Below, one piece after another: positions 1 to 59,358 of a DNA stretch of 59,358 nucleotides. The stretch spans positions 1 through 59,358 of the IMG/VR virus record IMGVR_UViG_3300032116_000214. The stretch is one strand, 5' to 3'. The DNA is from a virus. The number at the start of each line of letters is the position of its first letter. Position 1 is the first letter of the stretch. Under the pieces are notes generated by a model. It was not told the origin of the DNA. It worked only from the letters and a program-made list of their open reading frames with translations, and did not search any database. Position numbers and translations under genes: made by a program.

Positions 1-287
1 TTAAGCCTGAAACATTTTTACAGTATGAAAATAAACTAATTGCCAGAACAAAAAATGATCCAAGAATATCATCTACAAATTCTGAAAACGCTATTACAAA
101 TATTCTAGTTACAAACATAAGAAGTGCTAATGATGATATTATTTATAAAGAGACTGCAGGGGCTAGAGCAGGAAGAGGAACCATTTACGAAATGGCTACA
201 GTAGAGCCTTTCCTAGGACCTTTTGGAAGTGTCGAATATTTTAAGATGCTCTGGCGTAGGACAGAGAATCAAACAGTGAGTGACTAA
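1..287 (+). CDS. C-terminal part of a head-tail connector-region protein (partial)
   Basis: An open frame enters from the left edge (first full codon at base 3) and stops with TAA at 285-287, giving the last 94 residues, starting KPETFLQYENKL and ending RRTENQTVSD. I do not recognise the family. It sits directly before tail-completion genes and its stop shares one base with the next ATG (TAATG), so it is translationally coupled to them. By position a neck or head-completion protein is likely. The start and any conserved domain lie outside the window. Confidence 0.6.
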   Translation, partial: KPETFLQYENKLIARTKNDPRISSTNSENAITNILVTNIRSANDDIIYKETAGARAGRGTIYEMATVEPFLGPFGSVEYFKMLWRRTENQTVSD

Positions 288-964
288 TGAGAATAACAAC
301 AAACTCAAAACAATTTGAATCTCAGGTTGGTAATATTATTAAATACTCTATGGGATTTTTAGATGGTGTGCAAAAAGGTAAGTCAGTATTTTTAAAAAAT
401 CTTGGTGCAGGAACAATACAAGCAATGGCTGCATATGTAGATGTTTCTGCTAAAGGTAATCCTAATGCCCTACACCATGTGTACGAGTGGTACCAAACAG
501 GAAGCCCTAGCGCAAGACTATTTGACATAGACTATACAGTTAGTAATCTTGGTTTAACATTTAACTCAAAGTTTAGACAATCTAGAACATTAAAAGAAGA
601 TTCAAATGTTCCATTTTATAATAAAGCAAGCATTATGGAAAACGGCATACCAGTAACTATAACACCCAAGAAATCTTCAGTATTGGTTTTTGAACAAGGC
701 GGAGAGACTATCTTTACCAAGAATCCAGTAACAGTGAGAAACCCAGGCGGAGAGTATGTTGCTGGATCATTTGAAAGAACAATAGATGAGTTTATTCTTA
801 AATATTTTAAGCAATCATTTTTACGTGCTAGTGGAATTTACGATTATATAAAGAAGCCAGTTCTATATAAGAAGAACTTTAAGGCTGGATCAAAACTGGG
901 TAAATCTAAAGGAGTCGATACTGGATTTAGGTGGATAGCAAATGCAAAGATTGGTGTAGAATAG
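287..964 (+). CDS. tail-completion / neck protein (HK97 gp10-like by position)
   Basis: 225 residues, ATG overlapping the preceding stop. Soluble, basic C-terminus (KKNFKAGSKLGKSKG), no membrane segment. In siphovirus genomes the gene two places before the major tail protein is usually the HK97-gp10/neck-type tail-completion protein, and size and position fit. I see no diagnostic motif, so the family assignment rests on gene order. The next gene starts 4 bases after this one ends, consistent with one structural operon. Confidence 0.5.
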   Translation: MRITTNSKQFESQVGNIIKYSMGFLDGVQKGKSVFLKNLGAGTIQAMAAYVDVSAKGNPNALHHVYEWYQTGSPSARLFDIDYTVSNLGLTFNSKFRQSRTLKEDSNVPFYNKASIMENGIPVTITPKKSSVLVFEQGGETIFTKNPVTVRNPGGEYVAGSFERTIDEFILKYFKQSFLRASGIYDYIKKPVLYKKNFKAGSKLGKSKGVDTGFRWIANAKIGVE

Positions 965-968
965 ACCT

Positions 969-1547
969 ATGACTTTAAATACTTATGCTCAGACTGGCTT
1001 CCCCCCAACATTTCTTAATGCTTATATAAACAGCGAGTTAAAAGAGTTTGGTTTGATTCCAGATGGACCTAACCCATTTCAACCATTTTTCCCAGCACAA
1101 AGCCCAATTAATATAGAAGACATTTATAATGATAGCGTTTATATTAAAAATAACCCAAATGCTATAGTAGTTATGTTTGATAGGCTTATTAGATTTAGAC
1201 CAAATGCATTTTATAGAAATAAAAGAGAGCAACTTGTATACTTTATTTATGCCCCAGACTTGACCAAACTTTTTGATGCGACCAGGGTAATTATTGAGTG
1301 TCTAGATAGAGAAGATTCAGCAGCCCAAGATCTAAACGCCTGGCTATCCGTTAATGACATAGAAGATGAAAATGGCAATGCTATTACTAAAAATGTAATG
1401 TTTCATAATATTAAGGTTTATCAGGCAGATGAGGCAAGAGATATAGCCGAGTTAGCCTCAGCACGAACACTATTTTTGAATAAATTGGTCATAGAGTATG
1501 ACTACCATACTACAGATACCCTTGGAACGTCCCAAAGATACACATAA
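969..1547 (+). CDS. tail terminator protein candidate
   Basis: 192 residues. It follows the neck protein and precedes the tail tube gene, the usual place of the tail terminator that caps the tube and joins it to the head. Mixed alpha/beta composition, with a strand-like segment (QLVYFIYA), a helix around TKLFDATRVIIECLDR, and a C-terminal segment LFLNKLVIEYDYHTTD that resembles the closing strand of terminator folds. This is assigned by order and general shape, without a sequence signature. Confidence 0.5.
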   Translation: MTLNTYAQTGFPPTFLNAYINSELKEFGLIPDGPNPFQPFFPAQSPINIEDIYNDSVYIKNNPNAIVVMFDRLIRFRPNAFYRNKREQLVYFIYAPDLTKLFDATRVIIECLDREDSAAQDLNAWLSVNDIEDENGNAITKNVMFHNIKVYQADEARDIAELASARTLFLNKLVIEYDYHTTDTLGTSQRYT

Positions 1548-1553
1548 AAATGC

Positions 1554-1562
1554 TGTTATAAT
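1554..1562 (+). promoter_or_regulatory. extended -10 promoter of tail tube gene
   Basis: TG-T-TATAAT at 1554-1562 in the 77-base gap before the major tail protein. No good -35 at the right distance. It gives a leader of about 55 nt that contains the strong ribosome site GGAAGAGGTGA. Confidence 0.55.
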
Positions 1563-1624
1563 TATGGTGAGGAAACACAAACGCCGTACAACTTAATATC
1601 TATTCTTAAGGAAGAGGTGAATAT

Positions 1625-2263
1625 ATGGCATACAGTCGTGGAACGTCGTCCAACATTATTGTTGGTGCAGCAGCACTTTTCGTTGCAGACACAACCCTAA
1701 CTCCAGCAACCCTGGAGCCGTTTAGCACAGAAGTATCTTTTAGAGAAACACTCTCAAACGATGCGGATTACACAAACGTAGGTTACACCATGAACGGTCT
1801 AGAAATGCAGTTCCAACCAGACTTCGGTGAAGTCCAGGTAGACCAAATTCTTGACGTTGCAAAACTTTATAAGCAAGGCATGCAGGTTAATCTTGCAACT
1901 GCTTTTGCTGAGGCAACACTAGAGAATCTTCTCTTGGCGTTGGCATTCAGTTCAGACGAACTAACTGGTTCAAAGTCAACTCACTCAGGTCAGGTCTTGA
2001 ACCTATCTGCAGGTGATATTGGCGAATGTCCAGTAGAGCGTGGAATTGTTGCAGTCGGTCCTGGTACAGGTGATTGCGTAGATTCTCCATTCGTGGAGCG
2101 TGTCTACACAGCATACCGTGCTTTGTCAATCGAAAACGTAACAGTTTCAGCAAAGCGTGATGAGGCTTCAATGTTTGAAGTATCATTCCGTTTGCTACCA
2201 GAAGATACTTCAGGCTCATATGGTAAGATCGTTGATCGTACCTTCGGAGACCTATTGTCTTAA
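1625..2263 (+). CDS. major tail (tube) protein
   Basis: 212 residues, the tail tube subunit that polymerises around the tape measure. The N-terminus (MAYSRGTSSNIIVGAAALFVAD) and beta-rich body with a C-terminal strand/turn region (VSAKRDEASMFEVSFRLLPED) fit actinophage tail tube proteins. Own promoter (1554), strong Shine-Dalgarno, and a terminator right after (2284). Codon choice differs from the flanking genes: arginine is nearly always CGT and many codons end in C, as expected for one of the most highly expressed phage genes. Assignment rests on order, expression signals and size. Confidence 0.75.
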   Translation: MAYSRGTSSNIIVGAAALFVADTTLTPATLEPFSTEVSFRETLSNDADYTNVGYTMNGLEMQFQPDFGEVQVDQILDVAKLYKQGMQVNLATAFAEATLENLLLALAFSSDELTGSKSTHSGQVLNLSAGDIGECPVERGIVAVGPGTGDCVDSPFVERVYTAYRALSIENVTVSAKRDEASMFEVSFRLLPEDTSGSYGKIVDRTFGDLLS

Positions 2264-2283
2264 TAGTTTAACTATACATCAGA

Positions 2284-2316
2284 GCCCATGTCTTCGGATG
2301 TGGGCTTTGTTGTTTT
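2284..2316 (+). terminator. rho-independent terminator after tail tube gene
   Basis: 9-bp stem GCCCATGTC/GATGTGGGC (two G-T pairs) closed by a TTCG tetraloop (2293-2296), followed by a T-rich tract (2306-2316). It isolates the tail tube transcript from the chaperone gene. Confidence 0.85.
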
Positions 2317-2317
2317 A

Positions 2318-2326
2318 TGGTAGAAT
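2318..2326 (+). promoter_or_regulatory. extended -10 promoter of long chaperone gene
   Basis: TG-G-TAGAAT at 2318-2326, just after the terminator. The ATG at 2336 lies 9 bases beyond the -10 and no Shine-Dalgarno precedes it, so the transcript has at most a few leader bases. Confidence 0.5.
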
Positions 2327-2335
2327 AGAATTTCT

Positions 2336-3031
2336 ATGGCAACTACAGTATATAAAAGTGAAATAATACATTTATTTGATGGTACAGAATTAGAAATAAT
2401 GCCATTAAAGATTAAGTATTTACGTGAATTTATGCAGGCATTTGAAAATGTCAAGGTAACTAAAAATGATGATGAAGCCATAGCAGCCCTAGTAGAGTGT
2501 GTTCGTGTATGTATGAAGCAATACTATCCACCAATATCTGGAAGCGTAGAAGATGTTGAAGATAGCATAGACATGCCAACAATTTATAAGGTTTTAGATG
2601 TATCTGCTGGAATTAGAATTAACAAAAAATCTGAAGAGCCAGTAAAAGATCAGGCTGTAGAAAGCGGTTCTAGTTGGGATGACCTAGACCTTGCTAAATT
2701 AGAGTCAGAGGTATTTTTGTTGGGTATTTGGAAAGACTATCATGAATTAGAATTATCACTATCTATGCCAGAACTCATGGCAACACTAGAGGTAAGTAGA
2801 GAATTAGATTATGCAGAAAAGAAATTTATGGCTGCTATTCAAGGAGTTGACCTAGATGCAGAGTCTGGAAAAGGCAAGGGGCAGCAGGAATGGGAAGACA
2901 TGAAAGCAAGAGTATTTAGTAAAGGTCAGACCAACGATTCAAATGATATTCTATCCTTACAAGGACCTAAAGCCCAGAAGTTAGGGTTTGGTATTGGAAT
3001 GGGATTAGATTACGAAAACTTAACAAAATAG
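2336..3031 (+). CDS. tail assembly chaperone, long (GT-like) form
   Basis: 231 residues, cytoplasmic helper that keeps the tape measure soluble and recruits tube subunits. Residues 1-100 are clearly homologous to the next gene (MATTV..., ...ECV...MPTIYKVLDVSAG). The second part contains the actinophage T-domain signature WKDYHELELSLSMPELMA, EVSRELDYAEKKFMAAIQGVD. Most phages make this long form by -1 frameshifting from the short gene; here it is one continuous frame. Short-leader start at 2336 with no ribosome site. Codon use (AGA for Arg) is ordinary for this phage, unlike the short form. Confidence 0.8.
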   Translation: MATTVYKSEIIHLFDGTELEIMPLKIKYLREFMQAFENVKVTKNDDEAIAALVECVRVCMKQYYPPISGSVEDVEDSIDMPTIYKVLDVSAGIRINKKSEEPVKDQAVESGSSWDDLDLAKLESEVFLLGIWKDYHELELSLSMPELMATLEVSRELDYAEKKFMAAIQGVDLDAESGKGKGQQEWEDMKARVFSKGQTNDSNDILSLQGPKAQKLGFGIGMGLDYENLTK

Positions 3032-3048
3032 CCTGTTTATGCTATAAT
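3020..3048 (+). promoter_or_regulatory. sigma70-type promoter of short chaperone gene
   Basis: TTAACA (3020-3025), 17-bp spacer, TATAAT (3043-3048) with an extended TG two bases upstream. One of the best promoters in the window; it overlaps the end of the long chaperone gene and drives the short form independently. Confidence 0.75.
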
Positions 3049-3075
3049 TGAGTTAACCTATATAGGAGGAAATAC

Positions 3076-3408
3076 ATGGCAACAACCGTACATGAGGGCA
3101 CAGAACTTACCCTTATGGATGGCTCAAAGATTAAGGTACGTCCACTTAAGATCTCTTTGCTCCGTCCATTTATGAAGAAGTTCGAACAAGTAGCAGGGGT
3201 GGCAGAAGATAACGAGAAGTCAATGACTCTTCTTATTGAATGTGTACAAATTGCAATGGAGCAGTACAGTCCAGACCTGTCTAAAGATATCAACAAACTA
3301 GAAGAGATCCTAGATCTCCCAACAGTTTACAAAGTTATTGAAGCCGCTTCTGGAGTTAAACTAACAGACGCAAATACTCTTTTAAATACAGTACTTGCAA
3401 ACAACTAA
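3076..3408 (+). CDS. tail assembly chaperone, short (G-like) form
   Basis: 110 residues, paralogue of the first about 100 residues of the preceding gene (shared MATTV start, PLKI..LR.FM..FE core, LIECV, LPTVYKVIEAASG). It lacks the T domain and therefore corresponds to the G protein that phages normally make in excess over GT. Ribosome site TAGGAGGAAATAC. Arginine is CGT in the clear cases, and the gene has its own strong promoter: both point to high expression. A T TTA AAT heptamer near the 3' end (3381-3387) looks like a relic frameshift site. The stop lies 22 bases before the tape measure. Confidence 0.8.
   Translation: MATTVHEGTELTLMDGSKIKVRPLKISLLRPFMKKFEQVAGVAEDNEKSMTLLIECVQIAMEQYSPDLSKDINKLEEILDLPTVYKVIEAASGVKLTDANTLLNTVLANN
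3381..3387 (+). other. slippery heptamer T TTA AAT in zero frame (probably vestigial)
   Basis: Codons CTT TTA AAT place T TTA AAT in the X XXY YYZ register used for -1 frameshifting of chaperone genes. A -1 shift here would add only about 18 codons before a TAA inside the start of the tape measure gene, so no T domain would be made. Confidence 0.4.
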
Positions 3409-3430
3409 TACTTAAAAGAGGTGTAAATGA

Positions 3431-6400
3431 ATGGCTGATGTAAATGCTAATATTGGCGTACATATTGATACGTCAGCGGCACTGGCAGAACTTAAAAACT
3501 TACAGCGTCAATTAGCCAACTTCCATTCTTCTGTAGCAAAGAATAGTGCAGCCTCAGCAGCAGCACAAAAGAATCTACAGACTAATCTTTTAAACGCTAT
3601 TAATGCCACTGGCAAATTCTCTGCCCAGATGGGGTTGGTAAGAACTTCAACGGAGTCGTTTACTCACGCACTGGAGAAAAATAAACTCTCTATGCGTGAG
3701 TATTTCCGTTATGCAGGCGGATCTACTAAGACATTCGGAAAGTTATTTAGACAAGAGTTTGACACAATTGGCAAGGTAGCCGAAGAGCGTGTCAAGAAGA
3801 TGCAGACTCAATATATTAAGATGGGTCGTGATGCATCTGGTGCAATGAAGGCAATGGCAATCACACCAAGAACATTGGATATGAATGATTACGCCACAAA
3901 AACAGCCTTAGCAGCACAGAAACAAGCATTATTTAATCAGTTAGTTAAGCAGGGTTCTACCAATCTTCTAAACTTTGGTAAGAATACCCAGTGGGCTGGT
4001 CGCCAGTTGATGGTTGGATTTACAGTACCACTTGCATATTTTGGTACAGCAGCAGCAAAAACATTTATGGATCTTGAAGCACAGGCTATTAAGTTTAAGC
4101 GTGTTTATGGTGACATGTTTACAACAACAGATCAAACAACTAAGGCTCTTGCAGATATTGAGGCTCTTGCTAAAGAGTTTACAAAATATGGAGTTTCTGC
4201 AGTTAAGACTATGGAACTTGCTTCACAGGCTGCAGCAATGGGTAAACAGGGTGCGGACCTTACTGCACAAGTAGCAGAAGCAAATAGACTTGCTGTTCTT
4301 GGCGGGGTAGAACAAACACAAGCCCTAGAAACAACTATATCAATTACAAATGCATTTGGTATAGCAGCAGAAGATTTAGCAAAAAAGATTAACTTCCTTA
4401 ACGCAGTTGAAAACCAAACTGTTGTATCTATTGAAGATTTAACAATTGCAATTCCAAAGGCTGGACCAGTTGTACAGCAACTTGGCGGAGATGTAGAAGA
4501 TTTAGCATTCTTCCTAACAGCAATGAAGGAAGGTGGAATTAATGCATCAGAAGGTGCTAACGCACTTAAGTCTGGTTTAGCATCATTAATTAATCCAACT
4601 AAAAAAGCATCTGAAATGCTTGCGGGATATGGAATTAATATTAAGGCAATCGTTGAAGGAAATCAAGGAAATGTAAGACAAACAGTTATTGACTTTGCAA
4701 GAGCGCTTGATACACTTGATCCTCTTAATCGTGCTCGTGCAATTGAACAGTTATTTGGTAAGTTTCAATTTTCACGTTTGTCTACACTATTTCAGAACGT
4801 AACTAAAGACGGTACACAAGCAAGCAAGGTACTACAACTTGCTGGAGCATCTGTTGAACAACTTGCAATATTGTCAGAAAGAGAATTAAAAACAGTAGAA
4901 GATGCTGTTGGTACACAGTTTAAATCAGCAGTAGAAGAACTTAAATTAGCAATTGCTCCAATTGGAAAGACATTCCTTGAAGCAGTTACACCAATTGTTA
5001 AAACTATTGGAAACCTTCTTGATAAGTTTAACAACCTTGGAGATGGAACAAAGAAGTTTATTGTAATTGCCTCTACCCTTGTTGGAATTATTGGTCCAAC
5101 ATTGTTGATGACATTTGGTTTGCTTGCCAACGGTGTAGCAAATATTATTAAACTATTCCTTGCTCTTCGTGGTGGATTCTTAAAACTTGGTGGTAATACA
5201 AAGATTCTTGCAGAGCAAACTGGATATATGAATGCAGAGCAACTTGAGGCTGCAACAGTTGCTGCATCTCTTAACCAGGCACACACAAGATTAACCCAAT
5301 CATTTACAGCAGAAACATCTGCAGTTAGATTACTTCGTCAAGCATATATTGATGCCACAGTAGCAGCCGCAAACTTTGCTAGAGCAAACCCAGGCATGAT
5401 GATGCCAGGTAAGGGTGGCGCTCCAAAGAAATTTGCTAGAGGAACAGCATCTGTTCCAGGCAGTGGAAGAAAAGATAATGTTCCTGCAGTATTGATGCCT
5501 GGAGAAGCAGTAATACCAACAGATATAGCACAAGATCCACAGTTCCAACCAATTATTGATGCAATGCTTAGTGGAAAACTACAAGCATTTGGAACTGGAA
5601 CTGGAGATGCACAACCATTTGCTAATTCTCCACAGTTCCAACCAAAGATGGATCTAAGCGGACCTTCAGCACAGGTTCTTAATACTAACCCAAGCCAAGT
5701 AAATAGACTTGTCCTAGGTTTATCTGGAGTAACACAAGAAAGCAATGAAGCGTTTGCAGCAAGAAGTGCAAAATTGCTTGCAAGAATGCAAGGAAATAAA
5801 GCAACAGTTACTGCAGACGGAATGTTGTCATTTGGTGGTAAAACATATCCTACAACAAGTCAAAAAACTGCACTTGCTCTTAAGAAAAAAATTGAACAAC
5901 TTCTTGCAGATGGATATCAAACAGAAAAAATTGTAAATGCTTTAGATAGAAATGTTGAACGTGGTCGCCCAATGACTGCTTCACAACTTGATAGAAGACT
6001 TTCTATTGGTAGAGGCTCATCAACTGGAACATCTGCACCATCATCAATTAGAAATCTTGCCAAGCAGTCTCAATCAGGATTTATGTCAGAGACTCGTGCC
6101 ATTAAGGAAGTCTTAAGAAGACAAGGCATTGTTTTAACACCACAACAAGAAAAGAATTTATTTAATGTTCAAGCATCTCACATTCAAGAAGTAAGAAGTG
6201 CTGGAGTTAAAGAGTGGAAGGCTAATAACCTAGTAGCAGATTTAGGATATGTAAATAATTACTTAAATACTGTAAAGGGCAAACTTGGTCAAAATCTACT
6301 TGGAATGTCTGACGAACAACTTAAGTCAATGGGAATTGATAGAAATGAACTTAAGAAGTTGCAGTCTGGAACACATCCAACAAATGCTAGAGCAGCAGAA

Positions 6401-9400
6401 ACACTACGTGCTGTTGCTAGATATGATGCCTCAATCAATCCTAATTCATATCAAGCAAAGGCTGTGCTTGCAGGACTAGAGTATCGCTCAAAGAGTAATT
6501 TCTATTCACAACCAATGAAGACTTTGGCAGACATAACCCCTACAAAGAAATCAAGAACTAAGACTGGAGTTGTTGATGGTCAAACTGGTAGAGCAAAGCC
6601 AACATCTGTAGGTGTAGTTGGTGGAGGAATTGGGGATAGAAGACAAGTTGCTATCGGTAAGGGCGAAACAGTTCTTAATAAAAAAACAACAAATGCAATT
6701 CGTAGTGGAAAGCCAGCATTTATTCCAGGTCTTGGCAAGATTAGAATTGCTGGAGCCGAGCAGGGTATTCCAACAGGACAAAAAACTGGAAGCACTACAG
6801 TTGGAGCGGTATCACAATCAGCACAACTATCTCGTGCACAATTAATAGCAGCAACAGAAAAAATAAGTTTAAAGGAAGCCAAGCGTAGGATAGCAGCAGA
6901 AAGAAAACTTACTACATCTATGGAAGAGTCTACAAAGGCTCAGATGACAACAAAAGAAAAACTAACTCAGTTCAGTTCAAAGGCAGGCGTTGGAATTGGA
7001 GCAATGAGTGGTTTAACAATTGCTGCCTCATTTGCTGGTGGTCAAGTTGGAGAGATGGCACAAAAGATTATGCCATTTGTATTTGGTTTGCAGGGTATAA
7101 CAATGCTTCTTCCTATGCTTGCAAATCCTTGGGTAGCAGCCATTGCAGCCATTGCTGTTGTTGGCGGAGTATTTATAAAGATGGCTAAAGATGTTGAAAA
7201 GGCTAGAAAGGCTGGAGTTGATCTTGCTAAGTCTATGAATATGACATCTGATAAACTTCAAAGTCTTGCAGAAACTACTGGAACTGTAAGCGCTACAGAA
7301 GAGGCAAACAGAAAACGACAAAATGTTTTAACTGGAGAAGATGCAGTACAAAGAAAATTTGGTCAAAACATTCTTGGTAGTGAGTTTGGTAAAAATCTTT
7401 TAGCAGATATCGAAAAGCAAGCAAAGTCTGGTCAAGGAATTCAACAAATTGGTACAAATATTTCTAATAGCCTTGCTTATGCAATTGTTCAAGGAGTTAT
7501 AACAACTGATCAAGCAAGAAGTATTGCCTCAGCGCTTGGTGAAGAATTAAAGAGTTATGAAATTCCAGCAATTATTAGTGGAAAATTAACAACTCTTCTT
7601 GGACCTAATGGCGAAAACCTTGCAACAGATCCACTTAAGATCACTCTTGCAATTCAGCAGGAATCAATGAATAGACAGGCTGATTTCTTTAAGACTGCCC
7701 TTGAACAATCAGTTAGCACTGTAACATTTACCAATGTTGGTCAAGTTATTGGTGGAGGAATTACTGCAGCAGTTGGTGGGCTTATGGCAGCAGCAGGTGT
7801 TCCAGCGCTTGCTGCAGGAGGTCTTCCAGGTGCAGGATTACTTGCTGGTGGAACTGCTCTTACTGCAGCAGGATCAGCAAGCGTTGCCGCTGGACTATCA
7901 GATCAAAATAAACGTAGAGAAGTAAATGCTGAACTAGGTGCTGCAGCACTTCAACTTGGTTTAGAGCAAGTAACAATGAATAATGGTCTTGTCGACTCAC
8001 TTAATAAACAATATGACATTAAAGTTAAAATGGCTAAAACAGATGCTGAAATTAAAACAATTGAAGCAGAAAGAAAAGCAGCACTTGATACTCTAAATGC
8101 TAAAAATGCTGAAGCCCTAAATCTTCTTATTGCACAAAAAGATGCTTTTGGTCCAGAAATATTTACAAAAGGAATTAATGCAGCAATAGATGCGCTCTAT
8201 AAAGAAGGACCTATGAAGGTTTTTGCTGATGAAGCAAAGAAAGCCATGGATGGAATAAAAGACGCAGACTTTAAGGCAATGCTACAAGTTCAGTTTGCTA
8301 GTGGTTCACTTGACCCAGTAACTATAATGAAACTTGCAAATAACGAAAATCTTGAAAGCCAGTTTACAGTTCTTGTTGAAACACAAGGTAGTGAAAATGC
8401 AAATCTAGTAATGCAATTACTTATGAAGGCTGGAGTAACAGATACAAATCTTCCAATCTTTATGGATATCTTAAATAAAGATCCAAAGAATTTTGATAAA
8501 AATATGAATGCTATTGCAACTCTTGCTAATATGCAGCAAAAGTATGGAATTACTATTGATGTTAATGATGATGGAGCAACACAAATAAAAGAAGTTGTTG
8601 CAATAACTGAAAAATTAGCAGGAATAACTGGAGAAGAATTAACCAAAGAGGCATTTCTTAATTTAGGCATTACTGGAGATATGACATCTGCAGAATTTGA
8701 TAAGTTATGGACAACTTTGGTTGGTACTTCTAAAACAATTAATAAGAGTGTGATTGTTGACTTTGTTGCTGCTGGAGATAGAAATGTACTGTCTGCATAT
8801 CTTGCTGCACAAGGAATTACTCAACTTAGAGGTAGGGGTGCCGCTGCACAAAAGAAGAAGTACATGGATGCAGCAAAGGCTGACCTTGTTGGAAGACAAG
8901 GGAAGGTAGATCCAAACGCTATTCCTGGCGGTACAGGTGGAACAGGTGGAGACACAGGCTCAAGAGATACAACACTTGATGATATTTTAAATAGACTGAA
9001 AATGGTTCGTAAGGCATCAATTAATGCTACTGGAGGAATTAATGAACTGCTCAAGGTTACAAAAGGCAAAGGATTAACTCAATTTGGTGGAGTAATGCAA
9101 AACCTTATGAACCAAGCACCTGGAGCAATGAATAGAGAGTTCCTTGATTTTATTAATCAAATGGACGATAAGACTCGTAAAACATATATGACCATTAAAA
9201 ATGGTCAGCCAGTATTAACTGCACAAGGCAAGGCTCTTAAAGAAGCATTTGATGAAGCAGTAATTGGAGAATACCAACTTACACAATCACAAACTGTAGA
9301 TTCTACAAAGGCTCAGTGGAATGCATTTATGAAACTAAAGGCTGCTGGAATAGATGCTGCACAAGCAATTGAAATGGTTGCAGATGCCGAACTTGCCGTA

Positions 9401-11098
9401 GCAATAAATGGAAAAGACATTAGTTCTGAAGAGTTAAAGAAAATGGCTATTGATGCTAAGGCTGCAGCACAGGCAGTTAAAGACTTACAGCAAGACCTTA
9501 ACATGCAAACCAGAGAGGGTCAGTTCCAAATATTCCAAGATTCATTTGGTGCGGCAATGGATTATTTTGATGCACAATCAGCACTTGTTGAACAAGAAAG
9601 AAACGCTGCTCCAGCATATAAAGAACTAACAAAAGAGATAGATGCTCAAACAGCAGCAATAGATGCAGCAGAAAAAGTTATTAGTGATTATCAAGATAAA
9701 ATTGGCAACCTTCAGTATGACCTAGAATATAACACTGTCTATGGAGCAAGAATAATAGATAATCTTAATGCACAGATTGATACCTTAAATAGAACTGCTG
9801 ATATTAATTTTGATAGACCGCTTGCAAACTTAAGTGATGAATCTAACATTCTTTCAAATACTTTAGGACTTATTGATAGAGCAGAAGAAAGCATTAATAA
9901 AAAATATGATGCCCAAGAAGAAGCCTTGTCAAAAATTTCACAACTTAACTCTGAAATTGCAGCACAAGAAAAACAAAGACTTACACTTGCTGATGCATTA
10001 AGTCAAGGAGATATTGCCGCCGCCGCTGCTGCTGCTCAAGAAATGAGGGCAACGGCTGCAGAGGCTGCATCACGTAGATCATCTGGAGTTCTTGCTGCTG
10101 CACGAGAAGCAGAGATTGGTGCAGTATCAGTTAGCGGAATGACAAGGGTTCAAATTGAAGAGCGTCAGTTCCAAATTGGTCAACAAACATTTGCACTAGA
10201 ACAACAACGTCAAGTTATTGAAGCACAGATCCTTGCTATACAAGATCAGATTTATGCTAAAGAACTTCTTCGTGAGCCAATTAATAAAAAGATTAGAGAT
10301 TATCAATTTGATATAGATAAGAAGCAACGTGAATCTTTAGTACCAGCACAACAGGCTCTTGAAAAAGCAACTCTTGCTAAAGAGCAATATGAGAAACAAA
10401 CTGATGCACTTATTAAGAGCATTACTTACCAAGGTCAGACAAAAGATCAGTGGGTAATTATTAATACAGAATTAACTGCTGTAGAGTCTAAAATGAAGGC
10501 TGTTGAAGCAGAAACAAGTAAGTCTGCTAAAAACACAGCAGCAATTCTTGCTTCTTGGCAGGCACTAAAGAGTAAGACTATTACCCTTACAGAAAATGTA
10601 AATAGAATTATTACAACAACAAATATTGTTAATACTGTTTATACAAGCAGTGGAGGTGGCGGTAGTAGTACACAAAAGAAAATGTATGGTGGAAAGATTA
10701 TGCCAATGAACTATGGCGGAATGGTTCCTAAGTATTTTGCTGCAGGTGGTAGAGTTGGATCTGATTCAGTTCCAGCAATGCTTACCCCTGGAGAGTTTGT
10801 AATGAATAAGGCTGCAACCAAGAGATTTGGTCCAATGCTTAATCAGATGAATAATTCTAAGTTCCCTTCAATGATTGAAGATATGACTCCAGCAGTTTAT
10901 TCATCTAATAATTCATCTGTAGTGATGCCAACAATAACATCTGTAGCAACAACAGTTTCAGACAGTTCTACGACCATGTATAATTATAATATTGGAATTA
11001 CAGTTCCACAATCAAATGCAAGTTCTAACGATATTGCTAGAGCAGTAATGGGTCAGATTAAGTATATTGATTCACAGAGAATTAGAGGACAAAGATAA
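3431..11098 (+). CDS. tail tape measure protein
   Basis: 2555 residues, the largest gene. It sets tail length and forms the internal rod; the length implies a very long tail (about 380 nm at the usual 0.15 nm per residue). Residues about 185-440 look like the TP901-type tape measure core (AGRQLMVGFTVPLAYFG, FKRVYGDMF, ALKSGLASLINPTKKASE). Hydrophobic stretches lie near 541-580, 1190-1256 and 1436-1493 (Gly/Ala-rich), consistent with channel-forming segments used in DNA entry. Coiled coil from about 2056 to 2376. Three PAvLxPGEaVi-type motifs occur near 680, 1076 and 2446. GGTG-rich linker near 1835. Starts on ATG after GAGGTG; its last base overlaps the next ATG. Confidence 0.95.
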   Translation: MADVNANIGVHIDTSAALAELKNLQRQLANFHSSVAKNSAASAAAQKNLQTNLLNAINATGKFSAQMGLVRTSTESFTHALEKNKLSMREYFRYAGGSTKTFGKLFRQEFDTIGKVAEERVKKMQTQYIKMGRDASGAMKAMAITPRTLDMNDYATKTALAAQKQALFNQLVKQGSTNLLNFGKNTQWAGRQLMVGFTVPLAYFGTAAAKTFMDLEAQAIKFKRVYGDMFTTTDQTTKALADIEALAKEFTKYGVSAVKTMELASQAAAMGKQGADLTAQVAEANRLAVLGGVEQTQALETTISITNAFGIAAEDLAKKINFLNAVENQTVVSIEDLTIAIPKAGPVVQQLGGDVEDLAFFLTAMKEGGINASEGANALKSGLASLINPTKKASEMLAGYGINIKAIVEGNQGNVRQTVIDFARALDTLDPLNRARAIEQLFGKFQFSRLSTLFQNVTKDGTQASKVLQLAGASVEQLAILSERELKTVEDAVGTQFKSAVEELKLAIAPIGKTFLEAVTPIVKTIGNLLDKFNNLGDGTKKFIVIASTLVGIIGPTLLMTFGLLANGVANIIKLFLALRGGFLKLGGNTKILAEQTGYMNAEQLEAATVAASLNQAHTRLTQSFTAETSAVRLLRQAYIDATVAAANFARANPGMMMPGKGGAPKKFARGTASVPGSGRKDNVPAVLMPGEAVIPTDIAQDPQFQPIIDAMLSGKLQAFGTGTGDAQPFANSPQFQPKMDLSGPSAQVLNTNPSQVNRLVLGLSGVTQESNEAFAARSAKLLARMQGNKATVTADGMLSFGGKTYPTTSQKTALALKKKIEQLLADGYQTEKIVNALDRNVERGRPMTASQLDRRLSIGRGSSTGTSAPSSIRNLAKQSQSGFMSETRAIKEVLRRQGIVLTPQQEKNLFNVQASHIQEVRSAGVKEWKANNLVADLGYVNNYLNTVKGKLGQNLLGMSDEQLKSMGIDRNELKKLQSGTHPTNARAAETLRAVARYDASINPNSYQAKAVLAGLEYRSKSNFYSQPMKTLADITPTKKSRTKTGVVDGQTGRAKPTSVGVVGGGIGDRRQVAIGKGETVLNKKTTNAIRSGKPAFIPGLGKIRIAGAEQGIPTGQKTGSTTVGAVSQSAQLSRAQLIAATEKISLKEAKRRIAAERKLTTSMEESTKAQMTTKEKLTQFSSKAGVGIGAMSGLTIAASFAGGQVGEMAQKIMPFVFGLQGITMLLPMLANPWVAAIAAIAVVGGVFIKMAKDVEKARKAGVDLAKSMNMTSDKLQSLAETTGTVSATEEANRKRQNVLTGEDAVQRKFGQNILGSEFGKNLLADIEKQAKSGQGIQQIGTNISNSLAYAIVQGVITTDQARSIASALGEELKSYEIPAIISGKLTTLLGPNGENLATDPLKITLAIQQESMNRQADFFKTALEQSVSTVTFTNVGQVIGGGITAAVGGLMAAAGVPALAAGGLPGAGLLAGGTALTAAGSASVAAGLSDQNKRREVNAELGAAALQLGLEQVTMNNGLVDSLNKQYDIKVKMAKTDAEIKTIEAERKAALDTLNAKNAEALNLLIAQKDAFGPEIFTKGINAAIDALYKEGPMKVFADEAKKAMDGIKDADFKAMLQVQFASGSLDPVTIMKLANNENLESQFTVLVETQGSENANLVMQLLMKAGVTDTNLPIFMDILNKDPKNFDKNMNAIATLANMQQKYGITIDVNDDGATQIKEVVAITEKLAGITGEELTKEAFLNLGITGDMTSAEFDKLWTTLVGTSKTINKSVIVDFVAAGDRNVLSAYLAAQGITQLRGRGAAAQKKKYMDAAKADLVGRQGKVDPNAIPGGTGGTGGDTGSRDTTLDDILNRLKMVRKASINATGGINELLKVTKGKGLTQFGGVMQNLMNQAPGAMNREFLDFINQMDDKTRKTYMTIKNGQPVLTAQGKALKEAFDEAVIGEYQLTQSQTVDSTKAQWNAFMKLKAAGIDAAQAIEMVADAELAVAINGKDISSEELKKMAIDAKAAAQAVKDLQQDLNMQTREGQFQIFQDSFGAAMDYFDAQSALVEQERNAAPAYKELTKEIDAQTAAIDAAEKVISDYQDKIGNLQYDLEYNTVYGARIIDNLNAQIDTLNRTADINFDRPLANLSDESNILSNTLGLIDRAEESINKKYDAQEEALSKISQLNSEIAAQEKQRLTLADALSQGDIAAAAAAAQEMRATAAEAASRRSSGVLAAAREAEIGAVSVSGMTRVQIEERQFQIGQQTFALEQQRQVIEAQILAIQDQIYAKELLREPINKKIRDYQFDIDKKQRESLVPAQQALEKATLAKEQYEKQTDALIKSITYQGQTKDQWVIINTELTAVESKMKAVEAETSKSAKNTAAILASWQALKSKTITLTENVNRIITTTNIVNTVYTSSGGGGSSTQKKMYGGKIMPMNYGGMVPKYFAAGGRVGSDSVPAMLTPGEFVMNKAATKRFGPMLNQMNNSKFPSMIEDMTPAVYSSNNSSVVMPTITSVATTVSDSSTTMYNYNIGITVPQSNASSNDIARAVMGQIKYIDSQRIRGQR

Positions 11099-11739
11099 TG
11101 GCTACCGCAGCATATTTAACAGGTCGTCGTAGATATCAACGCCCACAGGCTTTACTTTGGTCTGAGAACGCAGGAACCTTGGTAGATGGAGTTTATGTAC
11201 CAACAGGCTATGAAATAGGCGTAGATGCCCCAGAGGGGGCTGATGAAGCCCTTCTAGACCAGTTCTTAATACTTTCTGACCATAATCGAGGGGAACTTCA
11301 ATTTAAACCAGTAAGAATAGAACAACGTCAAAGAACCATCAATGGTAGGATGAGGTCTTATCATATTGCCGACAAGTTAACTATGTCATTATCTTGGAAT
11401 CTATTGCCATCTAGAGGTTTTCATTTACCAGCAGATTTTAATCCAACAACTGGTGCTTCACCATATAAAAATGTTGCTGGTCAAGAGTACACAGCAGATG
11501 GTGGAGCAGGTGGAGTAGAGTTATTGGATTGGTATGAAAACCATAAGGGTCCATTCTGGATGTATTTGGCATATGATAAATATAATAACTTTGGTAAAGA
11601 TAGTGCTGCTTATGGTCATCTAGCACAATATAATCAAATTATGCAGGTATACTTTGCTGACTTCAACTATACTGTCGTAAAACGTGGTGGTGGTAACCAT
11701 GATCTTTGGAATATTTCGGTAACGCTGGAAGAGGTCTAA
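11098..11739 (+). CDS. distal tail protein candidate
   Basis: 213 residues, ATG overlapping the tape measure stop. In siphoviruses the gene right after the tape measure encodes the distal tail (Dit) protein that joins tube to tail tip. The sequence is beta-rich with aromatic surface (MTSLSWNLLPSRGFHLPAD-like region, DWYENHKGPFWMYLAYD, VVKRGGGNHDLWNISVTLEEV). The last segment, reading like a closing strand of a Dit-type beta sandwich, is common in actinophage minor tail proteins. Assigned mainly by position. Confidence 0.6.
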   Translation: MATAAYLTGRRRYQRPQALLWSENAGTLVDGVYVPTGYEIGVDAPEGADEALLDQFLILSDHNRGELQFKPVRIEQRQRTINGRMRSYHIADKLTMSLSWNLLPSRGFHLPADFNPTTGASPYKNVAGQEYTADGGAGGVELLDWYENHKGPFWMYLAYDKYNNFGKDSAAYGHLAQYNQIMQVYFADFNYTVVKRGGGNHDLWNISVTLEEV

Positions 11740-11740
11740 A

Positions 11741-14700
11741 GTGTTTGTAAATGAAGCGCTAAAGACACACCTAGAAACATCTGCAACAGTTAGACTTCAG
11801 TCATTAGTTTTGGCTGAGTGGAATATGAATATGCCAGACAATATTTATAAACTTGGCAACTATAGGTATAGACCATTAGACAGTTCTTCACAATATTTTA
11901 CACTACCAAATGATTTTGACCAACTAGATGCTGGAAATTATTTTACTGGAGCAACAGATGCCGATGTAGTAATTGATGGTGGTTTTACAAATTCAAATGT
12001 GCCTCAGTTATTTACATCAACTAAAGATAAGATGAAGATGATATATTCTTTAGAAGATTGCTTAAAGCCATTTAGACCTAGATCAGGTATTAATAAACCA
12101 CTATATTTTAATAATAAATTTTTAGCAAACTCTGGTGCATCAATGGCACAAAGACCAAGATATTATATGCCTTCTAGGTATGATGAGTTTAAGTATTGGA
12201 CATCATATAGAACAGAAAATAATATTGAAAGAGGCATTGCTAAAAATATTTCTAATGGCTTGTACTATATTGATGATGCTGTTCCATTTGTTGTATATAA
12301 AGAAAACGTTCCAACCAATAGAATTATTATTAAAATGCAGACAAACATTGGTGATGTTAATTTAGGTCCATTTATTAATGGAACTTCTTCAATAGCAGAT
12401 CCATTATTTGGAACTGCAAATAAAACAACTCCCACAAGATGGAAGGTTCAGTACCTTAAGGGTAATAGTTGGGTAGATGCATATTCATTTAGAGAAAATG
12501 ACACAAGAGCATCGGGAGAACCAATCATAGATACAGATGGATACGTTGAACTTGAATATGGTTTAATTATTCCAGAAGAGTATCAGTCTTCTTTTGTATT
12601 TGCAGAAACACTATCTTCAGACACATTGCTTCCAGAAACAAGCGTAGAAGGTTATGCCTACCTTGTTATTGAAAACGAAGGGGATCGTGGAACATTCTAT
12701 ATCTGGACTAATGGAGACTATGCAACATTTACACCACAGTATGGATGGCAGTTAGGTTCAGAAGAGGTAGCAAATAACACTAATTTTGTAACTGATTTAA
12801 CATCCCCAGACTCATTTGACAATGATATAGACGGAGACGTAACTTATAGAGAATTCCAATATATACGTGGAATGCGTATAGTCGTTGATGTTATGAATAA
12901 GTTTGATTCTACTTTTGATTTAATTGAGATGTCTCCAAGATTAATTGTTGATATTTCTGATAAAGTTACTGACTTTAGAATTACTAAAACACTTTCTGAT
13001 ATTGGGATTACATCTTTGCCAGTTGGACAGTTGCTTGCATCTAACGGAGAGATATCTTTGTTTGATGATGACCAAGCATTTAATGATCAAAATTCTTCAA
13101 GCATTGTTTCAGAATATGTAAGAAAAAACATCAAATTTAATTTTTATGAAGTAATCTTAGGTGTAAATGGGTTTGATTATTATGTTCCTATCAAAACTTT
13201 ATACTCAGAGGGTTTTCCACAAGCAGATGTAACTGCAGGAACAATATCTATCCAGTTAAGAGATTTTTTCTTTTTCTTAGAATCTATGTCAGCACCAAGA
13301 CTATTAACTACCCAAACATCTTTAAGTTATGCAATAACAACACTTCTTGATTATATTGGTTTTACAAACTATACCTTTAGACGTGTTACTGGAGAGTCAG
13401 ACCCAATCATTCCATATTTTTTTGTTGCTCCAGATCAAAATGTTGCACAAGTTTTAAATCAATTGGCACTTGCCACTCAGACAGCAATGTTTTTTGATGA
13501 ATACAATAACTTTGTAGTTATGAGTAAAGACTATTTAATGCCAACAGTAGATCAGAGATCAACAGACTTCGTTTTGTCTGGATCAAATAATCAAACAGAT
13601 ACTGGCGTTATTGAAAATTCTACATCTGGAAATCTTCCTAATATTATATCTATTGCATCAAAAGATAAAAAGATTTATAACGATGGAAAGATAAACTATA
13701 CAACTAGATATATTCAAAGATCATACGGAAGCATTAGACAGTCCAGCATGGTTGATCAAAATAAAACTTGGATATATAAACCATCTTTGCTTTGGGAAGT
13801 ATCTGGAACTGAAAATACTAAAACAATAAATGAAATTGCATCTAAGCAAGGAGCATATGTTTTAGGAGCAATGCCACTAAACTCTATTATTCCTGCGGTA
13901 GCACCAACAGTAGTCAATCATGCTATAACAAATAATGTGATTGATCTTGGAGAAAATATATATTGGATAACAAGATACAATGGGTATCTATATTCAAATG
14001 GTGAAGTAATAAAGTATGATGCCGCAGAGTTTAGTATAACTGGGGTAGGCAATGTCTGGATTAGCAGTAACCAAGAGTACCAAAGATATTTTGCATCAAT
14101 ACCATTTAATGGAAAAATTTATCCAACGGGACTAATAAGAATATATACAACACCATACTATGAAACAGTCGATGGCATAACAAGGCTACAAAATGGTGCT
14201 GTAGTAGACCATGGTCGTGGTCAATTTGGAACAACGATAGTTGAACATACAGCAGGTATTAGCGATTACTGGTCTAATAATGACTATGTTCGTGGATGTA
14301 ATATGCAAGCGGGATACATGTTTACAACACAGTTAGATGAAGATGTTACCTATCCATCAACTACGCTTGGCGCAGCAGGTGTTGACAATGTTCTTGCCAG
14401 ACAAACAACTCGTAATGGTATTATAAAAAACTTTATGTCAAATAATTATTTAACAGAAACACAGGTAAATAATTTAAAGAGCACTGAAACTGGAACTATT
14501 CAGTCATCAGCATTAGTTATGAATGGTCCATCATTTAAAACTACAGATACGCCACTCAACTTTGTTTCTTATGTATATAAGTCATTAAATAATGCTTACA
14601 AACACTTTGGCACAAGGGTTAGAATTATTGGTAAAATAGAAAACAATACAAGTAGAACACAAACTCCAATAGGTAGTACAACCTACTATCAGGCTTCTGG

Positions 14701-16051
14701 AACACAGCCAGATCAAAATGTTAATATTGGTGGAGGTTCAGGTGGCTTAGCAGTATTGCTTAATCCAGAAACAAACAATGGATATTATTTTGAAATTATT
14801 GCACTAACTGAAGATAATATTAACTCTTATCTAAAGTTAAATACAAAAGGTGAGGCTGAAAAGTCTATTAATAATATTGTATTTTATAAGGTTAAAAAAG
14901 ATTCTTCAAATAATAATGCAATACCAATTAAACTTTGGGGTGGTCTTTCAAAGATACTTGTAGACGATGGAAGATTTACTGGACAATATAGAATGTCTGG
15001 AGAAGACAATCCAACCGTATATGACTTATCAGTAGAGTATCAAGATATTGGAAAAACTAGAAGGTTCTATTTATACATTAATAATAAACTTATTAAGGTT
15101 GTAGACGATACAGATCCACTTCCAATTTATAACAATATGGCTTTGTTTACTCGTGGATCATCAAGAGTTATGTTTGAAAACATTTATGCACTTTCAGAAA
15201 ACTATTCTCAAAATAGCGTATTTACAGTTGGAGAAACATTATCTTCTGCTCTTTCAGATGGCAAAATTAATGCAAACGAATCATTTAGAAAATATGCAAT
15301 GAGTGGTATTATTCAATCAACATACCTATCTGGTATTAGTGCACAGGAGCCACCTAAGTACAATATGTATTTTGAAGAATTTGGATCAATTATGCGTGAG
15401 TGTGCATACTTTGATGTTAAATATGATCGTGCATACCCAGCACTATATGCACAACTATCTCCAACCTTTAACAGAATTAAAGGCTACACTACCTCTGGAT
15501 TTAAAGCAGACTCATATGGAGCAGAGTTTTTAATATTTAATGCTACAGATAAAGCCTTAAGTCTTGACGAAACTACTGGTAACTTTTTAAGAATTCAGGG
15601 TATAACATTTACACAAGACACCACTCATGAATTAACTGTAGATGAGTACTTTAAAAAGCGTGGAAACTTGTCAGATCCAGAGTTTGTAGGTAGCACTTTA
15701 GCATTTTCTCCTTTAGTTGAAAAGGCTAAATATGATGAAATTAGACAAAGCAGAATGATTTATGGAAAGAATGATTTTACAATCGACAGTATATATGTTC
15801 AAACAGATGATGATGCTAATGCCTTAATGGGGTGGATTATTAATAAGATTATGCATCCTAAAAAATCTGTTGGTGTTAATATGTTTTCTATCCCAACTCT
15901 TCAACTTGGAGATATAGTTACACTTAACTATAAAGACTCTACTGGTCTTGATCTTGTTTCTTCTGATACAAGTAGATTTGTAGTATATAATATTGAATAC
16001 TCTAGAGGAACTGACGGACCAAATATGACAGCATATTTGAGTGAGGTATAA
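11741..16051 (+). CDS. tail tip / baseplate hub protein with embedded sugar-binding-like domain
   Basis: 1436 residues, GTG start at 11741 one base after the previous stop. The C-terminal region (FSIPTLQLGDIVTLNY ... FVVYNIEYSRGTDGPNMTAY) and the DQNVAQVLNQLALATQTAMF segment around residue 570 are typical of siphoviral tail hub proteins. Between about residues 940 and 1155 there is a beta-rich insert (YYFEIIALTEDNINSYLKLN, RFYLYINNKLIKVVDD, NMALFTRGSSRVMFENIYAL) resembling concanavalin/LamG-type jelly rolls, so it may bind cell-surface glycans. Probably the structural tip that contacts the host and forms the exit of the DNA channel. Confidence 0.75.
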   Translation: MFVNEALKTHLETSATVRLQSLVLAEWNMNMPDNIYKLGNYRYRPLDSSSQYFTLPNDFDQLDAGNYFTGATDADVVIDGGFTNSNVPQLFTSTKDKMKMIYSLEDCLKPFRPRSGINKPLYFNNKFLANSGASMAQRPRYYMPSRYDEFKYWTSYRTENNIERGIAKNISNGLYYIDDAVPFVVYKENVPTNRIIIKMQTNIGDVNLGPFINGTSSIADPLFGTANKTTPTRWKVQYLKGNSWVDAYSFRENDTRASGEPIIDTDGYVELEYGLIIPEEYQSSFVFAETLSSDTLLPETSVEGYAYLVIENEGDRGTFYIWTNGDYATFTPQYGWQLGSEEVANNTNFVTDLTSPDSFDNDIDGDVTYREFQYIRGMRIVVDVMNKFDSTFDLIEMSPRLIVDISDKVTDFRITKTLSDIGITSLPVGQLLASNGEISLFDDDQAFNDQNSSSIVSEYVRKNIKFNFYEVILGVNGFDYYVPIKTLYSEGFPQADVTAGTISIQLRDFFFFLESMSAPRLLTTQTSLSYAITTLLDYIGFTNYTFRRVTGESDPIIPYFFVAPDQNVAQVLNQLALATQTAMFFDEYNNFVVMSKDYLMPTVDQRSTDFVLSGSNNQTDTGVIENSTSGNLPNIISIASKDKKIYNDGKINYTTRYIQRSYGSIRQSSMVDQNKTWIYKPSLLWEVSGTENTKTINEIASKQGAYVLGAMPLNSIIPAVAPTVVNHAITNNVIDLGENIYWITRYNGYLYSNGEVIKYDAAEFSITGVGNVWISSNQEYQRYFASIPFNGKIYPTGLIRIYTTPYYETVDGITRLQNGAVVDHGRGQFGTTIVEHTAGISDYWSNNDYVRGCNMQAGYMFTTQLDEDVTYPSTTLGAAGVDNVLARQTTRNGIIKNFMSNNYLTETQVNNLKSTETGTIQSSALVMNGPSFKTTDTPLNFVSYVYKSLNNAYKHFGTRVRIIGKIENNTSRTQTPIGSTTYYQASGTQPDQNVNIGGGSGGLAVLLNPETNNGYYFEIIALTEDNINSYLKLNTKGEAEKSINNIVFYKVKKDSSNNNAIPIKLWGGLSKILVDDGRFTGQYRMSGEDNPTVYDLSVEYQDIGKTRRFYLYINNKLIKVVDDTDPLPIYNNMALFTRGSSRVMFENIYALSENYSQNSVFTVGETLSSALSDGKINANESFRKYAMSGIIQSTYLSGISAQEPPKYNMYFEEFGSIMRECAYFDVKYDRAYPALYAQLSPTFNRIKGYTTSGFKADSYGAEFLIFNATDKALSLDETTGNFLRIQGITFTQDTTHELTVDEYFKKRGNLSDPEFVGSTLAFSPLVEKAKYDEIRQSRMIYGKNDFTIDSIYVQTDDDANALMGWIINKIMHPKKSVGVNMFSIPTLQLGDIVTLNYKDSTGLDLVSSDTSRFVVYNIEYSRGTDGPNMTAYLSEV

Positions 16052-16052
16052 T

Positions 16053-17018
16053 ATGAGATTTTATGGAAATATGATTGATGGTGGTGGTGAAGATTACGTT
16101 CCACAAAGCGTACAAAAGGCTGCAGTTGTACCTGCGCCAGCAGCACCAATTAAAGTAACTGTTGAAAGAGGAGATACCCTTTCATCTATTGCAAAAGAAA
16201 ACAATACAACAGTTAAAGCAATTTTAGCAGCAAATCCTAAATTTACAGAACAGGCTAAATATCAAGGCGGTAACATGATATGGGCTGGAACAACTGTAAA
16301 GATTCCACCCAAAGTTTCAACACCACCAAAAGCACCTACGCCAAAAGTTGACGTGCCACCACCACTAGTTCCTCAAACACAAGAAACAACAAAAGTAGAT
16401 GAAACAACAACATCCACAACAACAGCAAGTACCACTGAAACTGGTACTACAACAACTACTACAACTACTACAGATAGTGGCGGAGGAAGTACATATTCTG
16501 GCGGATATACAAGTGCTACACCAATAACTCCAGCAGACATAACAACTGCTTCAGTTGCTGCTGCGCTTCCGCCACCTCCTCCAGTAAAAACAGCACCAAT
16601 TGATACAGTTTTATTTAATGATGATGAATTACCAATTGAGGTAATGACTGATCTTATATTTGAAAATATTGGTGGGCAAGAGTTAATCAATATTGCTCGT
16701 AATGATATTATTAATGGTCAGCAAGTTTCTTATCAGCCAATCAAGAACCTTTCATCTATTCAGCAGCAATATAACCCTAATAATATACTTAGTGTTCAGG
16801 CTACATCTGATAAGTATTTTGCTAATTTTCCTATTAAACTTGAAAATAAGATACCAAAAGTTGGCACTGGTCCTAATGGAAATCACATATATATTGATTC
16901 TACAAATGGAAACCTAGTAATTGAGGCTGTAAATGTTGAACAAGATGAGCAGATTGAGATAGAAATTACGGTAAGTGGTACAATATATGAAGCGGAATTT
17001 GGAGAAATCACGTCATGA
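16053..17018 (+). CDS. minor tail protein with LysM domain
   Basis: 321 residues from the ATG at 16053 (an upstream GTG in frame at 16041 overlaps the previous gene and looks less likely). Residues about 35-83 form a LysM module (VERGDTLSSIAKENNTTVKA ... ILAANP), which binds N-acetylglucosamine polymers such as peptidoglycan. A Pro- and Thr-rich linker follows (runs of T codons near 16380-16470, then PPPPP), and then a C-terminal region with no obvious homology. Position in the tail tip operon implies a virion protein that docks the tail to the cell wall. Next gene overlaps by ATGA. Confidence 0.8.
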   Translation: MRFYGNMIDGGGEDYVPQSVQKAAVVPAPAAPIKVTVERGDTLSSIAKENNTTVKAILAANPKFTEQAKYQGGNMIWAGTTVKIPPKVSTPPKAPTPKVDVPPPLVPQTQETTKVDETTTSTTTASTTETGTTTTTTTTTDSGGGSTYSGGYTSATPITPADITTASVAAALPPPPPVKTAPIDTVLFNDDELPIEVMTDLIFENIGGQELINIARNDIINGQQVSYQPIKNLSSIQQQYNPNNILSVQATSDKYFANFPIKLENKIPKVGTGPNGNHIYIDSTNGNLVIEAVNVEQDEQIEIEITVSGTIYEAEFGEITS

Positions 17019-18172
17019 TAACTAACACTGGTAAAAGCATTATAGGAAAATATATGCTTGGACAGGCTCCTGCCTATGCTTCTTTTATAGCGGTTGGCTG
17101 TGGTCCTACCCCACTTGACCTTGAAGACACCCCTGGTAATTTTGCCACAAAGGAAGCCCTTGATTTTGAAATGTTTAGAATACCAGTTTCATCCAGAGGG
17201 TTTGTTAATGAAAATGGTGTTAATAAAATTGTTTTAACTGCAGAACTACCAACAGAAGAAAGATATGAGATTACAGAGGTTGGTTTATACTCAGCAGGAT
17301 CTAACCCTTCCGCTGGAGCATATGACAGTAAAACAGTTTTTGCTTTTACAACTGCAGAAAACTGGCAACATCATACAGCATCGGCTGCAACTGCAATCCC
17401 TTCTTATTCTTCACCACTTGACGATCCAAATGATGACAATGTTATTGCTATTGCAGAATCAGTATTTCAAACAAATGCAGATAACTCTATTTTTTACAAG
17501 CCTGCTCGTTCAGCAAGATATGAAAGATGTAGATTTTTAAATAATACAATTTTTATTCAAGGCGATGACTCAGATCTTACAATTAATGAAGAAAGTGGTC
17601 CAGCAGCAGATCACTTTGTTATAGAGCCTGGATCAAATCATATCCATTTAACTGGAGCAAATGTAGACTTTACAAGAAACTCTCCAACTGATGAACTAAA
17701 ACTAGCATTTTCTTTAGTAAATAAAGATGGAGACTCTTTAGCAATACCAGAAACAATTAGAATATTAGTAGATTTTGCAGATACAGATGCATCAACACCT
17801 ACTGGGTTTGCAAGGTTTGAAGCAGAAATAAATCATGGAACATCAGGGAATCCAGAAGATGTTCAAGACTTTTCAACAAATAGATATTTTGTTGTTACTA
17901 AGCAACTACAGGAATTATATACAAGCGCAAACTTTACTTGGAACGCCGTAACAGTTGTTAAAATTTATGCATGTGTTATTGATGGTGGAGTTCCATCTGA
18001 AGATTACTACATTGCTTTGGATGCCATTAGATTAGAAAACGTAGCAACAGTTAACCCATTATATGGCTTAACAGGATACTCAGTAATTAAGACTGACGGT
18101 GCAGAAACAATTATTAAGTCACCAAATACAAGTAATTATATTGAATTTAGATTTTCAATTGGGGTAACATAA
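17015..18172 (+). CDS. minor tail / fibre protein with collar-like N-terminus
   Basis: 385 residues. The N-terminus (MITNTGKSIIGKYMLGQAPA, FIAVGCGPTPLD, then YEITEVGLYSAGSNP) is the pattern of tail-fibre attachment domains in which a fibre is anchored to the tail tip. The middle is beta-rich, similar to carbohydrate-binding jelly rolls (HFVIEPGSNHIHLTGANVDF). ATGA overlap with the LysM gene and one-base overlap with the next gene show a single translation-coupled operon. Receptor contact is likely but inferred. Confidence 0.65.
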   Translation: MITNTGKSIIGKYMLGQAPAYASFIAVGCGPTPLDLEDTPGNFATKEALDFEMFRIPVSSRGFVNENGVNKIVLTAELPTEERYEITEVGLYSAGSNPSAGAYDSKTVFAFTTAENWQHHTASAATAIPSYSSPLDDPNDDNVIAIAESVFQTNADNSIFYKPARSARYERCRFLNNTIFIQGDDSDLTINEESGPAADHFVIEPGSNHIHLTGANVDFTRNSPTDELKLAFSLVNKDGDSLAIPETIRILVDFADTDASTPTGFARFEAEINHGTSGNPEDVQDFSTNRYFVVTKQLQELYTSANFTWNAVTVVKIYACVIDGGVPSEDYYIALDAIRLENVATVNPLYGLTGYSVIKTDGAETIIKSPNTSNYIEFRFSIGVT

Positions 18173-18672
18173 TGGAAAATGAAACTATTAAAAAGGTTAA
18201 AGTTGAACAAGATAATCTTCCAACAATAAATAGTACTACAGAAAAATATGATATAAGATATAGAATTATTTCTGAAGATAAAAACAGAACCTCACACTGG
18301 TCACCAATAGTAACGCTTGATCCAGAATATATTTATGTTCCTGGAAACATAACCATTGTTTCTTCAGGAATAACTACTGTTGCATGGGATACAGTTACTA
18401 TTAAAATAGGCACTCAGGTAATTCGTCAGGCTAAAGATTATGATGTTTGGGTAAAGTGGAGTAGGGCTGCAGGAAATGGAGACTGGAATTATGTTCAAAG
18501 AATCTCTGGTAATTCCATTAATCTTGTTCATCCAACTACGTTTTATATTAATGGTGTAGATCAAACACAAGCACCAAATAGAGTAACAATAGAAGTTTAC
18601 TTAAAGGGTGAACCAATAACAAGAGATTCTGTAAACCTTTTGGTTTATAACCCTGCAATGCATACGATCTAA
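18172..18672 (+). CDS. tail fibre-region protein, fibronectin-III-like
   Basis: 166 residues. The pattern IRYRIISEDKNRTSHWSPIV ... ITTVAWDT ... DYDVWVKWSR resembles a fibronectin type III beta sandwich, common on siphoviral tails as surface-adhesion modules. No catalytic motif or signal peptide. It overlaps the preceding fibre gene by one base. Function beyond virion structure cannot be read from the sequence. Confidence 0.55.
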   Translation: MENETIKKVKVEQDNLPTINSTTEKYDIRYRIISEDKNRTSHWSPIVTLDPEYIYVPGNITIVSSGITTVAWDTVTIKIGTQVIRQAKDYDVWVKWSRAAGNGDWNYVQRISGNSINLVHPTTFYINGVDQTQAPNRVTIEVYLKGEPITRDSVNLLVYNPAMHTI

Positions 18673-18681
18673 TGATATAAT
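18673..18681 (+). promoter_or_regulatory. extended -10 promoter-like site
   Basis: TG-A-TATAAT at 18673-18681, directly after the preceding stop; ATG of the next gene follows after GGAGAGATA. The Shine-Dalgarno-like GGAGAG lies where transcription would start, so this may be either a short-leader promoter or a chance match. Confidence 0.4.
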
Positions 18682-18690
18682 GGAGAGATA

Positions 18691-19134
18691 ATGGCTAAAG
18701 TACCGCTACCAGAACGAGGACAACCCTTAGATGTTACATACATCTATCAGTTGGCTGATACTATTAATGATCTGTCTACACAGGTTTCTTCAGCAACCTA
18801 CAACTACACAACGGTAGATACCGTAAGCGCAGGAAAACAAAGCGTAAAAACATCTGAGGCTCGTATGATTGGCGGGTATGTTGAGGTAGCAAACAACTCA
18901 ACAGTATCAGCAGGAAACGAAAAAACATTCTCATATGACTTTCCAAGCGACTTTAAGTACCAACCAATAGCCACTGCTACACCAGTAAACATTGGAAACA
19001 CACCTGCTGGACAAAATGTTAGTGTTATTTTAAAAACAGTTACAACTTCTAGAGTAGAAGGAATAGTTAGGTTTGGTGCTTCTGGAGATTTATCATTAGC
19101 AGTTAATTTAATTATTCTTGGTATACCAAACTAA
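18691..19134 (+). CDS. small tail fibre / structural protein
   Basis: 147 residues. N-terminus MAKVPLPERGQPLDVTYIYQ, then a short helical stretch (LADTINDLSTQVSS) that could trimerise, then a beta-rich C-terminal domain (TFSYDFPSDFKYQPIATATP, VEGIVRFGASGDLSLAVNLI). This is the architecture of short fibre tips with an H-type-lectin-like head. It is the last structural gene before the replication module. Confidence 0.6.
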   Translation: MAKVPLPERGQPLDVTYIYQLADTINDLSTQVSSATYNYTTVDTVSAGKQSVKTSEARMIGGYVEVANNSTVSAGNEKTFSYDFPSDFKYQPIATATPVNIGNTPAGQNVSVILKTVTTSRVEGIVRFGASGDLSLAVNLIILGIPN

Positions 19135-19149
19135 AGTTAAGGGTGGGAA

Positions 19150-19341
19150 ATGATTTTTTGCAAAAAATGCAAAGGTCGTATGCTTGTCGATAGACAATAC
19201 AATACAACCGAACATATAGAGATCTTTTGTGTGTTATGTGGATCAAGAATTTTTTTTCACCCTCCTTCAGAAAGTGAGCAAGGTAGATGGATACTGCAAA
19301 AGGAAAAATCCAGAGCCAAGCGTACAATAACGAGCCTGTAA
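19150..19341 (+). CDS. small zinc-ribbon protein
   Basis: 63 residues with two CxxC knuckles (CKKC at 4-7, CVLC around 27-30) spaced as in a zinc ribbon, and a basic C-terminus. Strong ribosome site (AAGGGTGGGAA). It overlaps the next gene by 55 bases in another frame. Zinc ribbons of this size in phages are often nucleic-acid-binding regulators; the specific role is unknown. Confidence 0.65.
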   Translation: MIFCKKCKGRMLVDRQYNTTEHIEIFCVLCGSRIFFHPPSESEQGRWILQKEKSRAKRTITSL

Positions 19342-19829
19342 TAAAAGGAAATCAAAAGGTTTGGTTTTTAAATGGTGATCTTGTAAGGCTATATCATAGT
19401 TCACGTTCTACTGGAATGGTAACTGTTTATAATATTAATAAAGATAGAATAGAAACATGTTTGCGTTCTGACTTTAGAAAAAATAGACAACGAGCATATA
19501 CCGTTGCTGAGACTGCTAAATTAATTAATCGTCATAGAAAGTATATGCCAAGTTTAATTAAACGAGGAGTCATTCCAAGACCAGTGGGTTCAAGTATTGG
19601 TGGTAAGACTGGATTTCAAATCAGATCTTATTATTCAGAAGACCACGTTAGAGAGATTCGTGCTATACTTGCAAGTATACATATAGGACAACCAAGAAAA
19701 GATGGACTAATAACAAATAATAGTACGCCTACAAGCCAGGAGTTGACAAGGCGAATGGGAGACGGTATACTTACATATACGAAGACTGAAGATGGAAGGT
19801 TTATTCCTGTTTGGTCTGAAAGTATTTAA
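19287..19829 (+). CDS. MerR/excisionase-like helix-turn-helix protein
   Basis: 180 residues. The central segment YTVAETAKLINRHRKYMPSL followed by IKRGVIPRPVGSS has the spacing of a MerR/Xis-type winged helix (helix, turn, recognition helix, wing). The N-terminal region (VWFLNGDLVRLYHSSRSTGM) looks like a small beta-barrel. No integrase exists in the window, so a transcription regulator at the late/early boundary is more likely than a true excisionase. Confidence 0.6.
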   Translation: MDTAKGKIQSQAYNNEPVIKGNQKVWFLNGDLVRLYHSSRSTGMVTVYNINKDRIETCLRSDFRKNRQRAYTVAETAKLINRHRKYMPSLIKRGVIPRPVGSSIGGKTGFQIRSYYSEDHVREIRAILASIHIGQPRKDGLITNNSTPTSQELTRRMGDGILTYTKTEDGRFIPVWSESI

Positions 19830-19850
19830 AACTATGAAATGGGTGGGGTA

Positions 19851-20060
19851 ATGGAAAACGATTCAACAAAAGTAAATGTAACTCTGGGATATACGCTAAA
19901 CCTTGGAAACTTTCAATCTCTAAGACTTGATCTTGGCGTTATTGATAGCAAGCGTGATGGCGAGACTACTGAGCAGGCATTTGAGCGTGTCTACAAGTTT
20001 GTAGAAGAAAAACTCACTGACAAGATTAAAGAAGCACAGGAAGAGGCTGCAGAGGCATAA
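19851..20060 (+). CDS. conserved actinophage-type hypothetical protein
   Basis: 69 residues from the ATG at 19851, chosen because GGGTGGGG lies 3-10 bases upstream; an in-frame ATG at 19839 would put that ribosome site inside the gene. The pattern VNVTLGYTLNLGNFQSLRLD, then a helix with Glu/Lys (KFVEEKLTDKIKEAQEEAAE), is one I associate with short proteins next to phage replication genes, but no function is established. Overlaps the next ATG. Confidence 0.65.
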   Translation: MENDSTKVNVTLGYTLNLGNFQSLRLDLGVIDSKRDGETTEQAFERVYKFVEEKLTDKIKEAQEEAAEA

Positions 20061-20368
20061 TGGCTGAACGCAAAGACCGCATGGCTTTGCTTAGTAGGTA
20101 CAGCAAGTTACATACAGCAAAGTATGAGCAAAAGCCATCTCTGAATTTAAATGTAGAGCAGTGGGCTTCTGATGCCTTGATAGAATCTTATGGCATTAGT
20201 AATTGCTATGAATTACTTGATTATTATTTTAGTGTTGCACAAGAACCAAGTTGGAATTATTTTGCATACAACGCAGAAAAGATTATCAACGGTAAAAAAG
20301 ATTATCAATTAGATTTGCAAGAGCGCAAAGAGCGCAGAGCGATGGCGAGGAAGTGGCTTAGTGAATAA
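20060..20368 (+). CDS. hypothetical protein upstream of helicase
   Basis: 102 residues, helical and charged, Trp/Tyr-rich middle (YGISNCYELLDYYFSVAQEP) and a very basic C-terminus (QERKERRAMARKWLSE). Its stop overlaps the GTG start of the DnaB-like helicase by 8 bases, so it is co-translated with it. Size, charge and position would suit a helicase loader or accessory factor, but I see no family signature. Confidence 0.6.
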   Translation: MAERKDRMALLSRYSKLHTAKYEQKPSLNLNVEQWASDALIESYGISNCYELLDYYFSVAQEPSWNYFAYNAEKIINGKKDYQLDLQERKERRAMARKWLSE

Positions 20369-21584
20369 TACAGAAGCAAGGGTTATATCTGCACTACTCG
20401 AAGATAAGCAAATGCATGTTTTGCTACAGGCAAATGTAGAAAATCTTCTTAGAACACATAACGATATCTGGAATTTTATTAGGCTGTACTTTGAAAATAA
20501 TGGTAGCGTTCCCCCTGCTTCTTTAGTTGTAGAAAAATTTAGAGATTTTGAACCAGTATCTGGTGTCGGAGCAACTAAACATCATCTTGAAGAATTGCAG
20601 ACTGAGTATTTAAATGATAGTCTAAAAGATATATTGAGGTCTGCAGCAGGAGAAGTGCAGGGTGGAGAAGGTTCAAAAGCATTAGAAGAACTTATCACTA
20701 AGACCTCAGAATTAAAAAAGAATACCTCTGCTATACGTGATATTGATGCTACAGATTTAGAGTCTGCTATTGCATATTACGAAAATGTTCAAAAACAAAA
20801 AGAGACTGGTCAAATTGGAATTAAAACTAATCTTCCAGGATTTGATAACTATCTACCTTCTGGAATTATGCCAGGTCAACTTGGAGTATTTCTTGCTTAC
20901 CCTGGAATTGGTAAGTCTTGGATGGCTTTATACTTTGCAGTGCAAGCATGGAAGCAAGGAAAGTCTCCATTAATTATTTCTCTTGAAATGTCTGAAACAG
21001 AAGTTCGTAATCGTGTTTTTGCAATCATGGGTGAAGGTGTTTGGTCACATAGAAAATTAAGCAATGGTGAAGTAGAACTTGATATGCTTAAAAATTGGCA
21101 TGCTAATAAGGTTGCAGGCAGACCAGAGTTTCACATTATTTCAAATGACAATGGTGGTGAAGTTACACCCTCCGTTATTCGTGGAAAGATTGATCAGTAT
21201 AAGCCAGACTTTGTTATTGTAGACTACCTACAACTTATGAGTCCAAATCAAAAGTCAGATAATGAAACGGTACGAATGAAGAACCTTTCACGAGAACTTA
21301 AACTTATGGCTATTAGTGAAGAAGTTCCTATTATTGCTATTTCCTCTGCTACTCCAGATGATGTAAAAGATCTTAGTAGTGCACCTACTCTGGGTCAAAC
21401 AGCATGGTCTAGACAGATTGCTTATGATGCTGACTGGGTAATGGCTCTTGGTCGTGCTACCAATAGTGATATTATTGAGTGTGTATTTAGAAAGAATCGT
21501 AATGGTTTTATGGGTGATTTCTTAGTACAAGTAGATTTTGATAAAGGTTATTACAGATACAAAGATTACGAAGACGGAAAATAA
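20361..21584 (+). CDS. DnaB-like replicative helicase
   Basis: 407 residues, GTG start. Hexameric 5'-3' helicase at the replication fork. N-terminal helical domain (1-115), linker, then a RecA-fold ATPase: Walker A PGIGKSW (K185), SLEMSETEVRNR (the DnaB 'SLEMS' motif), Walker B DFVIVDYLQLM, then the SRELK and QTAWSRQIAYDADWVMAL motifs with the arginine finger region. Slightly shorter than bacterial DnaB (about 450-470). First of a co-directional replication operon with the primase 1 base downstream. Confidence 0.92.
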   Translation: MNNTEARVISALLEDKQMHVLLQANVENLLRTHNDIWNFIRLYFENNGSVPPASLVVEKFRDFEPVSGVGATKHHLEELQTEYLNDSLKDILRSAAGEVQGGEGSKALEELITKTSELKKNTSAIRDIDATDLESAIAYYENVQKQKETGQIGIKTNLPGFDNYLPSGIMPGQLGVFLAYPGIGKSWMALYFAVQAWKQGKSPLIISLEMSETEVRNRVFAIMGEGVWSHRKLSNGEVELDMLKNWHANKVAGRPEFHIISNDNGGEVTPSVIRGKIDQYKPDFVIVDYLQLMSPNQKSDNETVRMKNLSRELKLMAISEEVPIIAISSATPDDVKDLSSAPTLGQTAWSRQIAYDADWVMALGRATNSDIIECVFRKNRNGFMGDFLVQVDFDKGYYRYKDYEDGK

Positions 21585-21585
21585 A

Positions 21586-22506
21586 ATGACAGACATATAT
21601 ACAGAAGAGCAAATTAGAAGAGTATTAAACGGAATTGGCGTAGATGTTGAGGCTGAGTTTGGTAATGAACTAATTGTGTATTGTCCTTATCATAATAATA
21701 GTAGAACTCCTGCAGGAGAAATATCTAAAGAGCATGGTAGGTTCTTTTGTTTTGGATGTCAAGTAACCAAAAGTTTAGAAGAGTTTGTTATGACTATATC
21801 CAATAGGACATACTTTGAGGCAGTTCGATATATTCGTAGCAAGGGTCAAGAAACAGATCTTACTAGTGTAATAAATAAAACACTTTATAGTCCACCTGAC
21901 TTTGTTCAGTATGACGAACTACTTATTAAAAGATTAAATAATCAGGCTATGGAATCTCCTAGGGCAATTAGATATTTTGAAGGTCGTAAGATTACAAAAG
22001 ATTCTATGATCAAATTTAGCCTTGGATATTCAGAAAAACAAGATTCAGTTACAGTACCAATGCATAATCACGAAGGAATGTGCCTGGGCTTTGTTGCTAG
22101 AACAATCGAGGGTAAAGAGTTTAAGAATACTCCAGGTCTTCCAAAAAGTAAGATACTATTCAATCTTAATAGAATTAAAACATCAAGCATTGTATATGTC
22201 GTAGAATCATCATTTGATGCAATACGATTAGATCAAGTAGGTTTCCCAGCAGTTGCAACTCTGGGTGCTAATGTGTCTGTATCACAAATCAGACTATTAG
22301 AGAAGTACTTCAACAACGTTGTACTAATAGCAGATAATGATGAAGCAGGAATTATCATGACAGAAAAGTTAATTGAAAAACTTGGATCAATGGTAACTAT
22401 TGTTAATCTAGATAAAAAATATAAAGACATAGGTGATATGGATGATGATTCAATCAGAAAACTTGAGTTTCAGTTTGACAATTCTATATCGGCTATGCTA
22501 AAATAA
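21586..22506 (+). CDS. DnaG-like primase (CHC2 zinc finger + Toprim)
   Basis: 306 residues from ATG 21586. Makes RNA primers for the phage fork. CHC2-type zinc site C33-x2-H36 ... C55-x2-C58 (YCPYHNN, FFCFGCQ), followed by a short linker and a Toprim domain with the catalytic Glu in VYVVESSFDA (about 206) and the DxD in LIADNDEAG (about 248). About half the length of bacterial DnaG: the C-terminal helicase-binding domain is missing or minimal, as is usual in phage primases. Confidence 0.88.
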   Translation: MTDIYTEEQIRRVLNGIGVDVEAEFGNELIVYCPYHNNSRTPAGEISKEHGRFFCFGCQVTKSLEEFVMTISNRTYFEAVRYIRSKGQETDLTSVINKTLYSPPDFVQYDELLIKRLNNQAMESPRAIRYFEGRKITKDSMIKFSLGYSEKQDSVTVPMHNHEGMCLGFVARTIEGKEFKNTPGLPKSKILFNLNRIKTSSIVYVVESSFDAIRLDQVGFPAVATLGANVSVSQIRLLEKYFNNVVLIADNDEAGIIMTEKLIEKLGSMVTIVNLDKKYKDIGDMDDDSIRKLEFQFDNSISAMLK

Positions 22507-22530
22507 ATATAACAAACAAAGGAGAAACAC

Positions 22531-23187
22531 ATGAGCGTAGTAAAGGGACTCAAAAATATTAATGCCCTGCTCGACAAGCCAAAGTATGATGAAAACTCAC
22601 CAAAGGTAAAGTGGCTTAAACTTGCCGACGGTCAATCAGTAAAAATTCGTTTCATTGAAGAACTAGATGAAGACTCTGCAAACTATAATGCAGAACGTGG
22701 TCTTGCACTAGTTGTTAAAGAACACACAAATCCAAAGGACTATAAGCGTAAGGCTGTAGACACAATGGAATCAGAAGGTCGTGACTGGGCAGAAGAGATG
22801 CACCGCAAGGATCCAAAGGCTGGCTGGAGAGCACGTCTTCGTTTCTATTGCAACGTTTTGGTAGATGACGGCATTGAAGCACCTTATGTTGCAATCTGGT
22901 CAATGGGTGTTAGCAAGCAGTCAGCATTTAACACAATTCGTGAGTATGCTCTTGAAACAGGAAGCATCTCAAACGTACTCTGGAAAGTAAAGCGTAATGG
23001 TCAGGGAACTGAAACATCTTACACAATTATTCCAGGTGCTCCAGACAAGGAACCTTTTGACTGGGCAGAAGTAAAACCATATCCTCTAGAACTAGCATTG
23101 AAGAAAATTCCATATGCTGAGCAAGAGGCATTCTATTTGGGCTTTGACGGTCCATCAACTTCTTCTGCTACCAACATCGACTGGTAG
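22531..23187 (+). CDS. single-stranded DNA-binding protein candidate
   Basis: 218 residues. Opens MSVVKGLKNINALLDKPKYD, followed by a beta-rich core (VKWLKLADGQSVKIRFIEEL, YVAIWSMGVSKQSAFNTIRE) and no Cys/His zinc site. The layout fits the gp32/gp2.5-like ssDNA-binding proteins that many actinophages encode between primase and polymerase, but the usual acidic C-terminal tail is weak here. Own strong ribosome site (AAAGGAGAAACAC). Codon use shifts to CGT for Arg and C-ending codons, as in the tail tube gene, so it is probably abundant, which suits an SSB. Confidence 0.65.
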   Translation: MSVVKGLKNINALLDKPKYDENSPKVKWLKLADGQSVKIRFIEELDEDSANYNAERGLALVVKEHTNPKDYKRKAVDTMESEGRDWAEEMHRKDPKAGWRARLRFYCNVLVDDGIEAPYVAIWSMGVSKQSAFNTIREYALETGSISNVLWKVKRNGQGTETSYTIIPGAPDKEPFDWAEVKPYPLELALKKIPYAEQEAFYLGFDGPSTSSATNIDW

Positions 23188-23190
23188 TAG

Positions 23191-26100
23191 ATGAATTACG
23201 TAGGCTTACACGTACATACACACTATTCATTATTTGATGGTGTTGCTACTCCAGAAGAATATATAGACCGAGCAGTTGAACTTGGTATGCCAGCATTGGC
23301 TATCACAGATCACGGAACCTTATCTGGGCATCGGGAACTGTACCGAATTGCAAAAGCAAAAGGTGTAAAGCCTATTCTTGGCGTAGAAGGATATTTTTGT
23401 ACTGATAGATTTGATAAAAGGGCAAAGGCAGAACGCACTGAGCCAACTGATATGGTCTATAATCACATTATCCTTCTCGCTAAGAACCAACTTGGTTTAG
23501 AAAATCTAAACAAGATTAATGAAATCGCTTGGACTGAAGGATATTTTAGTAAGCCACGCTTTGACTTTGAAGTTCTAGAAAAGTACAGCGAAGGCATTAT
23601 TGTTTTATCTGGATGTCTAAGCGGTATCATTGCAAAAGCCTTGGAGCATGGGGAGTATGCTCAGGCTAAGAAGCACATTGAGTGGTTCAAGCGTGTATTT
23701 AAAGATGATTTTTATATGGAACTCATGCCACACAATGGTGCAGAAGTTAATAAGCAACTAGCAGAACTTGCAGATGAGTTCAAGGTACAAACTGTCGTAA
23801 CACCAGACTGTCACCATGTTGATGAATCACAAAAAGAGATTCAAGAATTTAAACTATTAATGAACTCACATGCTAAAGTTCAAAAAGATGTAACCTATGA
23901 TAAGTCTAAAAAGCAAAATGGAATGATGAAGCGTCTTGATTATTTGTATGGTGAAGATCGCCAAATGTCATTTAATAAGTTTGACATCCATCTTTTATCT
24001 TATGATGAGATGAAGGTAGCCATGGAATCGCAGGGTATTGTAAGAGAAGACATGTATATCAACTCTATAACCATTGCAGATAAGATAGAGGACTATGACA
24101 TTAAAGATGGTCTAAACCTCCTACCAGTACAATACAAGAATCCTGATAAAGAACTAAAATCTCTTGCACTAGAAGGTTTAAAGGTTCGTGGGTTTGATAG
24201 TAATCCAGAATATCTTGCTCGTCTTGATGAAGAGTTAGAGATTATTAAAACAAAGAACTTTGGTCCATACTTTCTTGTTGTGCAAAGTATGATTAGTTGG
24301 GCAAAGAAGGAAGGGATTATGGTAGGTCCTGGTCGTGGATCTGCTGCAGGCTCTTTGGTATGTTATGCACTTGGCATTACTGAAATTGATCCAATTGAAC
24401 ATGGACTTCTATTCTTCCGTTTTATTAACCCAGAGCGTAATGACTTTCCTGATATTGATACAGACATTCAAGATAATAGACGTGAAGAAGTTAAAGATTA
24501 TTTAGTTAGACAGTATAGACACGTAGCATCAATTGCAACATTCCTTCAGTTCAAAGATAAGGGTGTAGTGCGAGATGTTGCACGAGTTTTAGATATTCCA
24601 TTAACAGATGTTAACAAAGTTCTAAAGTTAGTAGATACATGGGATGAGTATTGTAGTTCTAAAACAACTGCATGGTTCCGTGAAAAATACCCTGAAGTAG
24701 AAATCTATGGAGATAAACTTCGTGGCAGAATCCGTGGTACTGGAATTCATGCTGCTGGTGTTGTAACATCAAAAGAACCAATCTTTAGACATGCACCTAT
24801 GGAAACACGCTCTAGTACTGGTAGCGATGATCGCATTCCAGTGGTTGCTGTGGATATGGAAGAGGCTGAAAGAATTGGTTTAATTAAGATAGATGCTCTT
24901 GGGTTAAAGACTTTAAGTGTAATCCAAGATACTTTACAAATGGTCAAACAAAATCATTTTAAAGATATAGACTTATTAAATATTGATATGGACGATGCAA
25001 ATGTATATGAAATGTTATCCAGTGGATACACTAAGGGTGTATTTCAGTGTGAAGCAACACCATATACAAACCTTCTTATTAAGATGGGTGTAAAGAACCT
25101 AAATGAACTTGCTGCATCAAACGCTTTAGTTCGACCTGGCGCAATGAACACTATTGGTAAAGACTATATTGCTCGTAAGCATGGAAAACAGTCGGTATCA
25201 TATAGTCATCAGGTAATGAAACCATTTACGGAGGATACCTATGGCTGTGTTTTATACCAGGAACAAGTTATGCAAGCATGCGTACACCTTGGCGGTATGT
25301 CCATGTCGGAAGCAGATAAAGTTAGAAAGATCATTGGCAAGAAGAAAGATGCTAAAGAGTTTGACGTATTCAAAGACAAATTCGTTAAAGGTGCTTCTGC
25401 CTATATTAGTCCCAATCAGGCTCTTGATTTATGGCATGACTTTGAGGCGCATGCAGGCTACTCGTTCAACAAGTCTCATGCGGTTGCTTACTCTACAGTC
25501 TCGTATTGGACGGCGTGGTTAAAATATTACTACCCTCTTGAGTTTATGTTTGCACTTCTTAAAAACGAAAAGGATAAAGATGGAAGAACTGAGTATCTTA
25601 TTGAAGCGAAAAGAATGGGCATTAGTATTAAGTTACCTCACATTAACGATTCGGATATTGATTTTAAAATTGAGGGTAAGGGTATTCGGTTTGGACTCAC
25701 TGCTATCAAGTACATATCTGACAAAATTGCAGAGAGATACATTACGGCACGACCATTTAGTTCATACAAAGAACTTGAAGAATTTACCTTTACAAAAGGA
25801 AATGGAGTAAACAGCAGGGCACTACAAGCATTAAGAGTTATTGGTGCTGCTAACTTCCCAGATAATCCACGTAATGAGCAAGAGATTAAAGAAAATCTTT
25901 ATGATTATTTAAATCTTCCTGAGTTTAACATTACAGTCCCATCCCATTACCATGCATTTATTCAAGAGGTTTGTGATTTTGAGGAAAAGGGTTCTTTTGT
26001 ATTAATGGGTATGGTTAAAAGTATTAAGCGTGGCAAAGGTTGGTCTAGAGTAGAAATTCTTGACAAGACTGGATCCGTTGGCATTTTTGATGAAGAACAA

Positions 26101-26466
26101 ACAATGATTGAGCCAGGGAAGACTTACCTTCTTCTGGCTACTGATAACAGAATTGTCTCTGCTATTCCAGTAGAAGAGATTAAAGGTTCATCAAATGCAC
26201 TTGTAAAGTTTTTAAATTATAAGCAATTGCCTTTTACAGAAGAGGAAATGTTTGTTGTTTCCTTTAAGCCAAGAATTACAAAGGCTGGTAAAAAAATGGC
26301 TTCTTTAACCTTAGCAGATACTAGTAGAGATTTGCACCCAGTTACAGTATTTCCAACTTCGTTTGCACAGGCATACATGCATATTGAAGAAGGCAATGCT
26401 TATAAATTTAAGTTTGGTAAAACAAAAGATGGAACAATTACATTGGAGGAAGTAAATGTACGATAA
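23191..26466 (+). CDS. dnaE: DNA polymerase III alpha subunit (DnaE-like)
   Basis: 1091 residues, family C replicative polymerase. PHP domain at the N-terminus with the metal ligands retained (HVHTHYSLFDG, ITDHGTLSG, GVEGYF, TPDCHHVD), so intrinsic 3'-5' proofreading is plausible. Polymerase core: GPGRGSAAGSLVCYALGI, catalytic PDIDTDI (D421, D423) and a third Asp in GLIKIDALGLKTL (D568). The C-terminal part carries an OB fold (FVLMGMVKSIKRGKG). A complete DnaE is a heavy load for a phage of this size and means replication depends little on the host catalytic subunit; no clamp or clamp loader gene is seen here. Confidence 0.96.
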   Translation: MNYVGLHVHTHYSLFDGVATPEEYIDRAVELGMPALAITDHGTLSGHRELYRIAKAKGVKPILGVEGYFCTDRFDKRAKAERTEPTDMVYNHIILLAKNQLGLENLNKINEIAWTEGYFSKPRFDFEVLEKYSEGIIVLSGCLSGIIAKALEHGEYAQAKKHIEWFKRVFKDDFYMELMPHNGAEVNKQLAELADEFKVQTVVTPDCHHVDESQKEIQEFKLLMNSHAKVQKDVTYDKSKKQNGMMKRLDYLYGEDRQMSFNKFDIHLLSYDEMKVAMESQGIVREDMYINSITIADKIEDYDIKDGLNLLPVQYKNPDKELKSLALEGLKVRGFDSNPEYLARLDEELEIIKTKNFGPYFLVVQSMISWAKKEGIMVGPGRGSAAGSLVCYALGITEIDPIEHGLLFFRFINPERNDFPDIDTDIQDNRREEVKDYLVRQYRHVASIATFLQFKDKGVVRDVARVLDIPLTDVNKVLKLVDTWDEYCSSKTTAWFREKYPEVEIYGDKLRGRIRGTGIHAAGVVTSKEPIFRHAPMETRSSTGSDDRIPVVAVDMEEAERIGLIKIDALGLKTLSVIQDTLQMVKQNHFKDIDLLNIDMDDANVYEMLSSGYTKGVFQCEATPYTNLLIKMGVKNLNELAASNALVRPGAMNTIGKDYIARKHGKQSVSYSHQVMKPFTEDTYGCVLYQEQVMQACVHLGGMSMSEADKVRKIIGKKKDAKEFDVFKDKFVKGASAYISPNQALDLWHDFEAHAGYSFNKSHAVAYSTVSYWTAWLKYYYPLEFMFALLKNEKDKDGRTEYLIEAKRMGISIKLPHINDSDIDFKIEGKGIRFGLTAIKYISDKIAERYITARPFSSYKELEEFTFTKGNGVNSRALQALRVIGAANFPDNPRNEQEIKENLYDYLNLPEFNITVPSHYHAFIQEVCDFEEKGSFVLMGMVKSIKRGKGWSRVEILDKTGSVGIFDEEQTMIEPGKTYLLLATDNRIVSAIPVEEIKGSSNALVKFLNYKQLPFTEEEMFVVSFKPRITKAGKKMASLTLADTSRDLHPVTVFPTSFAQAYMHIEEGNAYKFKFGKTKDGTITLEEVNVR

Positions 26467-26800
26467 CGTGTTTGATAATCTAGCAATTGAATTACATAAG
26501 GTAGCAGTTGAAAAAGGTTTTTGGGGAAGCCCAGAAGATAGCGATGCAATAGACGATATTTTTGTTGCTAAGCAGTGTATGATGATTGTTTCAGAGGTTA
26601 CTGAAGTAATGGAAGCAGTACGTAAAGATAAGGGTGAAGAAGAAATAACTAAAGAATTTGCAGACATCATTATCCGTACATTAGATTTATATGCTGGCAT
26701 GGTAGAGGCTGGATATACAAAACTATCTCTTGATCAAATGTTAAGAGAAAAAATAGATTTTAATAAAACTAGACCAGAAAAACACGGGGTACGATTCTAA
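26456..26800 (+). CDS. MazG-like nucleotide pyrophosphohydrolase
   Basis: 114 residues, start overlapping the polymerase 3' end by 11 bases. All-alpha NTP pyrophosphohydrolase pattern: SEVTEVMEAV (ExxE) then EFADIIIRTLDLYAG (ExxD), the paired acidic motifs that bind Mg2+. Such enzymes hydrolyse non-canonical or excess (d)NTPs, and phage MazG homologues may lower (p)ppGpp or recycle nucleotides. Placed between polymerase and RecA, it belongs to the replication operon. Substrate cannot be told from sequence. Confidence 0.85.
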   Translation: MYDNVFDNLAIELHKVAVEKGFWGSPEDSDAIDDIFVAKQCMMIVSEVTEVMEAVRKDKGEEEITKEFADIIIRTLDLYAGMVEAGYTKLSLDQMLREKIDFNKTRPEKHGVRF

Positions 26801-27816
26801 TGTCAGTAACAATGGAAGAAGTATTGGCACAACTTAACCCTAAGTTGCGTAAGACTATTATGGTTGGAGACTCAGTACCTCCAACAGAATATGCAGCAAC
26901 TCCCAGTTTTGGTTTAAACCGTGCATTAGCAGGTGGATTACCATATGGTCGTCAAGTACTTGTTTGGGGTTCTAAATCCTCTGCAAAGTCTTCTCTATGC
27001 CTTCAGATGATTGGTCTAGCACAGAAAGAAGGAAAGATCTGTGCATGGATTGATGCAGAAATGTCATACGATAAAGCATGGGCAGAACGTCTTGGAGTAG
27101 ATTCATCTAAACTTATTTATTCTCAGGCTCGTACAATTAATGAAATGGTTGACGTAGGTACAAACCTAATCAACGCTGGTGTTGATATTGTGGTTGTTGA
27201 CTCAATTACATCATTACTTCCAGCAATCTATTTTGAAAAGGATTCCGATGAACTCAAGCAACTTGAAAACACAAAACAAATTGGTGCAGAGTCTCGTGAC
27301 TTTTCCAATGCTTGGAAGATGATTAACTATGCAAATAATAAAGTTAAGCCAACGCTTTTTGTTCTTATTAGTCAAAGCCGTAACAATATTAATGCTATGT
27401 ATACTAGCCAGCAGCCTACTGGTGGTCAGGCTACTAAGTTCTATTCTTCTACTGTTATTAAATTGTTTTCGTCCGAATCGGATAACCAAGCAATTAAAGG
27501 CAAAATAAAGATTGGTGATAAGTTAATTGAAGAAAAGATTGGTAGAAAGATTCGTTGGGAACTGCAGTTCTCAAAAACTTCTCCAGGATTTCAATCAGGT
27601 GAGTATGATTTTTATTTTAGAGGAGATGAAGTAGGAATCGACTCCATAGGAGATTTAGTTGATACAGCAGAAGCAGCAGGTCTTGTAAATAGAACTGGTG
27701 CATGGTACCAACTAGATGATGGAACTAAAGTTCAAGGTAGAGATGGTTTTATTGCTCGTGTTAAGGAAGACCTTGACTTACAGCAAAGTCTTAAAGATAA
27801 GTTGAATAATGGCTAA
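26800..27816 (+). CDS. recA: RecA-like recombinase
   Basis: 338 residues, strand-exchange ATPase. Walker A GSKSSAKS (57-64, K63), KICAWIDAEMSYDKAWAERL (RecA DAE motif), Walker B VDIVVVDSITSLLP, a loop-1 region after PAIYFEK, and VLISQSRNN closing the core. Similar in length to bacterial RecA (about 350) but with diverged motifs, as in T4 UvsX-like and actinophage RecA proteins. Overlaps the MazG stop by one base. Likely drives recombination-dependent replication with the nucleases downstream. Confidence 0.93.
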   Translation: MSVTMEEVLAQLNPKLRKTIMVGDSVPPTEYAATPSFGLNRALAGGLPYGRQVLVWGSKSSAKSSLCLQMIGLAQKEGKICAWIDAEMSYDKAWAERLGVDSSKLIYSQARTINEMVDVGTNLINAGVDIVVVDSITSLLPAIYFEKDSDELKQLENTKQIGAESRDFSNAWKMINYANNKVKPTLFVLISQSRNNINAMYTSQQPTGGQATKFYSSTVIKLFSSESDNQAIKGKIKIGDKLIEEKIGRKIRWELQFSKTSPGFQSGEYDFYFRGDEVGIDSIGDLVDTAEAAGLVNRTGAWYQLDDGTKVQGRDGFIARVKEDLDLQQSLKDKLNNG

Positions 27817-27991
27817 AGATTTTACTGTATATCCTGGAAAATTTCCATGTAAGAAGTGTGGAGTTGAAGTTACATCTTTAAGATATTGGGCTGAAAGTGG
27901 GGATGCAACATGGATGTGTCCAGAAAAACATATATCAAAAGTAAATCTCATTCCTCCAAAGAAAAAGAAAAGTGATTTTAAAAATGAGTGA
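27809..27991 (+). CDS. small zinc-ribbon protein
   Basis: 60 residues, overlapping the RecA 3' end by 8 bases. CKKCGVEV near the N-terminus and WMCPEKH form a Cys3His-type zinc site, with a lysine-rich C-terminus (PPKKKKSDFKNE) suited to nucleic acid binding. Very common type of small phage protein in recombination operons; role unknown. Confidence 0.65.
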   Translation: MAKDFTVYPGKFPCKKCGVEVTSLRYWAESGDATWMCPEKHISKVNLIPPKKKKSDFKNE

Positions 27992-28268
27992 GCGTGGAGA
28001 ATCTAAAAGAATAGGTGCTAAGCAGCATAAAAACTCTGGAAGAAATAATACAAAGGGAGATGCTTCTTGGCATAACTTTGTTTTAGACTTCAAAGAGTGC
28101 TCTAAATCTTTTACACTTAACCAAGATGTATGGGCAAAAGCAGTTACTGATGCTCTAAAGAAAAATATGGATCCAGCGCTAGTGATTGTTTTAGGCGAGG
28201 GTACAAAGAAGGTACGTCTGGCTATTATAGAATTAGAACTACTAGAACAGTTGATAGAAGGAGAATAA
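27984..28268 (+). CDS. PD-(D/E)XK nuclease-like protein, Holliday-junction-resolvase type
   Basis: 94 residues from ATG 27984. The layout KGDASWHNFVLDFKECSKSF then TLNQDVWAKAV and DPALVIVLGEG matches small Hjc-like or phage PD-(D/E)XK proteins: an Asp after a Gly, a strand with DxK (LDFKE), a 'KS' turn, then a helix and the PALVI strand. I infer a metal-dependent junction or branch nuclease acting with RecA. It is short, so it probably works as a dimer. A RuvC-type resolvase lies 1.4 kb downstream, which makes two resolvase candidates in one operon. Confidence 0.55.
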   Translation: MSERGESKRIGAKQHKNSGRNNTKGDASWHNFVLDFKECSKSFTLNQDVWAKAVTDALKKNMDPALVIVLGEGTKKVRLAIIELELLEQLIEGE

Positions 28269-28269
28269 A

Positions 28270-28581
28270 ATGACAGAGGGTACAGGGCAAACAACACTAG
28301 AAATGATTAATGGTTTGGCAGAGATTGCTGAGTTTATGGAAGATGAAGAACTCAATACGGCTCTAACAATGATTGCTAAGTTAATCATTAAACCAGATAT
28401 CCCTGCTCCAGTAGCCAGTATTGAAATCGTTAGACTTCAGGCTATTGCAGGAAAGTTAGCACTAAAGGCTACTTGGATGGCAAATGTAGATAAAAACAAC
28501 AGAGCAAAGAAAAACATTTACTATACAGCAGCAGAAGCAGTAAATAACTTAGTATCAGCACTTAAATACATAATGCGATAA
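28270..28581 (+). CDS. helical hypothetical protein of recombination operon
   Basis: 103 residues, all-alpha by composition, with an acidic N-terminal half and a basic helix near KATWMANVDKNNRAKKN. No cysteine pairs, membrane segment or known motif. Ribosome site GAAGGAGAATAA. Lies between the resolvase-like and Cas4-like genes; an accessory role in recombination is only a guess. Confidence 0.6.
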   Translation: MTEGTGQTTLEMINGLAEIAEFMEDEELNTALTMIAKLIIKPDIPAPVASIEIVRLQAIAGKLALKATWMANVDKNNRAKKNIYYTAAEAVNNLVSALKYIMR

Positions 28582-28583
28582 CA

Positions 28584-28592
28584 TGCTATACT
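28584..28592 (+). promoter_or_regulatory. extended -10 promoter of nuclease gene
   Basis: TG-C-TATACT at 28584-28592 in the 32-base gap, followed by AAGGGG ribosome site and the ATG at 28614. It can start a separate transcript for the nuclease and terminase block. Confidence 0.5.
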
Positions 28593-28613
28593 TATATAAA
28601 ACAAGGGGATATA

Positions 28614-29429
28614 ATGACAAAAAGTTTATTACAGCAGGTTATGCTCAAAAGTGTTTCTAAGAAAAGCACCATACTGGATGCAGATGCGCTGATTGAAAAG
28701 ATTAAATCTGGATACGTTGTAAATCGTGGTCCAAAGTTTCAAACCAAAAAAACATTTGCCCCATCAACAATTGCCTATAGCCATGGAGAGTGTCCACGCT
28801 ATTGGTATCTTGCATTTGATGGTGCTACATTTGAAGACAACGCAGATGCCTATGGTGCAGCAAATATGACTGCTGGAACATTGTCACACGCAAGAATTCA
28901 AGATGCCATGATGAATGCTGGAGTTGCCAAGGTATACCGTGATGACGATAACCAGCCAACAACAGAATTTAAGATTAGATATGATGATCCACCTATCTTT
29001 GGATATGGTGATGCAATGCTTGACTGGGAAGGCGAAGAGATTGTCGGAGAAATCAAGACAATGCTTAACGAAGGGTTTGAGTATCGTAAGAACTCAATGA
29101 AGCCTAAAACTGGTCACCTAATTCAGTTGCTTATCTATATGAAGATTCTTGGTAAGAAAAAGGGTGTATTGATTTATGAGAATAAAAATAATCATGAACT
29201 CTTAGTTCTTCCAGTTGAAGTAGACGATTATTATCGACAGTGGATTGATGCAACTTTCCAATGGATGCGTGATGTTCGTAAGGCTTGGGTTGATCGAACA
29301 CTACCAACTAAAAATTATCGTGCTAATTCAAAAATATGTAAGACATGCCCAATCAAAGCAGCATGTGATGAGGCTGGCGCTGGAGTTGTTAAAATCAAAT
29401 CTATGGAGGGGCTGATTGAAACTCTGTGA
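28614..29429 (+). CDS. Cas4/RecB-like PD-(D/E)XK exonuclease with Fe-S cysteines
   Basis: 271 residues. Catalytic residues of the Cas4/AddB-type nuclease fold: H92 (GTLSHARIQ), D133 (FGYGDAMLD), E146-x-K148 (GEIKTM) and the QxxxY helix (QLLIYMKI, Q171/Y175). Four cysteines in the expected places, C60 (GECPRYW) and C242/C245/C251 (CKTCPIKAAC), make the Fe-S staple of Cas4 and AddB. No CRISPR array is present, so a role in recombination, end-processing or degrading host DNA is likelier than spacer acquisition. Confidence 0.88.
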   Translation: MTKSLLQQVMLKSVSKKSTILDADALIEKIKSGYVVNRGPKFQTKKTFAPSTIAYSHGECPRYWYLAFDGATFEDNADAYGAANMTAGTLSHARIQDAMMNAGVAKVYRDDDNQPTTEFKIRYDDPPIFGYGDAMLDWEGEEIVGEIKTMLNEGFEYRKNSMKPKTGHLIQLLIYMKILGKKKGVLIYENKNNHELLVLPVEVDDYYRQWIDATFQWMRDVRKAWVDRTLPTKNYRANSKICKTCPIKAACDEAGAGVVKIKSMEGLIETL

Positions 29430-29706
29430 CAGATGTGATACATATTTTGAACCTAAAGTAACTTATCAAATTTACTGTAGTGTTGATTGTAGAGACGCTG
29501 CAACTAAAGAAAAGATTACCGAGAGGTATCAGATAACTCGTCGTCAAAAGAGAAAAGGCAAGAAAAGATTTTGTTTAGGTGGTTGCCAAACCCAGTTATC
29601 AATATATAACGATTCTGGATTTTGTGCTAACTGCAATGTAAGTGAAAAACAAGTAGCAAAAATGTTAAAAGAATTAAAGGGGTTTATTGATTATGAGCAA
29701 GAATAA
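29416..29706 (+). CDS. zinc-finger protein with two cysteine clusters
   Basis: 96 residues; TTG start at 29416 chosen because GGAGGGG lies 5 bases upstream. First cluster CDRCDTYF ... YCSVDC, second CLGGC ... CANC, joined by a very basic linker (QITRRQKRKGKKRF). It overlaps the nuclease gene by 14 bases. The first half resembles the HNH/zinc-associated patches that recognise DNA ends. Likely DNA-binding; target unknown. Confidence 0.65.
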   Translation: MKLCDRCDTYFEPKVTYQIYCSVDCRDAATKEKITERYQITRRQKRKGKKRFCLGGCQTQLSIYNDSGFCANCNVSEKQVAKMLKELKGFIDYEQE

Positions 29707-30283
29707 GTGGGGCATAGAGGTTCAGCCAGATCGTGTTTGTGCTATAGACGCTAGTACAAATAGCCTTGCTTTTGCTGTATTTGATAAAAAAGATTTAAAA
29801 GAAATTGGTAAGATAAACTTTGAAGGTGAAGACATATACGCTAAAGTGGGGGATGCTGCTAGAAAAACTAAGGCATATTTTGAAACAATTATGAAGGCAG
29901 ATGCTATAGTAATTGAACATACGGTATTTATGAATAGCCCTAAGACTGCTGCCGATCTTGCATTGGTTCAGGGTGCTCTTCTTGGTGCTGCCGCTATGTG
30001 TGGAATTACTACAGTGGGAAAAGTTTCACCTATTACCTGGCAAAATTATATTGGTAACAAAAAGATATCTAAAGATGAAAGAGCAATGATTGCTGTTAGA
30101 AATCCTGGAAAGTCTTTGTCTTGGTATAAAACCTTTGAGCGTAATCTTAGAAAACAAAGAACTATGGACTTTATAGAGTTTCAGTATAAAAAGACTATTA
30201 CTGATAACGATGTGGCTGATGCCTGTGGCATTGGTCATTGGGCTGTAAATAATTGGAATAAGGCTTTGGGGGTTGACAAATAA
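29693..30283 (+). CDS. RuvC-like Holliday junction resolvase
   Basis: 196 residues from ATG 29693 (ribosome site AAAGGGG). RNase-H-fold acidic set in order: D19 (CAIDAST), E75 (IVIEHTVF), D173 and D176 (DNDVADACGIGHW), matching the D/E/D/D of RuvC. Lysine-rich insert between the second and third motifs (RNLRKQRTMDF). It cleaves four-way junctions made during recombination or resolves branches before packaging. Size is close to bacterial RuvC (about 170). Confidence 0.88.
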   Translation: MSKNKWGIEVQPDRVCAIDASTNSLAFAVFDKKDLKEIGKINFEGEDIYAKVGDAARKTKAYFETIMKADAIVIEHTVFMNSPKTAADLALVQGALLGAAAMCGITTVGKVSPITWQNYIGNKKISKDERAMIAVRNPGKSLSWYKTFERNLRKQRTMDFIEFQYKKTITDNDVADACGIGHWAVNNWNKALGVDK

Positions 30284-30287
30284 CGCT

Positions 30288-30443
30288 ATGGCTGGTAAAC
30301 TATATACATCAGAGGTTTGGCTCCGTAAGAGGTTTCTTATGGATAAAAAGTCTCCAGAAGAGATTGCAAAAGAGTGCGGGGCAAGCGTAGAAACAATCTA
30401 TGTTTACCTTGCTAAATTTGGACTAAGGAAGTCACGACGATGA
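30288..30443 (+). CDS. 51-residue helix-turn-helix protein
   Basis: Short gene with ATG at 30288 four bases after the resolvase stop. Residues 20-51 (KSPEEIAKECGASVETIYVY then LAKFGLRKSRR) form a clear resolvase/homeodomain-like helix-turn-helix with a basic end. The next gene overlaps its stop (ATGA). Probably a DNA-binding regulator, or a small partner of the terminase genes that follow. Confidence 0.65.
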   Translation: MAGKLYTSEVWLRKRFLMDKKSPEEIAKECGASVETIYVYLAKFGLRKSRR

Positions 30444-30568
30444 ATAAAGCACAAAAGGTTTTAATTGGAATTGGAATTGCTGGCGCAGTAGGTTTAACCT
30501 ATGTTATCACAGCGCTTAAAGGTATGCCAGAAGCATTTGATTGGGAAGAGGATGAATCAGATGAGTAA
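30440..30568 (+). CDS. 42-residue single-span membrane protein
   Basis: ATG overlaps the preceding stop (ATGA). One hydrophobic segment, residues 7-26 (VLIGIGIAGAVGLTYVITAL), Lys-containing N-terminus and an acidic tail (DWEEDESDE), so likely N-in. The stop overlaps the next start. Function unknown; size and topology would allow a membrane-targeted regulator. Confidence 0.6.
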   Translation: MNKAQKVLIGIGIAGAVGLTYVITALKGMPEAFDWEEDESDE

Positions 30569-30812
30569 TCATACAGAGTTAAGCATTACAGTTGACCAAG
30601 TTAATCATCCATTACACTATACAACAGATCCTTCTGGTGTTGAATGTATTCAAATAACTAGACATCGTAATTTTAATATTGGAAATGCTTTTAAATATCT
30701 TTGGAGAGCAGGTCTTAAAGATGAAGAAAAAACAATTCAAGATCTTGAAAAGGCAATCTTTTATATTAAAGATGAAATAAATAGGTTAGAGGGTAAATAC
30801 ATTGTCAAGTGA
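30561..30812 (+). CDS. DUF3310 family protein
   Basis: 83 residues from ATG 30561 (ribosome site GAAGAGGATG). Core PSGVECIQITRHRNFNIGNA, FKYLWRAGLKD, IQDLEKAIFYIKDEI is the DUF3310 signature found in many unrelated phages near nucleotide-metabolism genes. Biochemical role not established; some are annotated as nucleotide kinase-like without proof. Confidence 0.85.
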   Translation: MSNHTELSITVDQVNHPLHYTTDPSGVECIQITRHRNFNIGNAFKYLWRAGLKDEEKTIQDLEKAIFYIKDEINRLEGKYIVK

Positions 30813-31338
30813 AGTAGAACTAATAGAGCATCTTGATGAAGTTAACAAGGTTGTAACTGAATATTTAAAGGGTCAAGATCCAACTAAGATTTCCAAAGAC
30901 CTAGATATGCCAAGAACTCGTGTTGTTGCATTAATTAATGAGTGGAAAGTTATGGCTTCTGCCAATGATGCTATTCGTGCTCGTGCTAAAGAGGCTCTTG
31001 CTGGAGCAGACACACATTACAGCAAACTTATAACAAAGGCTTATGAGGTTATTGATGAATCAAGTTTGACTAATAATCTTAGTGCAAAAACTCAGGCTAT
31101 TAAACTTGTTATGGATATTGAAAAGTCTAGAATTGAAATGCTTCAAAAGGCTGGTCTACTTGAGAACAAAGAACTTGCAGAAGAAATGGTTGAGATTGAA
31201 AGAAAACAAGAAGTCCTTATTGGAATTCTTAGAGATGTTGCTTCAGAGCATCCAGAAATACGTGACTTAATTATGCATAGACTTTCTTCTATTGCAAAAG
31301 AAGGCGAAGTGATTACAATTGTCCACGATGTTCAATGA
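30802..31338 (+). CDS. terminase small subunit candidate
   Basis: 178 residues, TTG start at 30802 behind GAGGG. N-terminal helix-turn-helix (YLKGQDPTKISKDLDMPRTR) followed by long helices (QAIKLVMDIEKSRIEMLQKA, EIERKQEVLIGILRDVASEH) as in phage small terminases, which bind the packaging site and form a ring. It ends inside the start of the large terminase gene, the usual arrangement. Confidence 0.75.
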   Translation: MSSEVELIEHLDEVNKVVTEYLKGQDPTKISKDLDMPRTRVVALINEWKVMASANDAIRARAKEALAGADTHYSKLITKAYEVIDESSLTNNLSAKTQAIKLVMDIEKSRIEMLQKAGLLENKELAEEMVEIERKQEVLIGILRDVASEHPEIRDLIMHRLSSIAKEGEVITIVHDVQ

Positions 31339-33103
31339 GTTTCTTGATGTTTTAAAAGAAAACCATTTTATTGAAACTCCAGTAGATGTAAAAACCTTTG
31401 TTCAGTCTCCTGAATATCTTGGTCAACCACTGCTTTCTGATATTCAATATGAAATAGTAGAGGCAATGAGTCAAATTTATCGCAAAGAAGACCTGATAGA
31501 ACTTATGGGTCAAGCCGAAGGCTTAAATCATTTTAATAAATATACAAAAAATGAATTGATTCTCCAACTTGGCAAGGGTAGTGGCAAAGATTTTATTTCA
31601 ACCGTGGCATGTGCATATGTAGTATATAAACTACTTTGCCTAAAGGATCCAGCAACATACTTTGGCAAGCCTGCAGGAGACGCAATTGATATTATTAACG
31701 TTGCTGTTAACGCACAACAGGCTAAGAACGTTTTCTTTAAAGGCTTTAAAACAAAGATTGAAAAATCTCCGTGGTTTGCGGGTAAGTATAACGCTAAGGC
31801 TGACTCAATTGAATTCGATAAGGCAATTACAGTTTATTCTGGTCATTCAGAAAGAGAATCTCATGAGGGTTTAAACCTTCTTATGGCAGTACTTGATGAG
31901 ATTTCTGGTTTTGCTACAGAAGTAGGTACTGGTAACGAACAAGGAAAAACTGCTGATAACATCTATAAAGCCTTCCGTGGTACCGTAGATTCTCGTTTCC
32001 CTGATCTTGGTAAAGTTGTTTTGCTTTCATTCCCCAGATATCAAGGTGACTTTATTTCCCAACGATATGAAGCAGTTATTGCTGATAAAGAAACTATTGA
32101 GCGTAGACATACGTTTATCATGAACGAAGACTTGCCACACGATGATCCAGGAAACCAGTTTGAAATTTCGTGGGATGAAGATACAATACTTTCATATAAA
32201 ATACCAAGAGTCTATGCATTTAAAAGACCAACTTGGGAAGTTAATCCTACTCGTAAAATAGAAGATTTTAAATTAGCCTTTTACACAGACCTAGGAGATG
32301 CAATGATGCGCTTTGCTTGTATGCCAACATATGCATCAGATGCTTTCTTTAAGCAAAAAGATAAACTAGAAAAATGTATGAACACAAGAAATCCACTAGA
32401 TCAGTTCAGAAGGTTTGATGAAACCTTTAAGCCAGATGAGAATAAGGTTTATTATATACATGCTGACCTTGCACAAAAGCATGACAAGTGTGCAGTTGCT
32501 ATTGCTCACGTAGATAAGTGGGTAAACATTCAGGTCATTAAAGATTATGAACAGGTAGCGCCAATTGTTGTAGTGGATGCAGTAGCCTGGTGGGAACCAA
32601 GAGCAGAAGGTCCAGTTAACCTATCAGAAGTCAAGCAGTGGATTATGAACTTACGTAGACAAGGATTTAATCTTGGCATGGTTTCTTTTGACCGATGGCA
32701 GTCATTTGATATTCAAAATGAGTTGCAAGCAGTAGGAATTAGGACTGAAACTGTTTCTGTTGCAAAGAAACACTATGAGGATTTGGCTATGATGATTTAT
32801 GAGGAGCGTGTTTCAATTCCCATGATTCCAATCTTGCTTGAAGAAATGTCAGAGTTAAAGATTATGAAGGGCAACCGTGTTGATCACCCCCGTAAAAAAT
32901 CTAAAGACTTGGCAGATGCTGTATGTGGAGCCGTATTTGGGGCTATCTCTCACACAGCAAAGACTAATAATACAGAAATAGATGTCCATACCTGGAGTTC
33001 TGCAACACGACTTGCACAAAAACAAAGGGATATGGTAGAATTGGATAATCGAGAAATGCCTAACGATGTTAAGGATTTCCTCGATAAATTCAACTTAATA
33101 TAA
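31319..33103 (+). CDS. terminase large subunit
   Basis: 594 residues (TTG 31319; ATG 31328 three codons later is an alternative). Packaging motor: ATPase domain with Walker A LGKGSGKD (84-91) and Walker B LLMAVLDEIS, coupling motif near LLSFPRYQGDF; C-terminal RNase-H-fold nuclease with acidic residues in YYIHADLAQKHD, VSFDRWQSFD and DLADAVCG. Sited after the recombination genes rather than beside portal/capsid genes, which must lie outside the window. Confidence 0.94.
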   Translation: MSTMFNEFLDVLKENHFIETPVDVKTFVQSPEYLGQPLLSDIQYEIVEAMSQIYRKEDLIELMGQAEGLNHFNKYTKNELILQLGKGSGKDFISTVACAYVVYKLLCLKDPATYFGKPAGDAIDIINVAVNAQQAKNVFFKGFKTKIEKSPWFAGKYNAKADSIEFDKAITVYSGHSERESHEGLNLLMAVLDEISGFATEVGTGNEQGKTADNIYKAFRGTVDSRFPDLGKVVLLSFPRYQGDFISQRYEAVIADKETIERRHTFIMNEDLPHDDPGNQFEISWDEDTILSYKIPRVYAFKRPTWEVNPTRKIEDFKLAFYTDLGDAMMRFACMPTYASDAFFKQKDKLEKCMNTRNPLDQFRRFDETFKPDENKVYYIHADLAQKHDKCAVAIAHVDKWVNIQVIKDYEQVAPIVVVDAVAWWEPRAEGPVNLSEVKQWIMNLRRQGFNLGMVSFDRWQSFDIQNELQAVGIRTETVSVAKKHYEDLAMMIYEERVSIPMIPILLEEMSELKIMKGNRVDHPRKKSKDLADAVCGAVFGAISHTAKTNNTEIDVHTWSSATRLAQKQRDMVELDNREMPNDVKDFLDKFNLI

Positions 33104-33123
33104 ACAAACAAACAAGGAGAAAG

Positions 33124-34821
33124 ATGAATTCATTTAAGAAAATCGCTCTAGGACTCGCTGCAGCAATGTCCTTTGGCGTACTATCGGCACTTCCGACAAG
33201 TGCTGCTGTGATTGCACCTACACTAACGATTGATTCTGCTACAGACTCAATTCTAGTTGGTGAAACTGCAACAGCAGTAGTTACACTGTCATTTATTTCA
33301 GAAACAACAGCAGATACAGCAACCGTGCTTTCTGCTATGTTTGCACAGCCATCAACGGCTAACAAGTCAGCAACAATTACATTGCTAGAAACATCAACAG
33401 CAACTGTAGCAATTGCTAACACTAATCTTTCAGCAGATGTTAACTCAACTGTTAATACTCCAGGATATGTAACTGCAAAGTTTACAGTATCTTTGGTTGC
33501 TCCATCAGTTGCAGGTACATACGAGGCAAGAATTATTACAACTCGCCCATCAACTGGTCCATCAGTTGCATGGACAGTAACAGTAGGGGCTGGAGATACA
33601 GTTCCATCTGCTTCAACAACAACTTCAATTCTTAATAGAGGTGAAGTAATTACTGCTACAGCAGATGATTCAGTATTTGCGCCAAAGGCAGCAGCAACAG
33701 ATGCAGCAGCAGTTATTGTTATTGCACAAAAGAATGCAGCAGGCAGAGCAACTTCAGAGTCGCTTCTTGCTACAGTAACTGGATCAGGAGCAATTGGATA
33801 TGGCACAAATGCCACAACAATGTCACTTCTTGGTCGTTCAGTTGTTATCCCTTCAGGAAATTACATTGGCGTATTTGCTGACGGTACTGCAGGAGTTGGA
33901 ACAATTACAATTACAACACTTACAGGTACAGTACTTGCAACAGAGAAGGTAACATTCTATGGAGACATTGCTACAATCGAAGCAACTCCAGTCAAGTCTG
34001 TTATTGCACTTGGTGCAAACACAACTACAGTTAAGGCAGTAGCAAAGGATGCTTCTGGCGTAACAGTTGGAGCAGGAACACTTAATGCTTTCTCAAGCAA
34101 TATTGCAACAGTATCTGATTCAGGTACAGCAGCAACAATTGTTAATGGTGAGGCAGTATTTACTCTTACTGGTGTTAAGGCTGGAGATGTTGCAGTTACA
34201 ATTAAGTCTGGAACAATCTCTTCTAACTCAGTTGCAGTACGTGTAGAGTCACCAGCAGCAACTGTAAAGTTGGCTTTTGACAAGGACACATATCTTCCAG
34301 GAGAAGCAGCAACTATTAGAGTAACAGTTCTTGATGCAGCAGGTCTTCCATTATCTGGAAAGACACACTCTGCTCTATTTGCAACAGGTGGAATTACTTC
34401 AACCTATGCATTTGGTTCAGGTTCAGATATTCTTACAGCAACATCAGTTACAACTGATACTGATACAGTTAAGTCATACAAGGTATTTATGCCATTGACA
34501 GAAAACACTGTAACAATTTCAGCAACTGGTGGAACTTCACTTCCTTTGGCTGGACAGGTAGCAGTATCTGCAACAGCGAAGGTATCAAACTCTTCTTCTA
34601 GCACAAACGCTACTCTTGCAGCATTAGTTGCACAGATTACCGCAATGCAGGGAATTTTTGATAGCCTTAAGGCAGAAATTACAACACTTAAGGCTGATAA
34701 GGCAGCAGCAGATGCTAAGGCAATTGCTGATCGTGCTGCTTTTGTAAAGCAGTATAATTCTCTTGCAACTAAATGGAACAAGAAGAATCCAAAGTCTAAG
34801 GTTGCACTTCTTAAGAAGTAA
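33124..34821 (+). CDS. exported S-layer-like Ig-domain protein
   Basis: 565 residues. Signal peptide 1-27 (MNSFKKIALGLAAAMSFGVL, cleavage near PTSA). Mature part almost all Thr/Ser/Ala/Val beta structure; Ig-like repeats visible near 290-365 (VKSVIALGANTTTVKAVAKD) and 385-412 (DTYLPGEAATIRVTVLDAAG). C-terminus is a helix plus a basic end (YNSLATKWNKKNPKSKVALL), a tail I associate with secreted proteins of small Actinobacteria. No membrane anchor or LPXTG. Lysine is nearly always AAG, unlike flanking genes, which suggests very high expression. Own ribosome site (AAGGAGAAAG) and terminator. Probably acquired from a host surface-layer protein; could coat the infected cell or the virion. Confidence 0.7.
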   Translation: MNSFKKIALGLAAAMSFGVLSALPTSAAVIAPTLTIDSATDSILVGETATAVVTLSFISETTADTATVLSAMFAQPSTANKSATITLLETSTATVAIANTNLSADVNSTVNTPGYVTAKFTVSLVAPSVAGTYEARIITTRPSTGPSVAWTVTVGAGDTVPSASTTTSILNRGEVITATADDSVFAPKAAATDAAAVIVIAQKNAAGRATSESLLATVTGSGAIGYGTNATTMSLLGRSVVIPSGNYIGVFADGTAGVGTITITTLTGTVLATEKVTFYGDIATIEATPVKSVIALGANTTTVKAVAKDASGVTVGAGTLNAFSSNIATVSDSGTAATIVNGEAVFTLTGVKAGDVAVTIKSGTISSNSVAVRVESPAATVKLAFDKDTYLPGEAATIRVTVLDAAGLPLSGKTHSALFATGGITSTYAFGSGSDILTATSVTTDTDTVKSYKVFMPLTENTVTISATGGTSLPLAGQVAVSATAKVSNSSSSTNATLAALVAQITAMQGIFDSLKAEITTLKADKAAADAKAIADRAAFVKQYNSLATKWNKKNPKSKVALLKK

Positions 34822-34834
34822 AACTTTATAAATT

Positions 34835-34867
34835 AGGGGGTTAGCCAAGTGCTAACCCTCTTTTTTA
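34835..34867 (+). terminator. rho-independent terminator after S-layer-like gene
   Basis: Stem GGGTTAGC (34838-34845) / GCTAACCC (34851-34858), extended by a few pairs on each side, loop CAAGT, then a TCTTTTTT tract. It closes the terminase/S-layer transcription unit. Confidence 0.9.
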
Positions 34868-34878
34868 TTTCAACAAAA

Positions 34879-34887
34879 TGATATAAT
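34879..34887 (+). promoter_or_regulatory. extended -10 promoter of coiled-coil protein gene
   Basis: TG-A-TATAAT at 34879-34887 right after the terminator; the GGAAAGG ribosome site and GTG start at 34913 follow. Confidence 0.6.
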
Positions 34888-34912
34888 AAGACTATCAAAC
34901 ATCGGAAAGGAT

Positions 34913-37375
34913 GTGCCCTCTATCGAAAAGATCCTACTAAAAAGTGGGGTAGTTGCTTTTTTGGTGGGTTTGTGGTTTATCTTATCTCCAATTAGCCAAG
35001 CACATGCAGATGAAACAGTAACAAACCAAGTATCTTCGTCTGATACATCAACGGCAACAATAGATTCTTCTTCAACAGTTATAGTGCATACATCTGTAGA
35101 AAGTGCTACAGCCATAATTGAGGTAGCACAGGCTACAATTACTCAGGCTGAAACTACCACGGCAGTCATAGAGACCCAAGCAACAGCCATTACAAGCCCT
35201 ACAGAGACCATTACAGCCACTATTACACAGGCAAATACTTCTATTACCCAGGCTCAGACAGTAGTAGATAGTGCTACTGTGGCTGTTAACAATGTTATTT
35301 CTACTCAGAATTCCCTGGCTCAAGCGGTAGAAACTCAGACTGCTATGGCTCAAATAGTAGCCTCAGAATCAGCAACAGTCTTATCTCTGACAGATAGTAT
35401 GACAGTTCTTAATGGACAAATAGATAGTCAAACAGCAATAGTTTTATCTGATAGTGCAACAGTAACATCAGAGCAGGCTGCCTTAACTTTAGTTGAAGAT
35501 CAGATAGCCTTACAAAATTCAGGCAATCCACAAACAACAGATCTTCCTAAAGACGATGACTGGTCATTCCAAATGACTCTGCCCTATGCCCTCAGACTTG
35601 GTGATCAAGAATATACAGATGTTTATGTTGCTACAAATGGTTTGATATCTTTTGGTACCCCACAAGGTTGGGGTGGAAATGCTCCAGCAGTTTATATTAA
35701 CTTCCGTGACTGGTGGAATGTTGATTCAGACACTTATGTTAGATATTCAACAACTATTAACACACTTTTAATTGAATGGATGGTTAGAGGGTATGGAACT
35801 CGTTCTGGGCAACTAACTAATATTATTTTTGATGCTGATGTAAATCCAATTGATGGAACATGGAAAGCAGATGTATCTTCAGTGGGTCAAGCAGGAAGCG
35901 GTCAAGTTCAAGTTAATCAAATAATTAATAATCAATTAACTGGATCTGTTATACAGCAAAATGAAGGGAGCACTCCAACAAATTTATCAGCACATATTGA
36001 TATTACTGGATATACTCCATATACACCACTTCCAGCAGATACAAATTTAGCAGAGGCACTTGCATCAGCACAGGCAGATCTTTCTGCAGCACAATCAGTT
36101 TTGTCTGCATCACAATCAGTTCTGAATAGTTTGCTTGCAAATGAAGATGCTTTACAGTCTGAAATAGATGCAGCACAGGCTAATCTATCAGCAGCCCAAG
36201 CAGATCTTGCAGAAGCAACACAAGAAGTTGCTTACTGGGAAAATGAATTAGACAATGCAGAAGCAGAATTAAATGCTGCAGTATCTTCAATTGAGCCAGT
36301 AGTTGAAGCAATGAAAGCAGCAGTTGTTATTGCACAAACAATAGTTAATAATACTCTTGCAGAAGAAGAGGCAGCACGGCAGGCTGCAGCAGCAGCGGAG
36401 GCTGCTAGACAAGCAGCAATAGCAGAAGCAAATGCAAGAGCAGCAGAAGCAGCAGCAGCCCGTGCACAAGCAGAAGCAGCAGCAGCACAAGCAGCAGCAG
36501 CAAAGGCTGAGGCAGATCGTATAGCAGCAGAAGAGGCTGCAGCAAAGGCTCAAGCAGATGCTGAAAAGGCAGAAGCAGATAGGATTGCTGCAGAAGAAGC
36601 AGCACAAAAGGCAGAACAAGAAGCACAGGCTCAGGCAGAAGCAGAAGCAAAAGCAGAGGCTGAAAGATTAGAGGCTGAAGCAGAAGCAGCAAGACAGGCT
36701 GAAGAAGATGCTAAGGCTGAGGCTGCAGCCAAGGAAGCGGAGGCAGAGGCTGCCAGACAAGCAGAGGAAGATGCTAAAGCAGAGGCAGAAGCAAAAGAAA
36801 AGGAATTAGAAGAAGCAAAGGCTGAAGAAGAAGAGGCTCAAGCAAAAGAAGAAGAATTAAATGAGATTCTTGAAGATGCTAAAGACGGTAAAGAATTAAC
36901 TGAAGAACAAAAAGAAGTTCTTGTAGAGGCTTTGCTTGAAGACCTTAAGCCTGGAGAATCAGTTTCAGCAGCAGAAATTAAAGCATCTGGAGTTTCATAT
37001 GCAGACCTTCCACCATCAACACCAGTTGAACTTCGCACTGATGAAAATGGAAATGCTCTTGTAATTACCGCTGCAGTAGCAGCAAATATTGAATTAGTTC
37101 AAGATCCAGGAGCGTTGCTTACAGCCGCTCTAACAGATCCTGGAGCAGCATTAGCAGCACTTGGAAGCATCGGCGCTGATATGACAGAAGCAGAAAGAGA
37201 AGAAGCAACAGAAATGGTTGTGGCTACAGTTGTAGCAGCAGGTGCAGCAATTAATGCCGCAGCCGTTGCAACAGGTGGGGCAACTGGAGGAGGTACAGGT
37301 GGTGGAGGAAGTTCTGGTGGGGGCGGTGCTTCAGGTGCCAATTCACCAGGTTCAAGAGGAGGAAGAAAATGGTAA
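34913..37375 (+). CDS. exported Ala-rich coiled-coil protein with nidogen-like domain
   Basis: 820 residues, GTG start. Signal peptide about 1-31 (KSGVVAFLVGLWFILSPISQ, cleavage at AHA). Residues 32-200 are Thr/Ala/Ser-rich helices; about 210-370 a beta domain (YALRLGDQEYTDVYVATNGL, FGTPQGWGGN, LLIEWMVRGYGTRSG) resembling NIDO-type extracellular domains; about 376-656 a long Ala/Glu coiled coil with AEAEA and AADRIAAEE-like repeats; a globular segment at 656-785 (LLEDLKPGESVSAAEIKASG); Gly-rich tail ending GSRGGRKW. No sorting signal. A fibre-like surface or secreted protein; could be a host decoy, an adhesin or a structural fibril. Overlaps the next small membrane gene. Confidence 0.65.
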   Translation: MPSIEKILLKSGVVAFLVGLWFILSPISQAHADETVTNQVSSSDTSTATIDSSSTVIVHTSVESATAIIEVAQATITQAETTTAVIETQATAITSPTETITATITQANTSITQAQTVVDSATVAVNNVISTQNSLAQAVETQTAMAQIVASESATVLSLTDSMTVLNGQIDSQTAIVLSDSATVTSEQAALTLVEDQIALQNSGNPQTTDLPKDDDWSFQMTLPYALRLGDQEYTDVYVATNGLISFGTPQGWGGNAPAVYINFRDWWNVDSDTYVRYSTTINTLLIEWMVRGYGTRSGQLTNIIFDADVNPIDGTWKADVSSVGQAGSGQVQVNQIINNQLTGSVIQQNEGSTPTNLSAHIDITGYTPYTPLPADTNLAEALASAQADLSAAQSVLSASQSVLNSLLANEDALQSEIDAAQANLSAAQADLAEATQEVAYWENELDNAEAELNAAVSSIEPVVEAMKAAVVIAQTIVNNTLAEEEAARQAAAAAEAARQAAIAEANARAAEAAAARAQAEAAAAQAAAAKAEADRIAAEEAAAKAQADAEKAEADRIAAEEAAQKAEQEAQAQAEAEAKAEAERLEAEAEAARQAEEDAKAEAAAKEAEAEAARQAEEDAKAEAEAKEKELEEAKAEEEEAQAKEEELNEILEDAKDGKELTEEQKEVLVEALLEDLKPGESVSAAEIKASGVSYADLPPSTPVELRTDENGNALVITAAVAANIELVQDPGALLTAALTDPGAALAALGSIGADMTEAEREEATEMVVATVVAAGAAINAAAVATGGATGGGTGGGGSSGGGGASGANSPGSRGGRKW

Positions 37376-37548
37376 GAATACTAAAAAATATAATCAAAGA
37401 TCTAATTGATCAGGCATGGACTCTTCTTGGAATGTTTATTGCCTGGGTTGTGTTAGATGGTAGTGCAAAAACCATAGTTGGCTATGGAATTATAGCAACT
37501 ACCGCACTTTGGATATTAACTAGTCCTGCTAGAAATAAAGAAGAGTAG
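37369..37548 (+). CDS. 59-residue two-span membrane protein
   Basis: ATG overlaps the previous stop. Two hydrophobic segments (WTLLGMFIAWVVLDG, IVGYGIIATTALWIL) separated by a short SAKT loop, with a basic N-terminus. I recall the DQAW..GSAKTIVGY pattern from small membrane proteins in aquatic phage genomes next to a lipoprotein, as here. A holin-like or membrane-remodelling role is possible but unproven. Confidence 0.65.
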   Translation: MVRILKNIIKDLIDQAWTLLGMFIAWVVLDGSAKTIVGYGIIATTALWILTSPARNKEE

Positions 37549-37554
37549 TATAAT
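37549..37554 (+). promoter_or_regulatory. -10 box of leaderless lipoprotein gene
   Basis: TATAAT at 37549-37554, seven bases before the ATG at 37562; no Shine-Dalgarno of normal spacing, so the transcript probably begins at or next to the start codon. Confidence 0.5.
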
Positions 37555-37561
37555 ACAGACT

Positions 37562-37771
37562 ATGAAGAAAATGTTAGCACTGCTATCAATCATAGCCTTA
37601 TCTATGTCTTTAACTTCTTGCGGAATGTTAGAAAATAGATATCGTTATGAGTGCCATGACCCTGCTAACTGGTATAATAAAGAGTGTAATCCACCAATCT
37701 GCCAAGCAGATGGGTTGTGCACTAAAGACATACTTGGTTTTGATCCTACGGAGGGTAGCGTAAATGAGTAA
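37562..37771 (+). CDS. small lipoprotein
   Basis: 69 residues. Lipoprotein signal MKKMLALLSIIALSMSLTSC with a lipobox-like LTSC (Cys20 lipidated). Mature part has a Tyr/Cys pattern YRYECHDPANWYNKECNPP then CQADGLC, six cysteines probably in disulfides outside the membrane. Apparently leaderless. It overlaps the next membrane protein by 8 bases. In Gram-negative phages a lipoprotein beside a small membrane protein could be a spanin pair, but a Gram-positive-type host has no outer membrane, so another surface role is likely. Confidence 0.75.
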   Translation: MKKMLALLSIIALSMSLTSCGMLENRYRYECHDPANWYNKECNPPICQADGLCTKDILGFDPTEGSVNE

Positions 37772-38120
37772 AAAAAGATATACATCAGATGAACTAGATG
37801 CAAGATTAAAGTTTTTCCTTGGCATGACATTAGGAACAATTCTATTGTTTACAACTATGGGTATTTTGTATGCCCTGGTTTTTGTTACACAACCAATAGG
37901 TGAACAATCAGAAAATGATAAAATGTTTTTCAATGTTCTATCATCTGTAGCAACATTTATTACTGGCACGCTTGCTGGTATCTTGATTGGTAAAAATGGT
38001 GGGGGTTCAGATAGTTCACAAACTTCTCAGCCATATGAGTCACAGGCTATTCAAACATCTGAGCCTACAGTTAGCCAGGTAGCAGATGATATTGATGATC
38101 TTGACGACTTTATTGAATAA
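37764..38120 (+). CDS. two-span membrane protein with acidic tail
   Basis: 118 residues. Basic N-terminus (MSKKRYTSDELDARLKFF), two hydrophobic segments (GTILLFTTMGILYALVFV; VLSSVATFITGTLAGILIG) and a soluble Ser/Gln/Asp-rich tail ending DDIDDLDDFIE. I recall the YALVFVTQP ... GTLAGILIGKNG pattern from membrane proteins next to such lipoproteins in aquatic phages. Holin-like topology but no proof; translationally coupled to the lipoprotein. Confidence 0.7.
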   Translation: MSKKRYTSDELDARLKFFLGMTLGTILLFTTMGILYALVFVTQPIGEQSENDKMFFNVLSSVATFITGTLAGILIGKNGGGSDSSQTSQPYESQAIQTSEPTVSQVADDIDDLDDFIE

Positions 38121-38132
38121 ATAACACCTTGC

Positions 38133-38162
38133 TTGACACTATTTAAGGGTAGATGGTATACT
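38133..38162 (+). promoter_or_regulatory. strong sigma70-type promoter of Ntn-hydrolase gene
   Basis: Perfect TTGACA (38133-38138), 18-bp spacer, TATACT (38157-38162) with TG one base upstream of the -10. Leader of about 23 nt with a GAGGGG ribosome site before the ATG at 38192. Confidence 0.85.
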
Positions 38163-38191
38163 TAAATATACGTATCTAGAGGGGTTTTTGC

Positions 38192-38716
38192 ATGACTTGC
38201 ATTGCTGTAGTAAAACATGACGATAAAATTTACATGGCTGGTGACCGTGGTGCGTCAGATGATGGAACTATTCTTGCTCTAGATGCACCAAAAGTTTGGA
38301 AAATTGGTCCATATTTAATTGGATATGCGGGGGCAATGGATGGAGAAAGAATTCGTTATAACTTTAAGCCAACTGCACCAAACATTAAAGATACAGATAA
38401 GTTTATGCAAACAAGATTTGTTAAAGAATTAAAAGAATTTTATAATGAGTTTTGGGTAGATACATCAAAAGATGGAGATCTTGGTTTGATTATTGCAGTT
38501 CGTGGTGAAATATATGAACACAGTTCTGCGGATATGTCTTTATCTAAATATACACTTCCATATCTTGCAATGGGTTCAGGTGCTGAATATGCTTATGGCG
38601 TTCTATATGCAACTGATAAACAAAAAAATGCAAGAAATCGTGTAGTCTCTGCTGTATCAGCAGCAATTAAGTTTAGTCCATCTTGCATGGGTCCAGTTGA
38701 CGTAGTAAGCATTTAA
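38192..38716 (+). CDS. proteasome beta / HslV-like Ntn hydrolase
   Basis: 174 residues, close to HslV (about 175). After removal of Met1 the protein starts TCIAVVKHDDKIYMAGDRGA: Thr1 is the Ntn nucleophile, Asp17 lies in AGDRGAS and Lys33 in APKVWKIG, the proteasome/HslV triad at canonical positions. Further conserved pattern IGYAGAMDGERI. No propeptide, as in HslV. No HslU or other AAA+ ATPase gene is nearby, so it would use a host ATPase or act alone. Strong dedicated promoter. Could degrade host proteins or modulate the actinobacterial proteasome. Confidence 0.8.
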   Translation: MTCIAVVKHDDKIYMAGDRGASDDGTILALDAPKVWKIGPYLIGYAGAMDGERIRYNFKPTAPNIKDTDKFMQTRFVKELKEFYNEFWVDTSKDGDLGLIIAVRGEIYEHSSADMSLSKYTLPYLAMGSGAEYAYGVLYATDKQKNARNRVVSAVSAAIKFSPSCMGPVDVVSI

Positions 38717-38725
38717 GGGTATACT
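38697..38725 (+). promoter_or_regulatory. promoter of leaderless gene at 38732
   Basis: TTGACG (38697-38702), 17-bp spacer, TATACT (38720-38725), then exactly 6 bases and ATG. The -35 lies inside the 3' end of the preceding gene. Transcription would start on the A of ATG. Confidence 0.75.
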
Positions 38726-38731
38726 TATAAT

Positions 38732-38923
38732 ATGCATGAAGAAGATAGCGTAGAAGACGCAGAGTTTGGCATTTGGTTAACAAATGGAATTGAACGGGGA
38801 TGGGTAACAGAACCGTATTGCAATACCCATGATGGTGGATATCAGTACATGGGTGAAGATGAAATGCAAGAATGGGAAGACGGTGGCGACCCATGTTGTC
38901 ATGTAGTCCGTCTAATGATCTAA
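38732..38923 (+). CDS. small acidic Cys/His protein, leaderless
   Basis: 63 residues: GWVTEPYCNTHDGGYQYMGE then EWEDGGDPCCHVVRL. This C.THDG ... EWEDGGDPC pattern I associate with small proteins of actinophages and aquatic viruses; no function known. Two Cys clusters with nearby His/Asp may bind a metal. The only initiation signal is the -10 box 6 bases upstream, so translation is apparently leaderless. Confidence 0.75.
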   Translation: MHEEDSVEDAEFGIWLTNGIERGWVTEPYCNTHDGGYQYMGEDEMQEWEDGGDPCCHVVRLMI

Positions 38924-38931
38924 GGAGAAAA

Positions 38932-39813
38932 ATGAAAAAAATAGCAGTGGGGTTAATTGCAGTAGTAAGTTTAGTGGTTTTACAACCAACATATGCTCAA
39001 GATAAAAAGTCAATCGTTATTATTGACACAGCAGTAGACACATCTCTACCAGCATTGCAAGGTAAGATTATCCATGAAGTTTGCTTAATGGAAGAACTTC
39101 GTTGTCCAAACAAGAAGTCTTTTATGGAAGGTCCAGGATCTGCAACGCTTCCAGCAAATCAGATTTATTCTGGGGGATTTGCACATGGAACACAAATGTC
39201 TTTGGTTGCTACAAAAACCAATCCAAACATTGACATTGTATTTATTCGAATTTTTCCTATGGATAAAAATGGAAATGTTGCTACATCTGCTGCAAATGCA
39301 AACAGCACAGTAAAGCAGGCTCTTGATTGGGTAATTAAAAACAAGACAAAGTTTAATGTAGTTGCAGTTTCTGTTTCGCTTGGTCAAAAACCAACAAAGA
39401 CTGGAACAAATTATTGCTCTATGAATAGATTCGACTCTGGACTAAAATCTTCTATTGAGTCTTTAAAGGCTTTAGGTGTTGCATCAGTTTTTGCAACTGG
39501 TAATGAAAGAGATAAAACTCGTATTAACTATCCAGCATGCTTAACAGAAGCAGTGGCAGTTGCATCTATTGGTCCTAGAGGAAATACAGAAGCATACAAT
39601 AATGATTCTGCAGAAACTGATTTTTATGCTCTTGGCAGACATGAATTTGCTACAGAAAATGTATCAGGAACTTCTGCTGCAACCGCAGCCTTTGCAGCAT
39701 ATTGGGCAAAATCTTATGCTGGAAACTATCAAATGACTTATGATTATCTAAAGTCTATTGCTACAACATCAGACACAAACAAAAACAATACAGTTGTTGA
39801 TGTTTTAAAGTAA
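38932..39813 (+). CDS. exported subtilisin-like serine protease (S8)
   Basis: 293 residues from ATG 38932 (ribosome site AAGGAGAAA). Signal peptide about 1-22 (KKIAVGLIAVVSLVVLQPTY, then AQ). Catalytic triad of the subtilase fold: D32 (VIIDTAVD), H85 (GFAHGTQM), S248 (SGTSAATAA), with oxyanion N191 (FATGNERD). The Asp motif follows the signal peptide almost directly, so there is no room for an I9-type propeptide; it may be active on export or matured otherwise. Likely cleaves host surface proteins or processes the neighbouring exported proteins. Confidence 0.85.
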   Translation: MKKIAVGLIAVVSLVVLQPTYAQDKKSIVIIDTAVDTSLPALQGKIIHEVCLMEELRCPNKKSFMEGPGSATLPANQIYSGGFAHGTQMSLVATKTNPNIDIVFIRIFPMDKNGNVATSAANANSTVKQALDWVIKNKTKFNVVAVSVSLGQKPTKTGTNYCSMNRFDSGLKSSIESLKALGVASVFATGNERDKTRINYPACLTEAVAVASIGPRGNTEAYNNDSAETDFYALGRHEFATENVSGTSAATAAFAAYWAKSYAGNYQMTYDYLKSIATTSDTNKNNTVVDVLK

Positions 39814-39820
39814 AAGGTTT

Positions 39821-39896
39821 TGGTCTGTAGTTCAGTTGGCAGAACAAGGCACTGTTAATGCCTGGGTCGTAGGTTCGAGTCCTACCAGACCAGCCA
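39821..39896 (+). tRNA. tRNA-Asn (GTT)
   Basis: Cloverleaf with acceptor TGGTCTG/CAGACCA, anticodon stem GGCA/TGCC around loop CTGTTAA (anticodon GTT), T-arm with GTTCGAG, discriminator G and encoded CCA (39894-39896). Confidence 0.93.
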
Positions 39897-39897
39897 A

Positions 39898-39968
39898 GCG
39901 ACTATTGCATAGTGGTAGTGCGTAACCTTGCCAAGGTTAATGTGCGAGTTCGATTCTCGCTAGTCGCT
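39898..39968 (+). tRNA. tRNA-Gly (GCC)
   Basis: Acceptor GCGACTA/TAGTCGC, anticodon stem TAACC/GGTTA around TTGCCAA (anticodon GCC), T-arm GCGAG-TTCGATT-CTCGC, discriminator T, no encoded CCA. Starts two bases after tRNA-Asn, so they form a tandem transcript. Confidence 0.92.
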
Positions 39969-39977
39969 CTAAAGATT

Positions 39978-39986
39978 TGGTATAAT
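39978..39986 (+). promoter_or_regulatory. extended -10 promoter of Hsp20 gene
   Basis: TG-G-TATAAT at 39978-39986, just after the tRNAs. It gives a leader of about 50 nt that is rich in inverted repeats. Confidence 0.65.
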
Positions 39987-39990
39987 AGTA

Positions 39991-40040
39991 GTGTACTGCC
40001 TACGGGGGTACACTAACTTATTCGCTTGAAAGGGGAATAA
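39991..40040 (+). promoter_or_regulatory. structured 5' leader of Hsp20 gene
   Basis: Two inverted repeats: GTGTAC (39991-39996) / GTACAC (40008-40013), and TTATTC (40018-40023) / GAATAA (40035-40040). The loop and 3' arm of the second contain the ribosome site AAAGGGG, so the AU-rich hairpin could block ribosome access and melt with heat, as in RNA thermometers of small heat shock genes. Inference from layout only. Confidence 0.4.
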
Positions 40041-40042
40041 AA

Positions 40043-40471
40043 ATGGTAACAAAACTCGCTATGGATCTATTCAATGATCCTTTTTTTATTGGCTTCAACA
40101 GAGAGTTGAATCGCCTAAACAGCGCATATAAAACAAACTCACAAACATATCCACCTTATGACATCCTAAAACTAGATGAAGATACATATAGAGTCTCACT
40201 AGCCATTGCTGGATTCTCAAAGGAAGATATTAATGTATCTGTAGATAATGGAACATTAATTATCAAGGGTGAGATTGTTGAAGTAACAGATGCTGAAGTA
40301 GTTCACAAGGGAATTGCTGCTCGTAAATTTGTACGATCATTTGCTCTTGGAGAATACATGGAAGTAACTGGGGCTGAAATGAAGGATGGTATGCTACACA
40401 TTAATGTAGATCGTATTGTTCCAGAAGACAAGAAGCCTAAAACAATTGACATCAAAGTTGCAAAAAAGTAA
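40043..40471 (+). CDS. small heat shock protein (Hsp20/alpha-crystallin)
   Basis: 142 residues. IbpA-type sHSP: N-terminal NDPFFIGFNRELNRLN, alpha-crystallin domain PPYDILKLDEDTYRVSLAIA, GFSKEDINVSVDNGTLIIKG, the A-x-x-x-R-F region IAARKFVRSFALGEYMEV, and the C-terminal part MKDGMLHINVDRIVPEDKK. ATP-independent holdase that prevents aggregation; phage copies (known from cyanophages) may protect the replisome or capsid assembly. Own promoter and structured leader. Confidence 0.92.
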   Translation: MVTKLAMDLFNDPFFIGFNRELNRLNSAYKTNSQTYPPYDILKLDEDTYRVSLAIAGFSKEDINVSVDNGTLIIKGEIVEVTDAEVVHKGIAARKFVRSFALGEYMEVTGAEMKDGMLHINVDRIVPEDKKPKTIDIKVAKK

Positions 40472-40510
40472 CCAATAGGATATAATAGACTAGAGGACCT
40501 GGACATGTCC
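40458..40510 (+). promoter_or_regulatory. endolysin promoter and leader palindrome
   Basis: TTGCAA (40458-40463), 17-bp spacer, TATAAT (40481-40486), then a perfect 10-bp palindrome GGACATGTCC (40501-40510) in the leader. The palindrome could be an operator or an mRNA hairpin; the ribosome site TAGGAGGAAAC follows. Confidence 0.55.
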
Positions 40511-40544
40511 TGTAATAAACTGTCCACTTTAATTAGGAGGAAAC

Positions 40545-41336
40545 ATGGCAGCAAAAGGTAGTTTGGCAGCAATTATTGAGGTTGCTAAAGCAGAAATTGG
40601 AACTATTGAAGGTCCAAAAGATAACGAGACAAAGTATGGTAAATGGTCTGGTGCAAACTTTGCTCCATGGTGCCAGTCATTTGTCTCTTGGTGTGCATTT
40701 ACATCTGGTCTAGATCCAAAGAAGTATCCAAAGACTGCATCAACTGTTGCAGCAGCAGATTGGTTTAAGAAGAATAATCGTTGGGCAGATGCTCGTAATG
40801 ATGATCCAACACCAGGAGACTGGATTTATTTTGATTTCCCAGATGATGGTGTAAATCGTATTTCACATGTTGGTCTTTGCATTAAGAACAATGGTGATGG
40901 AACAATTCAAGTTATTGAAGGAAACACATCTGGAACTGCAAAGGGTGACCAACGCAATGGCGGAATGTGTGTAGAAAAGACTCGTGCTTATGTAAAGAAT
41001 AAGAAAGGTATCCTTAACGCAGTTGTTGGTTGGGGTCGTCCAGTATACGCTGGAGAAGAAAACCTTGCATTACTTTCAAAGGGTGAATCAATAATTCCAT
41101 CAGGTTCAGTTGCTGTAAAGCCTTCTGCTCCTGCAGAAAAGAAAGAGTTTAAACCATTTAAGGTGGGCTCAAAAGGAGAAACAGTAAAAAAGGTTCAAGA
41201 ACTTCTTGGAGTCAATGCCGATGGTGATTTTGGTCCAGGAACTGAAAAAGCAGTTAAGGCTTTTCAAAAGAAATCTTCTTTGCCAGTAACAGGTGTAGTC
41301 GATCAAGCAACACTAAAGGCACTAAGAGGTAAGTAA
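40545..41336 (+). CDS. endolysin: CHAP amidase/endopeptidase with peptidoglycan-binding domain
   Basis: 263 residues. CHAP catalytic domain about 1-155: C43 (PWCQSFVSWC), H108 (RISHVGL), E125 and N127 (VIEGNTSG). C-terminal PG_binding_1 domain about 195-260 (FKVGSKGETVKKVQELLGV, DGDFGPGTEKAVKAFQ). Cuts peptidoglycan to release progeny. No signal peptide, so it needs a holin; candidates are the small membrane proteins at 46874, 47041 and 37369. Strong promoter and ribosome site. Confidence 0.92.
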   Translation: MAAKGSLAAIIEVAKAEIGTIEGPKDNETKYGKWSGANFAPWCQSFVSWCAFTSGLDPKKYPKTASTVAAADWFKKNNRWADARNDDPTPGDWIYFDFPDDGVNRISHVGLCIKNNGDGTIQVIEGNTSGTAKGDQRNGGMCVEKTRAYVKNKKGILNAVVGWGRPVYAGEENLALLSKGESIIPSGSVAVKPSAPAEKKEFKPFKVGSKGETVKKVQELLGVNADGDFGPGTEKAVKAFQKKSSLPVTGVVDQATLKALRGK

Positions 41337-41337
41337 T

Positions 41338-41511
41338 ATGCCAAGATATGACTACAAGTGTACTGTGTGCTCGTCTCAAGTTGAATTTGAAAGAGGATTT
41401 GGTGAAGATAGGGAACCAGTATGCTGTAGTCAATCTATGCAAAGAGTTTGGACTGCAACAGCAACAATTTTTAATGGTAGTGGATTCTATTCAACAGACA
41501 ACAGAAAGTAG
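41338..41511 (+). CDS. FmdB-like zinc-ribbon protein
   Basis: 57 residues: MPRYDYKCTVCSSQVEFER, then CC (29-30) completing a C-x2-C ... CC ribbon, then a short Thr/Phe-rich tail. This is the FmdB-type putative regulatory zinc ribbon common in Actinobacteria. Starts one base after the endolysin stop. Confidence 0.8.
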   Translation: MPRYDYKCTVCSSQVEFERGFGEDREPVCCSQSMQRVWTATATIFNGSGFYSTDNRK

Positions 41512-41514
41512 CGG

Positions 41515-41520
41515 TATACT
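41515..41520 (+). promoter_or_regulatory. -10 box abutting the DUF7455-like gene
   Basis: TATACT directly before the first ATG (41521) and 9 bases before a second in-frame ATG (41530). If used, transcription starts beyond 41521, so 41530 would be the real start on a nearly leaderless mRNA. Confidence 0.45.
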
Positions 41521-41775
41521 ATGAGAACAATGATTACAGAAGAGATTGTTGCAAAAGAATGGGTATTAAAAGCGACAGATCGCTGTGATTCATGTGCAGC
41601 AGAAGCCCTTGTCAAGGTTACTGGTTTAACTGGAGACCTAATGTTTTGTGGTCATCACTATAACAGGATTATGGACAATAAAGAGGGTTATGCAAAGATG
41701 ATGTCTTTTATGCTTACAATTGTTGATGAGCGTGAAAAATTGGTTGAAAACAAAGCGAAAGGTAAAGACTACTAA
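41521..41775 (+). CDS. DUF7455-like actinobacterial zinc protein
   Basis: 84 residues (81 if the ATG at 41530 is used). ATDRCDSCAAEALVKVTGLT ... LMFCGHHYNR carries the RCDSC...FCGHH metal site of a protein family I know from actinobacterial genomes and their phages. Function unknown. A useful host marker. Overlaps the next gene by one base. Confidence 0.75.
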   Translation: MRTMITEEIVAKEWVLKATDRCDSCAAEALVKVTGLTGDLMFCGHHYNRIMDNKEGYAKMMSFMLTIVDEREKLVENKAKGKDY

Positions 41776-42182
41776 TGTATGAGTATTTTGTTAAAGAAGT
41801 AAAGAATGTTGTCGATGGAGATACCATTGATGTTATTATTGATTTAGGGTTTGATATTTTATTTTCATCCCGTGTTCGTCTTGCTGGTATTGATACTCCA
41901 GAGTCACGCACAACAGACAAGGCTGAAAAGGCTCTTGGAATTGAAGCAAAAGAATACCTCAAGAAGCATCTAAAGGATGCTAAGTCTGTAGTAATTCGTA
42001 CAGAAAAAATGGACTCATCAGAAAAATATGGTCGCATACTTGGCTGGGTATATGTAAATGGAGAATCAGAATCTCTTAATAATAAGATGATTAATGATGG
42101 ATACGCATGGGGATATCTTGGTGAAACTAAGATCAAAGATTTTGAGGCATTAAAAAAGGCTAGAGCAAAGTCTGGCAAGTGA
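41775..42182 (+). CDS. staphylococcal-nuclease-like (thermonuclease) protein
   Basis: 135 residues, OB-fold SNase: VVDGDTIDVIIDLG, RVRLAGIDTPES (catalytic Arg and Asp), then EKYGRILGWVYV (Glu/Arg region) and a C-terminal helix (DFEALKKARAKSGK). Cleaves DNA and RNA with Ca2+ in the family. No signal peptide, so it works in the cell, perhaps in host DNA breakdown. Overlaps the thioredoxin gene by one base. Confidence 0.88.
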   Translation: MYEYFVKEVKNVVDGDTIDVIIDLGFDILFSSRVRLAGIDTPESRTTDKAEKALGIEAKEYLKKHLKDAKSVVIRTEKMDSSEKYGRILGWVYVNGESESLNNKMINDGYAWGYLGETKIKDFEALKKARAKSGK

Positions 42183-42433
42183 TGCGTCATATACTATACT
42201 TTACTGCTGAATGGTGCAATCCATGTAAGCGTACAAAGCCAATTGCAGAAGAGTTGAATAGAGATAATGTTATTAAAATTCAATTTATTGATGCTGACGA
42301 TAATGGAGAACTTTGCAGAAAGTTTGAAATTAAAGCAATACCAACCTTTATTTTAATAGAAGATGGTAAAGAACTTAGACGTATGAATGGTGCCAAAACA
42401 AGAGAGCAAATTGAGGAATTTATTAATGGATAG
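42182..42433 (+). CDS. thioredoxin-like protein
   Basis: 83 residues from ATG 42182 (TGATG overlap). Thioredoxin fold with active site WCNPC (11-15), cis-Pro in KAIPTFILIEDGKE and glycine near the end. Shorter than classical thioredoxin (about 105). Probably a reductant for ribonucleotide reduction or disulfide control; no reductase gene is seen in the window. Confidence 0.9.
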   Translation: MRHILYFTAEWCNPCKRTKPIAEELNRDNVIKIQFIDADDNGELCRKFEIKAIPTFILIEDGKELRRMNGAKTREQIEEFING

Positions 42434-42761
42434 CGAAGAAGATAAAATTATAGACGACCTCATCCTTAAAGGTGGTCTTGAGGCTGCTGCCATTGATGAA
42501 GATACTGGCGAGATGCTTTACTCATTTACCCCAAAAATACAACAATTAATGCCTGATCTTTATAATGAGCATATCCGCACAGTCAATTCTGAAGTTATGA
42601 ATCTATGGGAAAAAGGCTTTTTAAACCTAGATCTATTTCAAAAGGATCCAGTAATCACAATTACCCCAAAGGCTTTGAATAGAGAAGAGATTGAAGGCTT
42701 ATCTAAGCAAGAAAGATGGTCTTTGTTTGAAATCATTAGGCTGCTCCAGCGTAAAGTCTGA
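42426..42761 (+). CDS. hypothetical protein overlapping thioredoxin gene
   Basis: 111 residues from ATG 42426. Acidic and helical, with segments ILKGGLEAAAIDEDTGEMLY, SEVMNLWEKGFLNLDLFQKD and ITPKALNREEIEGLSKQERW. The pattern 'VITITPKAL' then 'LSKQERWSLFEIIRLL' looks like a small winged-helix or anti-sigma-like fold. No assignable function. Eight-base overlap with the previous gene. Confidence 0.65.
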   Translation: MDSEEDKIIDDLILKGGLEAAAIDEDTGEMLYSFTPKIQQLMPDLYNEHIRTVNSEVMNLWEKGFLNLDLFQKDPVITITPKALNREEIEGLSKQERWSLFEIIRLLQRKV

Positions 42762-42767
42762 TATAAT
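42759..42767 (+). promoter_or_regulatory. extended -10 promoter
   Basis: TG-A-TATAAT at 42759-42767 over the 3' end of the preceding gene; ribosome site TAGGAGG precedes the ATG at 42794. Confidence 0.65.
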
Positions 42768-42793
42768 TTAGATAGAAACTTAGGAGGTTTACT

Positions 42794-43528
42794 ATGCCGT
42801 ATCATATTGGGGCAAAGGGTTCATACGGATGTTCAGGATACCCTGCTGTAAAAGAGGGTACAAATGAAGTAATGGGATGCCATAACACACGAGCAGAAGC
42901 CGCTGCACAGATTTATGCAATCAATCGTTCAGAAGGTAACATAGACAAATCAATGCATGTTGTAAGAGAAGGCGATTTTGTCATGGGTATGACTAAAGAA
43001 GGAATGATTCATGGCATGGTAGAACATATTATGATAGAAGGTGGAACATTGGGAACACCTGGAACTGAGTATGCCCTTGAGTCAATGCCTCCAGAAAATC
43101 CAGCAATGTCTGTAAGAATTTATAAAGAAGAAGAAGATGGTTGGGAGCCAACTGCATATAGCATTGGAATGATGTATAAAGATGCAGAGGTAATTGATAT
43201 TGACAATCATTCAATGGAAAATGAAGAAGATGATGAAGAAGAATCAGATATGGAATCTGAAGAGAATTATATGGATAAAGCAAAGAAGCCTAACTATGGT
43301 GAAATGATTCAGCCACGTAGTGGTGGTTCCACACCAGCAAATCCAAAGTTATATGCAAGAGTGGTACAAGCAGCAAAAGATAAGTTTGATGTTTATCCTT
43401 CTGCAGTAGCAAATTCTTGGGTTGTACAAGAGTACAAGCGTCGTGGTGGAACCTATAAGTCAGATTCACAGTCTACAACAAAAAGTATTTGGGATGGTTC
43501 TTTTGATCCAAAAGGATTAATTAAGTAA
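42794..43528 (+). CDS. multi-domain protein with XkdF-like and DUF5872-like segments
   Basis: 244 residues. Three parts: an N-terminal Cys/Gly module (GAKGSYGCSGYPAVKEGTNE, GCHNTRAEAAAQIYAIN); an XkdF-like stretch (HVVREGDFVMGMTKEGMIHG, TPGTEYALESMPPENPAMSV); an acidic linker (NEEDDEEESDMESEE); and a C-terminal segment (LYARVVQAAKDKFDVYPSAV, VVQEYKRRGGTYK) resembling DUF5872. Such pieces are often fused to capsid-maturation or portal proteins. Here they stand alone in the middle-late region. Possibly virion-associated or a packaging/maturation factor. Confidence 0.65.
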   Translation: MPYHIGAKGSYGCSGYPAVKEGTNEVMGCHNTRAEAAAQIYAINRSEGNIDKSMHVVREGDFVMGMTKEGMIHGMVEHIMIEGGTLGTPGTEYALESMPPENPAMSVRIYKEEEDGWEPTAYSIGMMYKDAEVIDIDNHSMENEEDDEEESDMESEENYMDKAKKPNYGEMIQPRSGGSTPANPKLYARVVQAAKDKFDVYPSAVANSWVVQEYKRRGGTYKSDSQSTTKSIWDGSFDPKGLIK

Positions 43529-43668
43529 TGTCAAAAAGAAAAGCAACAGCATTTAATCCAACACAGATTAAGAATGGAAGAATTGTTCGTCTTAGAAAAG
43601 ATGGAACAGTTAAGGCAGATCTTGGTCCATATTTAAATAAATCACAAAAGAAGGTTAATCATGGCTGA
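43528..43668 (+). CDS. 46-residue basic protein
   Basis: MSKRKATAFNPTQIKNGRIV then RLRKDGTVKADLGPYLNKSQ. Lys/Arg-rich, no cysteines. Start overlaps the preceding stop by one base and the stop overlaps the next start, so it is coupled on both sides, which supports it being real despite its size. Function unknown; probably binds nucleic acid or the larger neighbours. Confidence 0.6.
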   Translation: MSKRKATAFNPTQIKNGRIVRLRKDGTVKADLGPYLNKSQKKVNHG

Positions 43669-44032
43669 TACATATACACCTAATGCTGGAATGAAGGCTG
43701 CTGCTAGACGTGCATTAAAGTGGAAAGAAGATGGCAAGGCAACTGGTGCAGGAACTCCCGTAGGTTGGGGTCGTGCAACTGATATTGTAAATGGATCACC
43801 AATGTCTTTGAGTACTGTCAAGCGAATGTTTTCTTTTTTTTCTCGTCATGAGGTAGACAAAAAGGGCAAAGGCTTTTATGATGGTCCAGAGTTTCCTTCT
43901 AATGGTCGTATTATGTGGGATGCATGGGGTGGAGATGCAGGTTTTGCATGGAGTCGTGCAATAGTAAATAGAGAAAAAAGTAAAGCAGAAAAGGCATGGG
44001 TAGGAAGCGCATTTAGTTTCAGAAAGGGGTAG
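43661..44032 (+). CDS. conserved phage protein of 'RMFSFFSRHEVDKKG' type
   Basis: 123 residues. AARRALKWKEDGKATGAG, the strongly conserved SLSTVKRMFSFFSRHEVDKK, and GRIMWDAWGGDAGFAWSRAI form a domain common in phages, often fused to capsid-maturation proteins or the protein type at 42794. Stand-alone here. Likely associated with head maturation or DNA packaging, but no activity is known. Confidence 0.75.
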   Translation: MADTYTPNAGMKAAARRALKWKEDGKATGAGTPVGWGRATDIVNGSPMSLSTVKRMFSFFSRHEVDKKGKGFYDGPEFPSNGRIMWDAWGGDAGFAWSRAIVNREKSKAEKAWVGSAFSFRKG

Positions 44033-44036
44033 AAAC

Positions 44037-44222
44037 ATGGACGATCTTAGCGTTGAAGAATTAAAACAGTTAGTTACTTTTTATAAGCAGAAATCTTCGG
44101 ATTTAGAGTTTAGCCTATTACACACTCAATTAAAGTTAAATAAGGCTATTTCTTTTCAAAATCTTGAAGAACCTAGACCAGCAGTGAAGACTGTTATAGA
44201 CAAAAAATCAAAGCCTGATTAA
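44037..44222 (+). CDS. small coiled-coil protein
   Basis: 61 residues, a single predicted helix (VEELKQLVTFYKQKSSDLEF, SLLHTQLKLNKAISFQNLEE) with heptad spacing and a basic tail. Ribosome site AAAGGGG. Function unknown. Confidence 0.6.
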   Translation: MDDLSVEELKQLVTFYKQKSSDLEFSLLHTQLKLNKAISFQNLEEPRPAVKTVIDKKSKPD

Positions 44223-44233
44223 TAGGGGAAGAT

Positions 44234-44653
44234 ATGGAATATATCCTTATTGTGGGCTTGACATCCATAGCCAGTTGGTTTATAATTAGAGTAATAAGGA
44301 AAAATGCTAGAAAAGGTTTTTCAAAGACTCTGTATAGTCAAAGCGACATACATAATCTATTGAAATATTTTTTCTCATTGGAAATAAACAATAACGAAAA
44401 ACATCCTTCTCAGTTGACAAAGCGCAAAGAAAAGGATATGATTAAAGTTATCTTTATGGGAAACCTAGCATACTGGGTATCAGAAAACATATTTTATGTT
44501 GCAGAAGCAGTTGACGGAGAAGTAATTCCTGAAACAGCAGAACCAGTTGATACCAATAGTATGTCAAGAAGAGACTTAGACAAGATGCTGTTCATATTGG
44601 ATAGCCTAAAGAATGGAAAAAAAAATGATAGTAGCAGTGCAGGGAACGAATGA
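44234..44653 (+). CDS. membrane-anchored hypothetical protein
   Basis: 139 residues. N-terminal hydrophobic segment (YILIVGLTSIASWFIIRVI) followed by a basic stretch (RKNARKGFSK), so the soluble part is probably cytoplasmic. The rest is helical, with a conserved-looking patch EKDMIKVIFMGNLAYWVSEN. It overlaps the next gene. No known family. Confidence 0.65.
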   Translation: MEYILIVGLTSIASWFIIRVIRKNARKGFSKTLYSQSDIHNLLKYFFSLEINNNEKHPSQLTKRKEKDMIKVIFMGNLAYWVSENIFYVAEAVDGEVIPETAEPVDTNSMSRRDLDKMLFILDSLKNGKKNDSSSAGNE

Positions 44654-44975
44654 CTTTGATGATTACAACATCTTCATTCGTGCCATGGGGGTTGCACTTT
44701 CCACAATGCCAGAAGAAGATAGAGAGTTCGTAATCTATTCTGCTGGACCTGCTCGTATTAATTCTTTTGTTTCAGAGTTTTCAAATCTTTCAGAGCGTGG
44801 GATGAAAGCAAGAGGTCGTAAGATCAAATTTTATAAAGTTGCTTCAGCCTGGCTTGAAGAAAATCTAGAACAAGTAAACTATTTTGCGTTTCTTAGCAAA
44901 CCTAAGCAACCAAATTCAAGGTTAGTTGCTTCTGCTGAATTAAAGAATATTGAAGTTGGAATTTTCCGTTACTAA
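44625..44975 (+). CDS. SLOG/Rossmann-like small protein
   Basis: 116 residues from ATG 44625 (an in-frame ATG at 44613 is possible). MIVAVQGTNDFDDYNIFIRA followed by EFVIYSAGPARINSFVSEFS and KIKFYKVASAWLEENLEQVN has the strand-loop-helix order of SLOG/DUF2493-type Rossmann proteins (first strand with Gly-rich loop, second strand 'vysaGa'). Such domains bind nucleotides or nucleotide-derived signals. Substrate unknown. Confidence 0.55.
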   Translation: MIVAVQGTNDFDDYNIFIRAMGVALSTMPEEDREFVIYSAGPARINSFVSEFSNLSERGMKARGRKIKFYKVASAWLEENLEQVNYFAFLSKPKQPNSRLVASAELKNIEVGIFRY

Positions 44976-44988
44976 CAGAGAGAACAAA

Positions 44989-45198
44989 ATGATAATCAAT
45001 AAATTAGAAAAGATGGAAAAGATTGTTGCATCAAACAAATCATTAGCATGGATTGGTTGGGATGTTGCAGAGCGTAAGAAAACCGATATGGGCAGGACTG
45101 CTGTAAACGGTGTAAGAGTCAATGATCAGTGGTACACACAACGAGTATTTAAACTTGATCGAAATGGCTGGGATATTCCAAACAAATACAGGATGTAA
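44989..45198 (+). CDS. small basic hypothetical protein
   Basis: 69 residues from ATG 44989 (ribosome site AGAGAG). Helical N-terminus, then WIGWDVAERKKTDMGRTAVN, GVRVNDQWYTQRVFKLDRNG and WDIPNKYRM, reminiscent of short DNA-binding or WhiB-adjacent proteins. Co-directional and 3 bases from the WhiB gene. Function unknown. Confidence 0.6.
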   Translation: MIINKLEKMEKIVASNKSLAWIGWDVAERKKTDMGRTAVNGVRVNDQWYTQRVFKLDRNGWDIPNKYRM

Positions 45199-45201
45199 AA
45201 C

Positions 45202-45486
45202 ATGAAACAGCACATCTGGAAAGACGATGCTGAGTGTTTAGGTCTTGATACTGATATATTTTTTGATAAATATGAAGAAGAGCCAACGCTTAGATTAGCG
45301 GTAGACTCTATATGCAATACATGTCCAGTTAGAAAGACATGTTTTGCTAATGGTGTTTCTGGAAAAGAATGGGGAGTTTGGGGTGGTATATATCTTGAAG
45401 GTGGAGAAATATCTAGAGAATTCAACAATCATAGGACTAAAAAAGATTGGGCAGAAACTTGGCAATCTTTAACAATGGATAAATAA
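45202..45486 (+). CDS. whiB: WhiB-family [4Fe-4S] transcription factor
   Basis: 94 residues. Four cysteines of WhiB: C12 (DDAECLGLD), C38-x2-C41-x5-C47 (ICNTCPVRKTC), followed by the turn EWGVWGGIYLEGG and a basic helix (NHRTKKDW). WhiB proteins bind the principal sigma factor and DNA and are confined to Actinobacteria and their phages, so this gene fixes the host phylum. Phage WhiB (as in TM4) can reprogramme host transcription and block superinfection. Confidence 0.93.
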   Translation: MKQHIWKDDAECLGLDTDIFFDKYEEEPTLRLAVDSICNTCPVRKTCFANGVSGKEWGVWGGIYLEGGEISREFNNHRTKKDWAETWQSLTMDK

Positions 45487-45716
45487 TGTATACAGATTCT
45501 ATGCGTAGAGCCTTTCATTCTATTATTCCCCCAAAAGGATTTAAAGTACAGATTATTGACAACGATGCCTTTCTTACGATAAAATTAGATGAAAAGCATT
45601 TTGTAACTATGGTTCATGATGAAAAGATCCAAGCGTTACAATATGTTGTTCAAGTTAAAAAGGCATTAGAAATGAATGGGGCAGTGGTCTTGGTCACTAG
45701 AGAGGCAATAAAATAA
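45486..45716 (+). CDS. hypothetical protein downstream of WhiB
   Basis: 76 residues, overlapping neighbours by one base on each side (TAATG both times). MYTDSMRRAFHSIIPPKGFK and VQIIDNDAFLTIKLDEKHFV, then a helix DEKIQALQYVVQVKKALEMN and a closing strand; a compact alpha/beta domain. No known family. Its strict coupling between WhiB and the glycosylase-like gene suggests a shared expression time rather than function. Confidence 0.65.
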   Translation: MYTDSMRRAFHSIIPPKGFKVQIIDNDAFLTIKLDEKHFVTMVHDEKIQALQYVVQVKKALEMNGAVVLVTREAIK

Positions 45717-46204
45717 TGCAAACATTTTTACCATATCAAAACTATGACGAGTGTGCAGAATCTCTTGATAATAAACGTTTAAATAAACAGATACTTGAGT
45801 CTTATCAAATTCTAAAGGTATTGTCTGGTCAATCACCTTCAGGGGCTTGGCGTAATCATCCAGCAGTTCTTATGTGGAAAAATGCAGAGTACTCACTAAG
45901 AACATATGCTAAAACCATGATTACAGAGGCTAAGAGCCGTGGCATAAGGACAGATAAGAACGAAGCCAATATAGACGCTCTAGAAGCCTTGTGTGGCGAT
46001 ATATGGGGTACTGAGAAGCCTTTCTGGGCTAACTCAAATGGTCCACACCTAAAGCGTATTAACATTACCCACAGAGCAAACCTATATCGTAAGGATCCAG
46101 AATATTATGCTGAGTTCTATCAGGATACTAAGAATGAGAATAATAAGCCTTGTTGTGATAAATGTTTATACTACTGGGTAACTCATGCTACCCGCTCAGT
46201 TTGA
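45716..46204 (+). CDS. pyrimidine-dimer DNA glycosylase-like protein
   Basis: 162 residues. QTFLPYQNYDECAESLDNKR, LNKQILESYQILKVL, WRNHPAVLMWKNAEYSLRTY and RINITHRANLYRKDPEYYAE follow the pattern of the pyrimidine-dimer glycosylase family related to T4 endonuclease V (N-terminal catalytic residue after Met; 'LDNKRLxKQ...E..Q', 'NHP'). It would excise UV photoproducts, useful in surface waters. A C-terminal CxxC (CCDKCLYYW) is an extra feature. Confidence 0.75.
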   Translation: MQTFLPYQNYDECAESLDNKRLNKQILESYQILKVLSGQSPSGAWRNHPAVLMWKNAEYSLRTYAKTMITEAKSRGIRTDKNEANIDALEALCGDIWGTEKPFWANSNGPHLKRINITHRANLYRKDPEYYAEFYQDTKNENNKPCCDKCLYYWVTHATRSV

Positions 46205-46229
46205 CAAAACCAGGACAAAAGAGTACAAT
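46201..46229 (+). promoter_or_regulatory. strong sigma70-type promoter
   Basis: TTGACA (46201-46206), 17-bp spacer, TACAAT (46224-46229); the -35 overlaps the preceding stop codon. It drives the 46250-47307 group, which includes the membrane proteins. Confidence 0.8.
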
Positions 46230-46249
46230 AATATATAGAAAGGCAACAA

Positions 46250-46675
46250 ATGAGTAACATTATTGTTATAGTTTTAGGAACGCTTACGGCTTCTTTTGCC
46301 ATTGCCTATTCCGTTACTCTTTATAGAATTACTAAAATAAATCAGGCGTTTGCAAAACTTTTTATATCACATGAATCTCTTCAAGACTTTATTGCAAAGA
46401 ACAATGTTGAGTTTAAAAATGATAGCGATATACACAAAGAAAATTTTATAAAGTTTTTATCAGATTCTCGTGATTGGGCTTTTGATTATATAGAAGAAGT
46501 TCAGACTGGTCTCGATAAGTTTATCAAAGAAATAGAACCAGAAATGAAATATTTTTCTGAATTTGGTATAGTTGGTTCTGCATACCCACATTATGATTCA
46601 ATGAAAAAAATTCTTGCAGCATATCAAGAACTAATTAAACTTATGCCATCGGAGCCTGTAGCAAAAGATGCTTGA
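46250..46675 (+). CDS. membrane-anchored helical protein
   Basis: 141 residues. One N-terminal membrane segment (NIIVIVLGTLTASFAIAYSV) and a long helical soluble part (SHESLQDFIAKNNVEFKNDS, FIKEIEPEMKYFSEFGIVGS). No motif recognised. Ribosome site GAAAGGC. It leads a small operon with a zinc ribbon, XapX and a holin-like protein. Confidence 0.65.
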   Translation: MSNIIVIVLGTLTASFAIAYSVTLYRITKINQAFAKLFISHESLQDFIAKNNVEFKNDSDIHKENFIKFLSDSRDWAFDYIEEVQTGLDKFIKEIEPEMKYFSEFGIVGSAYPHYDSMKKILAAYQELIKLMPSEPVAKDA

Positions 46676-46877
46676 TGTCAGGGGAATACCTACATGCATT
46701 TGTCCACAGTGTGGTGGAGAGTTGTTTCGTGCATTAGTTTCTTTTGATCCAAAAACATATACAGTCGGAATGTATCACTTAGATATTCAATGCCATGATT
46801 GTGGTGCTCTATGTACTGCGCCAACGCCAGTAGATCATCCAAATGGTCCAAACAATGAAGTGGGGAATAAAGAATGA
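46668..46877 (+). CDS. zinc-ribbon protein of aquatic-phage type
   Basis: 69 residues, ATG 46668 overlapping the preceding gene. CICPQCGGELF and CHDCGAL (two knuckles) with an aromatic/acidic beta core (VSFDPKTYTVGMYHLDIQCH). I associate this type with phage genomes from aquatic samples. Function unknown. Confidence 0.7.
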   Translation: MLDVRGIPTCICPQCGGELFRALVSFDPKTYTVGMYHLDIQCHDCGALCTAPTPVDHPNGPNNEVGNKE

Positions 46878-47032
46878 AAGAAATTACTTTATCAGTATTA
46901 ACAGGTTTTGGATGCGGTGTCGTGTTCGCAGCATTCAAATTGCCAGTACCAGCACCACCAGTTTTTGCGGGAGTCGCAGGAATTATTGGTTTATGGATTG
47001 GCTTCACAACACTAACACGAATTATATCCTAG
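46874..47032 (+). CDS. XapX-domain two-span membrane protein
   Basis: 52 residues, ATG overlapping the previous stop. MKEITLSVLTGFGCGVVFAA, FKLPVPAPPVFAGVAGIIGL, WIGF is the XapX signature (Gly-rich span, KLPVPAPP loop, second span). Found mainly in bacteria and some phages, with no established role. Its place before the holin candidate makes a membrane-permeability function possible. Confidence 0.85.
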   Translation: MKEITLSVLTGFGCGVVFAAFKLPVPAPPVFAGVAGIIGLWIGFTTLTRIIS

Positions 47033-47040
47033 GAGGAATA

Positions 47041-47307
47041 ATGAATAAGATAATCAATGATAAGACTAAAGCAATGCTGGCATCATATGGTCGCTCAGTA
47101 CTTGCATCAGGTCTTGCACTGTACATGGCAGGCGTAACAGATCCAAAGGATCTATGGACAGCACTTGTTGCAGCCATTGCGCCAGTAGCAATTAGAGCAA
47201 TTAATCCAAACGACAAGGCTTTTGGTGTACTACCAGATGTTAAGGAAGTTGAGAAGGCTCTTAAGGCTGCAAAGGCACCAGCAAAGAAGGCTGCCGCAAA
47301 GAAGTAA
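47041..47307 (+). CDS. holin candidate (small membrane protein with Lys/Ala tail)
   Basis: 88 residues from ATG 47041, chosen for the TAGGAGGAATA ribosome site. KAMLASYGRSVLASGLALYM and TDPKDLWTALVAAIAPVAIR are two weakly hydrophobic helices; then INPNDKAFGVLPDV and a basic tail (KAAKAPAKKAAAKK). This layout matches proteins annotated as holins in actinophages. It precedes a terminator and is the last rightward late gene before the glycosyltransferase block. Confidence 0.6.
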   Translation: MNKIINDKTKAMLASYGRSVLASGLALYMAGVTDPKDLWTALVAAIAPVAIRAINPNDKAFGVLPDVKEVEKALKAAKAPAKKAAAKK

Positions 47308-47321
47308 TCAATCTTCTATCA

Positions 47322-47355
47322 GGAAGCCAGTCTAGAGATAGGCTGGCTTTTCTGT
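47322..47355 (+). terminator. rho-independent terminator at convergent boundary
   Basis: Stem AAGCCAGTCTA / TAGGCTGGCTT (one G-T pair) with loop GAGA, followed by TTCTGTTT. It ends rightward transcription just before the stop of the leftward glycosyltransferase gene. Confidence 0.85.
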
Positions 47356-48393
47356 TTACTCATTTATAATATCAAGATATTTTTGTTTTAATTTATCAAC
47401 AGAAAAGTTATCTAAACCTATTTGAACCGCAGTTTCTTTTATTTCTTTTTTACTGTCATTGCCAATATACTTATCAATAATCTTGGCAAGTCTTTCTGGA
47501 TTAACATTATAAACATCAACCATAGATTTAGTTCTGAATGTATCTATTTTCTTTGAATCTGCTAACCATTTTGATGGAAGGATTGCATTGTTTGGTGATA
47601 TGTCAGTCATAAAAACTGGCAGGGCACTCATAAGAGCCTCATTCATAGGTAAACAAAGACCAGCATAACGTCTAGGAAGCACCATAGCATCAAACCCACT
47701 ATACATGTCTTGTCTGTTATCAGGGTTTCCTATTTCAACCTTCACTCTTGGATCTTTGCAAGTATGGTTCATTGGGGTTTGAGATTTAATTACTAATTCG
47801 TAATCTTCTTTAGAATACTTAATCATTTCAAAAATACTGTCAGTACCGTTTCTATCTTTTGCAGCCTTTTTTCCAGCAATATGAAGTATTCTTCTATGGT
47901 CTTTTAAAAGGTTTGTTTCTTTTGCATCATTAAATAAACTGTGATCTGTTGGTGGAGGCAAATGCACTACTTTTGTTTTACTGCCAAATTTTTCCATAAC
48001 TATATCTAAGTTCCATATGCTTGGTGAAAGTAACACATCTGGCAATGTCCAGTCTGGGTTTACTAAGTTGCCAAATAACTCATAGTTATATTGAAGAATA
48101 GTTTTAATTCCCTGTTTTTTAGCACGATCAACTAACTCTAAATGATAAAAAGTTTCACAACTTATTACTACATCCAGTCCTTCAAGAAATTGAATTATCT
48201 CATTTGTTTTGGGCATACCCTTAACAGTTTCAATAACGTTATACCCCTTGTACCATTCAGGATGTTGTTTATTGTTATTAAAAAATTGAGAGTTAATTAA
48301 AAGTATTTTATCAGGACTAAGCATTTTAACAAGTTCCATGGTTTGATTACCAAGACCAGTGTTATCAGATCGTGCAATAATTCCTAATTTCAT
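47356..48393 (-). CDS. GT-B glycosyltransferase (family 4-like)
   Basis: 345 residues from ATG 48393 (ATGA overlap with the upstream gene). MKLGIIARSDNTGLGNQTME opens with the GT-B first strand and Gly-rich loop; the C-terminal half has RRILHIAGKKAAKDRNGTDS and the nucleotide-sugar region GFDAMVLPRRYAGLCLPMNE then ALMSALPVFMTD (the E of the GT4 'EALAcGLPVi' motif). Transfers a sugar from a nucleotide-sugar or lipid donor. Last gene of the leftward glycan operon. Confidence 0.8.
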   Translation of the reverse strand: MKLGIIARSDNTGLGNQTMELVKMLSPDKILLINSQFFNNNKQHPEWYKGYNVIETVKGMPKTNEIIQFLEGLDVVISCETFYHLELVDRAKKQGIKTILQYNYELFGNLVNPDWTLPDVLLSPSIWNLDIVMEKFGSKTKVVHLPPPTDHSLFNDAKETNLLKDHRRILHIAGKKAAKDRNGTDSIFEMIKYSKEDYELVIKSQTPMNHTCKDPRVKVEIGNPDNRQDMYSGFDAMVLPRRYAGLCLPMNEALMSALPVFMTDISPNNAILPSKWLADSKKIDTFRTKSMVDVYNVNPERLAKIIDKYIGNDSKKEIKETAVQIGLDNFSVDKLKQKYLDIINE

Positions 48394-49151
48394 TGTGTAT
48401 ATCCCCAAATATCATCGTCTGTTGTAAATTTTCTAGTACCTTCACGACCATCTAAATGATAAGATCGTTTTATGTGACCTTCTGGATGGTATATCCAAAG
48501 TTTATGGTGTTCCCATCCTTCTTGACTAAAAGTTCCGTAAGGTAAACAATCATCCTGAACTCTGCCATGAAACCTATCTTCAATAAAAGTTTTTTCGTCA
48601 GAAAAAGGTAAGATAACATCTTTATAATATCTTACAGTGCTTAAGTGAGGTCGTTGGCTCCATTGTGCAGTCTTCATAAATCCATCTTCTAAACCAAACA
48701 TTAGGTGTTTATGTGGCTCAGGAATTGATGCTTCAAAATGAAAACGAATGGTATTAGCCTTTTTATACTCTAACATATCTAAACATTTTTGCCAATCAAT
48801 TTCACAGTCTGGAGTAATCGGTGCATCACCTTCAATATAAAGCATTACTGAGGTATCTATAAGATTAATAGTTTGTTTCATCATCGTGGTTTGATGGCTA
48901 TGCTCTTTGAATATTATTGGTAAAACATTTTTCCACTCATGCAAACATTTCCATAAAACTCTATTCTTGTACTCATCATAATCTAATTTACGTGACATTC
49001 TTTCTTCACGTAACCCATCTATTTGTAAAATAATTTCATTGTCTGGAAAGTGTGATCTTATTGAAGAAATTGTTTCATCAAGAATAAATGTATTAGGATG
49101 ACTTGGTAAAACAGAAGTTACAACTACAATGGTTATATCTCTTTTATGCAT
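48390..49151 (-). CDS. GT-A-type glycosyltransferase-like protein
   Basis: 253 residues. ITIVVVTSVLPSHPNTFILD, an 'EIILQIDGL' second strand and SVMLYIEGDAPITPDCEIDW (an ExD-type metal/nucleotide loop) suggest a GT-2-like GT-A fold. The later part (VQDDCLPYGTFSQEGWEHHK) is acceptor-side sequence. Start overlaps the upstream gene by 8 bases. Sugar specificity unknown. Confidence 0.65.
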   Translation of the reverse strand: MHKRDITIVVVTSVLPSHPNTFILDETISSIRSHFPDNEIILQIDGLREERMSRKLDYDEYKNRVLWKCLHEWKNVLPIIFKEHSHQTTMMKQTINLIDTSVMLYIEGDAPITPDCEIDWQKCLDMLEYKKANTIRFHFEASIPEPHKHLMFGLEDGFMKTAQWSQRPHLSTVRYYKDVILPFSDEKTFIEDRFHGRVQDDCLPYGTFSQEGWEHHKLWIYHPEGHIKRSYHLDGREGTRKFTTDDDIWGYTQ

Positions 49152-49992
49152 TTACTTGCCTCATAATCTTAATACCTAAATCTCTTTTATATTTAATCCA
49201 CCAACAAACAGCCTCATGCATATTTTCAGGATAATTATTTAATAACTCAGGAACTATACTTTTTAACAGATGCCAGTTTTTTACAGACTTTATTGGTGTC
49301 TTTCCTTCAAAAATAAAATCATAATAATTAATAGGATTACCAAATGGATCAACAGCATCTACCACTGGCAAGCATAACATTTCTAAAGCCTCATAAAATC
49401 TAAAAGATTCTATTACAACGGCTCCAGAGGGTGATGGAGCAATCTTTGCACTAGCAAGGTTCATATAGTAGTCCTTTGGGTGATCACCTTGTGCAAAGCC
49501 TGCTGTAGGCTTAAAAAGGGCATTAGAGATGGTTTGCATGGCATCAGACAACTGCTTTCGTCTTGAATGTGTGATTTGTCCACCAAAATATACATCATAC
49601 TTTTTATTTGGATATTCAGGCACATATTTTTTTAAATGTTGTGGTACACCTAAAGGTAATTTGTTATATTTTTTGTGTTGTTTATGTGGTGTTTGAATCC
49701 ATATTTCTATGTTAGGATGATTAATCTTAGTTAAATTAAATCTAACTTCTTCATCTCCTGTAAAAAATAAAACTACTCTACCTATTTTTTGTAACTCTTT
49801 ATTAACATCTTCTTCGTGACCAAGGTTTTGAGGTCCAGGAACAACAACAAAAGCACGATCAACATCTGGTAATGAGTTTACCTTTATTTGTTCAATATTA
49901 TATTTATCAAATATTTCTTTTAATAAACCGTAATCCCATTTATCAGAAGCACAATCCTTTTCATCAAAGGAGTATAGATATGCCTTTACCAT
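49144..49992 (-). CDS. glycosyltransferase, exostosin-like
   Basis: 282 residues. PHKQHKKYNKLPLGVPQHLK, NKKYDVYFGGQITHSRRKQL and, in the C-terminal part, KIAPSPSGAVVIESFRFYEA then LEMLCLPVVDAVDPFGNP match the GT47/exostosin-type GT-B ending (the 'ESfRfyEAL..g.iPV' block). Likely adds a sugar to a surface polymer. Between the FkbM gene and the GT-A gene in one leftward operon. Confidence 0.7.
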   Translation of the reverse strand: MVKAYLYSFDEKDCASDKWDYGLLKEIFDKYNIEQIKVNSLPDVDRAFVVVPGPQNLGHEEDVNKELQKIGRVVLFFTGDEEVRFNLTKINHPNIEIWIQTPHKQHKKYNKLPLGVPQHLKKYVPEYPNKKYDVYFGGQITHSRRKQLSDAMQTISNALFKPTAGFAQGDHPKDYYMNLASAKIAPSPSGAVVIESFRFYEALEMLCLPVVDAVDPFGNPINYYDFIFEGKTPIKSVKNWHLLKSIVPELLNNYPENMHEAVCWWIKYKRDLGIKIMRQVNA

Positions 49993-49995
49993 TTA

Positions 49996-50748
49996 TTATC
50001 TTTTCTCAAAATACCAATGTGCTTCGTGGTTCTTTGCTAAGAACTCTCCAACATAGCCAAAAGATTCTAAGTAAGATATGGTATCTTCAGGCGTTGTATT
50101 ATAATCACGGATACCCAGATCATCATGAATAGATACAAATATTTTTAAATTATTATCTTGTAATGTTTTTTCCGCACCCTTAAATACAAGAAGTTCTGCA
50201 CCTTCTACGTCGATGTTTAGAACATCTGGAACAATACCAACCTCAGAAACATAATCATCTACCTTAATCATTGGTATGCTTTCTGTATTGTCATGAATAT
50301 ATACATACTTATTTCTATCAATAATTGGTCCAAGATACTTTTCTCCCCAAGCATTTAAGTCACTGCCTTTTCGGGTATCTGTTGTTTTATCACCCATTAA
50401 TCCAGAGTAACATGCCATAGGGTCTACAGAATAGTTTTTATACCATAGTGCATGTATGTTTGCCCAGAACTCTGGCGTTGGCTCAATTAGTACCATGTTT
50501 TCTGGTCCAACAATGTCAGCATAAACTAAATTACACCATCCAGCCTCTGTTCCAATATCAAAAAATACATCACCCTTTTTTAGATGAGACTTCATGCTGT
50601 AGATTCTTTCGCTCTCCCAATAATCCCATACATCCCAATTTGCTAATGGCTCATTAAGTTTTAATCTGTAGTCATAGTTCTTTGTTTGCCCTTGACGCAA
50701 GTATGGAACTGTTTTCCATATAATGTCTGATCTTTCAATAAAATTCAT
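49996..50748 (-). CDS. FkbM-family methyltransferase
   Basis: 250 residues. SAM-binding motif I KKGDVFFDIGTEAGWCNLVY, and the FkbM signature VLNIDVEGAELLVFKGAEKT, followed by DDLGIRDYNTTPEDTISYLE. Probably O-methylates a sugar, capping or masking a glycan. Overlaps the upstream glycosyltransferase by 4 bases. Confidence 0.88.
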   Translation of the reverse strand: MNFIERSDIIWKTVPYLRQGQTKNYDYRLKLNEPLANWDVWDYWESERIYSMKSHLKKGDVFFDIGTEAGWCNLVYADIVGPENMVLIEPTPEFWANIHALWYKNYSVDPMACYSGLMGDKTTDTRKGSDLNAWGEKYLGPIIDRNKYVYIHDNTESIPMIKVDDYVSEVGIVPDVLNIDVEGAELLVFKGAEKTLQDNNLKIFVSIHDDLGIRDYNTTPEDTISYLESFGYVGEFLAKNHEAHWYFEKR

Positions 50749-51710
50749 AGCCCTAACTCCTTCATGATAGTTGCCCAGCGATGGACATATGTATGTTCTT
50801 TCTTTGTTCTTTCATGCCCAGCAATCCTTATGTTTTCTCTTGAAAGACCATCCAGAAGATACTTGTCTATCTTAGTTTTTAAATCTTCAAGGTTGCCATG
50901 TTCATAAAATACAATTTCATTTCCATCTTCAAAATATTCCTCAAGCCCCTTAATGCGAGGGTAGATAGTAAAGCCGCCACGACCAGTACTTTCAAATAGT
51001 CTATCGCTAGTATAGTAAGGGTAGTTAAAATTAATGTTAAGACTATCTCCTACGGCTATTCTGCTTTGTGCATATATCTGGTTCAATGCGTCTCCACGAA
51101 CTGTTCCAGTATCACCATCTCCACCAACATGAAGAAACTTTTTTCCATATGTTTTTCTTAAAAAATCTATTAACTGTGGACGATACTTATGCTCAGGGTG
51201 ATATCCCTTGCTGCCAACAAATATAATATCGTATTTAAAATCGTAAGGGTTGTAATCTTTATGCATATAACATTCTTTATCGTATACACCTGCAGGTAAG
51301 AAGTGACCTTTTACCTCTGTATTTTCATTAAACCAATCACACATTAGTTTATCTGTAGCAAAGAAATGACCTATGTTTGTGTAAAAGTCGTCATTCTTTA
51401 AATCTTTTTCACGTTCAATGCCAAACCACAAATCTAGATGATATGTCATGGTTGGTATACCAGCAGCCTTTAATTCTTTTAGTACGTCTGTCATAGACTT
51501 TGATCCTGGAGTTTGCCACCTATGTGTATGAACCCAGACAAATACATCCGACTTTAATGAATGGTCTAGTACCTGCTCACTTGTGGCTTTCTTTTCTTGC
51601 AACTTTGTGACGGTATGTCCAAGCGACTCAAGACTATTTACATGATGATTTTCACTACTATAAGGCACTTCAAAGTTACCTAAAAACACTATATTAGCCA
51701 AGGATCCCAC
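50745..51710 (-). CDS. GT-B glycosyltransferase (Glyco_trans_1_2-like)
   Basis: 321 residues from GTG 51710; the TTG at 51701, 5 bases after AGGTGG, is an equally likely start (MANIVFLGNFEVPYSSENHH). KYDIIFVGSKGYHPEHKYRP begins the C-terminal Rossmann domain and ESTGRGGFTIYPRIKGLEEY then FEDGNEIVFYEHGNLEDLKT is the classic nucleotide-sugar-binding region of 'glycosyl transferases group 1_2'. First gene of the leftward glycan operon. Confidence 0.8.
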   Translation of the reverse strand: MGSLANIVFLGNFEVPYSSENHHVNSLESLGHTVTKLQEKKATSEQVLDHSLKSDVFVWVHTHRWQTPGSKSMTDVLKELKAAGIPTMTYHLDLWFGIEREKDLKNDDFYTNIGHFFATDKLMCDWFNENTEVKGHFLPAGVYDKECYMHKDYNPYDFKYDIIFVGSKGYHPEHKYRPQLIDFLRKTYGKKFLHVGGDGDTGTVRGDALNQIYAQSRIAVGDSLNINFNYPYYTSDRLFESTGRGGFTIYPRIKGLEEYFEDGNEIVFYEHGNLEDLKTKIDKYLLDGLSRENIRIAGHERTKKEHTYVHRWATIMKELGL

Positions 51711-51720
51711 CTATTCTATA

Positions 51721-51737
51721 TTTATACCAGTATACCA
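51721..51737 (-). promoter_or_regulatory. extended -10 promoter of leftward glycan operon
   Basis: On the minus strand TGGTATACT (plus 51729-51737), followed by a second TGGTATAAA (plus 51721-51729); a repeated TGGTATA unit. Directs transcription into the gene at 51710. Confidence 0.55.
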
Positions 51738-51742
51738 GATTC

Positions 51743-51751
51743 TGATATACT
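51743..51751 (+). promoter_or_regulatory. extended -10 promoter of Stealth-like gene
   Basis: TG-A-TATACT at 51743-51751, back to back with the leftward promoter; GTG start at 51773 follows a GGTAGGG ribosome site. Confidence 0.6.
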
Positions 51752-51772
51752 TGTTATAAAGGTAGGGACATA

Positions 51773-52465
51773 GTGGACTTTGTTTATATATGCAAATCTG
51801 GAGACAATGAAGAACTTAGATACTCAATACGTTCTGTTGTAAATAGTTTTCCAGATGCTAGGGTTTGGCTGGTTGGCGGTAAGCCAGACTGGTACTCTGG
51901 TGACTTTATAGAAGTAGAGCAAAAGCACCACAAGTATGCCAATGCAATAAATAATCTACAAGCATTATGCAATTCTGAAGAAATATCTAATAACTTTGTA
52001 CTTATGAACGATGACTTTTTTATTATTAAACCAATAGAAAAAATTGATCAATTCTATAGTGGTTTTCTGTCTGATAAGATAGATAAGTATGTTAAGATTA
52101 CAGGGTCATCAATGTATATCAAAAAACTAATACTTACACGAACAAGGCTAGTAGACCAGGGTATACAAAATCCATATGACTATGAACTACATATACCAAT
52201 GCCAATGGAAAAGGATAAACTAAATAATGTGATTAAAAAGTATCCTAGTTGTTTATGGCGATCTATGTATGGCAATATCTACAATGTTGGTGGAAGCCAG
52301 ATGGATGATGTTAAGGTTTATGTAAACAAAAAACATTTAGAAAGATCAAGCCATATTAAGGATAGTTCAGTATTTTTATCAACAGAGGACCAAGCATTTG
52401 GCATGATGCTTGACGTTGTGCTATTAAAACTTTTTCCCAATCCAAGTAAATATGAGTACGCCTAG
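51773..52465 (+). CDS. Stealth-like sugar-phosphate transferase
   Basis: 230 residues, GTG start. DFVYICKSGDNEELRYSIRS, VWLVGGKPDWYSGDFIEVEQ, HHKYANAINNLQAL and FVLMNDDFFIIKPI parallel the CR1-CR2 blocks of Stealth proteins (hexose-1-phosphate transferases of capsule synthesis; the 'NDD.F' acidic motif). Some Stealth regions appear to be missing, as it is short. Divergent from the glycan operon. Its 3' end overlaps the tRNA-Arg gene by 9 bases. Confidence 0.65.
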   Translation: MDFVYICKSGDNEELRYSIRSVVNSFPDARVWLVGGKPDWYSGDFIEVEQKHHKYANAINNLQALCNSEEISNNFVLMNDDFFIIKPIEKIDQFYSGFLSDKIDKYVKITGSSMYIKKLILTRTRLVDQGIQNPYDYELHIPMPMEKDKLNNVIKKYPSCLWRSMYGNIYNVGGSQMDDVKVYVNKKHLERSSHIKDSSVFLSTEDQAFGMMLDVVLLKLFPNPSKYEYA

Positions 52466-52528
52466 AGGGATTTGAACCCCCGACAGTCTGGGTAGAAACC
52501 AGATACTCTTCCGCTGAGTTATAGGCGT
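52457..52528 (-). tRNA. tRNA-Arg (TCT)
   Basis: On the minus strand: acceptor ACGCCTA/TAGGCGT, anticodon stem TCTGG/CCAGA around TTTCTAC (anticodon TCT), T-arm GGGGGTTCAAATCCCTC, discriminator A, no CCA. Reads AGA, the main Arg codon of most genes here. Confidence 0.9.
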
Positions 52529-52532
52529 TTAG

Positions 52533-52606
52533 TAGAGCAGGTAGGACTCGAACCTACGATTACCGAATTATGAGTTCGGGGCATTAACCAACTATGCTAC
52601 TGCTCC
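52533..52606 (-). tRNA. tRNA with CAT anticodon (Met or Ile2)
   Basis: Acceptor GGAGCAG/CTGCTCT (G-T first pair), loop CTCATAA (anticodon CAT), T-arm GTAGGTTCGAGTCCTAC, discriminator A. Elongator Met versus lysidine-modified Ile2 (reads ATA) cannot be separated by eye; ATA is frequent in this genome, so Ile2 is plausible. Not initiator-like (no C1/A72 mismatch). Confidence 0.88.
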
Positions 52607-52609
52607 AGA

Positions 52610-53530
52610 TTATATAAATTGTTTAATGTTTCTTCCACCAAGAGGGTTAATTGTTATCCTAGCATTCTTGATTCCATGATCACTTCTATCTTTCTTGTGT
52701 ACTGCAATAAATACTGGCTCATAATTTTGCGAGGGAACAATTGGATTCCTAAGTCCATGGTGAGAAGCAATAAGCATATAACAGTCACCAATGTTCTTTA
52801 ATGATAGATTACCTTGTAATACAGCCTCAACATTGTTAAGACCAAACCCTAAGCCAAAGTCAGTGCCATATATAGCCAATTGCTTTAGCGTATCATCTTT
52901 AATTCTACGGGCTACAGTACTTGCTTTGGGTAATTCAGATCCAAGGTTTTGTAGTGCTGCAATAAAACTTGCAGTTTCTGGATGATTAAATATTCTTTCC
53001 TGAAATCTTTTTGAAGTACCAGACCATTGCTGAAAGTCTCTTGGGCTATTGCCATACTTATGTGAAATATGTAGAACAGCATTGCCTTCAATATCCATAA
53101 AGTGAAAGTCAGACTTGTATCCAAATGGTGAAGAGATAACAGTTACAACTCTATAAATGGTTTCACTAACACGAACATCTACATAGGGTTTTCCAGTCTT
53201 CTTCTTAATCTCTTCTAGTTTATGAGATAGACTATACACTTCTAGGTCTTGTTTAATGGTTGTGTTTTGTGTTCTATTGGAGAACTCTGAGTCCTTGTAT
53301 AGGCTTGTTAGTTTAATCTTGTTCCCACCCCTTGTTGGAAGCAGGATAGAGTTCTTCTCTTCGTAATATCTTAAGCCCTCTAAGTCATCAATATTATCTA
53401 GAATAGATGTGTCTAATAGTATTAGTTCATCCATGCCAACAACATAAAATCCTTGACCAATGCTAATGCGCTTAGTAAAAATATTAAAGTTGTTTCGCTT
53501 GGACAACTCTTTCATTGATAGGCTTGCCAT
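52610..53530 (-). CDS. hypothetical protein with nuclease-like 'ISHK' motif
   Basis: 306 residues. YKSDFHFMDIEGNAVLHISH then KYGNSPRDFQQWSGTSKRFQ matches a conserved region of proteins I recall from cyanophages and other aquatic phages, where SDF...D..G...ISHK resembles a PD-(D/E)XK strand arrangement (Asp then Lys). N-terminal half contains LILLDTSILDNIDDLEGLRY. Possible endonuclease; not demonstrated. Coupled to the next gene upstream by one base. Confidence 0.6.
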   Translation of the reverse strand: MASLSMKELSKRNNFNIFTKRISIGQGFYVVGMDELILLDTSILDNIDDLEGLRYYEEKNSILLPTRGGNKIKLTSLYKDSEFSNRTQNTTIKQDLEVYSLSHKLEEIKKKTGKPYVDVRVSETIYRVVTVISSPFGYKSDFHFMDIEGNAVLHISHKYGNSPRDFQQWSGTSKRFQERIFNHPETASFIAALQNLGSELPKASTVARRIKDDTLKQLAIYGTDFGLGFGLNNVEAVLQGNLSLKNIGDCYMLIASHHGLRNPIVPSQNYEPVFIAVHKKDRSDHGIKNARITINPLGGRNIKQFI

Positions 53531-53787
53531 TACTTTTTCTTTGGCATTCTTTCTTTAATTAGTTTAACAACTTCATCAATACCTTCAGCGTATGCTGATG
53601 CATCATCTTTAGCCCAAAACAAACTACCATCTTCATTAAATGATGATCCACGATAAACTAAATACTCATGCTTATGTTTTTCAAATAGTTCAATTAACTG
53701 TTTTCTTTCCCAAGCAACAGCCTTAGAGCAACCAGAACATGGGCATGCCCAATCACCACGAGCAGGGGTTTGAGTTGGGTCTGCCAT
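53530..53787 (-). CDS. small Cys-containing hypothetical protein
   Basis: 85 residues. DWACPCSGCSKAVAWERKQL has a CPCxxC cluster that could bind zinc or form a disulfide; the rest is helical (IELFEKHKHEYLVYRGSSFN, EGIDEVVKLIKERMPKKK). Overlaps neighbours by one base at both ends. Function unknown. Confidence 0.65.
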   Translation of the reverse strand: MADPTQTPARGDWACPCSGCSKAVAWERKQLIELFEKHKHEYLVYRGSSFNEDGSLFWAKDDASAYAEGIDEVVKLIKERMPKKK

Positions 53788-53894
53788 TACTTATGCTCCT
53801 TCATGTGACGATTAAGAGTTAGATAAGCAAAGTCCGATCTAACCTCAACTTCTTTTTTACAAACTTCACAAATAACTATTCTGTTACTCGCCAT
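53787..53894 (-). CDS. 35-residue C2H2-type zinc finger
   Basis: MASNRIVICEVCKKEVEVRS then DFAYLTLNRHMKEHK: CEVC ... RHMKEH gives C-x2-C ... H-x3-H as in Ros/C2H2 fingers. Its stop overlaps the next start (TAATG) and its start lies inside the gene upstream, typical of this tightly packed operon. Likely DNA-binding regulator. Confidence 0.6.
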   Translation of the reverse strand: MASNRIVICEVCKKEVEVRSDFAYLTLNRHMKEHK

Positions 53895-53979
53895 TCTGAT
53901 TTACTCCGTATGTCATTGCAACATAACAGGCAACGTATCCCATAATAAAGGCTGGGATTAAAAATAATACATGTATCAT
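53884..53979 (-). CDS. 31-residue membrane peptide
   Basis: MIHVLFLIPAFIMGYVACYV, then AMTYGVNQNGE: one membrane span with almost no soluble part. Start supported by an AGAGGAG ribosome site 7-13 bases upstream. Overlaps the zinc finger gene. Function unknown. Confidence 0.5.
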   Translation of the reverse strand: MIHVLFLIPAFIMGYVACYVAMTYGVNQNGE

Positions 53980-53994
53980 CTATCTACTCCTCTC

Positions 53995-54285
53995 TTACTC
54001 AAAACTGCTTTGTGTAGCGTAGAACTCTTCATTCTCACGCTTTAAGTCGTTAATAGTCTTTGCTGGAATTTTCTTTTCATCTGCTTTCCAGTGCAGGTAA
54101 GACCTGACATAGACCACGGCATAGGCAAGAGCGGAAAATATAAAGCCGTATTGATCGGTAATAAGGGCGTAGGTAATCCAAAGCAACTCGTTAAACAATA
54201 GAACGAGCCAACCCCAAATAGTTTTACGTCCGACAAAAAATATGCCTGCAACGCCAATCACTGCTAATACCCAAGACCACCACAT
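53995..54285 (-). CDS. small multi-span membrane protein
   Basis: 96 residues from ATG 54285 (GGTGGGAATT before it). Three hydrophobic segments (WWSWVLAVIGVAGIFFV, WGWLVLLFNELLWITYAL, YGFIFSALAYAVVYVRS) and a charged C-terminal tail (WKADEKKIPAKTINDLKREN). Loosely PnuC-like in layout but no substrate residues seen. Confidence 0.65.
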   Translation of the reverse strand: MWWSWVLAVIGVAGIFFVGRKTIWGWLVLLFNELLWITYALITDQYGFIFSALAYAVVYVRSYLHWKADEKKIPAKTINDLKRENEEFYATQSSFE

Positions 54286-54366
54286 AATTCCCACCAATCT
54301 TCTATAAGTCTATCACAAATTCAAGTTTAAGGTTCGGCGCAAAATAGAGACTTATATTCCTACCTA

Positions 54367-54382
54367 TGACACTTACGTGTCA
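54367..54382. promoter_or_regulatory. perfect inverted repeat
   Basis: TGACAC-TTAC-GTGTCA in the 107-base gap between minus-strand genes. Could be an operator or a short mRNA hairpin at the end of the gene starting at 54605; no T tract follows. Confidence 0.4.
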
Positions 54383-54392
54383 CTAACGGTAA

Positions 54393-54605
54393 CTAAATCT
54401 CGTTCTGCCCTCTGGCAATGGCTGCTGATATCTGAAATGCCTTGGTTGTGCGACGGGACTTATTAAGCCCTTTAGCCTTCCACAACTCACTAGTACCCTC
54501 AATATCCTGAGCAATCTGTTCTCTAATCTCTTTTACAGTCTCAACAATAAAATCCCAAAGTTGTTCTTTGTGTTCATCTGATAATTCATCAGTCCAATTA
54601 CTCAT
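54393..54605 (-). CDS. small helical hypothetical protein
   Basis: 70 residues: MSNWTDELSDEHKEQLWDFI, VETVKEIREQIAQDIEGTSE, then a basic end (GLNKSRRTTKAFQISAAIAR). The pattern WDF...VKEIREQIAxDIE I associate with small early proteins of actinophages. Start overlaps the upstream stop. Function unknown. Confidence 0.6.
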   Translation of the reverse strand: MSNWTDELSDEHKEQLWDFIVETVKEIREQIAQDIEGTSELWKAKGLNKSRRTTKAFQISAAIARGQNEI

Positions 54606-54954
54606 ATTTCTCCCAATAGGCTACGCCATTCTCATCATAATCTGATCCAAGTTTTCTCATCAATTCCTCATGCTCTGGGTCTTGGTCCCAAAACTTCTTA
54701 ACTGAACCCATATCAACAAGATAGTAGGTACCCCACCACTCATAGGGTTTATTTACATAATGCCAAACCTTACTATGAAATTTAAAGCGGTGTCCAAGAT
54801 TATTCTCATCTTGTAAATTAAATGCCTTAACTAGGCTATTGGTAGCAATATAACTACAGGCATTGCCAAACCACCTAAGCGGAAGTATCCTGGTCTTTTC
54901 TACCTTCTTGCTGTGGAACCCACCGAACTCTTCCGTCTCTGTATTCTTTTTCAT
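54598..54954 (-). CDS. hypothetical protein, Trp/His-rich
   Basis: 118 residues. Core LPLRWFGNACSYIATNSLVK, LGHRFKFHSKVWHYVNKPYE, WWGTYYLVDMGSVKKFWDQD. The first 20 residues may be overlapping-frame sequence, since another small frame (54875-54982) covers the same bases; the start is therefore uncertain. No known family. Confidence 0.55.
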   Translation of the reverse strand: MKKNTETEEFGGFHSKKVEKTRILPLRWFGNACSYIATNSLVKAFNLQDENNLGHRFKFHSKVWHYVNKPYEWWGTYYLVDMGSVKKFWDQDPEHEELMRKLGSDYDENGVAYWEKYE

Positions 54955-54982
54955 AACCCAACGCTTTCCAATCCATTTTCAT
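54875..54982 (-). CDS. possible 35-residue overlapping gene
   Basis: MKMDWKALGYEKEYRDGRVR then WVPQQEGRKDQDTSA, overlapping about 80 bases of the neighbouring gene in another frame. The 'WKALGYE..YRDGRVRWV' composition looks protein-like, but ribosome site and conservation cannot be judged. Kept as a low-confidence alternative. Confidence 0.3.
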   Translation of the reverse strand: MKMDWKALGYEKEYRDGRVRWVPQQEGRKDQDTSA

Positions 54983-54996
54983 AATGCTTGGTTCTT

Positions 54997-55095
54997 TCAA
55001 TCTTCTTCCTCAAATTCCTTTAGGGCATTGGAGTTATCAAAGCAAAGGTTACAGTCACCATTGATGAGTCTATTCCCACACCGACTACAGAACAT
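54997..55095 (-). CDS. 32-residue zinc-knuckle peptide, leaderless
   Basis: MFCSRCGNRLINGDCNLCFD then an acidic helix (NSNALKEFEEED): two CxxC knuckles. A TTGACA-17-TATACT promoter lies exactly 6 bases before the ATG, so it is very likely expressed as a leaderless mRNA. Function unknown. Confidence 0.65.
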   Translation of the reverse strand: MFCSRCGNRLINGDCNLCFDNSNALKEFEEED

Positions 55096-55101
55096 ATACT
55101 C

Positions 55102-55130
55102 AGTATATCAAAATTATAAATGTTTGTCAA
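55102..55130 (-). promoter_or_regulatory. sigma70-type promoter of leaderless zinc-knuckle gene
   Basis: Minus strand TTGACA (plus 55125-55130), 17-bp spacer, TATACT (plus 55102-55107) with extended TG, then 6 bases to ATG 55095. Confidence 0.85.
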
Positions 55131-55207
55131 TCACTAAGTTTTTTGATGGCATATAGAACCATCCAAGAAATAACGAGGGCAAAGAAGATGTCTATTAAAG
55201 TAGTCAT
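55127..55207 (-). CDS. 26-residue membrane peptide, leaderless
   Basis: MTTLIDIFFALVISWMVLYA then IKKLSD: a single membrane span. TATAAT (plus 55214-55219) lies exactly 6 bases before the ATG. The downstream promoter -35 overlaps its stop. Very short, so kept at moderate confidence. Confidence 0.5.
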   Translation of the reverse strand: MTTLIDIFFALVISWMVLYAIKKLSD

Positions 55208-55213
55208 TGATAT

Positions 55214-55250
55214 ATTATACCTTGTAATTTCTGCGGGAATGTGATAAACT
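55214..55250. promoter_or_regulatory. divergent leaderless promoters
   Basis: Minus strand: TATAAT (plus 55214-55219), 6 bases before ATG 55207. Plus strand: TTGTAA (55222-55227), 17-bp spacer, TAAACT (55245-55250), 6 bases before ATG 55257. The two promoters overlap in about 40 bp. Confidence 0.6.
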
Positions 55251-55256
55251 TATTAG

Positions 55257-55454
55257 ATGTGCCCATTATGTAATAACAAACTCACCCCTATAATCTATAC
55301 AAAGATAGTCGATGACCGCTATATGCAGATGCATAAGGATGGTTTGATACTCTTGGCTGGGGAAGAAAATCGCTATGGCGATGCCCCTAAGTCATATTGT
55401 AATAAGTGTCAGGAACCCTTTGATCGACTTGTTCCTATAGATAACTTACTCTGA
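55257..55454 (+). CDS. zinc-ribbon protein, leaderless
   Basis: 65 residues: MCPLCNNKLTPIIYTKIVDD and YCNKCQEPFDRLVPIDNLL give C-x2-C ... C-x2-C. It is the only rightward gene in this minus-strand block and has a promoter 6 bases before its ATG. Its last 9 bases overlap the end of the convergent gene at 55446. Confidence 0.65.
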   Translation: MCPLCNNKLTPIIYTKIVDDRYMQMHKDGLILLAGEENRYGDAPKSYCNKCQEPFDRLVPIDNLL

Positions 55455-55628
55455 TTGCCTGCCGTTAAAAAGCGGTACCGAATCCATTAAAGTAACCTTA
55501 CGGCTAGTAACATATCCACCACTCTTTTCAAGTTGGTCTGCAGCCTTTGGCTCATCCTCTGCTAGTATCTGAATAATCATCTCTACCTTGTAGGTATAGC
55601 AGGTTGTATCTTCAATCTTGTCTGACAT
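55446..55628 (-). CDS. small hypothetical protein
   Basis: 60 residues: MSDKIEDTTCYTYKVEMIIQ, ILAEDEPKAADQLEKSGGYV, TSRKVTLMDSVPLFNG. A strand-helix-strand mini-domain, seen near small early actinophage genes. Ribosome site AAAGGGG before the ATG; -10 TATACT at 55653. Function unknown. Confidence 0.65.
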   Translation of the reverse strand: MSDKIEDTTCYTYKVEMIIQILAEDEPKAADQLEKSGGYVTSRKVTLMDSVPLFNGRQSE

Positions 55629-55652
55629 TGTTTCCCCTTTAGTTGAATCTCA

Positions 55653-55658
55653 AGTATA
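55653..55658 (-). promoter_or_regulatory. -10 box of gene at 55628
   Basis: Minus-strand TATACT (plus AGTATA) with a leader of about 20 nt that includes the AAAGGGG ribosome site. Confidence 0.5.
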
Positions 55659-55660
55659 CC

Positions 55661-55795
55661 CTATTTCGGCGGGATTGGCAAAGAAGCAGAATTACCCCTA
55701 GTAGTAATACACTTAGGGCATTGTTGTGTTGGTTTGGGAGTGTCATATAAAACCTCATACATTCCCCCACAGTCGAAGCATAGGACATTGAGCAT
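55661..55795 (-). CDS. 44-residue zinc-ribbon peptide, leaderless
   Basis: MLNVLCFDCGGMYEVLYDTP then KPTQQCPKCITTRGNSASLP: two CxxC knuckles. TATACT (plus 55802-55807) is exactly 6 bases before the ATG; no Shine-Dalgarno. First gene next to the origin-like interval. Confidence 0.65.
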   Translation of the reverse strand: MLNVLCFDCGGMYEVLYDTPKPTQQCPKCITTRGNSASLPIPPK

Positions 55796-55801
55796 GTATC
55801 T

Positions 55802-55807
55802 AGTATA
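55802..55807 (-). promoter_or_regulatory. -10 box of leaderless gene at 55795
   Basis: Minus-strand TATACT six bases before the start codon, at the edge of the origin-like region. Confidence 0.55.
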
Positions 55808-55815
55808 GCCTATAT

Positions 55816-55847
55816 GCCAGAGATACGCCTTATATAAGCCAGAGATA
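55816..55847 (+). repeat. GCCAGAGATA direct repeat pair
   Basis: Two perfect copies of GCCAGAGATA at 55816-55825 and 55838-55847 (22-bp spacing, two helical turns), just outside the first DnaA box. Confidence 0.6.
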
Positions 55848-55873
55848 GGGTTTGATGGTTTGATACCCTGGAG

Positions 55874-55949
55874 TTATCCACAGGTCAATATGTCTGGTTT
55901 GAGAGGTTTTTCTGGTTTGATACTATAGTTATCCACAGGTTTATCCACA
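55874..55949 (+). promoter_or_regulatory. three DnaA boxes
   Basis: TTATCCACA at 55874, 55929 and 55941, all in the same orientation. The first two sit in a longer repeat, GGTTTGATAC-(5-8 nt)-GTTATCCACAGG. Matches the E. coli R1-type consensus exactly. Confidence 0.85.
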
Positions 55950-55984
55950 GATAAATCTTACTGATATTTTTTAGATTGGGTTAG

Positions 55985-56010
55985 AGTGGAGGAAAGTGGA
56001 GATAAGTGGA
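55985..56010 (+). repeat. 10-bp iterons AGTGGAGnnn
   Basis: AGTGGAG at 55985, 55995 and 56005, then an offset GGAG. Exact 10-bp period places all copies on one face of the helix, as for a bound initiator filament. Purine-only strand. Confidence 0.65.
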
Positions 56011-56302
56011 GAATGGAGCGCTTTTATAGAGGGGCTTCGTAATGTCTGGAGCCGTCAAACCTCCTACCACAAAACCTTCATATTGTCAAACCTCCAAACC
56101 TCATATGCCCGATACCCTGCTTATACCACAAATATGGTGGTTTGTCAAACCTTTATAGCCTAAAAACCCCCTATAAATTTGCACCAAAATTGTGGAAAAC
56201 AATAACAAAAAGTTATAAAAGGTTTGGTAAATAATCTAAAACCAGGAAAAAAGGTTTGTTATCGTAATGTTTTATATAGGGTGGTTTGTTGTGTATCTTT
56301 TG

Positions 56303-56359
56303 ATCCCCCGCTGCAGGGGCTGTCTGCTAATCCTGTCAGTCATCGCTAGGGCGGGGGAT
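56303..56359. other. GC-rich inverted repeat in AT-rich region
   Basis: ATCCCCCGC (56303-56311) and GCGGGGGAT (56351-56359) pair perfectly around 39 bases; inside the left part CCCC...GGGG can form a smaller hairpin. No tRNA T-loop. Could be a structured RNA or origin stem. Confidence 0.5.
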
Positions 56360-56427
56360 AAACAAGGTCATTCATAATGTCAGTAGTATAAGATACAATA
56401 CAAAACCTTTATACCTGGATACAGGGT

Positions 56428-56456
56428 TTGACAATACAAGGTTTGTATGATATAAG
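56428..56456 (+). promoter_or_regulatory. promoter within origin region
   Basis: TTGACA (56428-56433), 17-bp spacer, TATAAG (56451-56456), TG extension. Points rightward into the duplicated block where no long gene starts; it could make an origin or regulatory RNA. Confidence 0.5.
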
Positions 56457-56464
56457 GTTTGGCT

Positions 56465-56564
56465 ATGAATCTGGAAAATATTTCAAACCTTCGTAATAAG
56501 TTTTTAAGGTTTGGCAAAAGCCCATGAATCTGGAAAATTATTTGGTGGATCGTAATAAGTTTTT
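56465..56564 (+). repeat. duplicated block, 59-bp period
   Basis: ATGAATCTGGAAAAT at 56465 and 56524, each followed 27 bases after its first base by CGTAATAAGTTTTT (56492, 56551). Imperfect direct repeat; also contains GGTTTGG words. Confidence 0.75.
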
Positions 56565-56611
56565 CGTAAATAAGGTTTGGGAGGTTTGTACCATATGTCC
56601 GATTTGCCGGG

Positions 56612-56638
56612 GCGCACCGCCGCATGTAGCGGCAGCGC
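56612..56638. other. GC-rich hairpin
   Basis: GCGC...GCCGC-ATGTA-GCGGC-A-GCGC can fold into a two-part stem 10 bases beyond the stop of the minus-strand gene at 56649. No T tract, so not a typical terminator. Confidence 0.45.
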
Positions 56639-56648
56639 AACCTAAAGA

Positions 56649-56924
56649 CTACTTGTCTTTGCTTCTCTCTTCAGCAATTGAAAATAATTCTTCCAAACTG
56701 TCAAACCCTTCATCTTTCATATTAAGACCTGCTAAAAATAGTTGCCAGGTTTCTGTGATGTAGCGAACTCCGTCATCTGAAGGTTCGCAAAGGTTCTCTT
56801 TAGTTAGATATGCCAATGGCAAACCTAAATCGTTGAACTCAATAAAATCTTTGAAGTCTTTATCTTCTCTATGATTGGCATAAAGGCTTCCTAAGATGTC
56901 GCAAATGCTAGAAAAGTCTGTCAT
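56649..56924 (-). CDS. conserved phage early hypothetical protein
   Basis: 91 residues: DFSSICDILGSLYANHREDK, DFIEFNDLGLPLAYLTKENL, CEPSDDGVRYITETWQLFLA. The 'FIEYNDLGLPLAY' type block I recall from many actinophage early regions; no function known. TAGAAT lies exactly 6 bases before the ATG (inside the upstream gene), so it may also be read from a leaderless transcript. Confidence 0.75.
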   Translation of the reverse strand: MTDFSSICDILGSLYANHREDKDFKDFIEFNDLGLPLAYLTKENLCEPSDDGVRYITETWQLFLAGLNMKDEGFDSLEELFSIAEERSKDK

Positions 56925-57141
56925 GGTTATATTCTATCCGTTTCTGTTCTACTAGGTCTTCTTGGAACTGTGCGCTTTCTAATACTTCGAGTGCCCTGCG
57001 ATAAACCAAATATGGCGTGGCTTTGGCTAAGTAATAACCAACCTTCTCTAAGTCAAGATGAAAGTCGGAAAGTAGTTTTCCAATAGCGATTGCAGTTTTC
57101 TCCTCTTTGCTGGTTAGAACGGCTCTGCTAATGCGATACAT
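56908..57141 (-). CDS. small helical hypothetical protein
   Basis: 77 residues: MYRISRAVLTSKEEKTAIAI, GKLLSDFHLDLEKVGYYLAK, ALEVLESAQFQEDLVEQKRI. All helical, no motif. Ribosome site GAGAGGAG, promoter at 57160. Overlaps the next gene by 17 bases. Confidence 0.65.
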   Translation of the reverse strand: MYRISRAVLTSKEEKTAIAIGKLLSDFHLDLEKVGYYLAKATPYLVYRRALEVLESAQFQEDLVEQKRIEYNHDRLF

Positions 57142-57159
57142 ACAAACTCCTCTCAGTTC

Positions 57160-57168
57160 ATTATATCA
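57160..57168 (-). promoter_or_regulatory. extended -10 promoter
   Basis: Minus-strand TG-A-TATAAT (plus 57160-57168), directly after a terminator; drives the genes at 57141 and 56924. Confidence 0.7.
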
Positions 57169-57214
57169 AAAAAGTGGAGAGGGGGCAAGCCCACCACAAA
57201 CCTGCCCCCGTCTC
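57168..57214 (-). terminator. rho-independent terminator (leftward)
   Basis: On the minus strand a GAGACGGGGGCA / TTGCCCCCTCTC-type stem (plus 57177-57214), then a CACTTTTTT tract (plus 57168-57173). Ends the transcript of the gene at 57235-57606. Confidence 0.85.
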
Positions 57215-57234
57215 ATTATATGGACAGTGTGACC

Positions 57235-57606
57235 CTACACCGTCTCTATCTCAGCGGGAATCATGTCTAGGTGATAAGAAATAAATTTATCAATTGGCTT
57301 GGTTAGGTCCCCAATAGTAACAGTATTGTTAGTCAGGTCGACTTCTTTGTACTCATACTGCTCCTCGTGGTTAACCTCTCCTACGTAGATACCGTAGCCA
57401 GTCTCACTGTCATGGTCTTCTTGGAGGGCATTGATAATGATACGTGCAGCATAGGATGTATCTCCCATACGAATGCGTGGCATTGCCTTATTAAGGGCAT
57501 TGGCTAGGTCCATAACGCTAGAGTCTCCACCCCAGTGTGAGTATAGATTAATATTCTGGTTTGGGTCCTCGGTCGTTACGATAGTGAAATTGGTACGTGC
57601 TCCCAT
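57235..57606 (-). CDS. conserved early hypothetical protein
   Basis: 123 residues: TNFTIVTTEDPNQNINLYSH, WGGDSSVMDLANALNKAMPR, ETGYGIYVGEVNHEEQYEYK, then strands with Val/Thr. Pattern 'NINLYSHWGG' followed by 'TGYGIY' is one I recall from actinophage early genes; may be a small alpha/beta domain binding phage or host factors. Own terminator and ribosome site (AAAGGA). Confidence 0.75.
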   Translation of the reverse strand: MGARTNFTIVTTEDPNQNINLYSHWGGDSSVMDLANALNKAMPRIRMGDTSYAARIIINALQEDHDSETGYGIYVGEVNHEEQYEYKEVDLTNNTVTIGDLTKPIDKFISYHLDMIPAEIETV

Positions 57607-57669
57607 GGTAGGGTCCTTTCGATAGTAGGGTTTACTTCAATGATATCAAATAGAGCAGGCTGTGTCCAG

Positions 57670-57807
57670 TTACTGCTCATCCTGCAGGTCCTTGATTAAT
57701 TCAGCAATGATGTTATGGGCTGCTATGTTCTCTGTTTCAGATCCACCCCAAAGCAATTGCTGTGCCTCATTTAGTTTTAGATTGATAAACTCTTTAGTCA
57801 TCTTCAT
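57670..57807 (-). CDS. small helical protein
   Basis: 45 residues from ATG 57807 (GGGGGA five bases upstream; ATG 57801 also possible): MKMTKEFINLKLNEAQQLLW, GGSETENIAAHNIIAELIKD. Overlaps the 3' end of the upstream gene. Function unknown. Confidence 0.5.
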   Translation of the reverse strand: MKMTKEFINLKLNEAQQLLWGGSETENIAAHNIIAELIKDLQDEQ

Positions 57808-58126
57808 CAAGGTCCCCCTCGAAATCAATAACAACCTTGGATACTCGTCCATCATCGTTTAGTTGTACATAGACAGGATAAAGACCATCGCCATAGCCAG
57901 TAGAGAATACAACAGCGCTTGCTGCTCCTACCTGACCAAAGTTATCCTCCAGTGTTCTAGCAGATACGCCGTGGTATGAGTACTGACCCTTCTTGCCTTC
58001 TAGGTTCCACTCATCGTTCTTGTTAGTGTCCCATTCATCTAGATAGCACGGGTCGCCTACCATTGCTTGACCTGAGTCAACTCCGAAAGAGCCTGCGTAG
58101 ACTAAATCAGTTATTGTGGTGTTCAT
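57794..58126 (-). CDS. DUF4241-like conserved protein
   Basis: 110 residues from ATG 58126 (GAGGAG seven bases before; 58132 is too close to it). AGSFGVDSGQAMVGDPCYLD, YSYHGVSARTLEDNFGQVGA, ASAVVFSTGYGDGLYPVYVQ and DGRVSKVVIDFEGDL follow the DUF4241 pattern (VDSGQ, GDPCY, TGYGDG). Common in actinophages and Actinobacteria; function unknown. Confidence 0.8.
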   Translation of the reverse strand: MNTTITDLVYAGSFGVDSGQAMVGDPCYLDEWDTNKNDEWNLEGKKGQYSYHGVSARTLEDNFGQVGAASAVVFSTGYGDGLYPVYVQLNDDGRVSKVVIDFEGDLDEDD

Positions 58127-58556
58127 TTTCATACTCCTCTATTTCTTTTAGTTGTTCAACTGTAGCACATTCTGGGCAGGATGTAAAGTCATACCCGCCA
58201 AACTTATCACTAATAGCATTATCTGGGTCTTCTAGTTCTGCATTGCAGTTTTCACAGAAAAACCACGGCATAGAAACTTTAACCTGAATAGTAGTATTGT
58301 CAGGGCACGGCACCTCAGTAATAAAATAACCAATCCTATTTACAAAGTGCCAGCCATTCCATACATAAGACCCACCGTCGTCTCCATCTCCATACATCCA
58401 GATATAGGCAGGGTCTGCCTTCTTGACAAACTCTACCTCATCGCCATATGTCTCAAACATATGACCATCAAAGGAAGCATTTGTGTCTATATTATTAGGG
58501 ATTGGCTTGTAGGTATCAAACCACTCATCAAAGTCCATCTCAACAAAGTTGCTCAT
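58107..58556 (-). CDS. zinc-ribbon-containing early protein
   Basis: 149 residues. Acidic N-terminus (VEMDFDEWFDTYKPIPNNID), AYIWMYGDGDDGGSYVWNGW, and a C-terminal ribbon (WFFCENCNAELEDPDNAISD, FTSCPECATVEQLKE). The 'W..YGDGDDG..YVWNGWHFVNRIGYFIT' region I associate with actinophage early genes. Overlaps neighbours on both sides. Confidence 0.75.
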   Translation of the reverse strand: MSNFVEMDFDEWFDTYKPIPNNIDTNASFDGHMFETYGDEVEFVKKADPAYIWMYGDGDDGGSYVWNGWHFVNRIGYFITEVPCPDNTTIQVKVSMPWFFCENCNAELEDPDNAISDKFGGYDFTSCPECATVEQLKEIEEYENEHHNN

Positions 58557-58732
58557 AGTCTACCCTCTATGTTAGTGGAGTCACAGTCTGCACAGTGACC
58601 ATTGGTAACATCATCATACCAGTCTGTCTCTACATCTTCAAGTTCCCCTGCAGCATTGTAGATACCCAACTTATGGGATGTCTCGTCATACCAAAACTTA
58701 TTGGTTTGACCACAGTCTAAACACTTAGGCAT
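58553..58732 (-). CDS. zinc-ribbon protein
   Basis: 59 residues from ATG 58732: MPKCLDCGQTNKFWYDETSH, DVTNGHCADCDSTNIEGRL. C-x2-C at each end of a beta sheet. Overlaps upstream and downstream genes by a few bases. Function unknown. Confidence 0.7.
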   Translation of the reverse strand: MPKCLDCGQTNKFWYDETSHKLGIYNAAGELEDVETDWYDDVTNGHCADCDSTNIEGRL

Positions 58733-59003
58733 TCTTAGCCTCCATATCTGCGATAGCAAATGAGATATCATATGTCAAGCCATATAGGTGTACATAAGCG
58801 TCTAGCATGCCTTCTGCTCGTGTACGTTCCATAGAGTCCATGGCTTCTTCAGTTGCGTCCTCTACTGCTTGTGCATGCTCTAGTTCACGCTCTGCCAGCA
58901 GCATTAGATTCTTTAGTTCGCCATGTAGGATATCAATACCTGATACCCCATGGTCTACCATACGTTGTAGGTGCGGTTGGATTGGGTCTGCGTTTTCTTT
59001 CAT
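58725..59003 (-). CDS. helical hypothetical protein
   Basis: 92 residues: MKENADPIQPHLQRMVDHGV, SGIDILHGELKNLMLLAERE, LEHAQAVEDATEEAMDSMER, TRAEGMLDAYVHLYGLTYDI. Four acidic amphipathic helices, probably a bundle. No known family. Confidence 0.65.
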   Translation of the reverse strand: MKENADPIQPHLQRMVDHGVSGIDILHGELKNLMLLAERELEHAQAVEDATEEAMDSMERTRAEGMLDAYVHLYGLTYDISFAIADMEAKNA

Positions 59004-59005
59004 GA

Positions 59006-59173
59006 TTAAATCATACCCTCTGCCACTGACAAAAGGTGGCGGGTATTATAAATCTCAGCCTCTTTAGTCCTATAGAAATGATGTTCATTAACATAGTCAA
59101 TCTTCTCAAGGTCTTGTAAAAGACTTATCTCATGAATCTTCATATACTCAATGAAACTATTCAACTGATTCAT
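59006..59173 (-). CDS. small helical hypothetical protein
   Basis: 55 residues from ATG 59173 (AGAGG six bases before): MNQLNSFIEYMKIHEISLLQ, DLEKIDYVNEHHFYRTKEAE. Overlaps the 3' end of the upstream gene. Function unknown. Confidence 0.55.
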   Translation of the reverse strand: MNQLNSFIEYMKIHEISLLQDLEKIDYVNEHHFYRTKEAEIYNTRHLLSVAEGMI

Positions 59174-59342
59174 CTTCATCCTCTTCTTCAGGTTCAGGTT
59201 GCTCATCTATCTCAATAGAATAAACCTCAGCGGTGTATCCGTAGTCTTCGTAGTGCCAGCCTTGTTCTTCTGCCTCTTGGTCGTTGTCTGCTTCTACTTC
59301 GTAATTGTATTCAACGATTACTTTTACATCATATGTTGGCAT
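59157..59342 (-). CDS. acidic early protein
   Basis: 61 residues: MPTYDVKVIVEYNYEVEADN, DQEAEEQGWHYEDYGYTAEV, then an acidic tail (QPEPEEEDEDESVE). Strand-helix-strand mini-domain typical of highly acidic phage proteins, some of which mimic DNA. Ribosome site AAAGGAAAT. The operon continues beyond the right edge. Confidence 0.65.
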   Translation of the reverse strand: MPTYDVKVIVEYNYEVEADNDQEAEEQGWHYEDYGYTAEVYSIEIDEQPEPEEEDEDESVE

Positions 59343-59358
59343 TTTGGGATTTCCTTTC

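Follow-up and report, generated by a model that had tools for sequence, protein, structure and literature searches.

A family of exported, stalked proteins with exchangeable heads and seemingly near-cognate start codons, apparently encoded beside the lysis genes of aquatic phages

A large gene family, here termed G2, apparently lies beside the cell-bursting genes in a group of aquatic phages, and seems to be translated from AUU, AUC, AUA or CUG in most of its members and from TTG in others. We propose, tentatively and with rather less than even confidence, that its product is a sparingly made, membrane-anchored stalked adhesin which would be placed on the infected cell near lysis, there masking receptors or excluding phages. 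The family was followed from one window, the whole 59,358-nucleotide stretch of virus record IMGVR_UViG_3300032116_000214, the terminase of which is approximately 54% identical to that of the Stanwilliamsviridae. The main sample comprised 88 distinct terminase-to-Ntn intervals taken from related contigs; L-numbers denote the related loci or contigs compared with the window, and the features discussed are collected in Table 1.

Table 1. Positions, strand and basis of features in the window (G1 to subtilase block and downstream genes)
Feature	Position	Strand	Basis or remark
G1, predicted exported Ig-like protein, 565 aa	33124..34821	+	ORF, relatives, tail pattern
Intrinsic terminator after G1	34835..34861	+	11-pair stem and T-run
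G2 extended -10 promoter, TGATATAAT	34879..34887	+	read from sequence
G2 Shine-Dalgarno, GAAAGGA	34905..34911	+	11 nt (counted from GAAAGG) to ATC; rather long spacing
Inferred G2 start codon, ATC	34922..34924	+	homologous to ATT/ATA/CTG in relatives
G2, predicted exported stalked protein, 817 aa from ATC	34922..37375	+	relatives, model
G2 beta-rich head, residues 204-359, exchangeable part	35531..35998	+	profiles, AlphaFold2 model, swap
G2 C-terminal hydrophobic helix, residues 756-785	37187..37276	+	low model confidence
m1, 59 aa, two hydrophobic stretches	37369..37548	+	ATG overlaps G2 stop (ATGGTAA)
lp, 69-aa lipoprotein in holin-like slot	37562..37771	+	lipobox LTSC
m2, 118 aa, two hydrophobic stretches, partner of lp	37764..38120	+	
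Promoter-like site before Ntn, sigma-70 type	38133..38162	+	TTGACA-18-TATACT, 11/12 matches, TG before -10
N, predicted phage proteasome/HslV-like Ntn peptidase	38192..38716	+	profiles, catalytic residues
c, small acidic Cys/His protein	38732..38923	+	
S, predicted exported S8 subtilase, not universal	38932..39813	+	catalytic set intact
Hsp20-type chaperone	40043..40471	+	profile match
Endolysin (CHAP and peptidoglycan-binding domain)	40545..41336	+	profile match

From its N-terminus, G2 is laid out as a signal peptide, a helical stalk, a swappable head and a C-terminal hydrophobic segment, which in the window is followed by a Gly/Ser linker and the basic tail SPGSRGGRKW. Signal peptide and C-terminal anchor are conserved among relatives, the hydrophobic segment and a net positive tail each being found in 87 of the 88 proteins in the G2 slot. 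A first-pass annotation of this DNA had described two large proteins with Sec signal peptides (565 aa and, as G2 was then listed from a GTG at 34913, 820 aa), and both N-termini do read as such by eye and hydropathy, as do the N-terminal hydrophobic segments of lp and the subtilase, assessed likewise. Structure prediction, which that annotation had put forward as a check, gave an AlphaFold2 model with stalk and head (pLDDT 74.5 overall) and supports a surface-displayed, stalked architecture for G2 and an exported Ig-like one for G1. The top PDB match of the G2 model is enterococcal PrgA (6z9l_A, Z 14.2, 331 residues aligned, rmsd 56 Å), a weak likeness of the kind given by long helices, since a best Z of about 14 is typical of mostly helical models. 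PrgA has an LPXTG cell-wall anchor, and no LPXTG motif was found in the C-terminal alignment of 15 G2 relatives, where there is a basic tail. PrgA is described as the stalked, cell-wall-anchored surface exclusion protein of the enterococcal plasmid pCF10, with a protease domain as its head (PMC10588982). Both proteins would be exported, encoded by a mobile element and provided with a long stalk lifting the head off the cell; however, G2 ends in a hydrophobic helix and a basic tail, bears a head of the PA14 or another beta type, and has lysis genes as neighbours.

The heads themselves are of more than one type. Pfam PA14 exceeded its cut-off in five of the 13 G2-slot proteins scanned (L006, L022, L029, L062 and L164), the head of the window giving no Pfam PA14 match and falling outside the PA14 lectin-type class by this measure, and a custom PA14 profile matched 62 of the 88 heads, with 15 of the window type and 11 matching neither. 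Among the ORFs of 293 records the two head profiles matched only those in the G2 slot, whole or cut by a contig end, membership of the slot being judged by place. Between locus L004 and the window, identity is 95-100% across the terminase, G1 and the 5' end of G2 and then falls to 55-90% over the G2 stalk and head; in L091 the partial terminase is 55% identical and the head 92% identical. Receptor masking by a re-used tail binding domain might lead one to expect a match to the head among the tail genes of the window, and none was found there, although most loci stop short of the tail genes.

Under our proposal G2 would be exported via Sec as a phage-made type I membrane protein, its C-terminal helix and basic tail keeping it in the host membrane and the stalk holding a glycan-binding-type head outside the cell. 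The gene would head the lysis genes under its own promoter, the overlapping gene of the small membrane protein m1 coming after it, and G2 would be made sparingly because translation starts at a weak codon. If the phage receptor were thus masked or altered, both on infected cells and on their debris, superinfection might be excluded and the released progeny protected. The exclusion of competing phages is our leading functional guess, and for G2 only. A more elaborate version, in which the start codon drifts (AUU, AUC, AUA or CUG, TTG in some) and start-codon proofreading by the IF3 of the host throttles a membrane-anchored, stalked, head-swapping adhesin or switches it at lysis time, thus coupling viral surface exclusion to lysis, is doubtful.

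The gene m1 follows the G2 slot in all 88 intervals, each of which also holds either a holin-like gene (70) or the lp-m2 pair (18) and never both, and G2-m1 therefore sits with lysis genes. In 135 distinct m1 regions, drawn partly from the same loci, a holin-like gene came next in 98 and lp-m2 in 33. Where the gene order is different, G1, Ntn and the subtilase are scattered, whilst G2-m1 is kept together with a holin-like gene (L062, L091, L109, L229, L267) or with lp-m2-endolysin (L122, L252, L256; L283 ends at a contig end), and in some relatives m2 lies immediately 5' of the endolysin. Conservation of the whole block as a unit, on which the first-pass annotation had staked its view, thus fails for G1, Ntn and the subtilase and holds for G2, m1 and the lysis genes. 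The lipoprotein it saw between two small membrane proteins is confirmed. By profile, lp resembles an Rz-like spanin family weakly (0.0087) and m2 a PHROG of unknown function (8e-14), whilst m1 matched no PHROG below 0.8 and no holin family, its Pfam CdaA_N match (0.0054) being below cut-off. The alternative holin-like gene matched phrog_443, a holin, at 0.0065 and phrog_26427, labelled nuclease, at 2e-25, and neither m1 nor the holin-like protein of L154 had a match in 50,697 phage records. As m1, lp and m2 lie beside holin-like or endolysin genes, the earlier statement that the block held no standard virion, lysis or replication gene is doubtful for these three; neither G1 nor G2 of the window matched a head or tail family over cut-off. 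"No lysis genes here" becomes a defined candidate lysis module.

G2 and m1 could themselves be lysis effectors, spanin-like or wall-disrupting, with the head gripping an outer glycan, the stalk spanning the wall and m1 working with the holin. Their siting with lysis genes even under changed gene order is in keeping with this, as are the G2-m1 overlap, at the -4 position in 63 of 88, and the 85-100% identity shown by the relatives of m1 across the best 80 loci. Pairs of holin-like proteins, one of them having two TM domains, are described from mycobacteriophages such as F1, with LysF1a and LysF1b in its lysis cassette (PMC13056207); the likeness to the window is by description and lies in the two small membrane-protein genes, the first of which overlaps, in the window, the gene of a large exported stalk protein. 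However, head swaps between near-identical phages suit external specificity better, although outer glycans vary too, m1 lacks a holin family match, and a very weak start codon suits regulation or display better than bulk production of a lysis protein; we consider this role unlikely.

The start of G2 bears directly on how the protein would be made. Of the 88 intervals, 85 have TGnTATAAT ahead of the G2 slot, and in 76 of 88 members a Shine-Dalgarno sequence is followed by AUU, AUC, AUA or CUG, the spacing being long, at 10-12 nt, in the subgroup of the window. No in-frame ATG, GTG or TTG lies ahead of the signal core in 49 of these 76, the remaining 27 having one; codon periodicity sets in at the near-cognate codon. 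Among control genes, the majority have a canonical start. The window start is probably ATC 34922 and not GTG 34913, an assignment which rests on relatives because that GTG is in frame. An additional set anchored on m1 showed an ordinary TTG start in 15 of 31. When 94 distinct G2 5' regions were compared, some in-frame ATG, GTG or TTG was present ahead of the hydrophobic core in 52 and an in-frame ATG in nine; a well-placed AUG was found in one, and in seven (L020, L035, L036, L045, L230, L233, L277) an ATG abuts the Shine-Dalgarno, so that an AUG start may be used there.

It might be argued that the non-AUG start is only apparent and that ribosomes enter canonically, by an ATG/GTG-TGA element followed by re-initiation, by the abutting ATG, or by a codon within the hydrophobic core. 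Such a start-stop element does occur just upstream of G2 in the L086/L089/L096 subgroup, and the abutting ATGs and the 27 members with a canonical codon point the same way. However, neither element nor abutting ATG is present in the AAGGAG-ATT and GGGGGAAAGG-ATT subgroups, the 49 members without a canonical codon and the onset of periodicity count against it, and re-initiation at AUU would be non-AUG initiation too, making this explanation decidedly unlikely. The infC gene of E. coli is known to start with AUU. Other near-cognate starts are given for E. coli pcnB (AUU, in a title cited in PMC13009471), for S. aureus infC and ccpN (AUA) and cvfC1 (AUU), where reporters in RPMI medium gave approximately 10% of AUG activity (PMC13009471), and for Streptomyces sigR, which starts with GTC and is repressed by IF3 (PMC5472188). 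As in G2, the near-cognate start of these genes is conserved and has a good Shine-Dalgarno ahead of it; they are cellular genes, whereas G2 is a phage gene with a predicted exported product, in which AUU, AUC, AUA and CUG alternate among relatives.

G1 appears from its sequence to be another exported protein, Ig-like and mobile separately from G2, with a signal peptide (residues ~1-27), beta domains (~29-487), a C-terminal helix (493-554) and the tail KWNKKNPKSKVALLKK. Pattern matching followed by confirmation gave relatives far more numerous than chance for G1 (at least 501 among at least 600 pattern-matching stretches listed), m1 (at least 591 among at least 599 listed) and Ntn (589 of 596), whilst two pattern-based scans, run over 84,980 genomes, gave no relative either for G1 or for the C-terminus of G2. 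Domain 280-376 superposes on the S-layer protein SbsC (4uid_B, Z 12.0, rmsd 2.7 Å, 92 residues, 30% identity), and structure comparison likens the Ig-like domains to the Big_1 adhesins FdeC, intimin and invasin. What is shared is a chain of Ig-like domains, a common fold matched in several cases with high rmsd; the signal peptide and Ig-like domains of G1 would suit an S-layer protein but are not specific to that class, and no Pfam match to an S-layer anchoring domain such as SLH was found in G1 up to E 1, other anchors being possible. G2 and/or G1 might nevertheless glue infected cells to cells or particles, by adhesion or aggregation, so that progeny reach new hosts. The PA14 heads, the stalked presentation of G2 and the adhesin-like domains of G1 would suit this, but those domains are common folds and the scarcity of G2 to be expected from its start codon speaks against bulk adhesion; we find it quite improbable.

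Downstream, the Thr1-Asp17-Lys33 set previously read in the Ntn protein is correct and conserved among 115 relatives (Thr1, N-terminal after Met removal, and Lys33 in all; Asp17 in 102, Glu in 13). It matches PHROG peptidase HslV (3e-22) and, barely, Pfam Proteasome (24.1 bits, cut-off 22.4), for which a separate genome search listed no match in the window, and its nearest solved chain is at E 0.027 only. The predicted proteasome/HslV-like Ntn peptidase shares its three residues with the phage proteasome homologs PPH/AAH and HslV-like phage peptidases, a likeness at family level; no Actinobacteria-specific phage with AAH is reported in one account (PMC8665760). The small Cys/His protein noted earlier is present in all 155 Ntn loci having 4.5 kb downstream (Ntn score >150 bits, not de-duplicated), and the subtilase lies within that distance in 108. 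Its annotated Asp32, His85 and Ser248, with the oxyanion Asn, are each found in 75 of 75, and it matches the Pfam S8 profile at 54.5 bits (cut-off 21.8). Separate promoters and terminators were also rightly noted, as seen in the terminator after G1, the extended -10 before G2 and the strong promoter-like site before Ntn.

The first-pass annotation had joined these genes into one host-surface remodelling system, in which the subtilase would trim the surface layer and G1 and G2 replace it. The signal-peptide-like N-termini of G1, G2, lp and the subtilase and the SbsC-like domain agree with this, but it is very improbable: the genes part company where order differs, over a quarter of those loci lack a nearby subtilase, and Ntn has no signal peptide in its translation and would therefore act in the cytoplasm. 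Because the subtilase, lp-m2 and the position of G1 vary, the genes do not form one constant set, and the one-system view is right only in part, Ntn and the subtilase being neighbours of G2 whose partnership is unproven. That G1 and G2 belong to the virion as unusual parts, their signal-like N-termini serving another purpose, is the least credible reading, for although they come directly after the terminase, viral Big-domain and tail proteins are also among the fold matches of G1, its coiled coil matches Pfam Phage_scaffold below cut-off (E 0.013) and PHROG tape-measure families match the second-type G2 of L164 (1.5e-7) and, in another family, the extended m1 of L194 (2.7e-8), maybe through helical or repetitive composition only, the G1 and G2 of the window match no Pfam family over cut-off and no PHROG, signal peptide and C-terminal anchor are conserved in G2, and lysis genes adjoin.

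Gene callers restricted to ATG, GTG and TTG would misplace the G2 start, by 9 bases in the window, and in relatives with no upstream canonical codon would lose some or all of the signal peptide; such exported proteins may therefore be overlooked. If our reading of G2 is true, the family would provide a phage example of conserved AUU, AUC, AUA and CUG starts across a large gene family, and the infected hosts of these aquatic phages would bear an adhesin that is encoded by the phage, stalked and produced near lysis, giving phages a testable means of controlling adsorption in dense mixed communities.

The genes that the first-pass annotation named in the block are all present, with the catalytic residues as it gave them. 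The N-termini of G1 (the 565-aa exported Ig-like protein), G2 (the 817-aa stalked exported protein) and the subtilase read as Sec signal peptides, lp (a 69-aa lipoprotein) has a lipobox, m1 and m2 (membrane proteins of 59 and 118 aa) each have two hydrophobic stretches, and separate expression signals are visible as a terminator, promoter-like sites and a -10 element of G2's own. The suspicion that these are surface proteins is judged right and the genes are real; the block is beyond a chance finding, because the viral-contig stretches matching its patterns mostly encode relatives: at least 501 among the 600 listed for G1, 48 of 88 for whole G2, at least 491 among the 599 listed for the G2 C-terminus, at least 591 among the 599 listed for m1, 589 of 596 for Ntn (the HslV/proteasome-like peptidase) and 26 of 28 for the subtilase, at most 80 loci per search being studied. 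The view of the block as one functional system is only partly right: the genes are there, but it is G2-m1 that goes with lysis genes, whereas G1 and the subtilase are more loosely associated, the latter occurring in 108 of 155 loci (Ntn above 150 bits, duplicates not removed).

A G2 slot (a gene with 450 codons or more) followed by m1 was found in all 88 distinct terminase-to-Ntn intervals, each on one locus and with identical regions merged, a count in which related phages are not independent. A holin-like gene was present in 70 of them and the lp-m2 pair in 18, with both in none, when sought anywhere from terminase to Ntn. Adjacency to m1 was checked separately: across 135 distinct neighbourhoods the next gene was holin-like in 98, lp-m2 in 33, Ntn in two, endolysin in one and none of these in one. 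A second G2 type, missed by the first G2 profile, occupies 20 of the 88 intervals (assigned from its place in the locus, the G2 C-terminal profile playing no part); here the first gene after the terminase is shorter, at 368-403 residues, and PA14 is present in 19 of the 20 G2 slots. Four intervals carrying both G1 and G2, and four of the second type, have the order m1-lp-m2-endolysin-Ntn. Twelve loci with another gene order were looked at, with G2-m1 leading directly to the holin-like gene in L062, L091, L109, L229 and L267 and directly to lp-m2-endolysin in L122, L252 and L256, L283 being cut at its end; the exceptions L124 and L289 have G2-m1 and lysis genes nearby in a different order, and in L147 no G2 was recognised. 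The terminases in view for these loci are 54-55% identical to that of the window in L109 and L091, with similar scores in L229 and L267. G2-m1 therefore goes with the lysis genes.

The holin-like protein of L154 matches PHROG holin family 443 at E = 0.0065 only and, at 2e-25, a family labelled nuclease (26427); the Yaboi protein annotated as a holin gave no alignment with it. Among 50,697 phage records there was no match for m1 or the L154 protein, two each for lp and m2, and one for the L109 holin-like protein, in Actinomycetia phage DSL-LC01. In that phage the holin-like gene, lp and m2 stand in tandem with no annotated large G2-like gene directly 5' of them, which weakens replacement of the holin-like gene by lp-m2 as a general rule, yet still keeps the three together. 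A part in lysis for G2-m1 itself, which would suit this company, ranks next after superinfection exclusion or receptor masking and is considered rather unlikely.

Superinfection exclusion or receptor masking is brought to mind by the anatomy of G2. An AlphaFold2 model built from 15 sequences (mean pLDDT 74.5) predicts a signal helix, helices up to residue 199, a beta head (204-359), two more helical stretches (376-533 and 552-654), a conserved domain of small size (661-749) and, at low confidence, a hydrophobic helix (756-785); from head to anchor the helical length in this predicted model comes to a calculated 38 nm or so, at 0.15 nm per residue. A C-terminal hydrophobic segment and a net positive tail are each found in 87 of 88 members. 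By VIA-align the closest match among solved structures is PrgA (Z 14.2 over 331 residues, rmsd 56 Å, the long helices inflating Z), which PMC10588982 describes as a surface exclusion protein of a conjugative plasmid that holds out its head on a stalk some 40 nm long. Neither G2 nor G1 had a match in the 50,697 phage records.

Sequence comparison shows the head to be the part of G2 that is exchanged: of 88 members, 62 have a PA14-type head, 15 the window-type head and 11 neither. L004 and the window are 95-100% identical from the terminase through G1 into the beginning of G2, falling to 55-90% over stalk and head, and L091, with a partial terminase 55% identical, has a head 92% identical. Among the ORFs of 293 records, both head profiles match G2-slot ORFs only, a status judged by place and including ORFs cut by a contig end. 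The head as a copy of a tail receptor-binding domain was dropped, as the profiles have no match in the window's tail genes. No database supports the name "nido" for the window-type head.

Most G2 members studied appear to start at a near-cognate codon (ATT, ATC, ATA or CTG). From 95 distinct 5' regions L252 was excluded; of the other 94, 13 have a canonical start codon placed 4-13 nt from a Shine-Dalgarno (12 TTG, one ATG), 77 offer a near-cognate codon only (ATT 57, ATC 8, CTG 8, ATA 4) and four have neither. The automatic picks hold some errors (L171 in this set, L357 in the m1-anchored set described below), and a stricter count over the 88 intervals gave a near-cognate codon followed by K/R/E/Q/N in 76, canonical in seven and unassigned in five, with 49 of the 76 having no canonical codon in frame. 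In the window's subgroup the near-cognate codon lies 10-12 nt from the Shine-Dalgarno, a longer spacing than usual. The non-AUG start could instead be only apparent, as an in-frame ATG, GTG or TTG precedes the hydrophobic core in 52 of the 94 regions (absent in 42); ATG is among these in nine, and the seven in which it abuts the Shine-Dalgarno favour this alternative, L250 being the sole one of the nine with the ATG well placed. At the very position of the window's GTG, several relatives carry a stop codon in frame, and codon periodicity begins at the near-cognate codon in 75 regions (L171 and L056 left out, the start-codon columns being fixed by row choice), where mean entropy at codon positions 1, 2 and 3 is 1.55, 1.55 and 1.56 upstream and 1.26, 0.79 and 1.31 downstream; a start that is non-AUG in appearance only is considered improbable. 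Control starts at the homologous position were G1 64/64 ATG/GTG, Ntn 122/122, lp 28/28, nuclease 72/72, m2 31/32, subtilase 43/44, Hsp20 64/67 ATG, endolysin 97/109 and terminase 93/97 (91 TTG); ATG in 24 of 57 for c, the small acidic Cys/His protein, is probably due to an unreliable alignment start.

Another set took m1 as its anchor, m1 itself starting with ATG in 78 of 78; its 31 new G2 regions gave TTG in 15, ATT in 13 (one a wrong pick), ATC in one and neither in two. TTG starts are found both in loci of different order and in some main-type members, and were rejected as a mark of a distant clade only: the terminases of L011, L014, L018 and L194, four of the seven TTG cases, are 84-96% identical to that of the window, so TTG occurs in the main type too. 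Strong selection for one Ile start codon was dropped, the effect being mild (ATT 57, ATC 8 and ATA 3 against a background of 362, 49 and 95; p = 0.01). Initiator tRNAs carry GGG/CCC pairs in the anticodon stem; a phage initiator tRNA was dropped as the source of the odd start because the window's tRNA-Met(CAT) lacks these pairs, and this tRNA may be an elongator or an AUA-reading Ile tRNA. Judged by titles and the beginnings of abstracts, none of the papers listed for non-canonical or AUU starts and phage is about a phage gene with such a start. The precedents are cellular, whereas G2 is a phage gene: Staphylococcus aureus AUU/AUA starts give about one-tenth of AUG expression (PMC13009471) and Streptomyces sigR, with a GTC start, is repressed by IF3 (PMC5472188). 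By analogy, a weak start may likewise keep the level of G2 low.

The first gene after the terminase has an NSFKK signal peptide in 73 of the 88 intervals, and 102 ORFs, duplicates included, show a C-terminal KWN...NP...KV tail pattern; NSFKK accompanies it in 92, and the other ten resemble, by eye, G1-type proteins or pieces thereof. The G1 model (pLDDT 77.9) shows Ig-like domains arranged in a chain, together with a C-terminal helix; its best solved matches are to the adhesin FdeC (Z 12.8, rmsd 15.6 Å), with the S-layer protein SbsC (4uid_B) at Z 12.0, rmsd 2.7 Å over 92 residues and 30% identity, and viral Big-domain and tail proteins match likewise. The predicted fold, a common one, fits a surface protein. 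A search of solved structures with the G1 profile returned nothing at E up to 1, Pfam listed no S-layer anchoring family in G1, and no publication treating Nanopelagicales and S-layers together was found. In Ntn, a phage HslV/proteasome-like peptidase, Thr1 and Lys33 are invariant, while 13 of 115 sequences have Glu instead of Asp17; relatives below 60% identity occur in 152 named phage records. It lies just over the hmmscan cut-off for Pfam Proteasome, and the window was not among the matches listed in a search of genomes for that family. PMC8665760 describes the phage families PPH and AAH and reports that AAH was found in no Actinobacteria-specific phage. Subtilase catalytic residues are intact in 75 of 75 aligned sequences.

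The window, a single contig of 59,358 bases from one virus record, is probably a fragment, because related contigs reach 116-120 kb. Its terminase has about 54% identity over the whole length to Streptomyces phages of Stanwilliamsviridae such as Yaboi; genes for a DnaB helicase, primase, DNA polymerase and UvsX-like recombinase also lie upstream of it, and Hsp20 and CHAP endolysin genes downstream of the block. A named record sharing lp and m2 with the window is from Dishui Lake, its host given as "Actinomycetia bacterium". In scans of genome contigs for host homologues, with two strict patterns each, none of 366 stretches matched for G1 and none of 230 for the G2 C-terminus encodes a relative, a weak negative because of that strictness. 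The glycan-modifying cluster could, from its gene content, act on host or virion glycans and is possibly linked to lectin-type G2 heads.

Features of the window and of related loci
Feature	Locus	Position	Strand	Remark
Tape measure	window	3431-11098		upstream of terminase
Minor tail protein	window	11741-16051		upstream of terminase
Terminase	window	31319-33103		
tRNA-Asn and tRNA-Gly	window	39821-39969		between subtilase and Hsp20
DUF7455 protein	window	41521-41775		Pfam 1.1e-14
Pyrimidine dimer DNA glycosylase	window	45716-46204		Pfam 2.3e-19
Glycan-modifying cluster	window	47356-52465		two glycosyltransferases (PHROG 2170, 28745), FkbM methyltransferase; weak Stealth CR2 and RXYLT1 matches, below cut-off
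tRNA-Met(CAT)	window	52532-52606	-	anticodon stem without GGG/CCC pairs
Extra gene between G1 and G2 slots	L180	5739-6326		cupin-like by eye
m1 relative with N-terminal extension	L194	8925-9380		repeated KxPKIxIPKIKIP-like motifs ahead of the usual membrane part
Holin-like, lp and m2 genes	L292 (DSL-LC01)	11688-12516		

The block would be better described as a putative G2-m1 unit which goes with lysis genes, is anchored in the membrane, can exchange its head and, in most members studied, has a near-cognate start. Its function, on a reading that we prefer only tentatively, at somewhat less than even confidence as a whole, may be superinfection exclusion or the masking of receptors.
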